A stretch of 64,000 nucleotides of DNA, from positions 2,914,001-2,978,000 of the forward strand of contig JAQJZZ010000011.1 in the NCBI GenBank assembly GCA_030077755.1, written 5' to 3'. The translations under genes were made by a program, and so were the position numbers. Below are positions 1-64,000 of the stretch, one piece after another. Origin of the DNA: Filosporella fistucella. Its lineage: Eukaryota > Ascomycota > Leotiomycetes > Helotiales. Below the pieces are notes generated by a model that was not told where the DNA came from, searched no databases, and saw only the letters and a program-made list of their open reading frames with translations. Position 1 is the stretch's first letter, and the number at the start of each line of letters is the position of its first letter.

Positions 1-228
1 GTATGTGCTAATAATAGACAGTGCGACGATCTTATCCTTCGCAAAGTCAATACTTCCGATGCGAGCGTTTTCGCACAGAGATATGGTGGATCATCGCAAT
101 GCTGGGGAGTCATTTGGTCTTTTATTTCGGTGATTTTTATGGTCTGCGGTATTATTGCTGGGATTGCGGCGTTTCCTGAATCGTTCAGCGAGCAGGAAGA
201 TGATTCGAAGAAGTTCATTCCTACTTAA
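1..228 (+). CDS. Membrane protein, C-terminal exon (5' end outside window)
   Basis: Frame 1 is open from the first base to a TAA at 226-228 and encodes about 75 residues. The segment has a Cys/Gly-containing stretch (QRYGGSSQCW) followed by one clear transmembrane helix, roughly residues 40-60 (rich in Ile, Val, Phe), and a short acidic, hydrophilic tail ending KKFIPT. The window opens with GTATGT and has a CTAAT/AG a few bases on, so the first ~17 bases might be the end of an intron rather than coding. Only the C-terminal end is visible, so no family can be assigned. It converges on the minus-strand gene that ends at 568. Confidence 0.5.
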   Translation, partial: VCANNRQCDDLILRKVNTSDASVFAQRYGGSSQCWGVIWSFISVIFMVCGIIAGIAAFPESFSEQEDDSKKFIPT

Positions 229-567
229 GGAAACGTATTGCTTCAGTGATTAAGATATCTCGGGGAATGGAAAATCGATCATGACACGATATTTGATGAG
301 TAATGAGGAAAGGGCGTGAGTTGAGGCAAGATTGGAGGGAAGCGCTGAGGAAAAGGTCCATTGGGGTCTGTTGTCAAGCGTTTGAATTTACGATACCCAG
401 GAACACTATAATGAGCGATGAGTTATAGCTTCACAATCAAAATATTACGAAAGGAATCTGCGAACGTTGTTGACGAATATTCATAACTCATTATGTTACT
501 ATTATTAAGTTTCCCATTCCATCCCAGGTACTCCCGCTAAATTGCTACCCAAAATCGCAGATCCGAC
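229..567. other. Convergent intergenic spacer
   Basis: This lies between the stop codons of two converging genes. It is AT-rich, with no coding frame or repeat that I can recognise. It probably holds both 3' UTRs. Confidence 0.6.
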
Positions 568-2644
568 TTATCCTGGCGTGACAGTTGTTGAGCTGACTTG
601 TGGCCCAGGAACCAAAACATTATTAATATAGCTCCTGACTGTGGCCTGCGTGTATGTCGGAATATTCCTCGAATTGAAAGAATAAGTCACCTTCCCGTTC
701 GAAACCACACCTCTCGTCATTGGTCTCTCTGTTCCTCCCGCCACAGGGCCGAAAATGATGCGCATGCTGGCAGTACTATCAATGAGCTCTGTTCTTACAC
801 TCGCAGTAGCAGTGCCGCTCTGTTTGGTGGACCACGTCAAGCTGTCAATGATCGGATGATCGAACGAAGTTGAAGAGCGATCGGCTGTCACAACTACAGT
901 GTCGTTGCTCTTTTGACCTGAAGGGATATGTGTGATAACCACTCGGAATTCTCGTTGTGCTGAGGCACCTACTGCCACGACTGGCGCAGCGAAGGAAGTA
1001 GATGGATTTGTAGTACTGGAAAGCGCCACCGTTGGTCCAGCGATTTGAGTCCAGGCGAAAGAGAGATCTGAAGCTGGGACACCGGAGATTGATTGTGTTG
1101 CTGCAAGCGAAACAAAGACGCCGCTGAGGACAGTCTGGTCGGTTCCTGCGTTGGCTTGGATGGACACCGGTGGTGCAGTTGCGGACGTTGTTGGAGCTGA
1201 TGATGTGGATGTTGATGTAACGGGATCAGGACAGACTGCAACGTCTGGAGCGGGAGCAGTGGCTCCTGGCCAGGGGTTGAGTTGCTGGAATATCTTTCCG
1301 TTGATAGGTCCAAATCCGTTCTTCAAAGGACCAATGTTGCTAAAGTCCATTGGAGGTGGTGCACCGCCTGGAACAACAAGTTCGGGGAAGATCCACTCGG
1401 TCACGGGTTGCACGTATTGTCCTGCCCTGATGCCATCTTGAGTTGTGACTATGTTGTCTCCGATCCTGATGCGGTAGTTCCGTGTATAGAGTCCGACATT
1501 GGTTCCTCGTTGAATTCTAACCTCCCACTTATTACGTGCGCTCGCAACAACGTTAGTCGTGGTAAGAAGTCTATCGCTCTCTTCTCCAGTACATGGATCT
1601 TGGTCGATAGCCCAGATGGTGATTGGCAGATCAGAACGAGAGGCAAGGCCTACGAACTTTGAAATGTCAGCTAGATCCGTGGCTTTGAGTTTGCAATACT
1701 TACTCTGTGACGGGCTTGTTCTACTAGAGCACTGTTATCCGATACACCAATCAGTGCATCTTCAACTCTGACGAAGCCGGGCTGGCTCCCACTTGTTGTA
1801 ATATCGATGTTGACTACCATGCCATAGCAGATCGTTTCACCACCAAATTGAACACCGGAGTATTCGATATAATCTCCAACGCGAATAGGAACCATCTGCG
1901 TAGCATTCGGGACATTGCTTTTGTGGTCAGCTTTACCTCGATAAAAACACATTCCCGAAACTCACAAGCTTGTACCCGCCAGTCTGTTTGAATCGGGGCA
2001 ATTTGGGTCACCTGGGCCTCGTGGTACACACATCGGGAAGCCGCTGAAACTCGATATTGAAGGGTTCTCATCATCGGCGGTAAAGAAAGGAATAGCGGTA
2101 TATCCAGCACTATACTTTGCTCTCGGGTCATTGATACGAAGTGTTGGGCCATTTTTGATTTTGATCCGACCGTCGGCATTGAGAGATTCGATCACACCGG
2201 AAGAACCGGCGAGGTCGAGTTGGGAAATCGAAAATTGGCCTGCGATAATTACATCGTTGACGATATTTCCAGTGATCTGAAAGCATCAGAAGGGAAGCTA
2301 CATAGGCTTACTGAACTAGAAACTTACCGAAACTTCGTTTGGTCCTGCTCGTTTCCCTGCTCCTGCCTCTGCAAATTCGGCAAATGGCACCATCAAAGCA
2401 GGGAATTCTACTAAGAGATTGTCCGGAATCTGAATATTGAACCCTGAAACTGATATTGAGCCACCTCTGTTGACATCGCTGCCAGGTTTGACTGTTACTC
2501 TGCAAGAAAATTAGCCTCCACGGAATGTTAGCTCCAGTAGACTACTCACCCATCCAAAAAGCCTGTTACGATGAATGGCAAGACTTGTGCCAATGCCACA
2601 TTGAAGGACACGGCCAAGAAGATGAGAGACTGTATTAAATACAT
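568..2644 (-). CDS. Secreted protein with PKD/Ig-like (K319L-type) C-terminal domain
   Basis: Exons (minus): 2550-2644, 2328-2499, 1966-2276, 1704-1917, 568-1656. The four introns are 47-51 bp, each with a GTRAGT donor, and the joined frame is 626 residues. The start ATG at 2644 opens a classical signal peptide (MYLIQSLIFLAVS, cleavage near Ala19). Residues ~20-345 form a conserved-looking beta-rich extracellular region with motifs such as GGETICYGMVVNI and WAIDQDPC. After a Ser/Thr/Pro linker, residues ~429-520 carry the hallmark pattern of PKD/REJ Ig-like folds: NAGTDQTVLSG, SFAWTQIAGP, then TSFAAP and FRVVITH. The Ig-like fold follows from family knowledge. A cell-wall or adhesive role is inference. 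I do not know the family of the N-terminal region. Confidence 0.82.
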
Positions 2645-4257
2645 GTTGAACAGAACAAGGAATCTCAAACTGTGTATAGAGTCTTAAGGATTCCTACATT
2701 GACAGGAATCGGTTTCTTATACATCTTTCAAGTCCGACAACCCACATCCTCGACGTTGTCTAGAATCCATGTCTTACCATACTTCATTGCCACCCTCGCT
2801 GGCGGTATCTGGAGCTCTGTTCGAGCCTCTGATAAACACGGGAAGTCGATCACGGAAGAGTTCCTGACTTGCTGCCAAGGTCGCCAAGAGTATATCTTCA
2901 CCCCGGCAGAGCGGCCCTAGGCTGGAATTACTAGGCACATAGGGATGCGGAGAGGAGAATCCTTCCGGAGATCTCAACGTAAAAGCCTTTTCCAAGAACT
3001 CTTACATCTCGTGTCCGCAAGGAAGTGGATAAGCGTGAGGTGGAACCACGTGCCAAGCCCTGATAATTGGGGCGAGCAAAAAAGTGGTGGAAAGACAGCA
3101 GCTACAGTATCAGAGTTATTTTGAGGACATTTTGTCAAATTTAATTCTTTCTTCCAGTTTTCGAAATCCGAATACTCGGATTCTTGATATTAATTCTGGC
3201 CCTAGATCGCTGTCAACAGCAGTGCCGACATTACTCTCATTGTTCGTCGACGCCTTCAAGCCCACTACTGTATTGTCGAAAGGCCGATGGCGCAAGCAGT
3301 TCGTAAATACTACATACATTCTTGGCCAAGTGATAGCACAGATGTTGTTGGTGGCGCTTTTGAGCGTGATGTGGAACGATGGCTAGGTGGTTCTAGGGCT
3401 GAGTCGAGCTGAATAGCGCATCGGCACGCCACCGCTTGGCGAGGTTGGGAAAGGTTAGGGCATATTGGAATATACCCGCATCTACAGCACTGCAGACCCT
3501 CATGAATTTCGGCGAGAATTCAAAGTTTATTTTTCCTTGAATTTTCGGACTGTGCGAAAGGCGGCTCTGTTTAGTGCGTTTGCAAACTGCTGATTTATGC
3601 ATCTACCCCACTGTTCGAAGAGAGGCTCGATGCTGTGATTACCCCTCCATTTCACTTCAAATGCGACGTCAAGCGGCTGAAAACCGCAGGCCGGGTTATA
3701 GTGACCTTCATCTTTCCTTGAAAGCAAAAGTTGGATGCCATGGTCTAGAAAGTATCACATCTTGGATAACTACAGTCGTGATATCCATGGTCAAAGAGGC
3801 GGGATGTTACTGGGATTGCACTTCTTGGGTGAGCGAAATTGGAGAGAATAGCATACCAAAGCTCAACAAAGTCCATATCAGGTTCAGCCAGCAATCTTGA
3901 TGTTTCACGTGTTTCTTGGTCAACGTTACTATGACCGGGAGGCCATAACACAAAAAGGTACCCGTCGTTACCCTATGCGAGATGTCTTATATCAGGTATG
4001 CTAAGTAAGTTTCAAAAATTCATGCCATCAAGATATTTATCAAAGCTTCTCGGATTTCAAAGTATGTTCCCTGAACTTGCTAGCAAACCACGCGGCATGC
4101 TTCTCTATGCTACCTCACTTCTGTAGATGCTAACCAGCATTTCTCTCTTCAGTTCGTTCAACTCAATCAAAGAATTAGTCAAGACCAAAGATCATTTCGG
4201 TACAGGGAAGAGAAGGAAGCTCGGGAAATTGTACTGAAAATCCAGTCGGCTTGCCTC
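2645..4257. other. Intergenic region upstream of the secreted Ig-like gene
   Basis: About 1.6 kb between the start of one minus-strand gene and the end of the next. Several 60-100 codon open frames occur on both strands (for example 3084-3386 +). They overlap each other, lack domain signatures and look like chance. I see no RNA gene or repeat. Confidence 0.5.
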
Positions 4258-5632
4258 TTATCCCGTGTGTGGTTTGTAAATCTGGAACAATTTTAGTACA
4301 GTATCACTTACATTTCTAAATCAATTATTCAGACTTACTGGTTGTTTTGGTGGTGCATCTATCCATGCCGCCATCTGATACTGCTTATTATCAGCAGCAG
4401 TAAGGTGCAAATTGTATCCTCTCCCATTCTCGACGCGGTACAGGAAATTCATTGGAAACAGCGGGTTGAATGGTGCTGCGTCATGGATAGCTTTGATGTC
4501 TTCCTTCTCGAGGCTGATTGTAAGGGCATCGTTCATTGCTGTGATGTGAACTATGTTTTGGACTCCGACAGTTGGAAAAACGTAGGTCGACTGGTGGAAC
4601 AGATATGCCAGAGCCTACTCAGCAATCAGTACAAGATAACTGGAGAAGATCTAATCACTTACTATACTCTGGACTGTTGTTTCCTTCCTCTTGGCAATCG
4701 CCTCGATTGCCACACATACACTCAACTGATCTTGAGTTAAACCATAAAAGCTCTTCTGATCCCCATGCTCTTCTTCCTTCTGTCTCCTTTGCTCGGCCGA
4801 CAATATGTGCCCGCCGCCCAAGGAGGCCCATGGGACGATTCCCATGCCTTGGTCTTCACACATAGGTATGATCTCGGCTTCCATATCCCGGAAGGCGGCA
4901 TTCCACTGCCCTTGGTATACAGAAAAAGGTGTGAGACCATTTCTTCTGGCATCTGTTCTCATCAGCTTCCCGACTCAAATTGGGATATTGGAAGTTTACA
5001 CTCATTTGCCTTAATGACTACCCATGCAGGAGTATCAGATACACCTAGATACAAGACTTGCCTCGCCACAATATAGGTGTGAAGATGATTCATCACTTCT
5101 TCTACCGATGTTGCAAAGTCCCACCTTCAAACATTTGCGTCAATGAAATGTACCAAATGTCGCTGTCGCATACATTGACGTACCAGTGAACATATAAAAT
5201 ATCAATATACTCCGTATTCAACTTCTTCAAGCTATCTCTTACAGAGATATACATACTCTTCGCCGAATTTCCAGTAAAATTACTCTGAATCGGCTCCTGC
5301 TCTCGGTTGTACGCCCGATAACCAGCTGTATACTTCGTAGCAATCACCATTTGATCTCGCACGCCTCTTTCTTCCATCCAAGACCCAATAAGACGTTCGG
5401 AGCTCTCTGCATTGTATATATTTGAAGTGTCGATGAAATTACCGCCTAACTTGTAAAATGCATCCAAAAGGGTAAATGCATCTTCGCTTTCGCCGAATAA
5501 TTCACTCCATTCGTTTCCAATGCTGATGCCTCCGAGACATATGGGAGATACTTTGACCGATGCGGTTGGGGAAAGAATGCGGTGGTATGCTAAGGGAGAG
5601 GTTGGTTTTGGTGGTGGTTTGAAAAAGGACAT
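4258..5632 (-). CDS. Aldo-keto reductase, aryl-alcohol dehydrogenase/norsolorinic-acid reductase type (AKR9)
   Basis: Exons (minus): 5184-5632, 5002-5124, 4663-4957, 4339-4614, 4258-4281, giving 388 residues, the usual AKR9 length. Introns are 44-59 bp. AKR catalytic signatures are visible: the Asp and Tyr of FIDTSNIYN, the Lys of VIATKYT and the His of YVHWWDF, followed by LYLGVSDTPAW, YQGQWN and GMGIVPW. The family reduces aldehydes and ketones with NADPH in the cytosol. The substrate is unknown; an aryl aldehyde or a polyketide intermediate are family precedents. The last 24-nt exon is my preferred ending because a GTAAGT donor and TTCCAG acceptor keep the frame. Without that splice the protein ends a few residues later at 4321. 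It is not adjacent to the PKS, so I do not assign it to that cluster. Confidence 0.85.
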
Positions 5633-6516
5633 TTTCTGGATTATGCGGATTAGTTACTGTAGGTTGGGGAAGTTGGCGGAGAACATATAAGTCAGGAGTC
5701 ATTGCAGCTGGAAGAGGAGTGAGCAATCTTTTAAAAAATTATTTCAATTACACCCGATAATCCCCGATTCCTCTTCTTTCTATGTTATATTGAACTTTCG
5801 GTCGAGAACTACTACATCATCGTACTCCACACACACCATCAGCAGGTTGCATTGGCCCCTGACTAATCCAAGCGAAGTGGTGGACGAGGAGAATAAGAGA
5901 GTTTAGGAACAGCAGAAAACGGACATTTCCTAAGAAAACTTGCAGTGATATTGCCTCGATTCCAACGTATATTTGAGGCAAATGCCTCATCTAACTTGCT
6001 TACTGGAGTTGTTCCGATCACGGGGAAAGATCCGGCCGCGAACAGGGAGCTTTGTAGATTCAGCATCACGATATCGCCTGGCTTCGGTATAAGTCTCATG
6101 AGAGAGTGGAATCACCAAGGGACGCTCTGTCGACAAATGATTTCGTGTAGTACAAGAATTATTTGGGGTGTGAAGTACAAGCATATTTAATCAGCCTCTT
6201 TTCGTCCCGCGCCCCAAATTTGCCGCCACTTCTTCCACTGCCCACCGTATCAGCTTTACGTCTCATCAAGGGTTTCAAAATATTGCCTCAATTCCTTCAC
6301 TTGTTTTTTATGTTTTTAAAACTCTGCATTTAATGCTTAGATGTATGTGAGGGCCTTGAATTATTTCTTACAGCGCTTAGTGGGTATATGCAAGTATTGT
6401 ACACAACAGGATATGTCCGAAGTCCAGCTCTCGGCATCCACATCCCGTTTCTAGTCTACCAGACTCCAACATGCAGAAAAGCAACCAAACTCCAGTTCCC
6501 GAGCTCAGAGATCATG
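5633..6516. other. Intergenic region, no supported gene
   Basis: Promoter side of the aldo-keto reductase and 3' side of the CFEM gene. Around 5863-6190 both strands are open for 65-80 codons with protein-like composition. No start context, splice structure or recognisable motif supports a gene. Confidence 0.5.
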
Positions 6517-7821
6517 TTACTTAGGACTTGGAGGCTTGTCGAAATAATCCTTGTACGCCGCTACACCACTCGTGATTCTCGTCTCCGTCCTTGGTAATCT
6601 TAATTCCGGTCTCTGAGCAGCAGCGGCTGTTTGTTCTTTCAATTCTTCCTTTAGTTCTTCGAATCGCTTGTTCAGTACTTTCTTTCGCCAGCGCATGAAG
6701 AAGAATATCCCTGCGCCGATGAGGGAAACTGCTATGAGAACACCGATTGCGATGCCTGCTTTGGCACCGCCTGACATGCCTTTAGAAGGTGATGGGGTAG
6801 GTGTCTCGGTAGGACTGAGAACTGGTGAAGGTGGTGAGGCAGTGGGGTTAATAGTACTTGTGTCTAGCGTTGTAGATGGAGCCGCGATTCCAGTCAACGG
6901 ATTTCCTGTAGGATTTGGGCTGGCGATGCTTTCAGAGTTGAGGCCATTCGTCTGCTCGACTGGCAGTACTACAGTACTGGTATCAAGTACTGGAGAAGCT
7001 GGCGTGGGAGCTGGAGTCTCGATACTCTCTGTGCTTAAAACGCTGGTCTGTTCGACGACTGATGTGCTCGTGATTACCAACGTCGAAGGAGCCGCTGTTG
7101 GGACAGCAGCATCAGATATTACTGACGTAACAACCACAACTTGAGAGCTAGTCAATACTGAGGTTTGCAACAAGGTTGCAGTTACCGGGACTTCGACCGT
7201 GACTGGGTTGTCGACAGTAACTGGATTAACGACCGTAACCGGGTTATTGACTGTCACTGGATTGACAATAGTAACTGGATCTGGAGCTGGAGCCGTAACG
7301 GTCACTGGATCTGCACTCGGTTGGGCGCCTCCTCCTCCTCCTCCTCCACCACCTCCCCCATTTTTGAATCCCCCACCTCCAAATCTGCCTCCTCCAAAGC
7401 CACCCTTCCCACCACCTCTTCCTCTTCCAAAACCACCTTTGCCATCTCCCGCATTACCATCAGGAATAGCAGCTGCGCAAGCACCAATTCCCTGCGAAGT
7501 CGGACATTGATTTTTCATCGTTCCAATAGCTGATGCTGCATCTGCTGCATTACAGCCTGTGTTCAAACAGCAAGCCCATCCACTTTGAAAATTTGTGTCG
7601 GCACATACACATGCTGAGTCGCTAACAGCGCAACTGTTGATATTGGTTCCGGTATTGAATTTTGCTAGACAATCGTTCTGAATTCAGTCAGTACTTGTTA
7701 AAGGCTGTCTGTTTCTGGAGGAATGATAACTTACGGCGCATTGTGGAAAAGTAGCAGGTATAAACCCTTGTGGATAGCCAAATGGCAGGAAAGCTAGACA
7801 GAGAAGTATATAATATGTCAT
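6517..7821 (-). CDS. CFEM-type surface protein with Gly-rich run, PVTV repeats and one TM helix
   Basis: Exons (minus): 7735-7821 and 6517-7677, intron 57 bp, 415 residues. Order of parts: signal peptide (~1-19); a Cys-rich CFEM-like module (~28-100) with spaced single cysteines, CVC and CC pairs; a Gly-rich tract (~105-145) with an 11-Gly run; tandem NPVTV/DPVTI units (~148-195); a long Ser/Thr/Pro stalk; a TM helix (~336-357); and a basic tail with a short Glu/Lys helical stretch. CFEM domains belong to fungal surface proteins, some of which bind haem or act as receptors. A single TM, long stalk and short cytosolic tail resemble Wsc/Mid2-like wall sensors. The surface location is well supported. 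The role, sensor or adhesin, is inference. Confidence 0.8.
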
Positions 7822-8710
7822 TTCAAGTCGATACCAGCTCATCAAACTTCAAGCGATACGTGCATTATACCAAGGTTGTTGAGCAAAGATAGAACTGCAA
7901 TCCGTGCGACGTGGCGGGGACATTATACATATTGAAGTGACGCATTTATGCTGAATGCAAGCGGTGCACCACGCTGAGACGCAAAGGAGATGGTAAAATG
8001 TTTCCCATAATGATTCTCAATGTTTCTTGTATCAGCGTGCTTTTAGCCATTCCTGCAGTAGACATTCAGGGGAAGCGAGCTAAGGGATGCGACTCATTGG
8101 AGGCGAGGCGAAGCTTGGCCGATCTGCTCAAGGGAATTCTGTGGGGAGACCGGGGATGCATGATGTATCATGGCAGATCAGGAGAGCCGGTGTATGCTTT
8201 GAACCTTCGCATTGAAAGAGTGTGGGGTTGTACAAAGAAAAGGACAATGTATGAGGTGTACAGCATGTGGCATCCGGTGGCCCTTCGTCACATTGTCACA
8301 TGATTGTGCCGTCTCTTTTCTTCATAAGAAAAGATACGAGAAGGGGAATTGATGATAAGTACAACCTTAGATAGTCATCGGAGACCATAATATCCTACTG
8401 GGACGGCTTTTAGATCGCGAAAAATCGAAAGATTGGCAGAAGAGGAGCATTCTTGCATTAAAATTTCTGCACTGAGCAAAACTACACGCCGGCTGAAACA
8501 TTTGAGATACATCTCTAGTGTTACAACAGATATTTTCATTTGATATAGTCCTACCAAATTTAATTCGAGCTATGGGGTAGAAATACAAGGTGCCTCAAAA
8601 CCATCTTCGATATCTATACTCGTCTGTCAGATTCAAATGTCAGATTCAATGCCAGACGACTTACTCTCTCTTATGCCGGCACGCTGAAACATCTCAAGAT
8701 CTCCACCATC
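7822..8710. other. Intergenic region with one doubtful 101-codon ORF
   Basis: Separates two minus-strand genes. A plus-strand ORF at 7998-8303 begins with a hydrophobic stretch, but nothing else supports it. I see no repeats. Confidence 0.45.
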
Positions 8711-9019
8711 CTACGAGGCTTGTGCTCCAGCCTCAAAAACATTGATAACTCCATCTCCGTTCAGATCATCGGGATTCCCTGCATTTGTTGGTGTGCCATT
8801 TGGATTGTTCCTGTCAAAGGTGCCTTGGAGTTGTGCTATTATGTTTCCTCCGCTAGCCTTACTCCCAGTACTAGCACCAGCATTGGTAGCAGCAGTGGCG
8901 CCTACGGTGCCTGCTTGGTTGTTTGATGCCGTTTGTCCATTTCCTCCTCCATTGTGGGGAACGGGAGCTGCGAGTGCGAGACCAGCGAAGGCAATAACAG
9001 AAATGATCTTGAATTGCAT
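8711..9019 (-). CDS. Small secreted protein with a perfect EF-hand-type Ca loop
   Basis: A single exon of 102 residues. The start is chosen at ATG 9019 because it begins a textbook signal peptide (MQFKIISVIAFAGLALAAP, cleavage near Ala18). The mature part is low in complexity, rich in Gly, Asn, Ala and Thr, with no cysteine. Residues 85-96 read DLNGDGVINVFE, which satisfies the EF-hand/dockerin calcium loop pattern (D-x-N-x-D-G-x-I-x-x-x-E) at every ligand position. The flanking residues do not form the long helices of a true EF-hand pair. A TATA-like CTATATATCG lies 26-35 bases upstream. Calcium binding is an inference from the loop alone; the biological role is unknown. Confidence 0.75.
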   Translation of the reverse strand: MQFKIISVIAFAGLALAAPVPHNGGGNGQTASNNQAGTVGATAATNAGASTGSKASGGNIIAQLQGTFDRNNPNGTPTNAGNPDDLNGDGVINVFEAGAQAS

Positions 9020-9819
9020 AGTGCTAGTGAAATGCAGTTTTGTGCGATATATAGGACGGGTGGGAAATTCTTGATACAGGAAAGAAATAAGGTATTAATG
9101 TAACTTAATATCTACTGCCAGAGTAGTGGGGGATATTTGAGAATGACAGTATGCGGGAGAGAGTTGATGATGCTGACAAGACGAAGGAGACCGACACTAT
9201 TATATAAAAATTGGGAAAGGCTTCTTGGACTCCCATTAATTCTCTCTGGTATTCAAACAACCTGAAGAGCGAGTGTATCAAACTTTCTAGTTGCAAGCCC
9301 GGCCAAGTGGTCAAAACAAGTCAAATGCCGCCCTCATGATCTCGAAATCTATACTAGCAAGGTAAGATTGGGTGATTATTCACAAAAAGTGGTACAGACG
9401 GACGATGAAATAAGAATTTGGGTTGTTTTGCATTGTAAGATTTTCCTTTCGGAAACTCGAAACTCGTGATCTGCGTGTCCATCTTGGTGGCGAAAGTTTG
9501 AGTCGCCTTAAGACTGCTATTAAGACAGCATCTGCATGACATGATGATCGATTAGGAACTCTCCTCGATTGAATTTGGTGATCTTCATAATGTTAAATAT
9601 GAAGGCATCAGTGTACAGTGGGAGGCTTCTTCGTTGAAAACTGAGTGCTAGCCAGGAACAAAAACCTAGGCCTAGGCAACAAGTCTAAAAATAGAAAATT
9701 CAACATGCGGCACAGCTGGGTTGATTCTTGCCAGGCAAGGAAAGTTAGCAGTCTCCTCTTTTCAAACAAAACCATGTGCTCTTCATTACATTACAATAAA
9801 AGTATTTGCACACATAGCA
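9020..9819. other. Divergent promoter region
   Basis: Shared upstream region between the small secreted protein gene (minus) and the tetraspan-like gene (plus). A TATA-like element sits at 9045-9054 on the minus strand. The rest holds only short chance frames. Confidence 0.5.
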
Positions 9820-10862
9820 ATGGAATCTCCTCAACAAGATGTACCTGAGATCGAGGATACGAATCCTCCAGAAACAGCCCTTCTGAACCCCGCACCGCTG
9901 GAGAGTAATCATGACGCTCAACCCCCTCAATATCACGACGAAGAAAATGGAGATGAAATGGTCGAGATGAATACGCGCAAGTTGCCAAAAGATCCGTTGT
10001 ACATCTTTATCTTCTACACCTTGTCAATCGCTGTGTCTGCAGCAGGCTTGGGATGCGCGATATGGGGTTACTTCATCACGATAAACGGCCCACTGGACGA
10101 ACAAAGCAAGAAGCAACATAGGGAGGGTTACGAGACAGTTTTCTTCGGAATGCAGAGTGTGATTGTACTGGTACGTGCATATCTTCTTGGGGTGTAAGCA
10201 AAGCTAATCCGATGTTTTTAGCTCTCAGTAAATATTGCCTGGAGCAGTTTCAATCTCTTTTGGGCGCGCAAGGGCATGCAGCAGATCCTCTGCTACCTCA
10301 ATATGATCTACGATTTTCTGATATGGGCTACACTGATTGCATTTTGCGTAATGAATATGTTAGAAATGCTTTGGGATAGGCGATTGTGTGATGGATGGGA
10401 TGATAAGGAAATGTACGACAAGTGTGACGTAGTCATGCTACATCTGCTGGTAGTCGAAATGGTATCCGTGAATCTAGGATTGCTTGTTGCGTAAGGACTC
10501 CTCTATCCTGTGTAGAGATAATACTGATTTGTTATAGTGTCCTCCATTTCATCCTCCTCATCGGAAACTGCTGCACATGCGTTGATAGACATAACGCATT
10601 TCGATCCCATATCATCAAACAATCTATTAAAGAAGAGGAACAGATGCTTTTGGTATTGATGAACAAGAGGCGGAAATTAGTACAGCAGAATCTAAGGCTT
10701 GAGGAGAGGGTGTTGGTAGGCCAAAGGCCATTGCCATCTGTCCCGGACGATACTGATACCTTGGTGGATGGGATCGATAATGCTGAGCTGACTCAACATG
10801 GGGAACGATTCGCAGATGAAGAGGACTTGATTGATATGATAGATGAGGAACAAACACAATGA
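9820..10862 (+). CDS. Four-TM membrane protein of unknown function
   Basis: Exons: 9820-10170, 10222-10490, 10538-10862, giving 314 residues; introns of 51 and 47 bp. The ATG at 9820 (MESPQQD) is preferred over the upstream non-ATG extension. An acidic, Pro-rich cytosolic N-terminus (~60 residues) precedes four hydrophobic helices, including FIFYTLSIAVSAAGLGCAIW and LHFILLIGNCC. A Cys-containing loop with a Trp/Asp-rich segment lies between helices 3 and 4. The long hydrophilic C-terminus is helical and acidic (EEDLIDMIDEE). I do not recognise the family. The topology resembles that of the protein at 16618-17493. Confidence 0.78.
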
Positions 10863-11666
10863 GGGAATGTATTGGCAGAAACACGGAAATAATTTTCAAA
10901 AGGAGCATCCTGGGCTGGGTTGGACAACTTGAATCGGTGTTAGGACTCGGGGGGGCACAATTAATATCTACTGAAAGTTACCCATTGATATACGAATCTT
11001 GGAAAGTTCTCCAAAATCCTAGTCTAGGCGACTTTTAATGCAGGTAAATTTCACTAGCAGGTTCGGACAGCCAGCCTTTTTATGTATTGACTGATGAAGC
11101 GAGACAGTTTCCGAAATACATCATGCGAAGGTAGCGTGGCACTTCATTTCTACTTGCTGGATTATGTATATCACGAAATTTCAAGGCGGTTTCGGGGCTT
11201 TAATGAGAATGATCAGCAGTCGTATGATTACAGTAATATCGACGACATTATAACAAAGTCTCTGCCCTCCCAAACGTGTGGCTGCGGCGTTTGTGGCTGC
11301 GCGGGAGGATCTGCCGGGAAATTCCGCTTCCCGTCGTCTTCCAAGCAGTCCCTCTTTCGGAGGCTGCTATTTCGACTACAGCGGATGACTTGTTCTAGAA
11401 TCCAGTCCGTAGGTTAGTGGGTAAGGTTTCTGTTAAAATGAACTGTCCTTCACGTTCTGTCCTACCTTCACTATGCAAGTGTCTAACCAGATGGCGCCAC
11501 GAAGCAGCCTCGTGCGCGGCGCCGACGACAATGACTACCTATCTTACCCACACCCTATTCTTTAGCGTCTCGACCTTCAAATCGCAGTGCTTGCACTAAT
11601 TTGACGGGTTAGGAAGAAGAGTCGCGCTTGCTATAAGATCGCCCCTAAACCTCTAAGCCTCCTAGT
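10863..11666. other. Intergenic region upstream of the HET gene
   Basis: Contains only short ORFs (11094-11417, 11417-11599) with Cys/Arg-rich translations of no recognisable type. Nothing else seen. Confidence 0.5.
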
Positions 11667-13472
11667 ATGTCTCTTATACGCCTTTTGCAACTCAAACCTG
11701 ACGGCGAGATCGTCTTTCGCGAACCTACTAGCGGCAAAGTCCCTGCCTATGCAATACTCTCTCATACCTGGGGAAACGAAGAGGTCATCTATGAAGACTT
11801 GAAAAAGGGCGAGGACAAGAAGAAGGCTGTGAACAAGGCTGGGTGGAGGAAGATACAGTTCTGCGCGAAGCAGGCTGCAGTAGATGGACTCGAATACTTC
11901 TGGGTGGACACCTGCTGCATCGATAAGAAGAGCAGCTCGGAACTTACAGAGGCAATCAATTCGATGTATATGTGGTATGAGTTAGCAGCTATATGCTATG
12001 TCTATCTGGTCGATTTGCCCGACGGATGTCCAAGGCTGGTTGAAACGCGCACACACAAGGTTGTTACCGCTGAGCTTGTGGATTGCGATACACGTGTTGC
12101 CGAACGACTTGTATTGCAGGGTTCCGGCAAGACTAATCGATTTGTTCCTAGCCACTTAGACTCATCTCCTATGGATAATGAAGAGAGCGCTAGACTACAT
12201 CAAGGAGGTTGGGTGTCAAGTTTAGCGGGGTGTCGATGGTTTCGTCGCGGTTGGACGCTTCAAGAGCTGATTGCTCCTAAGCAGTTGGTGTTTTTTGGGA
12301 GCGATGGGAATTTTATTGGAAGTAAACAAGACCTCCTGTACACGCTCTCGGATATCACTGGGATAGACTCGATTGCTCTGAGTCATCGTTGCGGTTTGGA
12401 GGAATTAAGCATTGCAAAGAGATTGTCATGGGCTGCACGTCGTGAGACAACTCGTATCGAGGACATGGCATACAGTCTCCTAGGGCTGCTAAACATCAAT
12501 ATGACGTTACTGTATGGTGAAGGAGAGAAGGCATTTACACGACTGCAGGAAGAGATCATCCGCAGGTCAGCAGATTCTTCAATCTTTGCTTGGTTCCGAG
12601 GCCTAAGGTATGGGCTTCTGGCTCCCTCGCCAGCCTATTTTGGGTGTTGTGGCAAAGTCATCTTATGCTCTGGTGGAACTGTTGCCCATTCTTTCGAGTT
12701 GACGCATCGCGGTCTCAGAATGAAGCTACCTATTCTGAAACAGAGATCGAAAGGCAACACTTTCCTTGCAGTGTTGAATTGCCGTATGGAAGATGAGTTT
12801 GAAAGAATGCTCTGTTTGCACTTAAAGGAGCAAATGGCCGATCCCACAGACTCTGGTGAGACCACAGTATGCTCGATCGAACAGTGTACACTAAGCTGTG
12901 CCGAGTCTCAAGCACAGGGCTGGGATGCCACTCAATTGCATTCGATCGATTTCAAAGAGGTAGAGTCTGCAGAATATCGCACAGTCCTGCTTCCGCGTCA
13001 TAATTTCCAGACGCGTGCGAGCACCTCAGTGTTGAGAACGATGTCGTCGGTCTGGGTCAAAAAGCTACCACCATCCTTGCAAGTAGTTGAAGTCTTTCCA
13101 GCACGTCAATGGAATCTTGAAACCCGCGTAATGAGCAGGTACCGAGATCTTGCTTGGAATAATGACATCCAGTGTGGAGGCTTGCTACTTAAACACACAC
13201 TGGAAACAAAAGTGGCGGTATGTTTCTTCATCAAACCAGGTCAAGCTTTTATAAAGATCCTCAACGGTTCAAAGGCGCCACTTCAGAAAATCTGTGAGGA
13301 TCTTGAATCAAGAGTACTGGGCAATCAGATTGTACAACAACGCGCTGTGCATCATTTTCGAGCTCTGCGTTCCTGCTCACTTGTTCGTCTTCAAGCGACA
13401 CTAAAATTGGATATGTTCATGGGCGAGGGTGTGTGGTGTGTTGTGCTTTCCCAAGTGCAGACAGATATATGA
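11667..13472 (+). CDS. HET-domain (heterokaryon incompatibility) protein
   Basis: An intronless frame of 601 residues from ATG 11667. The HET domain is unmistakable: YAILSHTWG near residue 30, YFWVDTCCIDKKS near 90, a Met-Tyr-Trp-Tyr stretch near 110, then a long insertion and FRRGWTLQELIAP near 200. It is followed by ARRETTRIEDMAYSLLGL, typical of the HET C-terminal block (ARR..R.EDxAYxLLGIF). HET proteins trigger programmed cell death or growth arrest when genetically different fungal cells fuse. No NACHT or WD40 part is present, so it is a stand-alone HET protein. The last ~300 residues have no motif I can name. Which allele or partner it senses cannot be read from the sequence. Confidence 0.92.
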   Translation: MSLIRLLQLKPDGEIVFREPTSGKVPAYAILSHTWGNEEVIYEDLKKGEDKKKAVNKAGWRKIQFCAKQAAVDGLEYFWVDTCCIDKKSSSELTEAINSMYMWYELAAICYVYLVDLPDGCPRLVETRTHKVVTAELVDCDTRVAERLVLQGSGKTNRFVPSHLDSSPMDNEESARLHQGGWVSSLAGCRWFRRGWTLQELIAPKQLVFFGSDGNFIGSKQDLLYTLSDITGIDSIALSHRCGLEELSIAKRLSWAARRETTRIEDMAYSLLGLLNINMTLLYGEGEKAFTRLQEEIIRRSADSSIFAWFRGLRYGLLAPSPAYFGCCGKVILCSGGTVAHSFELTHRGLRMKLPILKQRSKGNTFLAVLNCRMEDEFERMLCLHLKEQMADPTDSGETTVCSIEQCTLSCAESQAQGWDATQLHSIDFKEVESAEYRTVLLPRHNFQTRASTSVLRTMSSVWVKKLPPSLQVVEVFPARQWNLETRVMSRYRDLAWNNDIQCGGLLLKHTLETKVAVCFFIKPGQAFIKILNGSKAPLQKICEDLESRVLGNQIVQQRAVHHFRALRSCSLVRLQATLKLDMFMGEGVWCVVLSQVQTDI

Positions 13473-14409
13473 TTTATCCTGACAAGCTTTCTCTGTACAC
13501 TTCATGCGATGACAAGCACATTGCGAACCTGTGACCATCACACACCCAACCGGATCAAATGTCGAGGCTAATCCATTCCGTGATTGGCAAACGGCAAAAG
13601 TTGTGACAGAATCCAGTGTTAAATAACACCACAATAGACCATTTAGATCGTTCGAAATTGACAAAGAAGACTCTCTACGCTATCTTCTCTATATTCCTAG
13701 AGTTATCAAATTTTATTCTGTTGTTGTGGAAATATCTTTGCTCCAATCAAACATCGGATTTTTGCTTATGCCGAAGACGAAATGGATGATTAGCCTCGTG
13801 TGATAATCGTGACTTCGTATATGATTTAGCGAGCCCAAACGTGAACAAAGTATATTTGTCGCTAGGCTAATTTATATTACTAAGCACTGAACCATGTCGC
13901 CCCCTCGCACGAGAGTAACTCCCGGAATGCATTCCTTTGCTCCCTAAATGTCTTCAAAATTCGGAGTATATTATTTCGTTATAGAATCTTCCTTTCAATC
14001 CTCTGAATGTTAAAATTACTTTCAATAGTCGCAATTGAACAAGGAGGAAGGGCAAAAAGGATATCGGTAGCGTGATTAATAGCTCTGCAACACGATCAAC
14101 TTTAAGTTTTTCTCTATTGCTAATTAGTCTCCTTAAGGAGAATAATTAGAGAAAGTAACTTATCAATAAGAACTTCGTAGACTAACGACGAAAAAGGTTA
14201 TGATTCCAAAACTGAGATCTCGACTCGGTACAGGGTGCGTCTCGGGACGGAGGGACAGACGTTCATGGATTGTTTTCTATCGATCATCAGATCCTCCAAT
14301 CTGTGCCAGCACTATGAGGGGAGGATCCTACAAAAATTGAACGACTATAGACACGAATCAATCAAACTCTCGCCTCGAAATGCAATGAGAGGAAGGTATA
14401 CTACCTACT
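13473..14409. other. AT-rich intergenic region with a palindrome
   Basis: No gene seen. A near-perfect 28-nt palindrome occurs at 14121-14148 and is listed separately. Confidence 0.5.
14121..14148. repeat. 28-nt palindrome
   Basis: Arms TAATTAGTCTCC and GGAGAATAATTA pair with one mismatch around a central TTAA. The inner 14 nt (14128-14141) are perfectly palindromic. It could be a protein-binding site, a cruciform or the relic of an element end. It lies about 260 bases from the broken Cys-repeat ORF. Confidence 0.6.
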
Positions 14410-14775
14410 TTAGTTGCAGGCAACGGGAATGCAATGGGCGCCGCCGTGATCCCATGTGTAGTTACACTCACAGGGATCCTTGCCACAGGAATTGCACTCT
14501 GCGTCCATTGCCGCTGGTGCTGGTCTGTTGAAGGTATAGTTGTACATACACGGATCCTTACCACAGGGAAGACACTTTTTATACGTTATCTGAGGCTGCT
14601 TGTAGGTGTAGTTGCACTTGCACGGATCTTTGCCGCACGAGAGGCACTTTTTGTAAATTTTCTATGGCTGCTTGAAGGTGTGATTGCAGTCACATGGGTC
14701 CTTTCCGCAGGCTGCGCACTCACTGTGCTTGGTACAGGGTGAAGTCACCGACATGGCTTGGGTGTTGTCTTGCAT
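14410..14775 (-). pseudogene. Broken ORF of four 18-residue Cys repeats (C-x2-CGKDPC-x-C-N-Y-T)
   Basis: From ATG 14775 to TAA 14410-14412 the minus strand encodes 121 sense codons in one frame, interrupted only by a TAG at 14662-14664. The frame holds four repeats of the pattern C-x2-C-G-K-D-P-C-x-[CY]-N-[YH]-T-[FYW], for example CLSCGKDPCKCNYTYKQP. Spacers are 6-8 residues (QITYKK and similar). The stop falls right after repeat 1 where the equivalent position after repeat 2 has CAG, so one C-to-T change explains it. I find no GT-AG pair that would splice it out. No signal peptide is visible, and upstream codons back to 14868 are also open. It may be a pseudogene, a readthrough product or a strain-specific nonsense allele. 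Tandem CxxC units suggest metal binding, by inference only. Confidence 0.6.
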
Positions 14776-16617
14776 GCTTGTTGTTTTTAGGGCTGTGGTG
14801 TTGGAACTGGTTGCTTGTGTGCTATGTTGCGTCGAGGTGGGTGATGGTGATGGTGATGATGACGCGGATTAACTTCACTTGACTGAGTTGTGACAGAATT
14901 TATATCCTCATAGCGGCCATTGTATAAGGGTGTATAATTCTATCTTGATCAATAACATGATACCAAAACTTCTGTTTGCCTATTTTTGCTCCGTTAAACC
15001 GATGCTAACCACATCCTGTGACAAAGTCATGTAGATGAGTCGGGATGGTTTTCATTAAAGGAGACGAAAGCTTCCTTGAAGCTTTTAATAGTGTACAATG
15101 TCTACAGTATATGGCGAATGTTGCTCTTATTTCAATTTGTCTCGATTTGTCGCAATTCTTCATTGTGGTCGATGGCAAAGGACATGCATGGGTTGTCTTT
15201 GTCCCCTTGTATTCCCAGCTCTCATCTCGACTGCAAAGGTCTCTACCAGACCTGACAGCTGTGAAACGCAGGACTCGAAGAAAGAGCGTTCTAGGTTCGG
15301 AGCGAGATGAGAAATGTAACAAAACCACTTCAAAAAGTGTTTGAAAGTCAGAAGGCGTTGCTCAACGGACGAAAAATCGAAATATAAATCGAAGTCGAGG
15401 TCAAGTCTCTCAGAAAAAGGTTCTGAAAAATTGAAAGAAAAAAGAAAAATAGAAAAAAAGGCTCTTGCTTTTTGCATAGCACCAAAAGGCATGCGGAAAA
15501 ATCGAATTCAAAAATGGCAAAACTCTAGTGTACCCCTCTGAAGATGAGGTACACCTTAGAAAACCCCAAGGGATTTTTAAAGAAGCCATGTTTATAGTTC
15601 GCGGCCCTCAACTAACCACTCGGCCACAGGGACTTCATTGCAGTATGGTAGTCGACAGCCTATTCAGGTATATCCAAGTAGGATACAGCATTATTTTTCA
15701 AGCTACCGCACCACGTCCCTACCGAACATCGATTCTGATCAATCCCCCCACGGGTAGACCATTACAACTATGAAAGGATAGGAAGGGGCTTCCGGGATTT
15801 TCTGTAAGATTTCTTCTCCCCGTATCACAAATAATTCAGTTTTGAAGTTTACATTTCATTTCGAAGAATACAACACGTTCCAGTTTAGTGGCTTGTCCGT
15901 CCTGAGGTATTAGTGGTGATCCGACCACCGTGTGGAACGAAGACTCGAATGGCAAATCGTGAAGACAAACTCCTCTTGCCGCGAGATGACACGAAATCGA
16001 CACATTCTGACAGATGTTTTACCCAAATGCAGAACGAATCAAAGCATAGTGCCTGTTTTTATGCAATGCCTTGATCTGGGCTGGAACGTCGAGAGATGTA
16101 TTGATTGCTAGGGCGAACCCTTGAAATTCAGCACAATGCAGCATCTTAGTCGAACAGTGATCTAGCTCAATCATATCCGTATAACCACAGAGTGTTCAAA
16201 ACCTGGCATTTACTTCAAAGATGTTTTTGCATTATGGGCATATGCATTTGATCACGTCCTCTGACAGCTGCCCCAACCATCACACGTCAAATACGGGGTA
16301 TATCATCCACAATTGGGAAAATGAGCCTCACTGACTTGTTTCAAGGTTAATCTTATCTCTCTTCAGACAAGATCAGTGGATAAGAAATCCTTGGGGCAAG
16401 GCTGAGTGCTGGCCAACGCATGGTGGTGGGGCGAGGCGGAGTGCGGCACAGTCTTGAGGTCCCATTTCCTGCTGCCTACCGGATATACATATAACGCATG
16501 CTTTTCGCAATGTGAGTAGAAGGCATATTTATTTTAACTTGATTGATTTCAATTTCATTGGCTTCTTCATTGAATCAAAATTCTGTGCCCAAATTGTCTA
16601 GTCGACCTTTGTTCAAT
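14776..16617. other. Intergenic region, no supported gene
   Basis: About 1.8 kb with several overlapping low-complexity ORFs, including a Lys/Ser-rich one at 15341-15541, that look like chance. A tRNA-like A box lies on the minus strand near 15600-15633 and is discussed in the findings. Confidence 0.5.
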
Positions 16618-17493
16618 ATGGCTGGGCGTTCCGAAAACACCCCGTTCTTGGCGGACAACGACCATAGTGATGAATATGGAGAGCATCATTACACCAAAAA
16701 TGCCCCAGCAAACTCTCACTTCAAGAAACCTATCCGTATTGCTACCGGGGTCATATCATTGCTTTGCTTTGCAGTTTTTGGATTGCTCATCGCAACAATT
16801 GTTTTGCTCAAGATCGGCCCATTCCAATATGTATACCGCTCTATCGATACCACTCGAGATTTGGCGATTTGTGTAAGTAAACTCCTAACCCTTTCTCACG
16901 GGAAGCATACACTTGCTGATGCTCCCCAAAGTTAATCGTCAATTTCGTGCTATCTCTTCCTACATTCTTTCTCGATATACCAATTCTTATTACTTCAGCT
17001 ACCAACCTCGCCATGTCGGTTGTCATCCTTGTCTTCTCAGCACACATTTTCAATTCCGGCTGGCCCGACTCGGGATTCTGTTATCGTTGGGATACTACAC
17101 CTGGTGGTTCTTGGAAGCCACTACCCGAGACACATGAGTGCCAGCATGATCGAGAGATTATTCGAATCTTGATGGGTGTCAGTGGAGGAGTCGGGATTTT
17201 AATTGGGTATCCACTATCTCCTTCTGAAATCTTTGACGTATGCTGAAATTTTCCCTAGAATTCTTATCCTCTCCATCCTATTTCTTCGAATCGTCGCCAT
17301 TGCCCGAACAAAGTTCTGGCAGGGAAAGAACGTCGGAAATATCAGTGGACTAGGAGGATGGAACCCTACAGGCTTCACCGTGCAGTTTACCTTGAGTATC
17401 ATTCCTCAGGAGAGATCACAGGCTGCTCGTGCAACAGAAGCAACTAGACCTGTTGCGTCAGGAAGTGAGGAGGGAAGACTTATCGATACTTGA
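16618..17493 (+). CDS. Four-TM membrane protein of unknown function
   Basis: Exons: 16618-16872, 16932-17206, 17259-17493, giving 254 residues; introns of 59 and 52 bp with phases that close exactly. The ATG at 16618 (MAGRSENTPFL) is preferred because it begins a short hydrophilic N-terminus like those of related small fungal membrane proteins. An in-frame upstream ATG at 16543 adds 25 residues. Helices: ~46-68, ~86-104, ~112-125 and ~175-195. Between the last two is an extracellular-looking loop with two cysteines, Trp and Pro (FCYRWDTTPGGSW). The C-terminus is hydrophilic. I do not recognise the family. Confidence 0.76.
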
Positions 17494-18650
17494 GATAACG
17501 AAAACAAGAGATCTGAGATGATCGAAAGTTAATTCCAGAGTAATGAATCAGGAATTTAAAACTCTGTAACGACGGGGATTTATGGATGATGAGATGACGG
17601 AATACCGGGCATGAAATTGAAAGACTCGTTGGATAGCATTCTAGTTCAGAGTCGGGAGGGACTGTCATATTGCCAAACTGGGTTGCGATTGCTCTTCTAG
17701 CTTTTCATCTAAAAGGATCATAATATGTTTATGTCTTTGATTTTGGATCTGTGTTATCATCTCTCTCCGTTTTTTTATTCGAATCCAGTGCACTGCCCAG
17801 TGTGGATGGAAACGTCACGTGATCCACGTTTGCCGCCCCACTTAAGAGCTGGTATGATTCGATAATTTATTATTTCTATGCCCTAAACGCACCCATGTTG
17901 AGTATGCATACTGGGGGTTTAACATAACCTTAATTCACTGATTGTTTACTTTCAAGGCCCGGCCCGTATTCAGCAACAGGATTGGCGCCGAAGCCTGCGT
18001 GGCTAGTGTGTACAGTGTAGTCCATCGCGGACTCGCCTCGGTTTATTGCTTCGAGATGTCTGCGGATACGCTAATTGATTGTATTCTCCTGATTCTTGAT
18101 AAGTGTAGGATCATGCAAAGACGGAGTAATACGTAGTAATTGCTACGCCCAAGGGGGAAGGAGAAATAAAATCTCTGCATCTGAAATTACTCTCGCAAGG
18201 CTTAAAAGGCTACCTGGGAGTTATAACATCGGTATCTTATAAAATCAGGTGTGCCAAGCTACAAAATCATACTATAGCGCGATCATTCGCAAATGTTTAC
18301 GAAACAGCCAGTAATAATCCTCGTTTCGGCTTCCTGGGTCGTAAAACAGCATCCAATCAAGCACGCAAACGAGTTCCTCCAGACTCTTCTTTTCACTGCC
18401 CGTAGGGTTTCTGGAAATATCAAGCCTCCAAGCGAAGGAAAACTACACGTGCTGACGGCTCCCCCTTTTGCTACATATGTACCCTAGCAAGTATTCTTAC
18501 AGCTTCGGAGGTTAACTTTTCGTATGTTCGCAAAGGGATACGATGTAGACTCTTCCAAGTATAAAAGGCAGATGCATTCTCTACCGGAAGAAAGGTCCTT
18601 TGACCAGGCATCTTCAACGTCAAGTACAAATTCACCTTCTCACCACCAAA
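17494..18650. other. Intergenic region upstream of the CBM18 gene
   Basis: No gene recognised. The distal part is AT-rich with short chance frames. The last 100 bases hold the TATA box of the CBM18 gene. Confidence 0.5.
18559..18568 (+). promoter_or_regulatory. TATA box of the CBM18 gene
   Basis: GTATAAAAGG lies about 85-90 bases before the ATG at 18651, a suitable distance for a fungal core promoter. It matches the consensus TATAAAA exactly. Confidence 0.6.
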
Positions 18651-19406
18651 ATGCTTTCTCAGACCATTCTCACCTGTATCGTTGGCTTCCTAGCCTCGGT
18701 TGCCTCCGCATCCATCCTACCACGCGAAAGCTCAGATACCAACACTTGTGGTCTCCAGAATGCCGGCGAAAATAAAGGCTTCACATGCGGAACAACACTT
18801 TGGCCCTGCTGCGGTCCCTCTGGTTTCTGTGGTGCCAGTGATGCCTATTGCTTAACCACTGTCGGCTGCCAATCTGGATATTCAAACACCACAGGAGCTT
18901 GTTATGAGCCCAAAAACGCCACCACCATTTCTCCTGATAACACTTGCGGCAACCAAAATTCAGGCCACTTCGGATACAAGTGCCCTTCAAACAGACCTTG
19001 CTGTGGACCATCTGGATTCTGTGGTTCCAGCGATGCATACTGTCTGACTTCCGTTGGCTGCCAGGGTGACTTCTCGAATCCCGAAAGCTCGTGCTACAAG
19101 CCCACTGATGGTGGAACGGAGACACCTGACAATACCTGTGGGAAACAGGCCGGGCAAGAGAATGGATATCGTTGCGGTCAACCATTGCGTTGCTGCTCTC
19201 AATAGTATGTTAATTTTGTCCTCGGTGTCTTTGTACACCTTCATCCAAGCGTTCGACACCGCTCAGGAGGGGAGGAAGAACTTTCAGGAGGACTAGAGAA
19301 CTAACACAATTCTCATAGTGGATATTGCGGTAATACAACAGAGTTTTGTGAGATCAGTAATGGATGCCAAAGAGGGTATGGATTTTGTGTTCCAAACGAT
19401 GCTTGA
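18651..19406 (+). CDS. Secreted chitin-binding protein with three CBM18 (hevein-like) modules
   Basis: Exons: 18651-19204 and 19319-19406; a 114-bp intron splits the third module; 213 residues. The ATG at 18651 starts a signal peptide (MLSQTILTCIVGFLASVAS). Three repeats follow, each with the hevein cysteine pattern. Modules 1 and 2 share CCGPSGFCG and SDAYC; module 3 has CCSQYGYCGNTTEFC. The aromatic and Ser residues of the chitin site are present (S-x-[FY]-[GY]-[FY]-C-G). The protein ends just after the third module with no catalytic domain. Hevein modules bind chitin oligomers. Secreted CBM18-only proteins are thought to shield fungal walls or trap chitin fragments. Role in this organism is inference. 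Confidence 0.9.
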
Positions 19407-20075
19407 AAGGGTCATCGGTTTGTGTATTGGGAGGGCGATCGAATCTGAATACACTCGACAAAATGGGGATTCTCTTGAATCGCAGACAAATGAAAACATA
19501 ACCTGCGAATCCAGAGGCAATGGAAATTGTCGCATCTTGTGCCTTACTTTTCATCCATTTCTCCGAAAAACTTTCCAGAGGATATGCAACAGAAAAAATA
19601 TAATATGTACCAATGAATGATTAAATAACAATAATGTATCTTGCCTTCTCAAATCTCCGTGATGCGATGATGATAGCATAGTTGCATCTGCTACAGGAAT
19701 TAGCAGGAACTAGCATTTCATCCCCTCTTTCATAGCGGCTCGGTCACGTGCAACATTTGGGAAGAGTTTCATAAGTACCAGTTTGAATCCAAAGCGTAAC
19801 TTTTGGAGTTATCGATACAATCCCTTCAAAAAATTTGTTAATATATCTGTGGGGTAATGAGCTAGCGGCAGATAATATGTGCATCATGTATATGGTCACA
19901 TGATAGTAATCGAGTCAAGCCGCTCCTGCCTGCCGCCAAGACCTCCCACTTCACCGCCGTGAAACGAACATCATCAAACTTCATCCCAAGATATTGATTG
20001 AACCGCATATCAATCGCAAATAGCTTCCTTGGGGAACGTAGATACCAAGGGCCATCTGACGAAGTCATCAGCATC
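19407..20075. other. Intergenic region upstream of the metal ATPase
   Basis: AT-rich, with no gene seen. A non-ATG extension of the ATPase frame reaches 19998, but the first ATG in a good context is 20076. Confidence 0.5.
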
Positions 20076-23000
20076 ATGCCAGATAAAAAGGAGCCTCTAC
20101 CGTCTTGCCAATGCTGCGACAGCGAGTCAAAGAACGTAGAGACTGCTGCGGAAGAAAAGGCTTGCTGTGACGGTAACATCATTCTCGAGGGTGAAAATTC
20201 AGCAGCTAATCTTTTCAGATGAATGTGTTGAAATTGCTGCCGAGAGGGAATGTGACGCAGAGTCACTTGACAATGAATCCAACGAGAGTCTGATCGGTAC
20301 GCTTCTTCCAAGGCGACTTTAATTATGCAATAATTGGACTGAACTCATCTAGACACTGAGAAATGCAACACTGGATGTTGCTCTAACAAGCCTCGGCCAG
20401 CTCCCGCCAAAATTGCAAGAAATGAACGTCTCCAGGCAGCTCGTGAACGTTATGCGTTGACTTTAGAAGCAGTGGGGTGTATTTGTAAAGCTCTCCTTGC
20501 ACGCAATCTCGAGAGCTGCTGTGCGCCTTCAATTAAACGTCCAAAAGGATGCGCACGCCTTTCGTCTATGTCGTCGAAAGATTCAATCCGTAGCAAGAAG
20601 AGCACCAGATCAACGAAGGGGAACTGCTGTAGTTCATCTCCTTCCAAGGAACCATTCCCAAACGAGGTCAAAACTGAGTCCCTTGAGCAGAAATCCGGAT
20701 GCTGTGCTCCTACTCTAAGCAAGGTTCCTAAAACTACTGGATTTTGCTCCAAGGAGCCTGCAAGTGAGAAGGGTACCGCTTCGCCGAAAACGAAATCCGG
20801 ATGCTGCAGCACAGATTCAACTTCCTGCGAGGAAACAGAGCTTGACCCCACCCCGAAGAATGAGAAAAGTCCCAAAGATTGCTGTTCCTCATCTATCCAA
20901 CGTCAAGTGGCTACCAGTAGCGCCTCTGGTCCCGCTACGTGCGCATCTAGCTGCTGTGACTCAACGCGATTATCCAACATTGACTCCGACCTTGAGCCAG
21001 CAGTCAAAACTCAAGAGGGTCAAAGTTGCAGCGCTACCGAATCAAAAGCTGGGGAATTATCTGTCCGGAAGCGAGCATCATGCCCTAAAATATCGTTTTG
21101 CTGCAGTGTTGCATCCAAACCCAAAGCTACCTGCTGTGGATCGGAGGCCCAAAACCGTGGAGCCAATGTAGAAAGGAGTGACTGCTGTTCTGAAAAGCAA
21201 GAAGAAGTGAATCAAGACAGCAATGCCTGTTGTAGTACTAGGTTAGCCACTCCCAATATTATCAGCCCACAGCAAGTGGAAAGTTGCGCTGCATCTTGCT
21301 GTGATTCTGGTAGAGCAGCAAAGCCACTTAACATCAAAACTTGCTGCAGCAGTAGCAATGGTAAATCGACCAAAGGCGGCGTGCGCAAAGCAGAAATTAA
21401 GTCGTCCGATCCGTGCTGCAGCAGTAGAGACTCGGACGAGAAAATCGAAGGCATTACAGAGGTTACTCGGGACATCGAAAAGGATGATCTAATCGCAGAA
21501 CGTGTTACATTGAGTGTGGAAGGGATGACATGCGTTGGCTGTGAGAACAAGCTTTTCAGAACTTTGAATGCAATTCATGGCATCCACAACCTTCAAACAA
21601 GTCTTGTGATGGCGCAAGCGGAGTTTGATGTAGACTCGGAGGCTGGGTCCATCGATACCATCATACGCGATATTGCTAAGAGTACCGGATTCACCTGTCT
21701 TCGACTTCGGCGAGAAGGTCAGACTGTTGACCTCCTCGTGCCTGGAGATGCGAGAGATTTCATCAATCGAAAGCTCCCTACTGGTGTCAGCGCTTTAACA
21801 CCTATAGACAAAACAACAGTCCGCGTCGCTTATGATCCAAAGGTTGTGGGGGCTCGGGATATATTGAAAAGCTTTGATGAGGAGGTAGATCTCGCTCCAG
21901 TACGGCCGCACTCCGAGCTTGAATCTGGGAGCAAGCATGTTCGTCAAACAGCCTTCATGACCTTGTTTTCTGCACTCTTGACAATTCCAGTGTTGGTATT
22001 GGCTTGGGCACCACTCAAGAAGCGAGATACTCTTTATGGGTCGATCTCCTTAGCACTTGCTACGATTGTGCAGGTTGTTGTTGCTGGGCCATTCTACCCA
22101 AGTGCTTTCAAGGCACTTCTATTCACTCGAGTCATTGAGATGGATTTATTGATTGTGCTGAGCACTTCAGCCGCCTATATATTCTCTGTCATTGCTTTCG
22201 CATACCAGGTTCAAGGCTACCCACTTTCTACTGGAGAATTCTTTGAGACGAGCACCTTACTCGTAACGTTGATTATGGTAGGCAGGCTTGTGAGTGCATT
22301 TGCACGACAGAAGGCAGTCGAGTCAATCTCTGTTAGATCTCTACAGACGAATACTGTACTGATTGTTGGCCAACACGGTGATGTAGACCAAGAAATTGAC
22401 GCTCGCCTTTTGCAATATGGCGATATCTTCAAGGTTCTCCCTGATTGCCGTATTGCTACCGATGGTATTGTTGTTTCTGGAGAAAGCGATGTTGATGAAT
22501 CACATATCACAGGCGAAGCAGTCCCTGTCGAGAAAGTTTCTGGCTCAAACATCATTGCTGGATGTCTAAACGGATCTGGAACTTTGGTTATCCGAGTAAG
22601 ACGCTTGCCTGGAGAGAACACAATCAGTGAGATAGCTACCATGGTCGATGCAGCAAAGTTTTCGAAGCCTAAGATCCAACAACTCGCCGATAAAGTCGCA
22701 TCAGTATTTGTGCCAGTCGTTGTGTGCTTCACACTCATCACATTTGTCATTTGGATTGCGGTTGGCATGACCATTCGACACCAATCTGCAAGCACAGCAG
22801 TAGTTGAAGCCATGACCTATGCAATATCAGTTCTCATTGTATCTTGTCCGTGTGCTATCGGACTTGCCGTTCCAATGGTAGTTGTGATCGCCGGCGGCGT
22901 CGGAGCTAGGCATGGTGTAATTTTCAAGTCAGCCGAGACGATTGAACTCGCTCGAAAGATCACTCATGTGGTTTTTGATAAGACTGGAACTCTGACAGAG

Positions 23001-23891
23001 GGGAAGCTCAATATTTGTGAGGAGGTGTATCTATCGGAAGACATGGATCTATCTGCCTCACTTGCTTTTGGCATTACGAGCAATAGCAAACATCCTGTCT
23101 CTATTGCGGTTGCTTCATATTTGGACGCTTCGGGTGCCAGAAAAGCAATCGTGGAAAATGTCAAGTCTGTGGCTGGGAGCGGTATCGAATGTACTTGGAA
23201 CAATTCCAACATTCGGGCAGGGAACTCGCGATGGCTTGGAACAGAAGCAGATCCTACAGTCGCAACTCTATTGTCTCGGGGATACACTGTATTCTGTATT
23301 CTTCTCGACGGCAAGCTAATTGCAGTATACGCTTTAAACGACTCATTACGCCCCGACTCGAAGGAGACAATCACCAAACTTCAAACCCGGAACATTGTCG
23401 TGTCTATCGTGAGTGGCGATGACGATGGGGCTGTCCAACGAATCGGAACCGAACTTGCAATTCCCCCAACCCAGATCAAATCAAGGTGTTCACCTGGAGA
23501 CAAGCAGAAGTACATTGAAGCGCTCATGGATCAGAAAACCAATGTCGTATTATTTTGTGGGGATGGGACCAACGACGCAGTTGCTCTCGCCCAAGCTCAC
23601 ATCGGCCTCCACATGAATACTGGAACAGATGTCGCTCAAAGTGCCGCAGATGCGGTCTTGATTCGACCTGCAATCTCTGGCGTCATCTTCCTGATCGATC
23701 TTTCTCAAGCGGCTTTTCGCAGAATTATGTTTAATTTTACATGGTCGTTTGTTTACAACACCATCGCTGTTTTGCTAGCTGCCGGAGCTTTCGTCAATGC
23801 TCGAATTCCGCCGGAGTATGCTGGATTAGGAGAACTTGTCAGTGTACTCCCAGTCATTTTAATTGCGCTGCAATTGAGATGGTTTAAATGA
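20076..23891 (+). CDS. P1B-type heavy-metal ATPase with Cys-pair-rich N-terminus (Pca1/Crp1-like)
   Basis: Exons: 20076-20172, 20219-20296, 20353-23891, giving 1237 residues; introns of 46 and 56 bp. The first ~430 residues are hydrophilic and contain about 16 CC dipeptides spaced 10-25 residues apart (CQCCDS, SGCCAP and similar). A heavy-metal-associated domain follows with GMTCVGC at ~449-455. The ATPase core shows TGE (~778), the CPC metal site in helix 6 (~890-892), DKTGT phosphorylation site (~934), HP (~972) and GDGTND (~1128), with about eight TM helices. CPC pumps transport Cu(I) or Cd, outward in the yeast Pca1 and Candida Crp1 type. The Cys-rich tail probably binds or senses metal. 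I infer copper/cadmium detoxification; the exact metal cannot be read from sequence. Confidence 0.93.
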
Positions 23892-24598
23892 TAATGCTAT
23901 CTCGTGGGTTCCGATTTCATGCTCACAAATTCTGTTGATTGGCAAGTTTCTGCCATGCCAGCATTTGCGTCTGGTCAGTCATGAAATCGGAATTTTCTTG
24001 CCTTGCCCTCTGTGGTTACGTCGAGCAAAAGTTCCTTTCTACACGATTAACTATCCAGAATTGCTGTCACAAGTAAATCTTCTTATTTTGGGCAACGGTA
24101 GCTCCTCATTCGTTCAAAACCGTTGCTGGTGTTCAAACTCGTTGACATCTGGGTGATCCATTCGTCACATTCATTTGCATGTGTCGCACATGTTTATATA
24201 CAATCACTTATATTATAAAAATTCAATGAAATATATTAGTGCCATTAAGCTTTCATCAATCGCGATAATCATTTTCTAGCCTTTCCTGCAGCGACCCACC
24301 AATGAGGATTTAATAACTATTTGTAGCACAGGGAGACAGGGTCCCTTCATCCCTGATTCTTCACATCTGTTGACTGGAACGGCGCTGTCCGAGCCGATCT
24401 AGATGACTGGCGGATCGCATCTAGCGGCAAGGGTTTGAGCAAGGCTGATGCTGATGCACTAGAGCCAAGACTGTGCCGCACAGCCTAGGGGATCCTCGAT
24501 CCTCAATTTCACTTCGTGAGTGACCAAGCCAAGTTTCATTGCGATTTCTCAAATCTATGCTATCAATTCTACAAAGAGAGTGATTTCTCACACTTCAA
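23892..24598. other. Intergenic region
   Basis: AT-rich, including a TATTATAAAAATT stretch near 24210. No gene or repeat recognised. Confidence 0.5.
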
Positions 24599-26627
24599 AT
24601 GGCATCGACGCCGATTGAGCTAAGGGATGTTGGGCAATCGTCGCCAGGCCAAACAGATTATCGTGAATCATTGCTTGCTCAACCAAATAAGCGCCATGCC
24701 TATGAGGAAACATTGATCCTAGAAGAGCCGCAACAGTATGCAATCTCAACATCACGATGGCGTTCGCTACACTGGAAACTCGAAATCATTTCCTGGAGTA
24801 TCGGTCTATGTTTCTTCATCACCATCATAGTGGTTTTGATTGTTTTCAACGGCCACGGTCTTCCAGATTTACCGCTCAGCATAAATCCCAATGCCATCAT
24901 TCAATTGTTAGGCACCTTCGGTCAGGCTTTCTTGATGGTGCCGGTAGCATCTGCGTTGGGACAGATGAAGTGGCTGCGAGCACTTCAAGTCAGACCAGTA
25001 GATGAATTTCGTGCTATGGACGAGGCGAGTCGGGGAGCTTCTGGAAGTTTTATGCTTCTGGTACATGGCAGAGGAGGGTAAGTTCTGGCTTTGTTCTTCA
25101 AGCGCAAAATCACCCGCGAAATTTTTTTGTATCTGTATCAGAAGAAAAACATGGGCTCTAACTGAATACAGAATTATCGCATCGTGTGGTGCTCTCATTA
25201 CTATCCTGTCGCTTGCCATCGGCTTTTTCGTCCAACAAGCATTAAGATATGACACGGTCTATCCAAGCTCAGATCAAGCTTTTATGCCTGTCGCAAGGTA
25301 TATGAATGGTACTGGGACAGCATTGGTACCTGGGATCAACATAATAACGGGTGGTGTTGACACGGAAATACAGTCTTCTGCTTACCTAGGACTCTTCAGT
25401 GGTATCGGTACGAACTTTACCGTCAGTTCGCCATGCAATACTGGCAACTGCACATGGAAATCATATCATACGTTGGCTATCTGCAACACATGCGCAGACT
25501 TGACGTCCCGCCTGAAGATGGAAAAAATACAGGTTACCAGCAATTATACTCCAGACAACTTCATCACTGACTTCTACTCTCTTCCCAACGGAGTTACTTT
25601 AACTGGACTGGAAAAAAATACGCCGAGGGGTTCACTCAAGGATTATATATTGAACATCACGACCACTTCATCCACCGTCGATCCTCCGGTTCGTGGGAAA
25701 GTGGGAACGAATATACAGACAATCGCGTTCGCCGACAAAGCCTCTGCGCTACTCAGCGTCTTTGCAATCGGTTTCTCTCCCGGCAAGGTTCCTGCTCAAC
25801 CAGATGCAGATCAAGTTCCATTTCAGATGACTGGTGATGTGTTTACCGCCCCTCTAGCGTTCGAATGCTTACTTCAATTCTGCGTGCAAGAATTGCATGC
25901 AGAATTCCGAAATGGGACTCTGAGAGAAACTGTGGTTTCGACCTGGACCAATAACACGCAGGTATTCCCAGGTCTGATCTTGGTTGAGAATGCTCCTACC
26001 ATCATTGAACCTCCAGGCTCGGCCGGGAAGTTCGTGGCGGCAGGCACAGCTGTAGGAGGAACGAGTGGTTGGCTAGCTGGCCTCATCTCTGGCAATGCGT
26101 CAATCAAGGCAAACGACGCCCGGTCCGGATTGGAAAGAGTCAGCATCTCACAGGGAATGGTCCAGCCATTTGTTGACGCCATGAACAACTCTGCTTCTGG
26201 ATTTCCAGATATGATGGACAATCTAGCTAAAAGTCTCTCGAGAGGCCTTCGAACATTGCCATATCAACCTCCACCGATCAACGGCCTCGCGTTCTCTAGC
26301 ACAGCTCGAGCCAACGTACATTGGGCATGGCTTGCATTTCCTTTCCTCCTACTGGTTGCAAGTCTTGCACTTCTCATCGTGGTCATAATGGAAACAGAGA
26401 GGAAAGGATTGGTGCCGTGGACAAATAATATCTTGGCATCATTGTTTCATGGGATTGACAAGAGAGCTGCTGGCCATCAGGTCCGCGAGACAGGGGATGC
26501 AATGGAAGACGAAGCAAGGAGACTTTTGGTAGAGTTTCAGCCTTATGAGGACGGAGGAAGATTGGTGGTAGCCAACTCGAATGGTTTGGGACAAAAGCCA
26601 TTTGACAGCACCGAGGAAAGAATATAA
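24599..26627 (+). CDS. DUF3176 family membrane protein
   Basis: Exons: 24599-25077 and 25172-26627, with a 94-bp intron closing in phase; 644 residues. A hydrophilic N-terminus leads to WKLEIISWSIGLCFFITIIVVLIVF (first TM, shortened here). Then come NPNAIIQLLGTFGQAFLMVPVASALGQMKW in shorter blocks, a third TM (SLAIGFFVQQALRYD) and a large extracellular domain with Cys pairs (CNTGNCTW, CNTCADL) and N-glycosylation sites. A last TM lies near residue 565, followed by a polar tail. This order (TM-TM-TM, Cys-rich ectodomain, TM) is the DUF3176 architecture common in Pezizomycotina. Function is unknown for the family. Confidence 0.85.
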
Positions 26628-27795
26628 AGTGCTTCGCTCTTTCCATTCCATGTGTTCAACGTTCTAGACGATTTCTAATATCATAACTATTCGGCTTCTC
26701 AATTGTGGACAATCTATAGTTGTCTTCGAAGGGGGTGCTTACACAAGGTAGCACAGACTCATGCCATTGCATCGATACAATGACAGAGTTGTCAAAGCTA
26801 GGTGAGACTTGAATGAACTGAAAGAACTCACGATTAATTTTCTATTAGGAAACTGATGCCCAACTCCATACATCGACAATGCCGCAGCTACTTTAACTCT
26901 GTTGGTAATACAAATCACCGACAAAGGCCCCTCGATCCCCGACACGCCGCTCACCATCCAATCCTCCTCACCGGCACCTCCCACTCTTGCAACAATTCCA
27001 GACACACGCAGTCGCACAAGCTGCAACTTATCAAAATTCCCGCACATCGCCCAATCATCCCCTTTCAAAGGAAAAAAACATGCATCACGTGCCACTTACA
27101 AACCCTTCAGTCACGCTTCCATCATCTCCATGCATCAACGCTGCCGGCACGCCCTGCCTCAACTACGTCCCACAAAAGCTCGCTTTTCCTCTTCAATAAG
27201 GTTGCTCTCGGCGACCTCCACCTTTCAATAACTCGCCAAGTACGATTCACGTCCCCGAGAAATCGGGTCTGGTGAGGTTACGGAAAAGGACAATGTACCT
27301 CGGCGACCTAATTAGACTTCTTTGTTAGCGCCACGGTAGCACGTCATCGGTTGGCAACTTCGGTGATTAGGAGAGATCGGGGAGATGAATATTTGAGGCT
27401 TGTGTTGTTGAAGATATCTTGGAGTCTGTGATGGGAATGCGATTTTTATTTCAAGGGAGTTTTACGGTCGGTACTGACAAGTGGAAGAAGTGATTCCCCT
27501 TTTTTCGAAGTCGCTTCGCTACCTGGGTACCTGCTTGAATCTGGCCAGACCAGGTACCAGTACCGAGAAGGAGAAGTGGGGAGGTAAGTGTGAGCGATAG
27601 AGCTACCTAACGATGAATCTTCATTCTAACTATTTTTAGGCCGATTCTTCGCCGGAGATGTGTAAAAAATAATTCCTAATAATTCCTCTTTCGCCTCGAC
27701 TTCAACTTGACTTGATAATCTCAAACTTGACTTCAAATTATTCTGGATTCATCACAACTTTTAACTGGGGAAGAGATTGCGGAGTTGAGAAGAAG
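26628..27795. other. Intergenic region upstream of the YeeE/YedE gene
   Basis: About 1.2 kb. From 26740 to 27275 both strands are open for 100-140 codons and the plus strand is His/Thr/Pro-rich. This looks like GC-skewed composition rather than a gene. TATA-like and CT-rich stretches precede the ATG at 27796. Confidence 0.45.
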
Positions 27796-29011
27796 ATGAC
27801 CGCAATGCAAGCTAGAAGATTTGCCTCTGGGGCATTATTCGGAGCCTCGTTGACAGCTGCGGGGGTGTATTCGCCTGCTATTATTATTGGGCAGATGAGT
27901 TTGGAGAGTTGGCATATGTTGCAGGTGTTTCTTGGTGCCAGTGGGTGTAGTGCGTAAGTTTTTCTACCTTGCTTTGTATGCTTCTCTTCTACTGCCCCTT
28001 ATACCCCTTTCCTTGTGTTATCTACATTTTCTCTCTCTACGGTTCAGAATTCCGAGTCTCATTTCGTTCGACATAAAACTGACAGGCTATGATAGTCTCT
28101 ATATCCTCCTCTTCAATCGCCTATCGTCCTCAAAATCTCGCCCCCCTACCTCATCATCTCTCAATATCTTTTCCTACGATGGGAATATCCTCGGCGGTCT
28201 CCTCCTAGGTTTCGGTATGGCACTTACAGGGACGTGTCCTGGTTCTCTGCCGCCACAACTGGCACAAAGTATCGCTTCATCGAGATATGTATTAGGTGGA
28301 GCAGTAGGAGGAGGAGTGGCCTACTCGTTGGCGAAATCGCTTCTGTCAGGAAAAGATGAAAAACACGAACAGAGAGAGAAGAAAATGCTGAACGGAAATG
28401 GTCATATAAAAGCTCAACGGCAACATGGGAAGCCGACAGTGGATGATACTCTATACTACCGACTAGGAACCAGTAACCTCACGACCATACTCCTCTTCGA
28501 ATTCATGTGCGCAGGCATGATCGCCGCCGTCCAGCTCCTCGATCCCGTACAGGGTCCCATATTCGTCTCTCCCATCACAGGCGGTCTACTCGTAGGTTTA
28601 GCACAACTCAGTAGTCTCCTTCTCCGGGGCGAAACCCTCGGTATCTCAGGTATATATTCACAGATTGGGGACACCATTCTGTGGTTCCTTCGTACCATTA
28701 TCACAGGTCAAAAAACACCACGTCCAAAGTTGTCAGGAATGCCTTTTGCTTTTGGTGCTTTAGTCGGGAGTTGGATGTTAGGGAAGGTCTTTGAGTTGCC
28801 TGTTGTGAGAGGAGATGTGATTAAGAAGTCAAGTGCTGTAGTGGGAGGATTTCTTCTGATTCTTGGAGCGAAGATTGCGGGTGGTTGTACGAGTGGACAT
28901 GGAATTAGTGGGATGGCTCAAATGAGTGTTGCGAGTATCATCACGGTGGCGGCTATGTTTGGTGGGGGAGTCGGGTTGGCTTTGGGGATGGAGATGGTGG
29001 GATTGAGATGA
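27796..29011 (+). CDS. YeeE/YedE-family sulfur-compound transporter
   Basis: Exons: 27796-27953 and 28096-29011, with a 142-bp intron; 357 residues. The acceptor at 28095 was chosen because it rejoins GCSA to LYILLFNR, matching the family. The protein is hydrophobic with about nine TM helices. It carries two internal motif blocks with the conserved cysteines, GMALTGTCPGS near residue 100 and GGCTSGHGISG near 320, typical of the sulphur transport (YeeE/YedE) fold. Bacterial relatives import thiosulfate. In fungi the substrate is probably a reduced sulfur compound (inference). It converges with the Zn2Cys6 gene 107 bp away. Confidence 0.85.
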
Positions 29012-29118
29012 TAATGAATTGAGACGTGCTATTTTTCACCAAGGAATTTCTGGAGATATTCTTGCACTACTCTCCGGCTGACAGTGCAACACTGATTGTG
29101 TGCAAGCTGTCAAAACAA

Positions 29119-30880
29119 TCACTTTCCCAGCCCAGGCCATTCAACCCACTCCTCCACCATCCTCACACCCCCCTCCATCTGATTTTGTATATACAACAGC
29201 CTAGCTCTCCTCCTCTCACTATCCCATTCAATTTGCATACCCACCAATCTATTCCACCCCGGCACATCTTCCGACCTCGGAACTCCCTCTATCCCCAATC
29301 CTCCCTCCTCAATCTCCATGATCCTTTCCGCTAACCTTGCCGTAAGAAAACTATTCCATACCCCCTCTTGTCTATGTCCTTTCCTTAATAACTCAATCGC
29401 TCTCCTCCTTAAATGTCCATCACGACATGTGACTGCTACTGTAACTAGTGGCATAATGATTTCAGTGTCGAGGGTAAACCTAGGTTTATTCCTCTCTTCT
29501 AGATTAATAATTTCGTCGTTGAGGATACCTCCGACCTGTGATACGATAGCTGTATACTCGGGTAAATACTCATCCCAGGCCGTTAAATCAACAGCTACTC
29601 TAAATAGAGGGACACTCAATTGTATCCCATGTACAATTCTATGGATCTTTAATATCTTCACTGCTCTTCTATCGATATCTGTGAGACAATGATGGTTATG
29701 ATTTAAGAAGGAGGAAAGCGCTAGAGACCATTGTTTTAATCTCAAAGATGCAGCGCTGAATATCAGGTCTAGAGAGAGACGGGTGGTCGCTACGACCGCG
29801 GGAGGGAAAGAAGACATCGCTTGTGGTGTGGGAGGGAAGAATGGGAGAGTGTGGACGAGGGTGTCGGTTTGCGTGCGTATTGAGTCGAGGGCTGTGCGGG
29901 CTGAGGCGAGAGAAGGAAAGGAGAGTGGCATAGGAGCAAAGGAGTGTGGGTTTTGGCTTTCGAGAGTTGGTTTGCCTTGGAGGGAGGAAGGCTGTAAGTG
30001 TCGCCGGCGGGTGAGATCTAGTTGACTCGCTTGGATATCGAGACGGGCGAAGATTTCGTTGAGGAGAGGGAGAGGTACATATGGTGTTTGTGGGGGTGTA
30101 AGAGTAGTTGATGAGAGGTGAGATTGCGATTGTAGTTCTGTAACTATTTTTATACCGCCGTTGATGTGAGAGAGAGCTGTGTTGTGGTGTCCTCTTAATG
30201 TCTAGATCTCTTTTAACATCGAATTTCCGTATGAAAGGGAGAAGAGCTTACCTCGAAACATACAAATAATACACAAGTCATCAATGCCACATCCGCAGCT
30301 TGCTTTCCTTGCTCCCCAGGTTTCGTAAGTAGACTGATAGCCTTCACATATTCTTTCACTGAAAATTCTAATCTCTCATCTACTTCTCCTGGAACTCCAT
30401 GCTCGAAACATTCATGTAAAGCCCCTAACGCGAGAGCGGCATGCTGAATAGCTGGTTCATGATGGGTAGCGAGTAATAGTAAATGAGTCCAAAATGGGGA
30501 TGCGAAAGAGCCAGATAAGTTTGGGATGGTACGTATGTAGAAGTATTCAAAACATCGGCGTTCTTGATCTGTTTTTAGAAGAACAGAGTAATCGGTGGGA
30601 TTACGGAGTGGTAAAGAGGGGACAAGGCTCTTTTTATGTGGATAACCATCGCATTTTCGACGGCCGCGAAGACATTGTCCGCATGACGGTTCAGCCTCGT
30701 CGCATTTTATACGTCTGATCCTATTACACCAATTAACAGGTTTCTGTAAATCCAAGGGGCATCTTACCGACAGGTATTACACCCTGTAGAAGTCCTTTGC
30801 CGAACCACCTTCTTGCGTGTAGCTACAGATAACACAGATGTCGACTTGGGTCTAATCTGTAGTGCAGATTGAGTCGACAT
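29119..30880 (-). CDS. Zn2Cys6 fungal transcription factor
   Basis: Exons (minus): 30768-30880, 30252-30720, 29119-30201, giving 554 residues; introns of 47 and 50 bp. The ATG at 30880 is the first in frame. The zinc cluster is complete across the first intron: Cys34, 37, 44, 51, 54 and 61, with spacing C-x2-C-x6-C-x6-C-x2-C-x6-C, preceded by a basic stretch (RKKVVRQR). The rest is a helical middle region of the kind annotated as fungal-specific TF domain (LALGALHECFE, FVCFETLRGH). It is transcribed away from the MFS pump at 31647 across a shared ~770-bp promoter region. A role as regulator of the pump or the PKS cluster is inference from position. Confidence 0.9.
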
Positions 30881-31646
30881 CGCGCGATGGTGATGCAGAG
30901 CCGATAGAGTGAAGGAGCCATTGTATTTTGAGATGTCGTTGGGGAAAGAGTCGTGGAGGGAAAAGGGGTATCGACCCACTTAATCTCGCAAGGCGAGCTT
31001 TGAGCGAACGGACCAATAGGAAGGGACACTCTCCGAAGGAGAGGAAGGTCACATGATTGTGGAGATGTAGTATTCAATTTGAATTGTTATATACTGGTTA
31101 GAAGGGCTTTTCATACTTTGGGAATAGGGTCCATTGTGCATAAGATGAATGAAGCACTTCTCAGATATGCAAGCACAGATATTTGCGCCTCTTTATTTCT
31201 TGATTAGGTCTTGCTAAAGCTAGTGTCTGCGAATTTCTGTTTAGGATAGGCCTCAATAATTCAAGAATATAGCACATATATACATACGTCCTTTCTAGGT
31301 TCAATTCTTTTCATATTCTTTCCTTGCGTTGGAAGTTGGGGTTAGAGTTTGCATTATCAAACCTGTATTTGAGCTTATTAGAAAATCTGACTGGAATACA
31401 AAAGCTACAAATGGACGCTTATCATGTTGGTAGGCCATGGCTAAATGCAAATAGTATTTAGCGTATTCAAAAAGCTGGGTATGAGCTTTCAAATCAATTT
31501 ACCCGGGATTTCGGTCCAAAATGCCTGCCTGCATGTGCCGCTACGCCGCACCGAATGAGTAAGATTATGTCCAGGGTATGAGAGCCATATGTCTACTATA
31601 TTCCCTAATACACTCAACCCAGAAGTTTCAAACAGGCTTCCAAAAT
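30881..31646. promoter_or_regulatory. Divergent promoter between Zn2Cys6 gene and MFS pump
   Basis: About 770 bp separate the two start codons. No ORF is supported here. Such a bidirectional region is where the regulator would be expected to bind. I could not identify a clear CGG palindrome. Confidence 0.4.
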
Positions 31647-33626
31647 ATGATTCCACCTACGAGCACCCCAAATATAAACCTGGGCGACGGATCACATGAC
31701 TCAGTCATTGATCAGGTGCCAGCAGAAGAAAGTGACCATGTGAACGAGAAAAAAGCTACACAAGAAGCGAAGAGCCCTGAAACAGACTTAGAAGTTGCAG
31801 TTGCTAGCGGAAACGATGAAAATATCCCACCAGCGCATCAATACGCAACCCCGAAAGAGCTGAGCCTCCTTTCGACAGCCTTCAGCATTGCAACATTTAT
31901 GATTGCCATAGATGGTAGCATTCTGTGTAAGTGTATAATCTTAGAATTTCTAAACCATTGCTAACTTTTACAGCGACCGCAATTCCTCGTATAACCAGCG
32001 ACTTTCATCGACTTGAAGATGTATCGTGGTATGGGAGTGCTTATCTCCTCACCGAGATGTCTTTCCAACCGACATTTGGCAGACTGTATACATTATTCGA
32101 TGCGAAATCACTTTATTTGATATCGATTATTATTTGTAAGCACTTTATACCAGGTCTTTAACAATTTAAACTTACTAAAAGTGTATTTTAGTCGAAGCAG
32201 GTTCTGTTCTATGTGCAGCTTCTCCCAATTCTGCGGCTCTGATTATTGGACGAGCTATCTCAGGAGCAGGTGCAGCCGGATTACTCTGCGGAAGTCTGAC
32301 TATCTTTGGAAGATCGGTGCCGCTGAAGAGAAGACCATTTGGAATGGCTCTCATCACCAGCATGTATGGAATTGCTGGAGTGATTGGACCTACTCTTGGT
32401 GGGGTCATCACAGACACACCTCGACTCACATGGCGGTTCTGCTTCTGGATGAATCTTCGTAGGCATTTTCCTGCTATCAAATGGCTTTACTGAAACTCTG
32501 TAGCTGCTGGTGCTTTAACATTTTTTATTGCTTACCGTACTTTCAAAACAAGGTCGCCTATCCATGGCAAACTTTCACTACTCGAGAAAGTAAAGAAGCT
32601 GGACCTTCTAGGAGCTTTCTTACTTACAGCAGGTCTAGTCGCACTGTTCATTGCATTACAATGGGGTGGAAGCAGATACCCTTGGTCGAATCCCAAGGTA
32701 TATGGCAGTGTTATTACATTTGGTGTTCTCATCATTGCTTTTGGCATCCTCCAGACTTACAAGAAAGAAGAGTGGGTTTTGTTTCGCCGAGAAGAACTTG
32801 GCCAGAGCTAATAAAAACCAGAGCTACAATACCGATGAGAATTCTCTCGCAAAGAACAGTGGCCATTAGCTGCATTTTCAATGTCCTCATGTCAATGGCT
32901 CAAAGCACTCACAACTATTATCTCGCTTTTTATTTCCAAGCCGTCCTTGGAACCAACGCTGCTATCTCCGGAGTCCGCAGTCTCGCATATGGAATTCCTG
33001 GCAGCGCCGCCATTCTCATCACAGGCGCATGTATCACATCCAAAGGCTACTACGTCCCCTTCGTCTGGTTCGGCACCAGTCTCTTCCTCCTCGGTAGCGT
33101 TCTCCTCCACACCATCACAATCAATTCTTCAGCCGCACAGTGGGCAGGCTACCAAGTCATCAGCGGATTTGGGTTCGGTCTCGCAGAACAAGTTCCCTTC
33201 ATCGCAGTCCAAGTCGTCCTTCCAGACGAGGATATGCCTCTTGCGTTCGCCATGGTGGTTTTCTCCCGCTGTCTGGGAGGAGCAGTGGGTCTCAGTGTCG
33301 CCACGAATGTGTTCTCGGGAGCGCTCCTCCCGAAGTTGGCTCAGATACAAGGGCTGGATGTAAGCAGTACGATAGCTGCAGGTGCATCGGGTCTGGCGGG
33401 TGCTGTTCCGTCGGCATTGCTCAGATTGGTGCGGGAAGCGTTCAATTATGCTGTTGTCAGGGCATTCGTAATGCCTATTGCGGTTGTGGCGATATCCTTG
33501 GTGCTTAGTTTTGGGTTGGAGAGGAAGAGGATTCCTGATGAGCCCGATCCTCAGAGTGGAGAAGAGAATTTGGCATCGTCTGATATTTCATTGGAACCTG
33601 TAGGAGAAGTAGAGAGGAAAGTGTAG
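31647..33626 (+). CDS. MFS multidrug efflux pump, DHA2 (14-TM) type
   Basis: Exons: 31647-31926, 31974-32135, 32192-32458, 32504-32771, 32822-33626, giving 593 residues; introns of 45-56 bp. An acidic hydrophilic N-terminus (~75 residues) precedes TM1 with the DHA2 hallmark AIDGSILSTAIPRI. Motif A is in loop 2-3 (GRLYTLFD). The antiporter motif C appears in TM5 (GIAGVIGPTLGGVI), followed by WRFCFWMNLP. About 14 hydrophobic helices are present and the tail is acidic. DHA2 pumps expel small molecules in exchange for protons at the plasma membrane. The proximity to the PKS suggests export of its product or self-protection (inference). It converges on the PKS gene with 354 bp between the stops. 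Confidence 0.92.
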
Positions 33627-33980
33627 TCAATTAAGGAACCTTGACATAGTCTGTTCTCCAAGTATTTTCGGTCGAAATGTGCCCCATCAGTCAATTTTCT
33701 ACAGCATCGCGACCATGTTTGCACATTTTGAGAAGCTTAAGTGACTTATTAAACGCATTTCAGTGAGTTTGACTCGTATCTCTAAATATTTGCGTTCACA
33801 AAATTTCTGTCAAAAATAATTTCTACCCAGAACTGTCTTAAAAGCATCTCTCCTGAATTGATCCAACACCTCCGCCCTACCCCGAAGCCAAACTTTGGCT
33901 TACCATTCCTACTTGATACAATTTCATAAAAAGAGAAACTGAAAACATAGATTCGTCAGAAAACCAAGTGGTGTCATTCC
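33627..33980. other. Convergent spacer between MFS pump and PKS
   Basis: Holds the two 3' UTRs. No gene or repeat seen. Confidence 0.55.
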
Positions 33981-36900
33981 TCAAGCTCCATCCAAAAGCT
34001 TCTTCATCGTCACCGAAGCGCGTTGTAAGCAGTTAGCCCACTGCTTCACCTCCTCCTTCCCAGTAATGACCGAGAAATGCGCCCTAAGAACGGTTAGTTC
34101 AAGTTTTATACACGGGAAAGTGTTGGCTTACCCATCATCTGTTACATAGTATGTCATCCAGAACCTCTTTGGATTCTGCATGATAAAGCAAGATTGAGGA
34201 GAGAGACCATCAGTATTGGAGAACATCTGATCTGGCTCCACAGTCGATTCGTACAAAGGATTCTTGAAAAGAGTTGGTAGATCTTCACCCTCTTGCGCAC
34301 ACAGCTCCATGGCTCGGAGGGTACGTTGATAACGGTGGCCCATAAGACCATCTTTGATTGTCTTGTTGCGATCATGGGCAGCCTCAACCATTGCCTGGAA
34401 TCTGGTGCTCACTGGTAAACTGTCATCATCTGCAATGGTGCAGAAACGCGCTGTGGTGGGAGTGTTGACTTGAACGATATCGGGACGGCCTTTGTGGTAA
34501 TGAGACATTGATATAGCTTCCCATGATCGAGCGTTGTAGCCGTAGAAGTAGTAATTTGCGAGTAAGGACATCAGATCGTAAATTCCCTTGATGGGCAGAT
34601 GCTTGTCCATCAGGATATCCTTGCCGAATTCCGTCAAATTGATATCTCTGTAGCCAACTCTCGTGATCTCATGCTTGAATCTTTGGCGGACCTCGAGTAC
34701 TCGGTCTTCGATTGCTGGTGTTGTCTTGATTACGAACTCCTTGGGTGCTTCAAGATGGCCATTTGAATGGCCATTGACTTGAACTGGCGGTTCGTAGCTC
34801 AGGATTCCTTCGACCAGTGCTGTCTGTAGCTTGGTGAGGGTCATTGCCTGTATCGGGTCAGCTTTCTGCAATATTGAGGGGCAATACACTATGAAGTAGA
34901 AGATTTTTGAAAAGGGCTTACATCAATCATGGTGTGCTCAACATAAGTTCCAGAAGTGGCATTCTGACAGACGACGAATGAGATCGATTTGTCAACCCAT
35001 CTGTTGAACCCCTCGAGCATCATCATGTCATAAATACGTCCCTCTGGATCTGCTGGCGCAGTGTCGTCGAGACAAACCGCAAATGCTGCAGCCTCAACCA
35101 TATCAATGGTCTCTTTATTGACTGCATCATAGTGGATCAAAGCATCACGAGTCTAAGATCATATTAGTCAGGAATCAAATTCCATTATGGATCAAACTTA
35201 CCTCAGCCCAAGAAGTTCGATCATCTGCACTCAAAATGCTTGTCCAGCTTTCACTGGTATCTTCTCGGTCGAGAATGGCTTGGAATATTTTGGTCAATTG
35301 TTCCAGTGCCACATTTTCATCGCCAACCTTGAGCATAACTTGGAAAATGTGTCCACGGTGAAGCACAGCCATGTAATCATTTCCAGGGAACTTTGCCATT
35401 CTATCGAGAGGCACACCTGGTAGACGTGCTGTATTGAAAATGTACTGCCAAAGATCGGTACAGTTGGGAGTGCCAAGATATGCCATAGGCTCCCATCGAT
35501 CAGCTTCAAGATCTTGCTTACATTTGAAGGCAATACTGGAGATGACTGCAGCTCGTTGTGCTTGGGTATGTTGAATGCTTCCAAGTGGGTGGAATGCCAT
35601 GAAGTTTGTGAAAGGTGCAAGAGGCATACGGCGTCCAAGATAGATACTTTCCAAGAAGTACTTGTCTTGCCAGTTTTCAATTTCAGGATTGTTGGCCTGC
35701 TCGGCAAGGCGATCGTAGAAAGTTCGACCGATGCTTCCTGGACGTTTGAATTCTACCACGTCACGCTTGAGGCTTTCGTACTCTTCCTCAGAGTGGAACA
35801 TCTTGGAATTCTCGAGGTAGTCATCGAACAGAGTGTCAAAATCCACAAGTGGGATCTTTGGAAGCACCTTTGAAGCTCGACAGCAGTGGAAGTCGTGATT
35901 GGCGACAACCACATCCTTAACCGGCTTACTGTTTGCTTCATTTCCAATCTCAACAACATCTGGCTCCTGGGCATTTGCTTCGGTTTCTTTAGACAGGATC
36001 TTTGATCTGGAGGCAATAAGCTTCCCCAAAGCCGCAATACATGGTGCATCGACGATTTCAGAAGTTTGAACTGCAACTTGGAACGTTCGTACGAGCCAAT
36101 TCTTCAGTTCGATGGCGACAAGAGAATCGATGCCGAATTCATCCAATGATACAGATGGACTGATATCTTCGAGAGAGCGAGCAGTGAATAAGGCAAATCG
36201 ATCGCAAATGGCATTGATTACAATGTTCTGGACTTCTTCCTCTGAGGTAGCTTGTTGCATCAATTTTGCCACGTCGACAGTAGCCTGCTCCTTGGTCTCG
36301 TTCTTCTCTTCGAGGTAAGGAATTTGTCCAAAGATGGGGTTGGCGAGGGCATATTCATCGTGGACAGCTATCATTGATTTTCGATCGAAACCAAGGATCA
36401 TCTCTTGAAGACCGTCCTTGCCTGCTTGTGGGCTCATGGAGTACTCCAGAACCTTGAATACCTCGTCGAAAGACATGAGAACTGATCCCTGTCGCATGAA
36501 TTCTTGTTGGGGAAGAGATAGCGACGTTATTGCCTCTGAACCATCAACGGCACCCAAATTGAGAGCGATGTAATTGCATTTGGATGTGGTCCTGCTCAGA
36601 GCAAGCGCATCTTGGAATGCATTACCGACAGCATAATTAGATTGACCGGTCTTTCCGAGAATGGAAGTAACGGATGAGAGCATGATGAAGAATTCGAGCG
36701 AATCTCCTCCAAACGCTTCATCCAGATGTTGAGTACCTTGAATCTTGGGCTTGACTGCGGTCATGTAGTCCTCAAGTCCCATTTGCTCAAACGGATGGTC
36801 CTAAAAAGAGTGAGTTAGTTTCTGTTTTTGACCAAGCAAACTTCTATTGTGAAAACTTACCCGAAGAACCATTCCTCCGTGGATTACTCCTCGCACAGGA

Positions 36901-39900
36901 GGCAGAGATGCAGAGCATGTAGCTGCAGCGGATTGGACAGTATCTCTGATGGTTATATCACAGCCAATGATATGGAGCTCTCCACCCAGATCGCGAATCT
37001 CTTTCTCCAAGGCACGTTGAAATGTTTCATCAAGCTTTCGGCGGGACAAAGTCACGATGTGTCCAGCGCCATGAGCGGCCAAGAATTTTGCAGTGCGTCG
37101 TCCCAGATCTCCAAGACCACCAGCAATGACATACGTCCCGTCTTTTCGGAGCTTCAACGGCTTTGGTCTCTCCAGGGTCAACTTTACCTTGGTCTCCTCT
37201 TCACAAACCACAACCACCTTACCCATATGCTTCCTGGATTGAATGAGACGGAATGCTTCTTCAATATCGCCCATTGGCATTGTGGTGATTGGCAACACGG
37301 GTTTGAGGATGCCTTGGTCAAATAGAGAGAGCACCTTTCCAAGTCTTTCTCGCATTTCATCAGGTTTGAGTTTTCCCAGAACTGTCAAATCAACAGCAGC
37401 GAATGTTACATTTCTGTCGAAGGGAACCATGCTGATCTCAGTCTTCTGGTAAATGTCTGCTTTTCCAATCTCGACGAAAGTTCCCAGGGGAGCCAGGATT
37501 GCGAAAGAATCGTGAAGTGATTCGCCTGACAAGGAGTTCAGGACACAGTCAACACCTTTGTTCCCGGTAAGTCGCAGAATACCTTGCTTGAAGGTTCGTA
37601 GCCTGGATGAGAAAATGTGACTCGGAGGAATGCCGAAGTGGTCAATAAGCTGTTGACGTTTTGCAGTACTACCGACCGTGCAGAAGATCTCAGCTCCGAT
37701 ATTTTGAGCTAGCTGGATAGCTGCTTGTCCAACTCCACCAGAGGCGGCGTGAATGAGAATGGTTTGGCCACGTTGAAGGCGAGCAACCTCTTCAATGCAG
37801 TAGTATGCTGTCGTGAAAATGACTGGGATAGAGGCTCCAACGGAATATGGCATCGAATCCGGGATTTGGTAACTGAAGTTTCCATCGACACGTGGAAAGC
37901 TTGAAAATGGCTCTGCACCGATACCGCAAACTCGGTCACCGACTTGGAATTTCCCAGTGAGCCCACTGCCTACTTTTCGAACAATACCAGAGCACTCTCC
38001 TGCCATAGTGACACCAGGGACCATCTGTCCCATTGCAATGAATACGTCTTTGAAATTGATACCGTGGGCTTTTGCCTCAAGCTCCAGATCAAACGGCCGC
38101 ATTTCCTTTGAAGGACGGTCATCGTCCACAAATCTGAGACTGCTCAGAAGTCCGGGTGTTTCAACCTCGAGTTTCAATGGTCTTTCAGCTTGATGGAATG
38201 GACCCGTCTCCATGGCTTGAGTATAGATTGTTCTCTTGATCCAGTCGTCAAATTTGCCATCAGCGTGAATTCTTGGAATGAGAAGTTGGTTGTTGCTGAA
38301 AGAGTACTCATCCTCATCGGATTTTGTCGCATCGTTAGCTGTCACGAAAGTCTTCGCGATGATATCGGAGAGGACTGCGATGAGTGCGGTAGAATCTGCG
38401 ATGCTCTGTTGTACATCAACAGTCACAAATCTCATGCCTTCGTTCTCTCGTCGGACAACACGAGCAAGACCATTCACCATACCCTTGACTGGGTTGTGAA
38501 GATCTGTAGAGCTTTCCTGAGTGCCAAGCCACAAGACGTTCTTTGCTTTGGTGACGAGCGAAACGATCTGGTGGTAGTTTTCTTCAGATGGTGCAATAAG
38601 AGCAGGTTCTAGCACATCATCAAGAACGATGTAGATCACGCTGAGATCAACTGGATTAGACGTCCATCTTCCCACAGAACATTGATAGCCCAATTTCTGC
38701 AAGTATGCTGACAGATTTTGCTGGAGAGATTGGTACCCCTCGGATTGAGATTGGCAGATGATCTCGACGGCAGGCAATGCTTCTTTGACAGGAATAGCTG
38801 GTGTCTCGATGGCTTTGGACACAATCATGGAGGAGCGTGCAGTTGGGCCCTCGTGATCAGGTGTTGCAACCTCCAAGCCATTGAATCCTTGTCGCTTCAA
38901 AGTTGCATCCCACTTAGGTTTTGACAGAAGAGGGCAATCCTCACGTCCATCTTCTGATGCCCACCATCCAGCTAAAGTGCCAAAGATGATGTTAATGTGA
39001 GCAGTCAATCTCGTTAACTCAATGAGAATAAGTCGTCCGCCTGGCTTCAACAATTTGCGAGAGTTTGCCACAGTTTCGTCGAGGTAGCTTGTTGCGTGCA
39101 AAACGTTGGAAGCAATAATAAGATCGTAGGTACCTTCTTCAAAGCCTTGTTGAACTGGATCTTTCGAAATATCAAGAGTCTTGAAGTCAATGCGCTCAAT
39201 CCATTGACTGAGCAGAGCTTTACCTTGCTCGAAGAATCCGGCGGAAATATCAGTGTAGCAGTAACGATCAAACAGAACACCTTCCTCACGGTCAAGGGAC
39301 TGGATCAACGGCAAGGTAGCTCCACCAGTTCCCGCTCCGATTTCCAAAATCTTCATGTGGGGGTGCTTGAAAGCGAGAAGTCTCAAATAATCGACACTCT
39401 GAGTGTAGTTGGGAACAATCAAACCCTGTGAATAGAAACGAGCCAATAGGTCATCTTCAAGCATGACTGAGAGAGAATCTTCCTCGCCGGACAGAATAGC
39501 TGGCAGGTTCTCTCCAATTCTGGTGAGCATTTGACCCTCAACTCCAGCTTCATATGTCTGCTTGAGGCAAGATGCGATCTCTTGCTCCGACATGTTGCCA
39601 ATAATCTTAGGGGATGTTTCTGCATCGTACTTCTCCATCCACGCCAATAATTTCTTCAAGTGAGGCTTCATTGAGTCTCGGTTGATTTCTTTGGTCTTTG
39701 CAAGGGCTGCATGTATGTAGAGTGTTGCGGCAACTTCATACAAAGCCATTTCCTCGCCTGCAGAGAGTGCTTTTTCAGGCGATGTCTCAGTGGACACGTC
39801 AACAGCTTCTTTGACTGCATCCAGGGTAGTCTCAATCTCGTGCTTTGGGATGAAGTCGACATCCGGTTGCCACTTGAACTTATAACTCATTTTGCGATTG

Positions 39901-42900
39901 AACGGAAGAGTACTCTCATCCGATGCTGCTTCACCAATTCCACGAAGGGCACCACCTCCGATTTGAATGATAGGTCTCAATGACCCATCTTCTTCGGACT
40001 GCTCAAAAACCATAGTTTCCATCATGGCAGATCTTGCAGCTTCTGACTTCATATTCGTGGCCACAACCCACTTGGTTCCCGGCTTGCAGCTGAGTCTACA
40101 GTCAATAGTGACATCCTCCATACCTGTGGGCATGACGGGACCGTTGCCGGTACTCCTTCGATACAAAGGCATGCCCAGATGTGAAATAGCGTCAAATGAA
40201 GCTGGATGGATCAAATGCGGTCGCTGAAATTTGGCAGGCATCACGCTCTCAATATTCGGCAAGGTGACCTGAGCTACACCAACGTATGGACCAATTTGAG
40301 CTGATTGAACGTTGGCGAACGTTGGGCCAAAGACGTTGCCATTTTCAGAGAAACTTTTGTAAAGATATTCGTTGTCGAATTCGCTGTCAGTGGCATCTAT
40401 CATGCTTTGCAGGCGTTCCAGTCGGTTCTCAACCATCATATCTTCTTCGCGGGAGCCTTCAACCTCGTCATTCTTTCCGGTCCACTCGGCCATCACGGAA
40501 CCTGAGCAATGCTCGGCCCAGACATCTTCTGAGGACAAGGCGAGAATACGGAAGGTCTCCCATGTACGATCTGTCAAACTTTTTCCAGGTTTGAATGTCA
40601 ACATGACCTCAACATCTGGTGTTAACCCATCTGGACGTCGCTCAGGAATAACGATCGCTTTCGAAAACGACACATTCTTGAGTAATATCTTGGACATAAC
40701 ACCGGGGATATTTCGATCGATGCTTATTTGTCGCACAGCTTCGATGACCATGCACAGGTATGCTGCTCCGGGATAGATGATGAAGCCATCAACCACGTGA
40801 TCTCTCAGCCATGGGAGACTGTCAATTCCAACCAGGTTTCTCCAAGCTGGTTCATGGTTTGTGGTTCCAATCATTCGCAGGCCCAAGAGGTCATGGGGCG
40901 GGTGTGGGCGGAAACGATGCTGTTTGCTGTAGTTTGATTCAAACCAATAAGTGTTGGAATGGTCCCAGGAATATGGAGTGAGGTCAGCGATGGTATGGGG
41001 TGGTTTGGTCTTGCTACTGTCGCCGAGTGACAGAGTAGCTCCAAGATCTACTGGATATCCGAATTCAAAGAGCTTTCCAGCCGTGTCCAATACCGATACG
41101 ATAGCATTGCGATCTCGCACAAGTGTCGGTAGGTAGTTGGCCTTGAATGCTGCCGAATCAAGACCTTTGATAACCTGCCTGACGGGACCTGCCAAGGCAC
41201 TGTGAGGACCAATCTCAGTGAAAAAGTTCACAGAAACAGCTCCTCCTGGAGCCACTGCAGCCATAAGTTCATTCCGGCAGATGAGTTCCAGAGCATTGCT
41301 GAATCGGACTGGGGAAACAAGATTGTCAACCCAATACTCAGCGTCGAAGTTGGCAGTCTTTTCAGCTACAACTACCGACGAGTAAAATTTGACTGATGGA
41401 TTTGGTGTTTTCGACTTGATGTGAGCAATGGACTGACGGTATTCTCCAGCGACCTTCTTCATGTGATGAGAGTGATATGCGGTATCAATCTTCAATTTGC
41501 GATTGAAAATTTGGGCCTCATCGAGTAGGAGTTTTAGCTCATCGATGGCAGACTCATCCCCTGAAACAGTCGTACTGACAGGAGAGTTGATACAAGCAGC
41601 CGAGACAAGACCCGTTCGTGTTTGGTCGATGTATTGTTTGACGTCCTCTTCGCCGAGGCCAACGGCCATCATGGCACCTTTGGTCGACATAACACGTGCG
41701 CAGGCTTTGGACATAAAACCTCGGTGGTATGAAATCTCCAATGCGGTCTTCTGGTCCAGAGCTTCTGCAGCATACGCTGCGGCGATCTCACCACTACTGT
41801 GGCCAAGAACGATATCTGGCAAGACGCCGAGGGCTTTTAGTAAGTCCACCAACGCAATTTGTATGGCAGTAGTAGATGGTTGAGAAATCTCAGCTTGGCC
41901 AACTCGCGAATCCTTTTCGTCTTCGGATAGCTCGCTGATCAGGCTCCAGTCTGCCCCAAGATCTTTCAGTATCCTGTCTGACTCAAGTATCGAGTCTCCG
42001 AAGATCTTCTGGGAATTCATGAGCTCTCGGCCCATGCCATACCACTGTGCACCTTGACCAGTGAAAAGAAATACGGAGCTGAAGCTGGTCGAAGATTTGG
42101 TTATACGTGGCTTCTGGTCCAGTGATGTGAGGAGATCTTCTGGGGTGGCAGCTGCCGTGCTGAAACGGAATTGCATTGGGGTTCGGCGACTTGACAGTGT
42201 GTATGCAAGGTCGCGGAAGTACGAAGAGCTGTCTTGAGCAGATACCCATTTCTGCAAATTCTCGACCATGTTCTGCAAAGATAATTCGGATCTTGCTGAG
42301 AGGACAAATAGCTCGGGGCTTGTTGGCACAGTAGATCCATTTTGAATCTTGACATCTGCAACTTGGGTTCCATTACTGCCATTGGTCTTCGACTCAGATG
42401 ATCCATTGACTTTGGAAGGAATGTCTGCAACATGCGTTCCATTTCTTCCGTTCGTCTTTACTTCAGAGGATCCGTTAACTTCCGAGGGTGTGTCTGCCAC
42501 GTGGACGCCATTGCTTCCATTGGTCTTGAGTTCAGAGGATCCGTTAGTCACGGGTGAGGCTTCCACCACATGGACTCCGTTGTGGCCGTTGGGTGTTGTT
42601 TCCGATGAACCATTAACCTTGAGAGAATGATCTTCCGCATGAAATCCGTTGGTTCCATTGGTTTTTGGTTCGGAAGACCCATTAGCCTTTGGAAGACTCT
42701 CCTTAGGAAGAACTTTGCCGTACGTAGTGGCAGATTCTAGAATGATATGGGCGTTCGTTCCACCATAACCAAACGAGTTGACAGAGACTCGTAATGGCCC
42801 ATTCGTTGGTAATGGAGTCATTTCTGTCGCAATCTGTCTTTCGCGTCAGTACAAGATGGGAGTGTCTTCCGGAAAGTCACATCGTACCTTGATTTTACGC

Positions 42901-44380
42901 TCATCAAGCAGCAAACTTGGCTTTGGCTTGATAAAGTCGATATTGGGAGGAATCATCCCACTTTTCAGCACCAATACGGCTTTCATGAGTCCAGCAACAC
43001 CACTGGATGCTTCAAGATGTCCAATATTTGACTTGATAGAGCCAACATAAAGTTCATCCTCACGTCCGGCTTCGGCGCAAAAGACTTGCGCGATAGACGA
43101 TATCTCGGCAGCGTCTCCTTTAAAGATGTCAGAGTTATCCTTATCAAGAGTTCAAAATACCCGTACCTGCTTGTGTTCCGGTTCCATGTGCCTCAACATA
43201 CCCGGTGTCCTTGGGATCGAGACCCGCAGTCTTGTACACACGTCGCATAAGACTGGCCTGAGCAAGAGGATTAGGTAGCGAGATACCTGCCGTCTTTCCA
43301 TCTTGATTCAGACCAGAATTCCTGATTATAGCGTGGACTGTGTCTCCATCCTTAATGGCATCGTCGAGTCGTTTCAGAACGAAACTAACAACGCCCTCGC
43401 CTCTTGCATAGCCTGATCCACGGCTATCGAAAACATAACACCTGCCATCTGGATTGGTCATTCTAAAAAGCCAGAATTAGCTCTACTAAACTTGAACCAG
43501 CTGCATAACAATCGGTTGATATTTGCGGGGTGGAGCTTATCTGCACGACTTGGTCATGTGATCATGTTCTACAAATATATGCAACCGAATATCTGGGTAA
43601 GTAAAAACATAGACTTACCCTACTTGACTCATGGGAATGATCTGATCGGGGGCTAATACTAATTGTGTCCCTGCCACAATAGCCATTTTGGCTTCTCGCG
43701 CTCGGAGTCCAAGGCAGGCCTCGTGTAACGCAACCATACTTCCGGAACATCCTGTGTCCACTGTACTTGAGGCACCCTTAAGATCGAATGCATAAGATAT
43801 TCTGTTGGACAAAATAGCAATTCCAGAACCGATCATGTGTAGCTTGGGTACTCTAGAGACATCTTTGTATCCCATACGTTCGAAACTGTTGACTTGTATT
43901 AGCTTTTAGGTCACTGGATAAAATGATGAAGTATAGGGAGGGAGGTTTTGATTCTGAAGGTGTGGAGTTAGTATGAACTTACTCTGTAGCATAAGCTCCG
44001 ACATGAACTGATGTGTCAGAGCCTTTGATACTCTGTAGTGTTTGTCCGGCATTCTCAAGGGCTTCATATGTTGTTTCCATCAAAATCCGTTGTTGGGGAT
44101 CAAGACATGATGCCTCATGAGGATGAACATTGAAGAAACGTGCATCAAAAGCACCAATATCTTGTGTCAAAAAGTAAAGACCTTTGACATTGAGGGCCTC
44201 CTTGGCTTCAGGGTCTGGGTGGTAGAATGAATCTTTATTCCATCGATCAGCTGGAATTTCACACCAGCCACTACGACCTTCAGAAAGCATATCCCATAGC
44301 TTGTCTGGGTTGTCTGAGCCGCCTGGTAAGCGACATGCCATGCCAATGATGGCAATAGGGGCAGGGCTTGGTTCTGCCAT
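33981..44380 (-). CDS. Highly reducing polyketide synthase with C-terminal carnitine-acyltransferase-type domain
   Basis: Exons (minus): 43983-44380, 43619-43885, 43167-43462, 42888-43117, 36861-42833, 35202-36800, 34922-35152, 34132-34865, 33981-34083. Phases close to 3276 residues. Domains: KS ~8-432 (triad Cys179 in DTGCSGS, His314 in EAHGTGT, His354); a 23-residue repeat linker ~447-560; AT ~570-960 (GQGAQ ~656, active Ser in GHSSGE ~743); DH ~1044-1340 (His ~1076, Asp ~1278); MT with EIGAGTGG ~1561; ER ~1950-2270 (AASGGVGQ ~2093); KR ~2297-2600 (SSV and NYAVGN); ACP ~2570-2650 (Ser ~2614 in GIDSL); acyltransferase ~2696-3276 (RWVDKSISF, catalytic His ~2994 in EHTMID). All reductive domains look intact, so a methylated, largely reduced chain is expected. 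From recall, the Trichoderma virens Tv6-931 enzyme has the same end domain and transfers its chain to polyalcohols reversibly. Confidence 0.95.
42345..42686 (-). repeat. 69-bp coding minisatellite in the PKS KS-AT linker
   Basis: Five head-to-tail copies of a 23-residue unit with consensus x-NGSSE-x-KTNG-x-NG-x-HVAD, for example [19 protein letters not shown], followed by a partial NGS. The copies differ at a few codons but keep length, except the last one, which is one codon shorter. The unit is multiple-of-three and lies between domains, so copy number could change without breaking the enzyme. Confidence 0.85.
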
Positions 44381-46569
44381 GACTGGATGTGAGAGGAAGG
44401 GGATGGGGATGACGTATAATGTAGGCGGAGAGGGAGGGAGTTAGGATTTGCAGTAGAATACCAGTATGACAGTCTGGAACTCCAGCATGAATATATAGAT
44501 TAAGATGCAGAATCGGTAGCGCTGGAGTGGAGATGTGAGGGGACTACACGACTTGATATGAAAAAAAAGTATATCCTACGCCTCAACCATACACGACGAG
44601 CTAGGCTTAGAATATTCTTAATCAGCTCTATTGGAATCCTGCGACCCTCGAATCTGGAGCAGCTCACAACTCGTGAGAGATAACGAAAGAAGTTCATCAA
44701 CAGCCGGAAGGTAGCTACCGCAGAAAGATACTATACTCACATCCTGGCCATCACAATCCTTCTCAGGGGTATCTGCACATCGCCAGCCTCGAATTGTAGA
44801 CGGAATTGATGCTACTCTGTGAATAACTCTTTTCCACTTGGATAAGAACGTCCTTTGCATCCTTCTGTGCAGAAAATTGCCGGAGCACGGGAGAATGATC
44901 CGTCATTGCTTGGATGTAGCACAATGGCTATGTCGATTACGAGTGAGATCAAAGAGCTTCAACTCGCGTCACTGCTTCAGTATGATAGATGGAGCTAAAA
45001 TTTGCAATCTGAGGCACTGGCGTCCAATACGCGTAAGTTACAGCTCTAGTACACAAAAAATACACGTGTAGTGATTATAGTCTAATTGTCTCCCATGCAG
45101 AGCTCGCTGCTACTAACCATGGTTCTGGTAACTCAGCCCCCGAGCTCATAAGCATTTGCCCGCAGAATAACATCAGCCTGGAGCTGCATGTCAGCTGGTA
45201 CAACTAGATATAGTAATTTAGTAATTTATCTTCTCAAAAAGGAAATGTGGGGTATATTTACATGCTAAACGACAGTTATATTCGATCCTGATATTGCGGC
45301 AAAAGTAGTCGCGAGATTACGTCGGAAGCGAGCTGGACCAACCCTGGGTGACCAAGGACCAGGTCAACAAAATGTCTGAATGTGGTAGATACGCATAGTG
45401 GTTAAATCCCTCTTGGGTAAGGCAGGATAGAAGGGCTACGTCTATAGCAGTGGAGACTGGTGATGAGATATCCCGTAATACACTGCTTGTAGACATCCAT
45501 GTAATTTGTACATTTCAGCCATCTTTCAAACCGTACAGAAAACTTTGTATGGCTATGCTAGCATGCGTATCTCTTGAATGTCGGATTTGACGATCCAATC
45601 ACAATAGCGCTGTCGTGAAGGACAATATCAAGCCTCTTCCGCGGTCCGATCCGTGAGGTGGTCGGATTTTAACCTTCCCGCAGGAGATAAGGCGACAACG
45701 CACACATTCCGGGTTGGAGTTGCAGCATGAAGGCAAGATAGAAAAGATATGTGTTGATGGTGTTGCTGTGATAAGGCACAGGCGTAATGTTTTTCCAGGT
45801 TGTGGCGAACCAAGATCTGGCGTGTTGTGTCGAAGCTTTACGGGCCTAACCATATTGAGCAGCCGAGAAGTGGATCCACTACGGCCCGGGGAACCGAGCG
45901 TGGGGAAAAGGGGGTTTGACATTGGCTTGGGTTTAGATCGTGGAGAAGAATACCTCCAGCTCCGCAAGGTAGAGTAAGAAGAGTTATCTTACATGAATAG
46001 TTTTGGTCATTTTGGGCCTACATGTCCCGTCTCATCAGCAACATCGGGATTGTTCATCAACGGACATTTCCATTGTCCGCCAATTGACTGGAAATGTAAT
46101 TATCCATAGACAAGAGATAGGCTGCTCGAGGCGACCGACCAGTAGGGTTGCGCTCCAACCGACTGCGCCGCAATAGTGCAGCTCGTGCTGTTTTATATGC
46201 AGCCTCATATGGGTAGACGAGCCAGATTTGCTGTGACTTGCATGACCCCAGGTTCCAGAAGGTTGACATTTTGAAGGGACCCGGCAGCGACCGCCTAAAT
46301 GTACTGATAGATTTGACCAGTCCCTCAACCGGGCAGTCTCTCTGTTCAGGAAGAGACGCCGAGAAAGTTCCTTTCCAACCGCTTAAATGTCTCAAAGACA
46401 TTTCATCCAGCCAGTCGTAACATAGCTCTCGAAAGTGCTTTCACAACCAACAGGTTGGTTTTTCACTTCCCAAGTACTTCAAATATTGATAACGAGAGGA
46501 ACTCCACCACGACAGGTTCTCTCTCCACAAACGCGAATTTCATACAGAGGCAGTTGTATCATTTTCAAG
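44381..46569. promoter_or_regulatory. Divergent region between PKS and RTA1 genes
   Basis: About 2.2 kb. A TATA-like element is on the minus strand at 44491-44498, ~111 bases upstream of the PKS ATG. Around 45600-45970 is a GC-richer patch with ORFs on both strands that resemble no family. No operator could be assigned confidently. Confidence 0.4.
44491..44498 (-). promoter_or_regulatory. Probable TATA element of the PKS gene
   Basis: The minus strand reads CTATATAT here, about 111 bases before the PKS start codon. The position is consistent with a core promoter followed by a 5' leader. Confidence 0.4.
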
Positions 46570-47703
46570 ATGGGCGTCCTTCCAGACGGAGCAGTCTACA
46601 TTCCAGGCTTTATTTGCACATTGTCGACGTGCAGTGTGAAAATCTGGGGCTATGTCAAATATCAGCCAAGTATCCCTGGAAATGCGATATTTTTGGTTTT
46701 GATCGATCTCATGGCTCTTGCTCAGCTTATTCTGGGGCCGTATCACCACACTGGACTCGTCTGCATATCGATGCTGTTTGGCCTGGCCTCGGAATCTACT
46801 GGTTATGTTGTACGATTATTGATCCATGGAAACCCGTTCAGCAGAGTATATTTCTTGATTCAGCTTGTGTGTCTATCGATCGGGCCCGTTTTCATTGCTG
46901 CTGCTGTTTACTTGAGCCTTGGGCGCATCGTGGTCGTCTATGGGGAGGGCATCAGTCGGATAAAGCCCAAATCTTACACCCTATTCTTCATGGCCTGCGA
47001 CGCTGTCAGCCTTATAATCCAAGCAATCGGAGGAGGAATCGCGGCTTCTTACCCACTCACCAATGACAAAATGGTTCGTTGCCTTCTGATTCAATTGATT
47101 TCTTCTGGCCTGGATATCCCTTCGAACTTTTACTGACTCTGGCAGATCAATCTTGGAACACATATCCTCATTGCTGGTCTCGCCTTCCAGGTTGCTAGTC
47201 TGTTTGCCTTCTCTGTTTGCAGTTTAGAATTTCTTTGGCGTGTGAGGAAGAGTCCCGAGTTGCGCAACCCCGACTTTATCGAGCTCACCAGCAGCAGAAG
47301 GTTCAAGTTATTCCTGGGCTGTATGTATTCATCATTAAGCATTTTTAATTGCGGGAGCTAACATTTCAAAACAGCACTTGGTCTCGCAACCACCTGCCTA
47401 TTTATTCGATGTGTTTTCCGATCTGTCGAGTTGAGTCAAGGGTTCTCTGGAAAGCTTGCAAATAACGAAGTCGAGTTCATGATCTTGGACGGAGTCATGG
47501 TGATCATTGCATCCGCCTGCATGACTATCATGCATCCTGGATATGCCTTTGGAAAGAGATGGAACGATGCAAGTTTCCCGTTCACGACTCCTAAAGCTGT
47601 TCCTCCTACAAGTGGAGAAGCAGATAGCCAGACTGTAGCTGCTGGAAGCTCAGATGGAGGAGAAAAGGCCGAGCCAAAGACAACTCATGCCACCGTAAAT
47701 TAA
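46570..47703 (+). CDS. RTA1-family (lipid-translocating exporter-like) membrane protein
   Basis: Exons: 46570-47073, 47146-47320, 47375-47703, giving 335 residues. About seven TM helices. RTA1 landmarks are ESTGYVVRLL, LSIGPVFIAAAVYLSLGR, the LIIQAIGGGIA block, and FIRCVFRSVELSQGF with the following EFMILDG near residue 265. The first intron uses an unusual GTTCGT donor, but the frame and family match demand it. RTA1-type proteins confer resistance to 7-aminocholesterol in yeast; other members are implicated in lipid flipping or sterol stress. It is divergent from the PKS, and a resistance or transport role for the cluster is inference. The hydrophilic C-terminus (Ser/Gly/Glu-rich) is typical of the family. 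Confidence 0.88.
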
Positions 47704-48558
47704 CGTCACTCAATATCCAATGAGCTGGATCGAAGCGAAGAGCTTTCTCAAGGAAGAGGGATTTTGCATTGGAGTTTGGAACATTTTGGCTCCCAAAGTA
47801 TATAAAATTGATTAATACGAAGTTTCAAGTCTGTTTGATTCAATCTTATTCTTGTGAATCTGATATGGATCTCAAATGGTAAAGGATAGACCTCAAGTGT
47901 CTGTACGATTTATGATTTTTCATCACATTTCCTTGCTCCGCTACATGCTCGCGATACCATAAACATTCACTGACCTTCACACAGAAGTCACTCATGCCCA
48001 GATAGTTTGTTGAGCATAGCCCCATTAATTTACCACCAAGCTCAGGTAATATGGGAACATGTTAGTATCGCGACATGGATCTTGGTCTACCGTCTACTCA
48101 ACACCCTTGTATACTAGCTTCTAGCACTTCAGCTACTTACTATTTACTAACCAGATCCACAGAACAGACAACAATGGTAACATGGCACCACAAAATACCC
48201 GGTCCGCTAACCCGTGCAGCACTAACTCCTTCCAGCAAACTTGACTTTGAGCCGATATCAATACTCAACGTCGGCCGCCAGCGTCAGCTTCACCTGCAGG
48301 TTAAACAGCTCAGATTCACATGCAGGGACATTAACCTGCAGAACACGAGGAAACCGTTACACTTCTGCATTATTCCAACGCTTCGGGAAGCTATGCCCCA
48401 TGTGTGCATGAACTGCGCCATGTTCTTGGGATTGCTTCTGTCATTATCTTGTAAGCATAGGTATCAGATATGCTCTGCTGCCTTTCTGATCGAGAAGCTA
48501 TCTCATTTCAAAGAGCTGATTGTGGTCAAACTCCCCAATTGAGAATTCAAAATCCAAG
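47704..48558. other. Intergenic region
   Basis: Contains one doubtful ORF (48075-48542) without recognisable features. It serves as the promoter side of the first oxidoreductase gene. Confidence 0.45.
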
Positions 48559-49860
48559 ATGAGTGTCAATGGTAAGATTTCGAATGGTATTCGAAAGGTT
48601 TTGAAGATAGGTATCATCGGCTTGGGAGAGGTCGCACAGGTAAGTCCACAAGTAAGTAAACTGGCGTAGAAATCTAACGCTTTCAAAATGATAGGTGTCC
48701 CATATCCTAGCGCTGAACAATCTCTCCGATTACTATCAAATCACCTATCTCTGCCACGCCTCCCAACAAGCTATCGAGCACTGCAGCAAGAATGTAGCTA
48801 TTGGGAATCCCAAGATAACTTCGAAAGCTGAAGAGCTCATCACATCGCCAGATGTAGACGTCATTCTTGTATGCGCTGTCAATGCTTTCCATCCTTCATA
48901 TGCCATCTTGGCACTTCAGCACAACAAATATGTGCTGGTTGAGAAGCCTCTTGCATTGAATTACAGAGATATTGATGCTATCATCGCTGCGGAGAAGGAA
49001 TCAGAAGCGAAGATATTCGTAGGTTATCAGAGAAGATATGCGGAAGCTTTCCTCGATGCATTGGAAGAGGTTGGAAGTATGGATACAATCGAGTATGTCC
49101 GAGTCAAAGGTACGCAGTCTGTCTAGCATTTGAGTCAATATACTTACTAGACAGATATCATTGGACCGAACCACGCATTCGTCAGCCAGTCAGGCACTTT
49201 CCCAAAGACATTCACAGACTTCCAAGAAGACGCCTCGAAAGAGATGCATGCTACAGAGGAGTCAATGGTAAAGGAAGCACTTGAGAATGACTGTGGAATT
49301 GAAGCTACAGAAGACTCCATGTCCATGTTTAGAATATTGACAGGGTCAGTCCCCTCCGTAGGGAAGCCAGGCAGTGCTAATATACATATAGGCTCGGCGT
49401 TCATGATCTATCTGCCATGCGGGAGTTGATTGGAATGCCCACAAAAGTTCTTGGTGCATCACTACAATGGTCTATCTGGAGCGTTTTATTCCAATACCAA
49501 GGATTCCCTGTTAACTACGAATCTGGAATCATCGATGTTCCCTCATTCGACGCACACATTGAAGTATATTCCAAGAACAAAATTGTGCGTGTCAACTATG
49601 ATACACCTTACGTCAAGGGTCTTCCAGTCACAATGACCATTCGAGAGAGAATTGATGGCAAGAAAGGAGACGGTTTCCAGGAGCGAACAATCAGGAAGAC
49701 ATATGAGGACCCATTCACTCTACAGTTTTTGGAATTTCATCGATGTGCGACAGGGGGCCTGCCGCCGAAGACGTCTGCGTTGGATGCGAGAGAAGACTTG
49801 GACCTGATTAAGATGATTATGCAGTCTGGGTTCCCAGGAAAAGCTCAACACAAGGTGTAA
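48559..49860 (+). CDS. Gfo/Idh/MocA-family oxidoreductase (first copy)
   Basis: Exons: 48559-48639, 48695-49109, 49155-49344, 49392-49860, giving 384 residues; introns of 45-55 bp. The N-terminal Rossmann fold has the dinucleotide motif IGIIGLGEVAQ near residue 20. The family signature appears as VDVILVCAVNAFHPSYA and VEKPLALN near residue 110. The C-terminal half is the alpha/beta substrate domain. Family members use NAD(P) to oxidise or reduce sugars, cyclitols and related polyols (for example inositol dehydrogenase and glucose-fructose oxidoreductase). Next to the PKS cluster it may act on a sugar or polyol moiety. This copy has three introns while its neighbour has none, so they are unlikely to be recent tandem duplicates. 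Confidence 0.88.
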
Positions 49861-50884
49861 AAGTTATGTGCATCATGAAAGTTCTCTTTAGCTTTATCTT
49901 GCTACAAATCTACAAAATGTGAAAATTTCTTTGAATACCTTCTCTGAAAATTTGTCGACCTATGCAGTCGTGACAGGGAGACAAGAGTGGATACTGTAGT
50001 GGTAATCTTACAAGCCCAGGGTTCTCCACATACCGTACTCATCCCTTGAAAATATTACCAACCGCTACAAAATACCATATTACCCGCCTTAGCCAGGTTT
50101 ACTAAAACCCTTGCCTGAACAACAAAATAGGATTGTAGGATTTACTTGGCAGTCTGACACCCTATTTAGTAAATGGCGTGCGGGACATGGGTGTACCTGC
50201 ATTGCATGTGGGCTAGTCACTGGCGGCAATGAGTAATATTTTGTGCCACCAGATGTCCTCTTGATAAGTTGCGCAAAAGATAAGGAAAGGCTCAATCTGA
50301 AAGTCGAATGATTGCGGGGAAACTCCACAGCTGGATAAATTTCGAATTTAAACTTGCGATTTGCTGCTTCGGATTCCCACTTGGTTCCTTCGCAGGGTCC
50401 TCAGTTGTAATTGGTCTGCTCGTGCTGCTCGTGCTATTACCTAAAGCTTACAACGCTTGTGTCGGATTGGGCTTGCACGTAAATCTCGACGGTTTTCAGT
50501 TCTGACATCCCGGAATATTGGTCCGAAGCTGTTTGCTGAAGGATTACAATGGCTAGGCCACCTTTCAACAATGCGGTCCGCGATTCCTTTTGGAATGTAG
50601 AGTACCGTTGCAATAGGATTTGGAGCAACGTCCACGTCGGACATATCGTCCAATTCTTCCATTGTCATCCTTTAGTCAATCGCGGGGCTACCATCAGCCA
50701 GAAAGCATTACGGATGAAGGGTGGTTTGAATCCTTCCAAAGCTCCAAAATGAGCCATATTAAGACAAGGGGCTTCAGGGTGGTGAAAAATTAATAGAGTG
50801 TCGAGTTGTCGGGCGCCCCAACACCACTCACTGAATTGTGTATCAGAACGAAAAAAAAAAACATCCACTCTCTTGAAACTTGCA
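49861..50884. other. Intergenic region between the two oxidoreductase genes
   Basis: No gene supported. A run of ten or more A lies about 20 bases before the ATG at 50885, in what is probably the 5' leader. Confidence 0.5.
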
Positions 50885-52120
50885 ATGGAGAACGACACGC
50901 CAACCAATAGAGTTAGCGGAGAGACTAATGGAAATGCTGTTGATCAACTTGAACCTACAATTACATCGCTGAATGAAGGCACGCAAAATGGACATTCATC
51001 TGCATCATGGAGAATCTACCTTTACGGAGCTGGTGCTATTGCATGTCACCATGCCGTTGCAGCTAAGACACTCAAAGACGTTCAAATATTCGCCGCCGAC
51101 CCCTCGAAGGCGGCTCGTGATAACTTCATCACGAGGTTCCCTCATGCCAAAGTATACGACAATGCCAAAGATATGCTTGAGAGTTCAACAGCTCAAGATC
51201 ACGATATAGTGATTGTGGCTGTACCATTATGGCTTCATCTACCAGCTACACTTGAAGCCTTCATCTCAAAACGCCACGTTCTCTGCGAGAAACCAGTAGC
51301 GCGATCAGAAGCCGAATTAGCTCAGATGCTAGCCGCAAGCCAGACTGCAAGCCGACACTTTCTGGAATGCAGCTTCCGATATCTAGGGAACGAAGCTTTG
51401 GATCGTGCGCGTCAACTTATTAAGACGGGTGGTATTGGTACTCCATATCATGCACGTCTTGTTAACCGCCAACCTCGTTCTCGCCCTGGTATCGAGTACC
51501 AGCCAGAAAGCAAATGGTTTCTGGACAAGGAGAAGGCTGGAGGAGGAGTGATCTTCGATTTCGGCGTGTATGACCTGACCATGCTTTTCGATGTCCTCAG
51601 ACCCGTGGCAGTCACTGTCCATCACGCATGGACAGCTACTCCACCAACAGCTACAGACCCTGCTGAACAGCCTATATCTGTAGAAACTCACGCTGGAGCC
51701 TCGATGACTTTGAGGCTGGAGAGTGGTGCAGTAGTGTCACTCGACTACGAGCGTGCTAGTGGCTTTCATGGCGAGAAACAGGTGATCCTAAATGTTGATG
51801 GTTCAGCGGGTGGTCTAACATGGCAGTGGGTCCCTACATTTGATGCTGATCTATCTGAAGAAGGGGCAGAAGATACTTTCAAGCTTGTGCATTATGTAGA
51901 TGTTGACGGCAGTGTTGTTGCAAAAGAGGAGGCTTTTCCTGCGTTTGGGTGGAACTCTGCGAATTGTCGTCCTTTGTTGTCATTTGTTGCTTTGCTTGAG
52001 GGTCGCGATAATGTAGCATTGTCTACAGCTCAGTTGGAGTTCAACTTTTCTGTACTTTCTGCGATTTATAAGTCTGCGTCTGAGGGTAAATCTGTATCTG
52101 TTCAACTTAAATCTAGCTAG
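50885..52120 (+). CDS. Gfo/Idh/MocA-family oxidoreductase (second copy, intronless)
   Basis: One exon from ATG 50885, 411 residues. The frame runs 29 codons further upstream, but without ATG. A polar ~45-residue N-terminus precedes the Rossmann fold (YLYGAGAIACHHAV), then IVIVAVPLWLHLPAT and VLCEKPVAR, the family signature. ECSFRYLGNEALDRAR and KAGGGVIFDFGVYDL are typical of the second half, where a His or Asp of the D-x-x-x-H pocket usually sits; here the visible pattern is GGGVIFDFGVYDL, with Tyr in the His-like place. Partner and substrate unknown. Together with the neighbouring enzyme it gives the cluster two different sugar/cyclitol-type dehydrogenases. Confidence 0.88.
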   Translation: MENDTPTNRVSGETNGNAVDQLEPTITSLNEGTQNGHSSASWRIYLYGAGAIACHHAVAAKTLKDVQIFAADPSKAARDNFITRFPHAKVYDNAKDMLESSTAQDHDIVIVAVPLWLHLPATLEAFISKRHVLCEKPVARSEAELAQMLAASQTASRHFLECSFRYLGNEALDRARQLIKTGGIGTPYHARLVNRQPRSRPGIEYQPESKWFLDKEKAGGGVIFDFGVYDLTMLFDVLRPVAVTVHHAWTATPPTATDPAEQPISVETHAGASMTLRLESGAVVSLDYERASGFHGEKQVILNVDGSAGGLTWQWVPTFDADLSEEGAEDTFKLVHYVDVDGSVVAKEEAFPAFGWNSANCRPLLSFVALLEGRDNVALSTAQLEFNFSVLSAIYKSASEGKSVSVQLKSS

Positions 52121-53488
52121 TTAACTAGAGAATAGGATTTAGTAGCTGGGTTGGACTTGCGAATTATGATTCGTGATTGTGCATACTGTCTTATATGCCA
52201 TTCTTCTTGTGCCCTCCGAGAATGAGGTGATACATGCCATCTCTTCCATATTGAGGTGTAGAATTTTAAAGAGAATATTTGGCCCTGTAGCTATTTTCTT
52301 CGATGTCGGCTTCGCATTCAGCTTCTTCGTAGGATTACGTTCTGCTAACGGAGCTCTTGATATCTTTTCCTTATGCCATGCTCACTCGCTCAGCTGCGAT
52401 ACTTTGTCCAATGATAACAGTCAACTATCAAGTGAGACTTTTTCGCCGAACATCTGACTTTACTGTGTAACATACTTCAACATAGTCTCCAGTCTCTTTC
52501 GAGTGAGCTGATCAATAGAGAGAGATTTTATTCCTTCGTAGTGAGTGAGCACTTCGCCGTTTCGTATTGAACATGACATACCTCGGTTCTTCTGATAATA
52601 GTAGGACTGGAGATCAGCGTGACCATATCAAACTGTCAATGCCATTATTTGATTTCCAATAGTTCTCATATCTCGACGCCTTCGCTGACATCCGATTACC
52701 TCGCTGGCAGAATCCGCCCCGCTATTGCGAAAGAGTGCGTCCGTCGACGTGTCTGGCACCTGTGAAAGAACCAGTAGATCAGCAAGATATGCGCCATTTT
52801 GAGAGTCCAAATTCGATGTAAAATGAGACAAATTTCTCCATCGTGGAAAATTCCGGGGGACCGAATATTGACATCCGATGGCGCACAGATGCGTTTCACA
52901 CTTTGAAATTATCCTTGTGACGCTGACCTATGCTGACTTCAAAATAAGCTTTATATCCAATGATACCAAGAGATTCCTTGAAATCATCAACTCCACTATA
53001 ATCTTTCGGGTCATCAATTCAGCTGTGAAAAGCTCACTGTGAAATATTTCTCCCGTCATGATGTCTCCTGATATCTTGGCAAGCGGCGCAAAATCTCACC
53101 CCGCCTTCTCAGCTCCCAGAATCCGCCCACAAAACCACGGAGCGGAAGGACCGGAGTCCATCCCGCCGGGTCTGTCCATGGAGTCTATTTAAAGAATTCT
53201 GAAAAGGGGTTCTTGGCAGTTAAGCGGGACCTTTAAAGGGGAGAGTTTGAATTAACTTTTCGGGTAATTGTATTACCCATCAGCGGCACTCACTCATCCT
53301 GTCGTAACACGAGACCTATTGTTCCAGAGTGTCGTAAGAAAATCTCTTCGAGGAAAATACAACTTTGGATTCAGCATGTTTCACTAATTGAGGGGTATAT
53401 ATATAAGTTTTGCAGTTTGACCCAAGGTGAAGCGACCGAACCTCGAAACTGAGCCCATTTCCACGATTCGAGTTAATCATACTTCGAT
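52121..53488. other. Intergenic region upstream of the first 12-Cys secreted protein
   Basis: About 1.4 kb. Short ORFs near 52173 and 52628 look accidental. The strong TATA of the next gene lies at its end. Confidence 0.5.
53396..53406 (+). promoter_or_regulatory. TATA box of the first 12-Cys secreted gene
   Basis: TATATATATAA lies about 85-90 bases before the ATG at 53489, with CT-containing leader sequence after it. Confidence 0.6.
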
Positions 53489-53968
53489 ATGCAAATTAAG
53501 ACTCTCTTCTCCGTAGCTGCGCTTCTCATTGCCAGCGCTTCAGCAGCTCCTTCGTCCGCTCCAGCAGGTAAGTGTCCATTCATCGCTCTATCACTTCCCA
53601 CTAACACAACCTCTCAGATCAACTATTCCAACGAGGAGTATGCAAACCACCAAAATGCTCAGCACACTGCCCTGACAAAACGTGAGGACCTCTGCTCCCA
53701 CCACTTACATTTCAGCTAAATGTGGTTCTCACTAGCCCATATGATTGTTGCGTTGATTACATCATGGATCCTTGTCTCAATCATTACAAGAATGATTTTC
53801 CTCCTCAGTGCACAGGACTTGATGATATGGAATGTCTCTGCAAGTGTGCTACGAATGGGTGAGTGTTTCCACCTCGATATAGCACTATCGCTAATAACTG
53901 TGATTAGGGTGACTTATTTCTGCAATGCGGAATACTTTGTTGATCCTTGCCTTATGAAAGACTATTAG
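53489..53968 (+). CDS. Small secreted 12-cysteine protein (candidate effector), paralog 1
   Basis: Exons: 53489-53567, 53618-53681, 53736-53858, 53908-53968, giving 108 residues; three introns of 49-54 bp in phases 1, 2 and 2. The signal peptide is MQIKTLFSVAALLIASASA. The mature part has 12 cysteines spaced C-x4-C-x3-C-x7-CC-x7-C-x11-C-x7-C-x-C-x-C-x8-C-x8-C, with blocks CPDKTPYDCCV, DDMECLCKC and FCNAEYFVDPC. No database family comes to mind. Cysteine number, size and secretion signal fit apoplastic effector or defence-type proteins. The second intron acceptor (53735) was chosen because only it restores the frame that matches the paralog at 62070-62876. Confidence 0.82.
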
Positions 53969-55136
53969 GCAAAGATGCTGCGATATTGGGAGTCAACCAC
54001 GAGTCTTCACCCAGTGAATTTGATAGGAACACTTGCTGTCATCTCAGTATTTCTGAAATTATCTCCATCTTCACTTGTCACTGAATATCTCCTATGCTCA
54101 AAGTTTCACAAGTGATTCAGGACATTTATTTACTGCGCAAACAATTCATCGCTGTTATTCTGCTATTGTTGAAAATGAATCAATCGTCATGTGCTCACCG
54201 GCTAGCCCTAGCGCTATAGGAATTGATACTAAGACAATAAATGAAACGCATAGTACTGAGGCGTCCTGCACGTAAATACAAATCCACAATTGCGAGTGAA
54301 AAATTCGTCTTTTATAGTTAATTCTGTCAGTACCCTATTCCGCGACAACTCCCCCCGCCACACAGTTTATCAACGGTACCTGATAGAAAGCCAAATAGTC
54401 TCTAAAGCTTGCTCTCGTAGTGGATCCCTTCTCGATATATTGTAGGTATTTTCTCACAGTCACAGACGATAAGTCTATCTTGGTTTAATCTAATATACGT
54501 AGCTGCTAAGCTATGGAGTGCGCATTGTTGAACGCCTCTTGTTTGGCAAAGGAGTTTTAGAATGAGAAAGCATGAATATCATTCTTAGAGGCACTAATAT
54601 CTTCAATTACCCCGCGAATGCGACACACTTAAATGGTTATTTGGAAAAAGTAAAACACTCGAAGAGAAAAGTATTATGAAAAATCAAGCTGGGTCTATAT
54701 ATTTGGAATAGTAGCAAGCAAAGGTCCATCGAAATTTATCTATTACTTGCCCTATCTTTACTCTCAAAATGGCGGGGTACACATAGCGGGGTAATAACCA
54801 GCTATACTAGAAATTGGGCAGCTGCAAATATCCTCGATTCTAGACTTTTACATTATTATAATTTCGAAAGAAAAAGAAGTAACTTCTAAGTGGTCTCATA
54901 TAGAGCCTTGTCTCGTCTATTTTGAACCTTAAAGTTTACAATCCAAGGGTCTCAAAAAGGGGGCGTGTAGTAGACAACAGGTACCGCTCTCGCTTAAAAC
55001 ACACTAATGCAGCTCTCGTGAGCAGCATCTAGCTTACTATCCTTCAACATCCTCCCTCCCCGTACCTCGTAATCAACATAATCTTCGACAACAATACCCA
55101 AACTTTTACCACTTACAAGACTTCAAGTACAAAAAC
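53969..55136. other. AT-rich intergenic region
   Basis: About 1.2 kb, strongly AT-rich between 54300 and 54900. No ORF longer than 66 codons makes sense. I found no recognisable transposon, so this may be a decayed repeat. Confidence 0.45.
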
Positions 55137-56407
55137 ATGAGAACAGAAAGCACCCCGAAGAAGAAGATCTCCGAAAAGCGGAGACAACAAAATAAGCAAG
55201 CACAGAAAAAATACCGTAAGCATAGTGGGGCAACTTCATAGGGTGTTTCAGAAGCTGATTTGATGAGATAGGAGAACGACAGAAGAAAGAGTTACAAGTG
55301 CTGCAAAATATAGCCACTTCTTCGTATATTTCTAAACGTCAGGTGGTAGCTGATCGTGCACAAAATGTGGTGCGAGAGCAGGCACCATGGAATAATTCGC
55401 CGTCAGAGGCTAGTAGTATCTGGGATGGAGATGATACCGTGTCTCCGGGGCAGGCTCCCTTACCAGGATTGAGGAGTTGTCTGTCAATCTCAGAAGCATC
55501 GACACCGTCTTTACTTGAGTTATCGGCCAAAGATCAGTTATCTGGGTCTGATGAACAGCAATCAGCTTCTCCGGACCATCACACCGGGATAACAGATAAG
55601 CGTAGCCAAATCCATCATCTCCTCCAAGATAAGGGCATAAATTTCGATGAAAAGACTATGCTACGCCTCCTAGAAGAAACAAAAGCCCTGGAAAACCTTC
55701 TCCAAGCTGGTTTAAAAGCTCTATCCAACGCCTCCTCATCACTAGAGACCTATCCATCCGCCCAGGACGAATCACAAACCACAACACTAAAAACAGATAA
55801 ACTTCTCATCCTCAAAAATACCAAAAACGAATATAATCCTTCTCTCCCCGACATCCGAAAGAATAATTTGCGCATAAAACAAATCACTTTCGTAGCAGCA
55901 TGCATAGCCAACGCCTCATCCCTAGGCTTCGTCATGCCTGGTCCAGACACAGACTGCGAAGAAATCGAATCTCCATTCTACAACCCCTCTTTCAGCCATT
56001 CCTCCGCCAGAACGCAGAGTAAAACCCTATACCCCAATCTCTCCCCATCCCTTCACCCGACCACCATCCAAATAACACATTCCCACCACCCCTACATCGA
56101 CGTCCTCCCTTTCCCATCCTTCCGAGAAAGAGTTATAAAACTAGCATGCGGACCAGATGCAATAATAGATGAAGAAGAGCTCTGTGCAGATCTTATGAAT
56201 GATGGTTTGGTATGCTGGGGCTCCTCGCTAGGAGGAGGCAGTTCGGCAATGGGATCAGGTGCGCCGTGGGATGTGAGGAGTTGGGAGGCTCAGGGGTGGT
56301 TTCTGAGGAAGTGGTGGGTTTTGGTTGGCGGGAGGGAGGGGGAGTTGTATAAGCAGAGTAAGTGGTGGTGTGAGATGAGGGGGGAGAAGGGGTGTTGTGG
56401 TTGGTAG
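55137..56407 (+). CDS. bZIP transcription factor with DUF3425 domain
   Basis: Exons: 55137-55215 and 55272-56407, 56-bp intron; 404 residues. The basic region KRRQQNKQAQKKYRERQKK is at ~16-34 and crosses the intron. This is the fungal bZIP pattern N-x7-[RK] with Gln in place of the usual Ala. A short leucine zipper follows, then a Ser/Pro/Glu-rich middle. The C-terminus is DUF3425: DVLPFPSFRERVI near 269 and Trp-rich SWEAQGWFLRKWW. This pairing is common in fungal stress and secondary-metabolism regulators. It might control the nearby secreted proteins or sugar porter, but nothing in the sequence shows a target. Confidence 0.88.
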
Positions 56408-59081
56408 GGAGATGGGTTAAGGAGTGGCGGTGGCGATGTGAAATGGGGTTGTGATTTAGATCTTACCGATTGGGAGATTGAGAAGTTGGGTGTTGATACA
56501 AGCGCTGTCATGTACTGGAAAGATTCCAAATTACCAGACATAGAATCAGTAATACACATGAAATATTCACGACAAATCTCTTCCAAACATCTTCCCAGAC
56601 CTCCCCCTTCTCAGCTTCTAATTCCTTGAATCTGCCTTCTAACTAAAGCCCAACAAGTGATACTTCGAGATTCATCCACCGCCCAACAATAAAGTACTCA
56701 ATATCGAAGAACATCTTCATAAATCATCTTTATAACCTAATAGAATAACCTACTCAAACTATCAATGGCCTTCTGCGTAAAACACTCTTTAAGCACCAAA
56801 TGTCGCAGATTGTACGAGATATTCCACAGAGATGGAGTGGATTTGAATCACTTGAATTAAGTTCCCACATATCCGAATATATATTCCGCTGCGTTGGCGG
56901 TGGAAGTTAAATTTTGAATAAGACACGGGCATCCTGGTACCTGACCTGAGAGCGGGAATATGTACTATCCACTCTGAAAACTGAGACGAGATGAGGGATG
57001 GAGGTTAGAAATTTTTGGGAGAGGTGATTGGGATAGAGATATTTCCTATCAATATATAAATAACTTTATTATAATGATAATAAATTTATATGCTCGTAGA
57101 TACTCCTAGAGCAAGAATTTGCGACGTAAGAACTTAGGGGGAGAGAGGATTTTAACAGAAAGAAAATTTTGCGCCGTGCTCGCGAGGGGCATATATTTTC
57201 AAGCTTGGACAATCCACGAATATCCCAGCAAGAGAGGGATTTTGATAGAGAAAGAATTTCGCGCCGCGCTCGTCGCGATTGAAGTGTATATTTTAAATAA
57301 ACAACGGATATCCTAGGATATGATTCGAAATAAGAAGCATCTGGATCCAGAATTAAAATAAGATTAGAGGAGATGTAGAGGAATGCTCCGCAAGATATCT
57401 TTGGAGTTGAAAATCTTCCTCTTAATATTGGAAATTAACATTCTTGTGAGCATTCTCTGAGATTGGAGATTGCGAAGGAAAAGTTCGTGGCGAAGAGAAG
57501 ACTTTGATAGTAGAAAATTTCTGCGCAAGTGACTATTTTGATAGATCAAATAGAAAATCTGGATCCAATTGATAGAATGATTATTTTATTTTTTCAAATG
57601 AGGTGCTGAGTGAAAACAGCGATACAGCTGACGCACGATATCAATTTAGTGCACCCAAGTGGAGATAGCTACTAAAAGCTTAATCACATGCTTATGATTC
57701 AAATGTGGATATCGTCCCATATCATAGACTTTCCCAATCCCCATCATCAGGAATTAATTTGCATCAGCTGATATTAAAGTCTCCTAAATGATGTAGATTC
57801 CATACTTGTAATTAACACTCGATATCAACGTCGTGAATACCCGATAAAATGATTTACAGTATCCGTCACACTCACAAAAAGCCCCCTAACAAAGAATGTC
57901 TTAGCCCACATCACAGACCCGCGCCGGCAGACGCGCCGAGAACTCTTGTATCATCATTTCTTGCTTGGGAAAAGTGCATCCGCCATGGCGTGTGCGGGTA
58001 TTGGATACCTCGTAAGAAGGTACCTCCACTTAATCATCGATTCCTCGATTTATGTGTTGCGGGGTGCACTACACAAGAACTCCATACGTAGTACTTGGCT
58101 TCTTGGTGGTTGTTCTCTGACGTGAAGATTTTTTTTGTTTGTTGCCTGATATGCCGTCTGGCTATCTGGAGCTTGGGGATGGGGAAGGGGAAGGGGAAAG
58201 TGGGAGCGGAGTTCTATCCGAGACAGAGAGAAAGTTAGTTAGGGAATATAATGAAATAATAGAGAAGAAAGTAAATATACTTCGTAAGGAGCTTCTTTCT
58301 TCTCCGCTTATACAACTCAATGTTCCTGTGATGAATTAGATGAATTAAGATAAAGTCACATCTGTTCCTCAGAAAACGGTTTACTTATCACAGTCATCCG
58401 GACATCAGGTTTCAAGTTTCATATCTACTTGATTCAGTTTGTTGGGGAAGACACTCAGGATGTTGCGGGGTGTTCCTCTCGGTCACTTGGCACTTGGCGG
58501 GGTACTGGAGGTAGCTCAAGTAGCCCATAAACCCACTATCAAGGACCTGACACCCTATAAGCGCTTGCATATCGCTGCTACAACATCGCTAGAGCTCACC
58601 CTGAACAGGTGCTAAACATCGCCGATCGAAGTCAACGACCTGCCTAACAAAGTAATGATGCACACTGTTGAACTTCTCACCATGTTCACAAATCCACTTT
58701 TGTGTATATTCAGTGGGTACACAAATTGATGTTTCCACTCTTCTCTCCTCCTGGAGTCGTGGAGACCTGGAGAGATGGGATGTTGGAGCACCATGGGGGT
58801 ACGTAAATGACCTCATCTCATGGTGAGTTGAAAAAAAACTCCACCGAAAAACAAGAAGATCGATGTCGGCGACAGCGATGGTGAGTGAGCACTAGAAAAC
58901 CATTCCCCTCTTTACTAGATGAGTAGTGCTTGAGCTCTATTATAGCTCGTGCTTGTCCATTGCTTCTCTTTCTTGTCAATTGCTTCTTCTCAATTTTCTC
59001 ACCTCTGTATCGAATCGTGTATGGTATGAGTTACTATACCTATCGTCACAAAAGCAATTGGGATATCTACAAGTAATCAAC
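56408..59081. other. 2.7-kb AT-rich region with diverged repeats
   Basis: AT-rich and full of stop codons. It holds three related repeat copies listed below. ORFs at 57849-58091 and 58139-58339 are plausible by composition only; the second reads like a helical C-terminus but I found no valid splice to a start. Confidence 0.45.
56889..57315. repeat. Three diverged copies of a ~90-bp repeat
   Basis: Blocks near 56889-56940, 57141-57220 and 57231-57315 share a core (GCGCCGYGCTCG, then TATATTTT, then GGATATCCT or its variants). The last two are in tandem, offset about 90 bp. Differences are largely C/T and G/A, for example GGGCATCCTGG against GGATATCCTAGG. That bias suggests RIP or long decay. 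Confidence 0.5.
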
Positions 59082-61616
59082 ATGTCGGATAAGGCATCTG
59101 GATCGCCAGATGAGGTATATTCCTCTCACAATGAGAAGAATCTGCACGATGAAAAGGAAAATGGAGCCAGAATGCCTGAATTGGCTGATGCGACTGGTCG
59201 TCGTAAATCAGTCGCTCTCAATATCGTTGATAATCCACTGAGAGTAAGTATATAGCTTAATAACATATCCTATCTCCCAGGAGCAAAAACTGATATCTAT
59301 TCAGCGTCATTCTAGAGAACAAACCATCGCCGAAGCTCAAGCTTTCGCCCAGGAGCATGGCATGGCTGAGCACTCGGACTTATTTGGACGAGCAGCTCTT
59401 GTTGCACGCGAAGGCGAACGCTTCGAAATGGTCCACGAACTACTTCCCGACGAACGAGAGGCTCTCATCTACGAGCGCGATCATATCTGGCATGGTTCTT
59501 TTATGCTCTGGTACTCTATCGCGTTGTGTGCTATGGGAGCTGCGACACAAGGTTGGGATCAGACTGGTTCAAATGGAGCTAATCTGTCTTTCCCTGAGGA
59601 ATTTGGGATTAATGGGACTGGGAAAGATGAATGGATTGTGGGAATAATTAATGCGATTATTTTCTTGACGGCTGGTTTGATGTAAGTGGCGAATTTTCAT
59701 AAATCTACTGACTATACTGCTTAAGTACCCCGCTACTCCAGATTCTTGGCTCCCGCAAGCTACTTAGATTTCATATTTCTTTTTCCATATCTTTTATCGA
59801 AAAAATATCCTGCAAAGGACCTTTCTGACAAAAAGAACATCACAACTAACGTATAATAAAGTGGTGCATTCATCGTCGATCCACTAAACCACTATCTCGG
59901 CCGACGTGGAGAAATCTTCCTCACAGCATGCTGTCTAACAGCCACCCCAATCGGATCCGCATTTGCAAAATCATGGCAAGGACTATTCGCAGCTCGATTC
60001 GTGATGGGAATCGGGATCGGAGCCAAGAACGCAACTGTTCCTATCTACTCTGCTGAGATGGCACCTGCTCGTATTCGAGGAGCTCTGGTTATGTTTTGGC
60101 AACTTTGGGTTGTAGCTGGTAAGCTTTCAATTTCTCTTTTGCCATCAGAGGATTAAAAATAATTGAAAAATAGGTATCTTCCTCGGATTCGCCGCCAACG
60201 TTATCGTCAAAGACACCGGTCGTATCTCGTGGCGCCTTCAATTGGGTTCCGCATTCATCCCCTCCTTCATCCTCGGAGCAGGCATATTCTTCTGTCCCGA
60301 ATCACCCCGTTGGCTCATGAAACACGGTAAAATACGAAAAGGCTTCGAATCAATGGCGAAATTACGTGCTCATCCTATTATCGGCGCAAGAGATTTCTAC
60401 TATTCATTTGTGATCTATCAAGAAGAAATCAAGATGGCAGGTGGTCTTGGATATTTTGCTCGTTTGAGAGATTGTTTCACCGTTCCGAGAATCAGAAGAG
60501 CGAATTATGGTGCTTCGACTGTGATGCTGGCGCAGCAGATGTGTGGGATTAATAGTATGTCCCCCCTCTTCTATTCGGAATTGAGACTTACATATGGCAG
60601 TTATTTCTTTCTATAGCTCCACAATCTTTAGAAATGTTGGATATACACCTACACAAGCTTTATACGCTTCGCTCGGCTACGGTGCAATTCAAGTCGTCTT
60701 CACGATCCCCACTCTCTTCCTCATCGATACTAAGGGTAGAAGAACATTATGCTTAATCGTTCGTCTACACCCCCTCCCCTATCCTCTAATTATACTAACA
60801 ATCCCCCAGACCTTCCCACTCATGTGTCTCTTCCTCCTCGCAGCCGGCCTCTCACTCCTAAAGAAAGACGGTACACGCGGTGAACAAATTGGTCCCGTAG
60901 TCTTGTATGCTCTCCCCATTCTTCCTCGTATCCTGAATACCGCTAATTGAAATAGATTCGTCTACCTCTTCACAATCTGTTATTCCCTCGGCGAAGGACC
61001 CGTTGCGTTCCAATACTCCGCTGAAGTTTTCCCTACTATCCAGCGTGAGCAAGGAATGGCATGGGCTGTTTGTATCAATAATACCTTTGGTACGTTTTCC
61101 CCTCCCTCATCTCCCCTCCCCTTCCTTTCCTTTCCGCCTAAGAAAAATTACTAACAATTTTCCTAGCTGGTATCCTCAGCTTAACATTCCCTCGTATGCA
61201 AACAGTTATGACTCCCACCGGAGCTTGTTAGTCCTTTCCCCTCCCTCTATTTCTCACAGAATCCCATCTAACTAATGGAAATAGTCGGATTCTACGCTGG
61301 TCTGAACCTAATAGCCTGGTTCATGATATTCTGTTTCGTGCGTGAGACGAAACAACTTACTCTTGAGGAAATTGATCGTATGTCTTCTTCCCCTCCCAAA
61401 AACAAACCCCAAAGAAAGGGGGGCAAAAAAAGAATAGAACTAACAAAACTTTCCAAAACAGAAGTCTTCTCAGTCCCCACAAAACAATTCCTAAACTACG
61501 AACTTACAACCTGGCTCCCTTACTTCTTTAAAAGACATATCCTGCGCAAAAGTATCGTTAAACCACCGCCTATCATTGAGAAAGCGGATTTGGTTGGGGA
61601 TGTTGTTGGGGAGTAA
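59082..61616 (+). CDS. MFS sugar porter (SP family)
   Basis: Ten exons: 59082-59243, 59305-59681, 59862-60118, 60174-60554, 60601-60758, 60810-60904, 60956-61089, 61167-61226, 61285-61377, 61462-61616. Phases close exactly to 623 residues. Sugar porter signatures are [11 protein letters not shown] in loop 1, [32 protein letters not shown] and [11 protein letters not shown] at the last helix. The long N-terminus (~150 residues before TM1) is charged, with a Glu-rich stretch just before TM1. The family imports hexoses, pentoses or inositol by proton symport. One intron (donor 60759) uses GTTCGT, as in the RTA1 gene. Polyol transport for the PKS pathway is only a speculation. Confidence 0.9.
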
Positions 61617-62069
61617 ATAAATTTTTTTTCCTTCCTTTTTCTTTTTGGGTTTGTGGTTTTGTGGATTGGAGAGGGCTGAGAGGTGGGATTTATTTATGTG
61701 AGGGGAGGGAGGAAGGGAGGAAGGGAAGAAGGGTTTGATGGAGGGGATGGGAGGCGCTGTAAATTTCTAAGATACCCGGTAGGGTTATTATGTTTTGTAA
61801 TTAGGATGGAGGATAAGGGCTTTCGATTGTCAGATATAGAAGAAAGATATCGAGCCTACCTATACATATTACAATATACACAAACACATACACTAAATTC
61901 TCAATTCTCACCTTTCACTTTTTCACCTCATAAGTCACCTCACTCTTTCCCAAAATCCCAATTTTAATTTGTCCTATATGCAAATACAATACAACACTCA
62001 TCCATGCTCTTAACCTCATATTTCCACATCTTAACTTTTGGTAGTCTCGGCAGTGCAATAGTGTAATAC
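61617..62069. other. Convergent intergenic spacer
   Basis: Between the ends of the sugar porter gene and the second 12-Cys gene. Purine-rich runs near 61700-61750; no gene. Confidence 0.5.
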
Positions 62070-62876
62070 TTAAATAGTAGCTGTCTCAATGGGAGGAAAT
62101 TTCCTGCAAGGATCGATGAAATATTGTGCGTTGCAGAGGAATGATGTTCTGAGGGTTGTAAGTTAGCTTTTCATCTTTTCTTCTCCATACCATTTGCACT
62201 CTAATCCTCCGTCCTTTTCCTTCTCTGTTTTCCCTTCATGGCCTTCCTCTCCTCTCCCCTCTCTCTAGCAAACATCTTTTTCCACTCTCCCCACGCAAGC
62301 CAATCCCATTATATCACATCAAAGCAAAAACCGCAAAACATGAAGAGAAACAAAAGACTTACTCCCCATCAGCACACCAACACAAACATTCATAATCATC
62401 TACACCCTTACACTTTCCCGTCGGTTTCGGCACCTTACTCGTCGTCGTTGAGATGGAGATAGGTGGTAGTCTCGTAGGTGTAACTAATGTAGGAATAGAG
62501 GGAGGGGAGGAAATAGATTTGCTAGAGATTGGGAGCTGGTGGTCGGAACATGGGTCTCGGACGTAGGTTACGCAGCAGTCGTAGGCGCTGGGGTGGGGTT
62601 AGTTGGGGTATCTGTTCGAAGAGAGGAGGGAAGGGTGATGGAGGAAGGGGAAGAGGATGAGGGAAGGAAGACATACGCTCCATCTGGGCAATAGGATGTA
62701 CAATGAGGTTTCTTGCAGTTATAAATCGTTCCTTCTGATAGTCGTTAGACATGAGTTGAGACAGCGGGGATTAAGGGGAGGTGATAGGGGGAAGTACCGA
62801 GTGGTGAAGGTGAAGGTGCAGCAATAGTATTTGTTGCGAGGAAGAAAACTGCTGTGAGGAGGGTTGAGATATGCAT
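62070..62876 (-). CDS. Small secreted 12-cysteine protein with Pro/Ser/Thr loop, paralog 2
   Basis: Exons (minus): 62798-62876, 62677-62734, 62363-62587, 62070-62148, giving 146 residues; introns of 63, 89 and 214 bp in phases 1, 2 and 2. The signal peptide is MHISTLLTAVFFLATNTIA. All 12 cysteines of the paralog at 53489-53968 are kept with identical spacing except one loop: 45 residues here against 11 there. Shared blocks are CPDGAAYDCCV, DDYECLCWC and LCNAQYFIDPC. The first exon is 79 nt in both genes. The extra loop residues are Pro, Ser, Thr and Ile-rich and would suit O-glycosylation. I see no GT-AG pair that would remove the loop. A TATAAA lies ~105-110 bases upstream on the minus strand (62981-62986). 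The function is unknown. Confidence 0.8.
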
Positions 62877-63613
62877 TTTGGATTTTGTGTTTTTGATAGA
62901 GGATTGTTAACAGAGAGAGATGAAGAAAATAATGGGGGATTGATATGAGATGTAAAGATATAGAGAGAAGGGCTAGTAAATTTATACCTCCAACCCCATC
63001 CCCTCCTACTCTTTCCTTCAGCCCTACAGGCAGCTTGCCCATCCTATCTATCCCTAAATCTCGGTCCGTCTCCCCATTCGTATTTCCTCCTCTCCTCTCT
63101 CCTCCCTCCTCTCCTTCAACTCCGTACCACCCTCTCCATTTTCCCAATCAATTCCTCCTCTCCACCAACGAAAGAAAATTTCAAACACGAGCTGGATAAA
63201 GGAGCTCAGGATAATTTACACAAACAGCCAGTCCGTCCAATAGGTTACAATAAAACATCGCTTAGGTGAGGGAAGAAACGCCATGTGAGGTGAGGTTTGT
63301 GGTTTTTGCTTCCGTCCACAGGTCTTGGCTATGTACGCCTCCGGGTGGAAAGCTGGAATGGAAACGGAAGGCTTGGTGTGGAATGCTATTTTTAGACAGG
63401 GGCGTGATTAAATGTTGCCTTGAAAAAGGATTTTGGGAGAAGGGAGGTGGATTATGGATAGGAGATTGTATACTTGCCGGCTGTTGGTGCGGTATGGAGG
63501 ACTTGGGATTGTGGGACGATGAAGGAGACATTTGTGGTCTGGAGAGTTAGTATCACATGATACTAGCATGTGATATCATTCTCTCTCAATCGTGTTACAA
63601 TAAGAGAATAATC
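62877..63613. other. Intergenic region upstream of the second 12-Cys gene
   Basis: C/T-rich strand bias near 63000-63150 opens long frames on both strands, but no gene is supported. Contains the palindrome at 63551-63575. Confidence 0.45.
63551..63575. repeat. Perfect 9-bp inverted repeat
   Basis: TATCACATG and CATGTGATA are separated by 7 bases (ATACTAG). The half-site contains the E-box-like CACATG. It lies 38 bases beyond the stop of the edge gene and 675 bases upstream of the second 12-Cys gene. Confidence 0.55.
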
Positions 63614-64000
63614 TCACTCAGCCCACGATATAGCGTAACCCTCAGCTCGTCCCTCAAATCGCAAAGTCCGAACAACATCTTCTAAAGTAGCATCGTGACC
63701 AGCAACCATATAATTGTAGGAATGTAACTTCATTTGTGCAACAACTACCCCAGAATCTATTTTAGGAAGCATGAAAACTAGCGAGCGAAATCATTCGCGC
63801 AAGAATTATCAACATGATAATTCGGGAGACGAGACTCGCTGCAATAAAAAGTAAATGAAGAAAAGCCAGATGGGATATAAGCAATGCCTAAAGAAGACAT
63901 CGCTTGCTCGGATGAGAACTCCGTGCCGCTTATGATGAGATTTCGGAATTAGGTAGTCCATATAATCTGGAATATACTTTGCAGCAACGACGAAACAGAA
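63614..64000 (-). CDS. Unidentified gene, 3' part (5' end outside window)
   Basis: The minus strand encodes a well-formed C-terminus ending YAISWAE with TGA at 63614-63616. The open frame begins after a stop near 63788 and includes IDSGVVVAQMKLHSYNYM and AGHDATLEDVV. Further upstream (63780-63900) a different minus-strand frame also looks coding (IPSGFSSFTFYCSE). The two frames could be joined by an intron ending at the AG about 63778-63779, or be one gene broken by a frameshift. I do not recognise the protein. Confidence 0.4.

What the first reader, a model, noticed from the sequence alone, without database searches (positions are those of the whole stretch)
33981..52120. HR-PKS with built-in carnitine-acyltransferase domain beside two sugar/cyclitol-type dehydrogenases
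The PKS ends not in a thioesterase but in a carnitine/choline acyltransferase-type domain (~2696-3276, His in EHTMID). Few such PKSs have been studied; the recalled Tv6-931 example moves the chain onto polyalcohols. Here two distinct Gfo/Idh/MocA enzymes, an RTA1 protein, a DHA2 pump and a Zn2Cys6 regulator lie nearby. The combination suggests a methylated reduced polyketide ester of a sugar or polyol, with the dehydrogenases acting on the acceptor. I know of no described pathway with this gene set.
Basis: partly seen in the sequence, partly recalled or inferred. Interest (0 to 1): 0.82.

Follow-up and report, generated by a model that had tools for sequence, protein, structure and literature searches.

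The report
Polyketide synthase with acceptor-modifying dehydrogenase pair
A fungal gene cluster, found again in other fungi, pairs a polyketide-making enzyme that seems to hand its product to a sugar-like alcohol with two sugar or cyclitol dehydrogenases that may make that alcohol, a combination I did not find described.

Summary
Window 33981-44380 (minus) encodes a 9-exon, 3276-aa highly reducing PKS ending in a complete carnitine-acyltransferase-type (cAT) domain (Pfam 329 bits). The cAT keeps the catalytic His (EHTMID) but has Trp and Pro where carnitine acyltransferases have Tyr452 and Thr465. Two different Gfo/Idh/MocA genes follow (GFO1 48559-49860, GFO2 50885-52120). Only this one of 32 KS loci in the genome has a GFO match within 50 kb. 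The PKS/RTA1, GFO1 and GFO2 promoters share CGGTCCG; the DHA2/regulator promoter lacks it. Best reading: the cAT offloads the chain onto a polyol or sugar that the GFO pair makes or epimerises. Acceptor and chain are unknown. Closest precedent: luteodienoside A (cAT plus glycosyltransferase, glucosyl-inositol acceptor). New variant of a known kind. 'Methylated' fits this copy, but 17 of 20 relatives lack the canonical MT motif. Against: five species show the GFO pair without a PKS row.

The parts
33981..44380 (-). HR-PKS gene, 9 exons (44380-43983, 43885-43619, 43462-43167, 43117-42888, 42833-36861, 36800-35202, 35152-34922, 34865-34132, 34083-33981), 3276 aa, KS-AT-DH-MT-ER-KR-ACP-cAT
   Evidence: splice model; Pfam; motifs
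34023..35852 (-). region encoding the carnitine/choline acyltransferase-type (cAT) domain, residues about 2705-3263, introns included
   Evidence: PF00755 329 bits, profile 2-573/574; PDB relatives 1nm8 etc.
34934..34936 (-). codon of the catalytic His (residue 2994, EHTMID)
   Evidence: alignment to human carnitine acetyltransferase
46570..47703 (+). RTA1-family membrane protein, 3 exons, 335 aa, divergent from the PKS
   Evidence: PF04479 239 bits
48559..49860 (+). GFO1, Gfo/Idh/MocA dehydrogenase, 4 exons, 383 aa
   Evidence: family and locus tags; structure of the Oculimacula orthologue P0038
50885..52120 (+). GFO2, Gfo/Idh/MocA dehydrogenase with C3-type C-terminal domain, 1 exon, 411 aa, no close paralogue found in this genome
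   Evidence: structure
45642..45648 (.). CGGTCCG site in the PKS/RTA1 shared promoter
48200..48206 (.). CGGTCCG site upstream of GFO1
50574..50580 (.). CGGTCCG site upstream of GFO2
31647..33626 (+). DHA2-type MFS efflux pump, 5 exons, 593 aa; membership in the cluster not shown
29119..30880 (-). Zn2Cys6 regulator, 3 exons, 554 aa; membership in the cluster not shown

Best explanation
A small biosynthetic cluster (PKS-cAT, GFO1, GFO2, probably RTA1). The HR-PKS builds a reduced polyketide (here with a canonical C-methyltransferase motif) on its ACP. The C-terminal cAT uses His2994 as general base to activate a hydroxyl of a polyol, cyclitol or sugar, which attacks the ACP thioester and leaves as the acyl ester. 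The two dehydrogenases act on the acceptor: GFO2 (Lys-Asp-Tyr type) oxidises one carbinol, and GFO1 reduces the ketone with another stereochemistry, or each oxidises a different position. Together they would supply a cyclitol or sugar that the cell does not otherwise hold. Shown: gene structures, motifs, change of two carnitine-binding residues, linkage over genera, shared promoter motif. Inferred: ester release, acceptor class, division of labour of the two dehydrogenases, RTA1 as membrane export or self-protection.
Confidence: 0.52

Rival explanations
1. The dehydrogenases tailor the product after release: cAT esterifies a common polyol or sugar (glucose, mannitol, myo-inositol) and GFO1/GFO2 then oxidise or epimerise the sugar part of the ester, as glycoside 3-dehydrogenases do.
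For: GFO1's best PDB sequence hit, over its N-terminal domain only (residues 14-150), is DgpA, which acts on the sugar of C-glycosides (activity recalled); glycoside dehydrogenases and sulfoquinovosidases tie in the fold lists; fungal and metagenomic relatives of GFO2 are fused to a PF01261 isomerase-type barrel whose weak PDB hits (E 0.004) are sugar phosphate isomerase-like proteins.
Against: The same lists tie with free-sugar and cyclitol dehydrogenases; no PF01261 match lies near this cluster and the fusion's barrel finds no match in this genome.
Confidence: 0.2
2. Aldonate route: GFO2 oxidises an aldose to the lactone/aldonic acid, which the cAT acylates, giving a khafrefungin-like aldonic-acid ester of a methylated chain.
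For: GFO2 has a Lys-Asp-Tyr site, aligned to aldose-aldose oxidoreductase; weak NCBIfam hits include D-xylose 1-dehydrogenase (54.9 bits, cut-off 350); khafrefungin is a linear polyketide whose aldonic acid group matters for activity (PMC10669366 passages).
Against: Does not need two dehydrogenases; the family hits are far below cut-off; 17 of 20 close relatives lack the canonical MT motif while khafrefungin carries a methyl group that is essential for activity.
Confidence: 0.1
3. The cAT only hydrolyses, or shuttles the chain for a second methylation, and the GFO genes serve a neighbouring sugar pathway.
For: MaPKS17a cAT hydrolyses and Tv6-931 cAT recaptures for gem-dimethylation (as told in PMC10901484); five species have the GFO pair without a PKS row.
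Against: PKS-GFO tag spacing is constant over the genera where it can be read; a recapture role makes little sense in relatives without a canonical MT motif whose cAT is conserved; shared promoter motif.
Confidence: 0.13

Closest known systems
luteodienoside A cluster ltb (Aspergillus luteorubrus; PMC10901484)
   Same: HR-PKS with the same domain order and a C-terminal cAT; the cAT releases the chain onto a sugar-cyclitol supplied by a neighbouring gene
   Different: Acceptor-making gene is a glycosyltransferase; the five genes listed include no Gfo/Idh/MocA gene; the LtbA sequence was not held here, so identity was not measured
Tv6-931 (Trichoderma virens; Hang et al. 2017, paper not held, known from PMC10901484 and PMC10512364)
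   Same: HR-PKS-cAT; polyol nucleophiles accepted in vitro
   Different: No row named Trichoderma among the 35 of the cAT search. A T. virens GFO2 relative fused to PF01261 exists (P0189), but whether it lies beside Tv6-931 is unknown
sordarin PKS SdnO
   Same: HR-PKS-cAT in a glycoside pathway (PMC9146135 passage)
   Different: The two rows named SdnO are 36% identical in the cAT and keep Thr465; outside the 23-row group of the window in the cAT tree
fusapyrone and rasfonin clusters (PMC10512364, PMC10290801)
   Same: cAT is in the legend of the PKS domain figures of both papers (passages); which PKS bears it was not seen
   Different: Fusapyrone: glycosyltransferase, P450, FSH hydrolase and a dehydrogenase of unstated family; rasfonin: three P450s, an O-acyltransferase and a trans-thioesterase; no Gfo/Idh/MocA gene named in the passages seen
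IolG/IolW inositol dehydrogenase pair (Bacillus subtilis)
   Same: Two different dehydrogenases give net epimerisation of a cyclitol
   Different: Functional analogy only; 15-17% identity of GFO1's Oculimacula orthologue to YvaA in Foldseek (that YvaA is IolW is recalled, one search did not name it)

Membership tests
HR-PKS with C-terminal cAT | KS-AT-DH-(MT)-ER-KR-ACP followed by full-length PF00755 domain in one protein | tested here: met
   (ACP by motif only; splice model without transcripts)
HR-PKS with C-terminal cAT | catalytic His of the cAT kept | tested here: met
   EHTMID, aligned to H343 of human CrAT
HR-PKS with C-terminal cAT | product released by transfer to an alcohol | not testable with these tools
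   needs metabolite or enzyme data
true carnitine acyltransferase | Tyr452 and Thr465 that bind the carnitine carboxylate (roles and numbers recalled) | tested here: not met
   Trp and Pro in the window and in 20 of 20 close relatives; the genome's own CrAT at C12 has Tyr and Thr; Arg518 is kept
ltb-type (luteodienoside) cluster | glycosyltransferase LtbB homologue beside the PKS | tested here: not met
   no glycosyltransferase among the genes modelled at 29119-52120; smaller ORFs there were not scanned
inositol 2-dehydrogenase (IolG) | NCBIfam TIGR04380 above cut-off (355 bits) | tested here: not met
   GFO1 85.1, GFO2 69.0 bits
inositol 2-dehydrogenase (IolG) | catalytic Lys97, Asp172, His176 | tested here: not met
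   GFO1: Lys and His kept, Gly at the Asp position by spacing; GFO2: Lys136, Asp225, Tyr229 instead of His; triad from PMC9603128
Gfo/Idh/MocA oxidoreductases | PF01408 domain above cut-off and EKP motif | tested here: met
   77.7 and 46.4 bits, cut-off 24; EKP in both
co-regulated cluster | co-expression of PKS, GFO1, GFO2, RTA1 | not tested
   no expression data; only a shared promoter motif

The most novel reading that the evidence does not exclude
A self-contained 'acceptor-forging' release system: a dehydrogenase pair makes a rare cyclitol or sugar isomer by oxidation and re-reduction, and the PKS's own cAT consumes it as the offloading nucleophile. The ester could mimic inositol phosphoceramide or its sugar head group, with the RTA1 protein (its family includes a sphingoid-base exporter; recalled) giving self-protection.
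Probability: 0.17. Interest if true: 0.8.

Novelty: new variant of a known kind. Interest (0 to 1): 0.62.

Why it matters
cAT-terminated fungal PKSs are a little-studied release chemistry: PMC10901484 says that the T. virens product is unknown and that the cAT functions in the AF-toxin and sordarin clusters are unclear. A conserved pair of acceptor-type dehydrogenases next to the cAT makes the acceptor question directly testable. Relatives of the PKS occur in Agyrium (Lecanoromycetes), Xylogone, Fusarium, Colletotrichum and others, so one structure would inform many genomes.

Tried and rejected
GFO2 in prokaryote genomes: the one scan found a single 26%-identity locus in a Verrucomicrobia MAG; not informative. 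Plasmids: among the 15 rows shown, GFO2 at 25-28% and GFO1 at 33-37% identity, some GFO1 hits in Rhizobium beside a sugar ABC transporter; dropped as too distant. PF01261 partner: none of the 5 family matches in this genome lies near the cluster and the T. virens fusion's barrel had no match (an empty answer there shows little). NAD/NADP guess: GFO1 has His where most relatives have Asp in the nucleotide-binding loop; of 120 relatives aligned, 2 share the His, Oculimacula and Xylogone, so not used as evidence for a reductive role. Substrate from fold searches: rows tie; not used to name a substrate. CGG-pair motif search covered 32 patterns, set up after I had seen the sequence; at least one pattern in all three promoters came in 27 of 2000 shuffles, two or more in 1 of 2000; random real triples from outside the cluster, largely coding, gave two or more in 1.0% of 5000. 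Number of CGGWCCG sites in the window (5) is not unusual (23 of 100 shuffles). One 8-mer was shared by all four promoter regions (null mean 0.1) and was not pursued. Candidate known products were sought without a clear match: khafrefungin, TMC-151/roselipin of Clonostachys, inositol-ester polyketides. Rows dropped: P0026 and P0027 (cAT truncated, 38% covered) from the 20-row count and the cAT tree.
Full report
What is there. The window is part of contig C10 of a 45.8 Mb, 19-contig genome, fungal from its intron-bearing genes and nearest relatives. A spliced model of the minus strand from 44380 to 33981 gives 3276 aa in 9 exons with only a terminal stop. The expected motifs are present: KS, AT (PF00698), DH, MT, ER, KR, ACP (motif only) and a full-length Carn_acyltransf domain. 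Past a divergent RTA1 gene lie GFO1 (4 exons) and GFO2 (1 exon), both on the plus strand. They are different proteins. GFO1 belongs to a large family (1169 hits at 1e-60 or better; three paralogous loci at 42-54% identity here). GFO2 has a C3-type C-terminal domain and 104 hits at the same threshold, from a capped candidate list; its only other matches in this genome are at 29%.

Is the linkage real? Public gene names carry locus tags. In Agyrium rufum the PKS is MMC25_003337, GFO2 _003339, GFO1 _003340; in Fusarium duplospermum CEP54_011402, _011404, _011405; in F. zealandicum FZEAL_1454, _1452, _1451. F. euwallaceae (BHE90_002981, _002983) and F. lateritium (ACHAPT_011062, _011060) give PKS and GFO2; Cylindrodendrum gives PKS g4400 and GFO1 g4403. 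So the PKS-GFO2 step is 2 in 5 of 5 and the PKS-GFO1 step is 3 in 4 of 4 species where both tags are visible. Of the 20 PKS rows with cAT at 70-75% identity and at least 94% covered, 13 share the exact contig length with a GFO1 or GFO2 row (4 with both). The other seven (F. solani, F. ambrosium, F. decemcellulare, C. caudatum, C. eremochloae, C. godetiae, one short metagenome contig) cannot be judged, because rows are 90% clusters and GFO1 showed only its best 120. Against: in Xylogone the GFO2 row sits on another contig. Five species (Oculimacula, Clohesyomyces, Westerdykella, Sarocladium, Mariannaea) show the GFO pair on one contig length without a PKS row. In this genome 22 GFO matches and 32 KS loci were found, and only the window's KS has any GFO within 50 kb. 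Under uniform placement two within 20 kb has probability 2e-4 for a given KS and 0.006 for any of 32; with tandem GFO genes counted as one unit, 0.016 for a given KS.

Co-inheritance. Over 7 species sets (one of them two Emericellopsis species) pairwise identities of cAT track those of GFO1 (Spearman 0.93) and GFO2 (0.92) in 21 pairs, which are not independent. The cAT tree (quick, SH-aLRT) branches off Xylogone, then the window, then Agyrium, then Fusarium, Colletotrichum and others. The GFO2 tree (FastTree) has a 33-row clade (99) with the window beside Oculimacula; outside it lie fusions of GFO2 with a PF01261 barrel (Trichoderma, C. chrysophilum, unnamed) and a Rhizobium protein. Agyrium is a lecanoromycete and Oculimacula a leotiomycete; Clohesyomyces, a dothideomycete, lies within the group of Fusarium and Colletotrichum in the GFO2 tree. 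The order does not follow fungal classes, which hints at horizontal transfer (inference).

Regulation. The promoters of PKS/RTA1, GFO1 and GFO2 each hold CGGTCCG, an inverted CGG pair of the kind bound by Zn2Cys6 factors (recalled). The window has 5 such sites in all, 3 of them here (5 is itself not unusual, 23 of 100 shuffles). Two of 32 CGG-pair patterns occur in all three promoters; 1 of 2000 dinucleotide shuffles did as well, and 1.0% of 5000 random real triples. The DHA2/regulator promoter lacks the site. This supports a core of PKS, RTA1, GFO1 and GFO2 and does not support the pump and regulator.

The cAT domain. Aligned to human CrAT (residues printed) and the genome's own CrAT, the window keeps His343 (EHTMID) and Arg518, but has Trp for Tyr452, Ala for Ser454 and Pro for Thr465. 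The 20 close relatives have the same residues at these five places. The two SdnO-named rows have Trp and Thr. Roles of these residues in carnitine binding are recalled. A carnitine ester is therefore unlikely, while base catalysis remains possible.

The methyltransferase. The window has [15 protein letters not shown] is also in 3 of the 20 close rows (Xylogone, Cylindrodendrum, F. decemcellulare) and in some more distant rows such as Phialocephala; 17 of 20 lack it, one of them a fragment. The distance from the DH to the ER motif is 1020 residues in the window, 1013 in Agyrium and 849-863 in 18 of 20 rows, so among these rows the window alone has both full length and the canonical motif. Gene-model errors in relatives are possible. 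So methylation is a property of this copy, not of the family.

Mechanism. In luteodienoside A (parts 1-3 of 4 of PMC10901484 read) the cAT is needed to release the chain onto glucosyl-myo-inositol, supplied by the adjacent glycosyltransferase. Here two dehydrogenases stand in the place of the acceptor-supplying gene. A pair of such enzymes is known to epimerise a cyclitol: IolG and IolW turn myo- into scyllo-inositol (abstract start of PMC9768902; passages of PMC3176187). Hence the proposal that the pair prepares the acceptor and the cAT consumes it. The GFO2-PF01261 fusions of Trichoderma fit a role in sugar or cyclitol isomer chemistry. All steps past the gene structures are inference.

What is known. 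cAT-bearing PKSs are known as a group (synthaser, PMC8582187 passages; group R-IX in lichens, PMC9146135 passages). In the listings and passages seen, no paper joined a cAT PKS with Gfo/Idh/MocA genes (most subscription journals are not held, and no supplements were read). The finding is a new variant of a known kind.

Noticed in passing
genome G000:C14:29341-38415 (+), loci L003, L004: A second PKS-cAT in the same genome: KS matches end about 6.5 kb before a KR-ACP-cAT reading; no Gfo/Idh/MocA match within 50 kb.
   Followed up: partly
genome G000:C4:1045972-1048097: A PF01261 match next to a divergent Gfo/Idh/MocA match, the same pair of families that is fused in Trichoderma GFO2 relatives.
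   Followed up: no
P0189, P0190, P0193-P0195, P0199, P0200: Fusions of a PF01261 barrel with a GFO2-type dehydrogenase in Trichoderma, C. chrysophilum and unnamed sources.
   Followed up: partly
window, PKS residues about 430-570 (KS-AT linker): Linker made of near-repeats rich in Asn-Gly-Ser/Thr; several relatives have similar Asn-Gly-rich linkers.
   Followed up: no
window 59000-61620 (+): Multi-exon sugar porter (PF00083 on the one exon scanned) about 7 kb past GFO2, behind a DUF3425 gene at 55259-56407; could import an acceptor, untested.
   Followed up: partly
window GFO1, nucleotide-binding loop (ITYLCHAS): His replaces the Asp seen in most relatives at the cofactor-discriminating place; of 120 aligned relatives 2 share it, Oculimacula and Xylogone.
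   Followed up: partly
P0164: A 'Candidatus Bathyarchaeota' record on a 3.1 kb contig holds a 68%-identical GFO2, nested among fungi in the tree: likely fungal contamination.
   Followed up: partly
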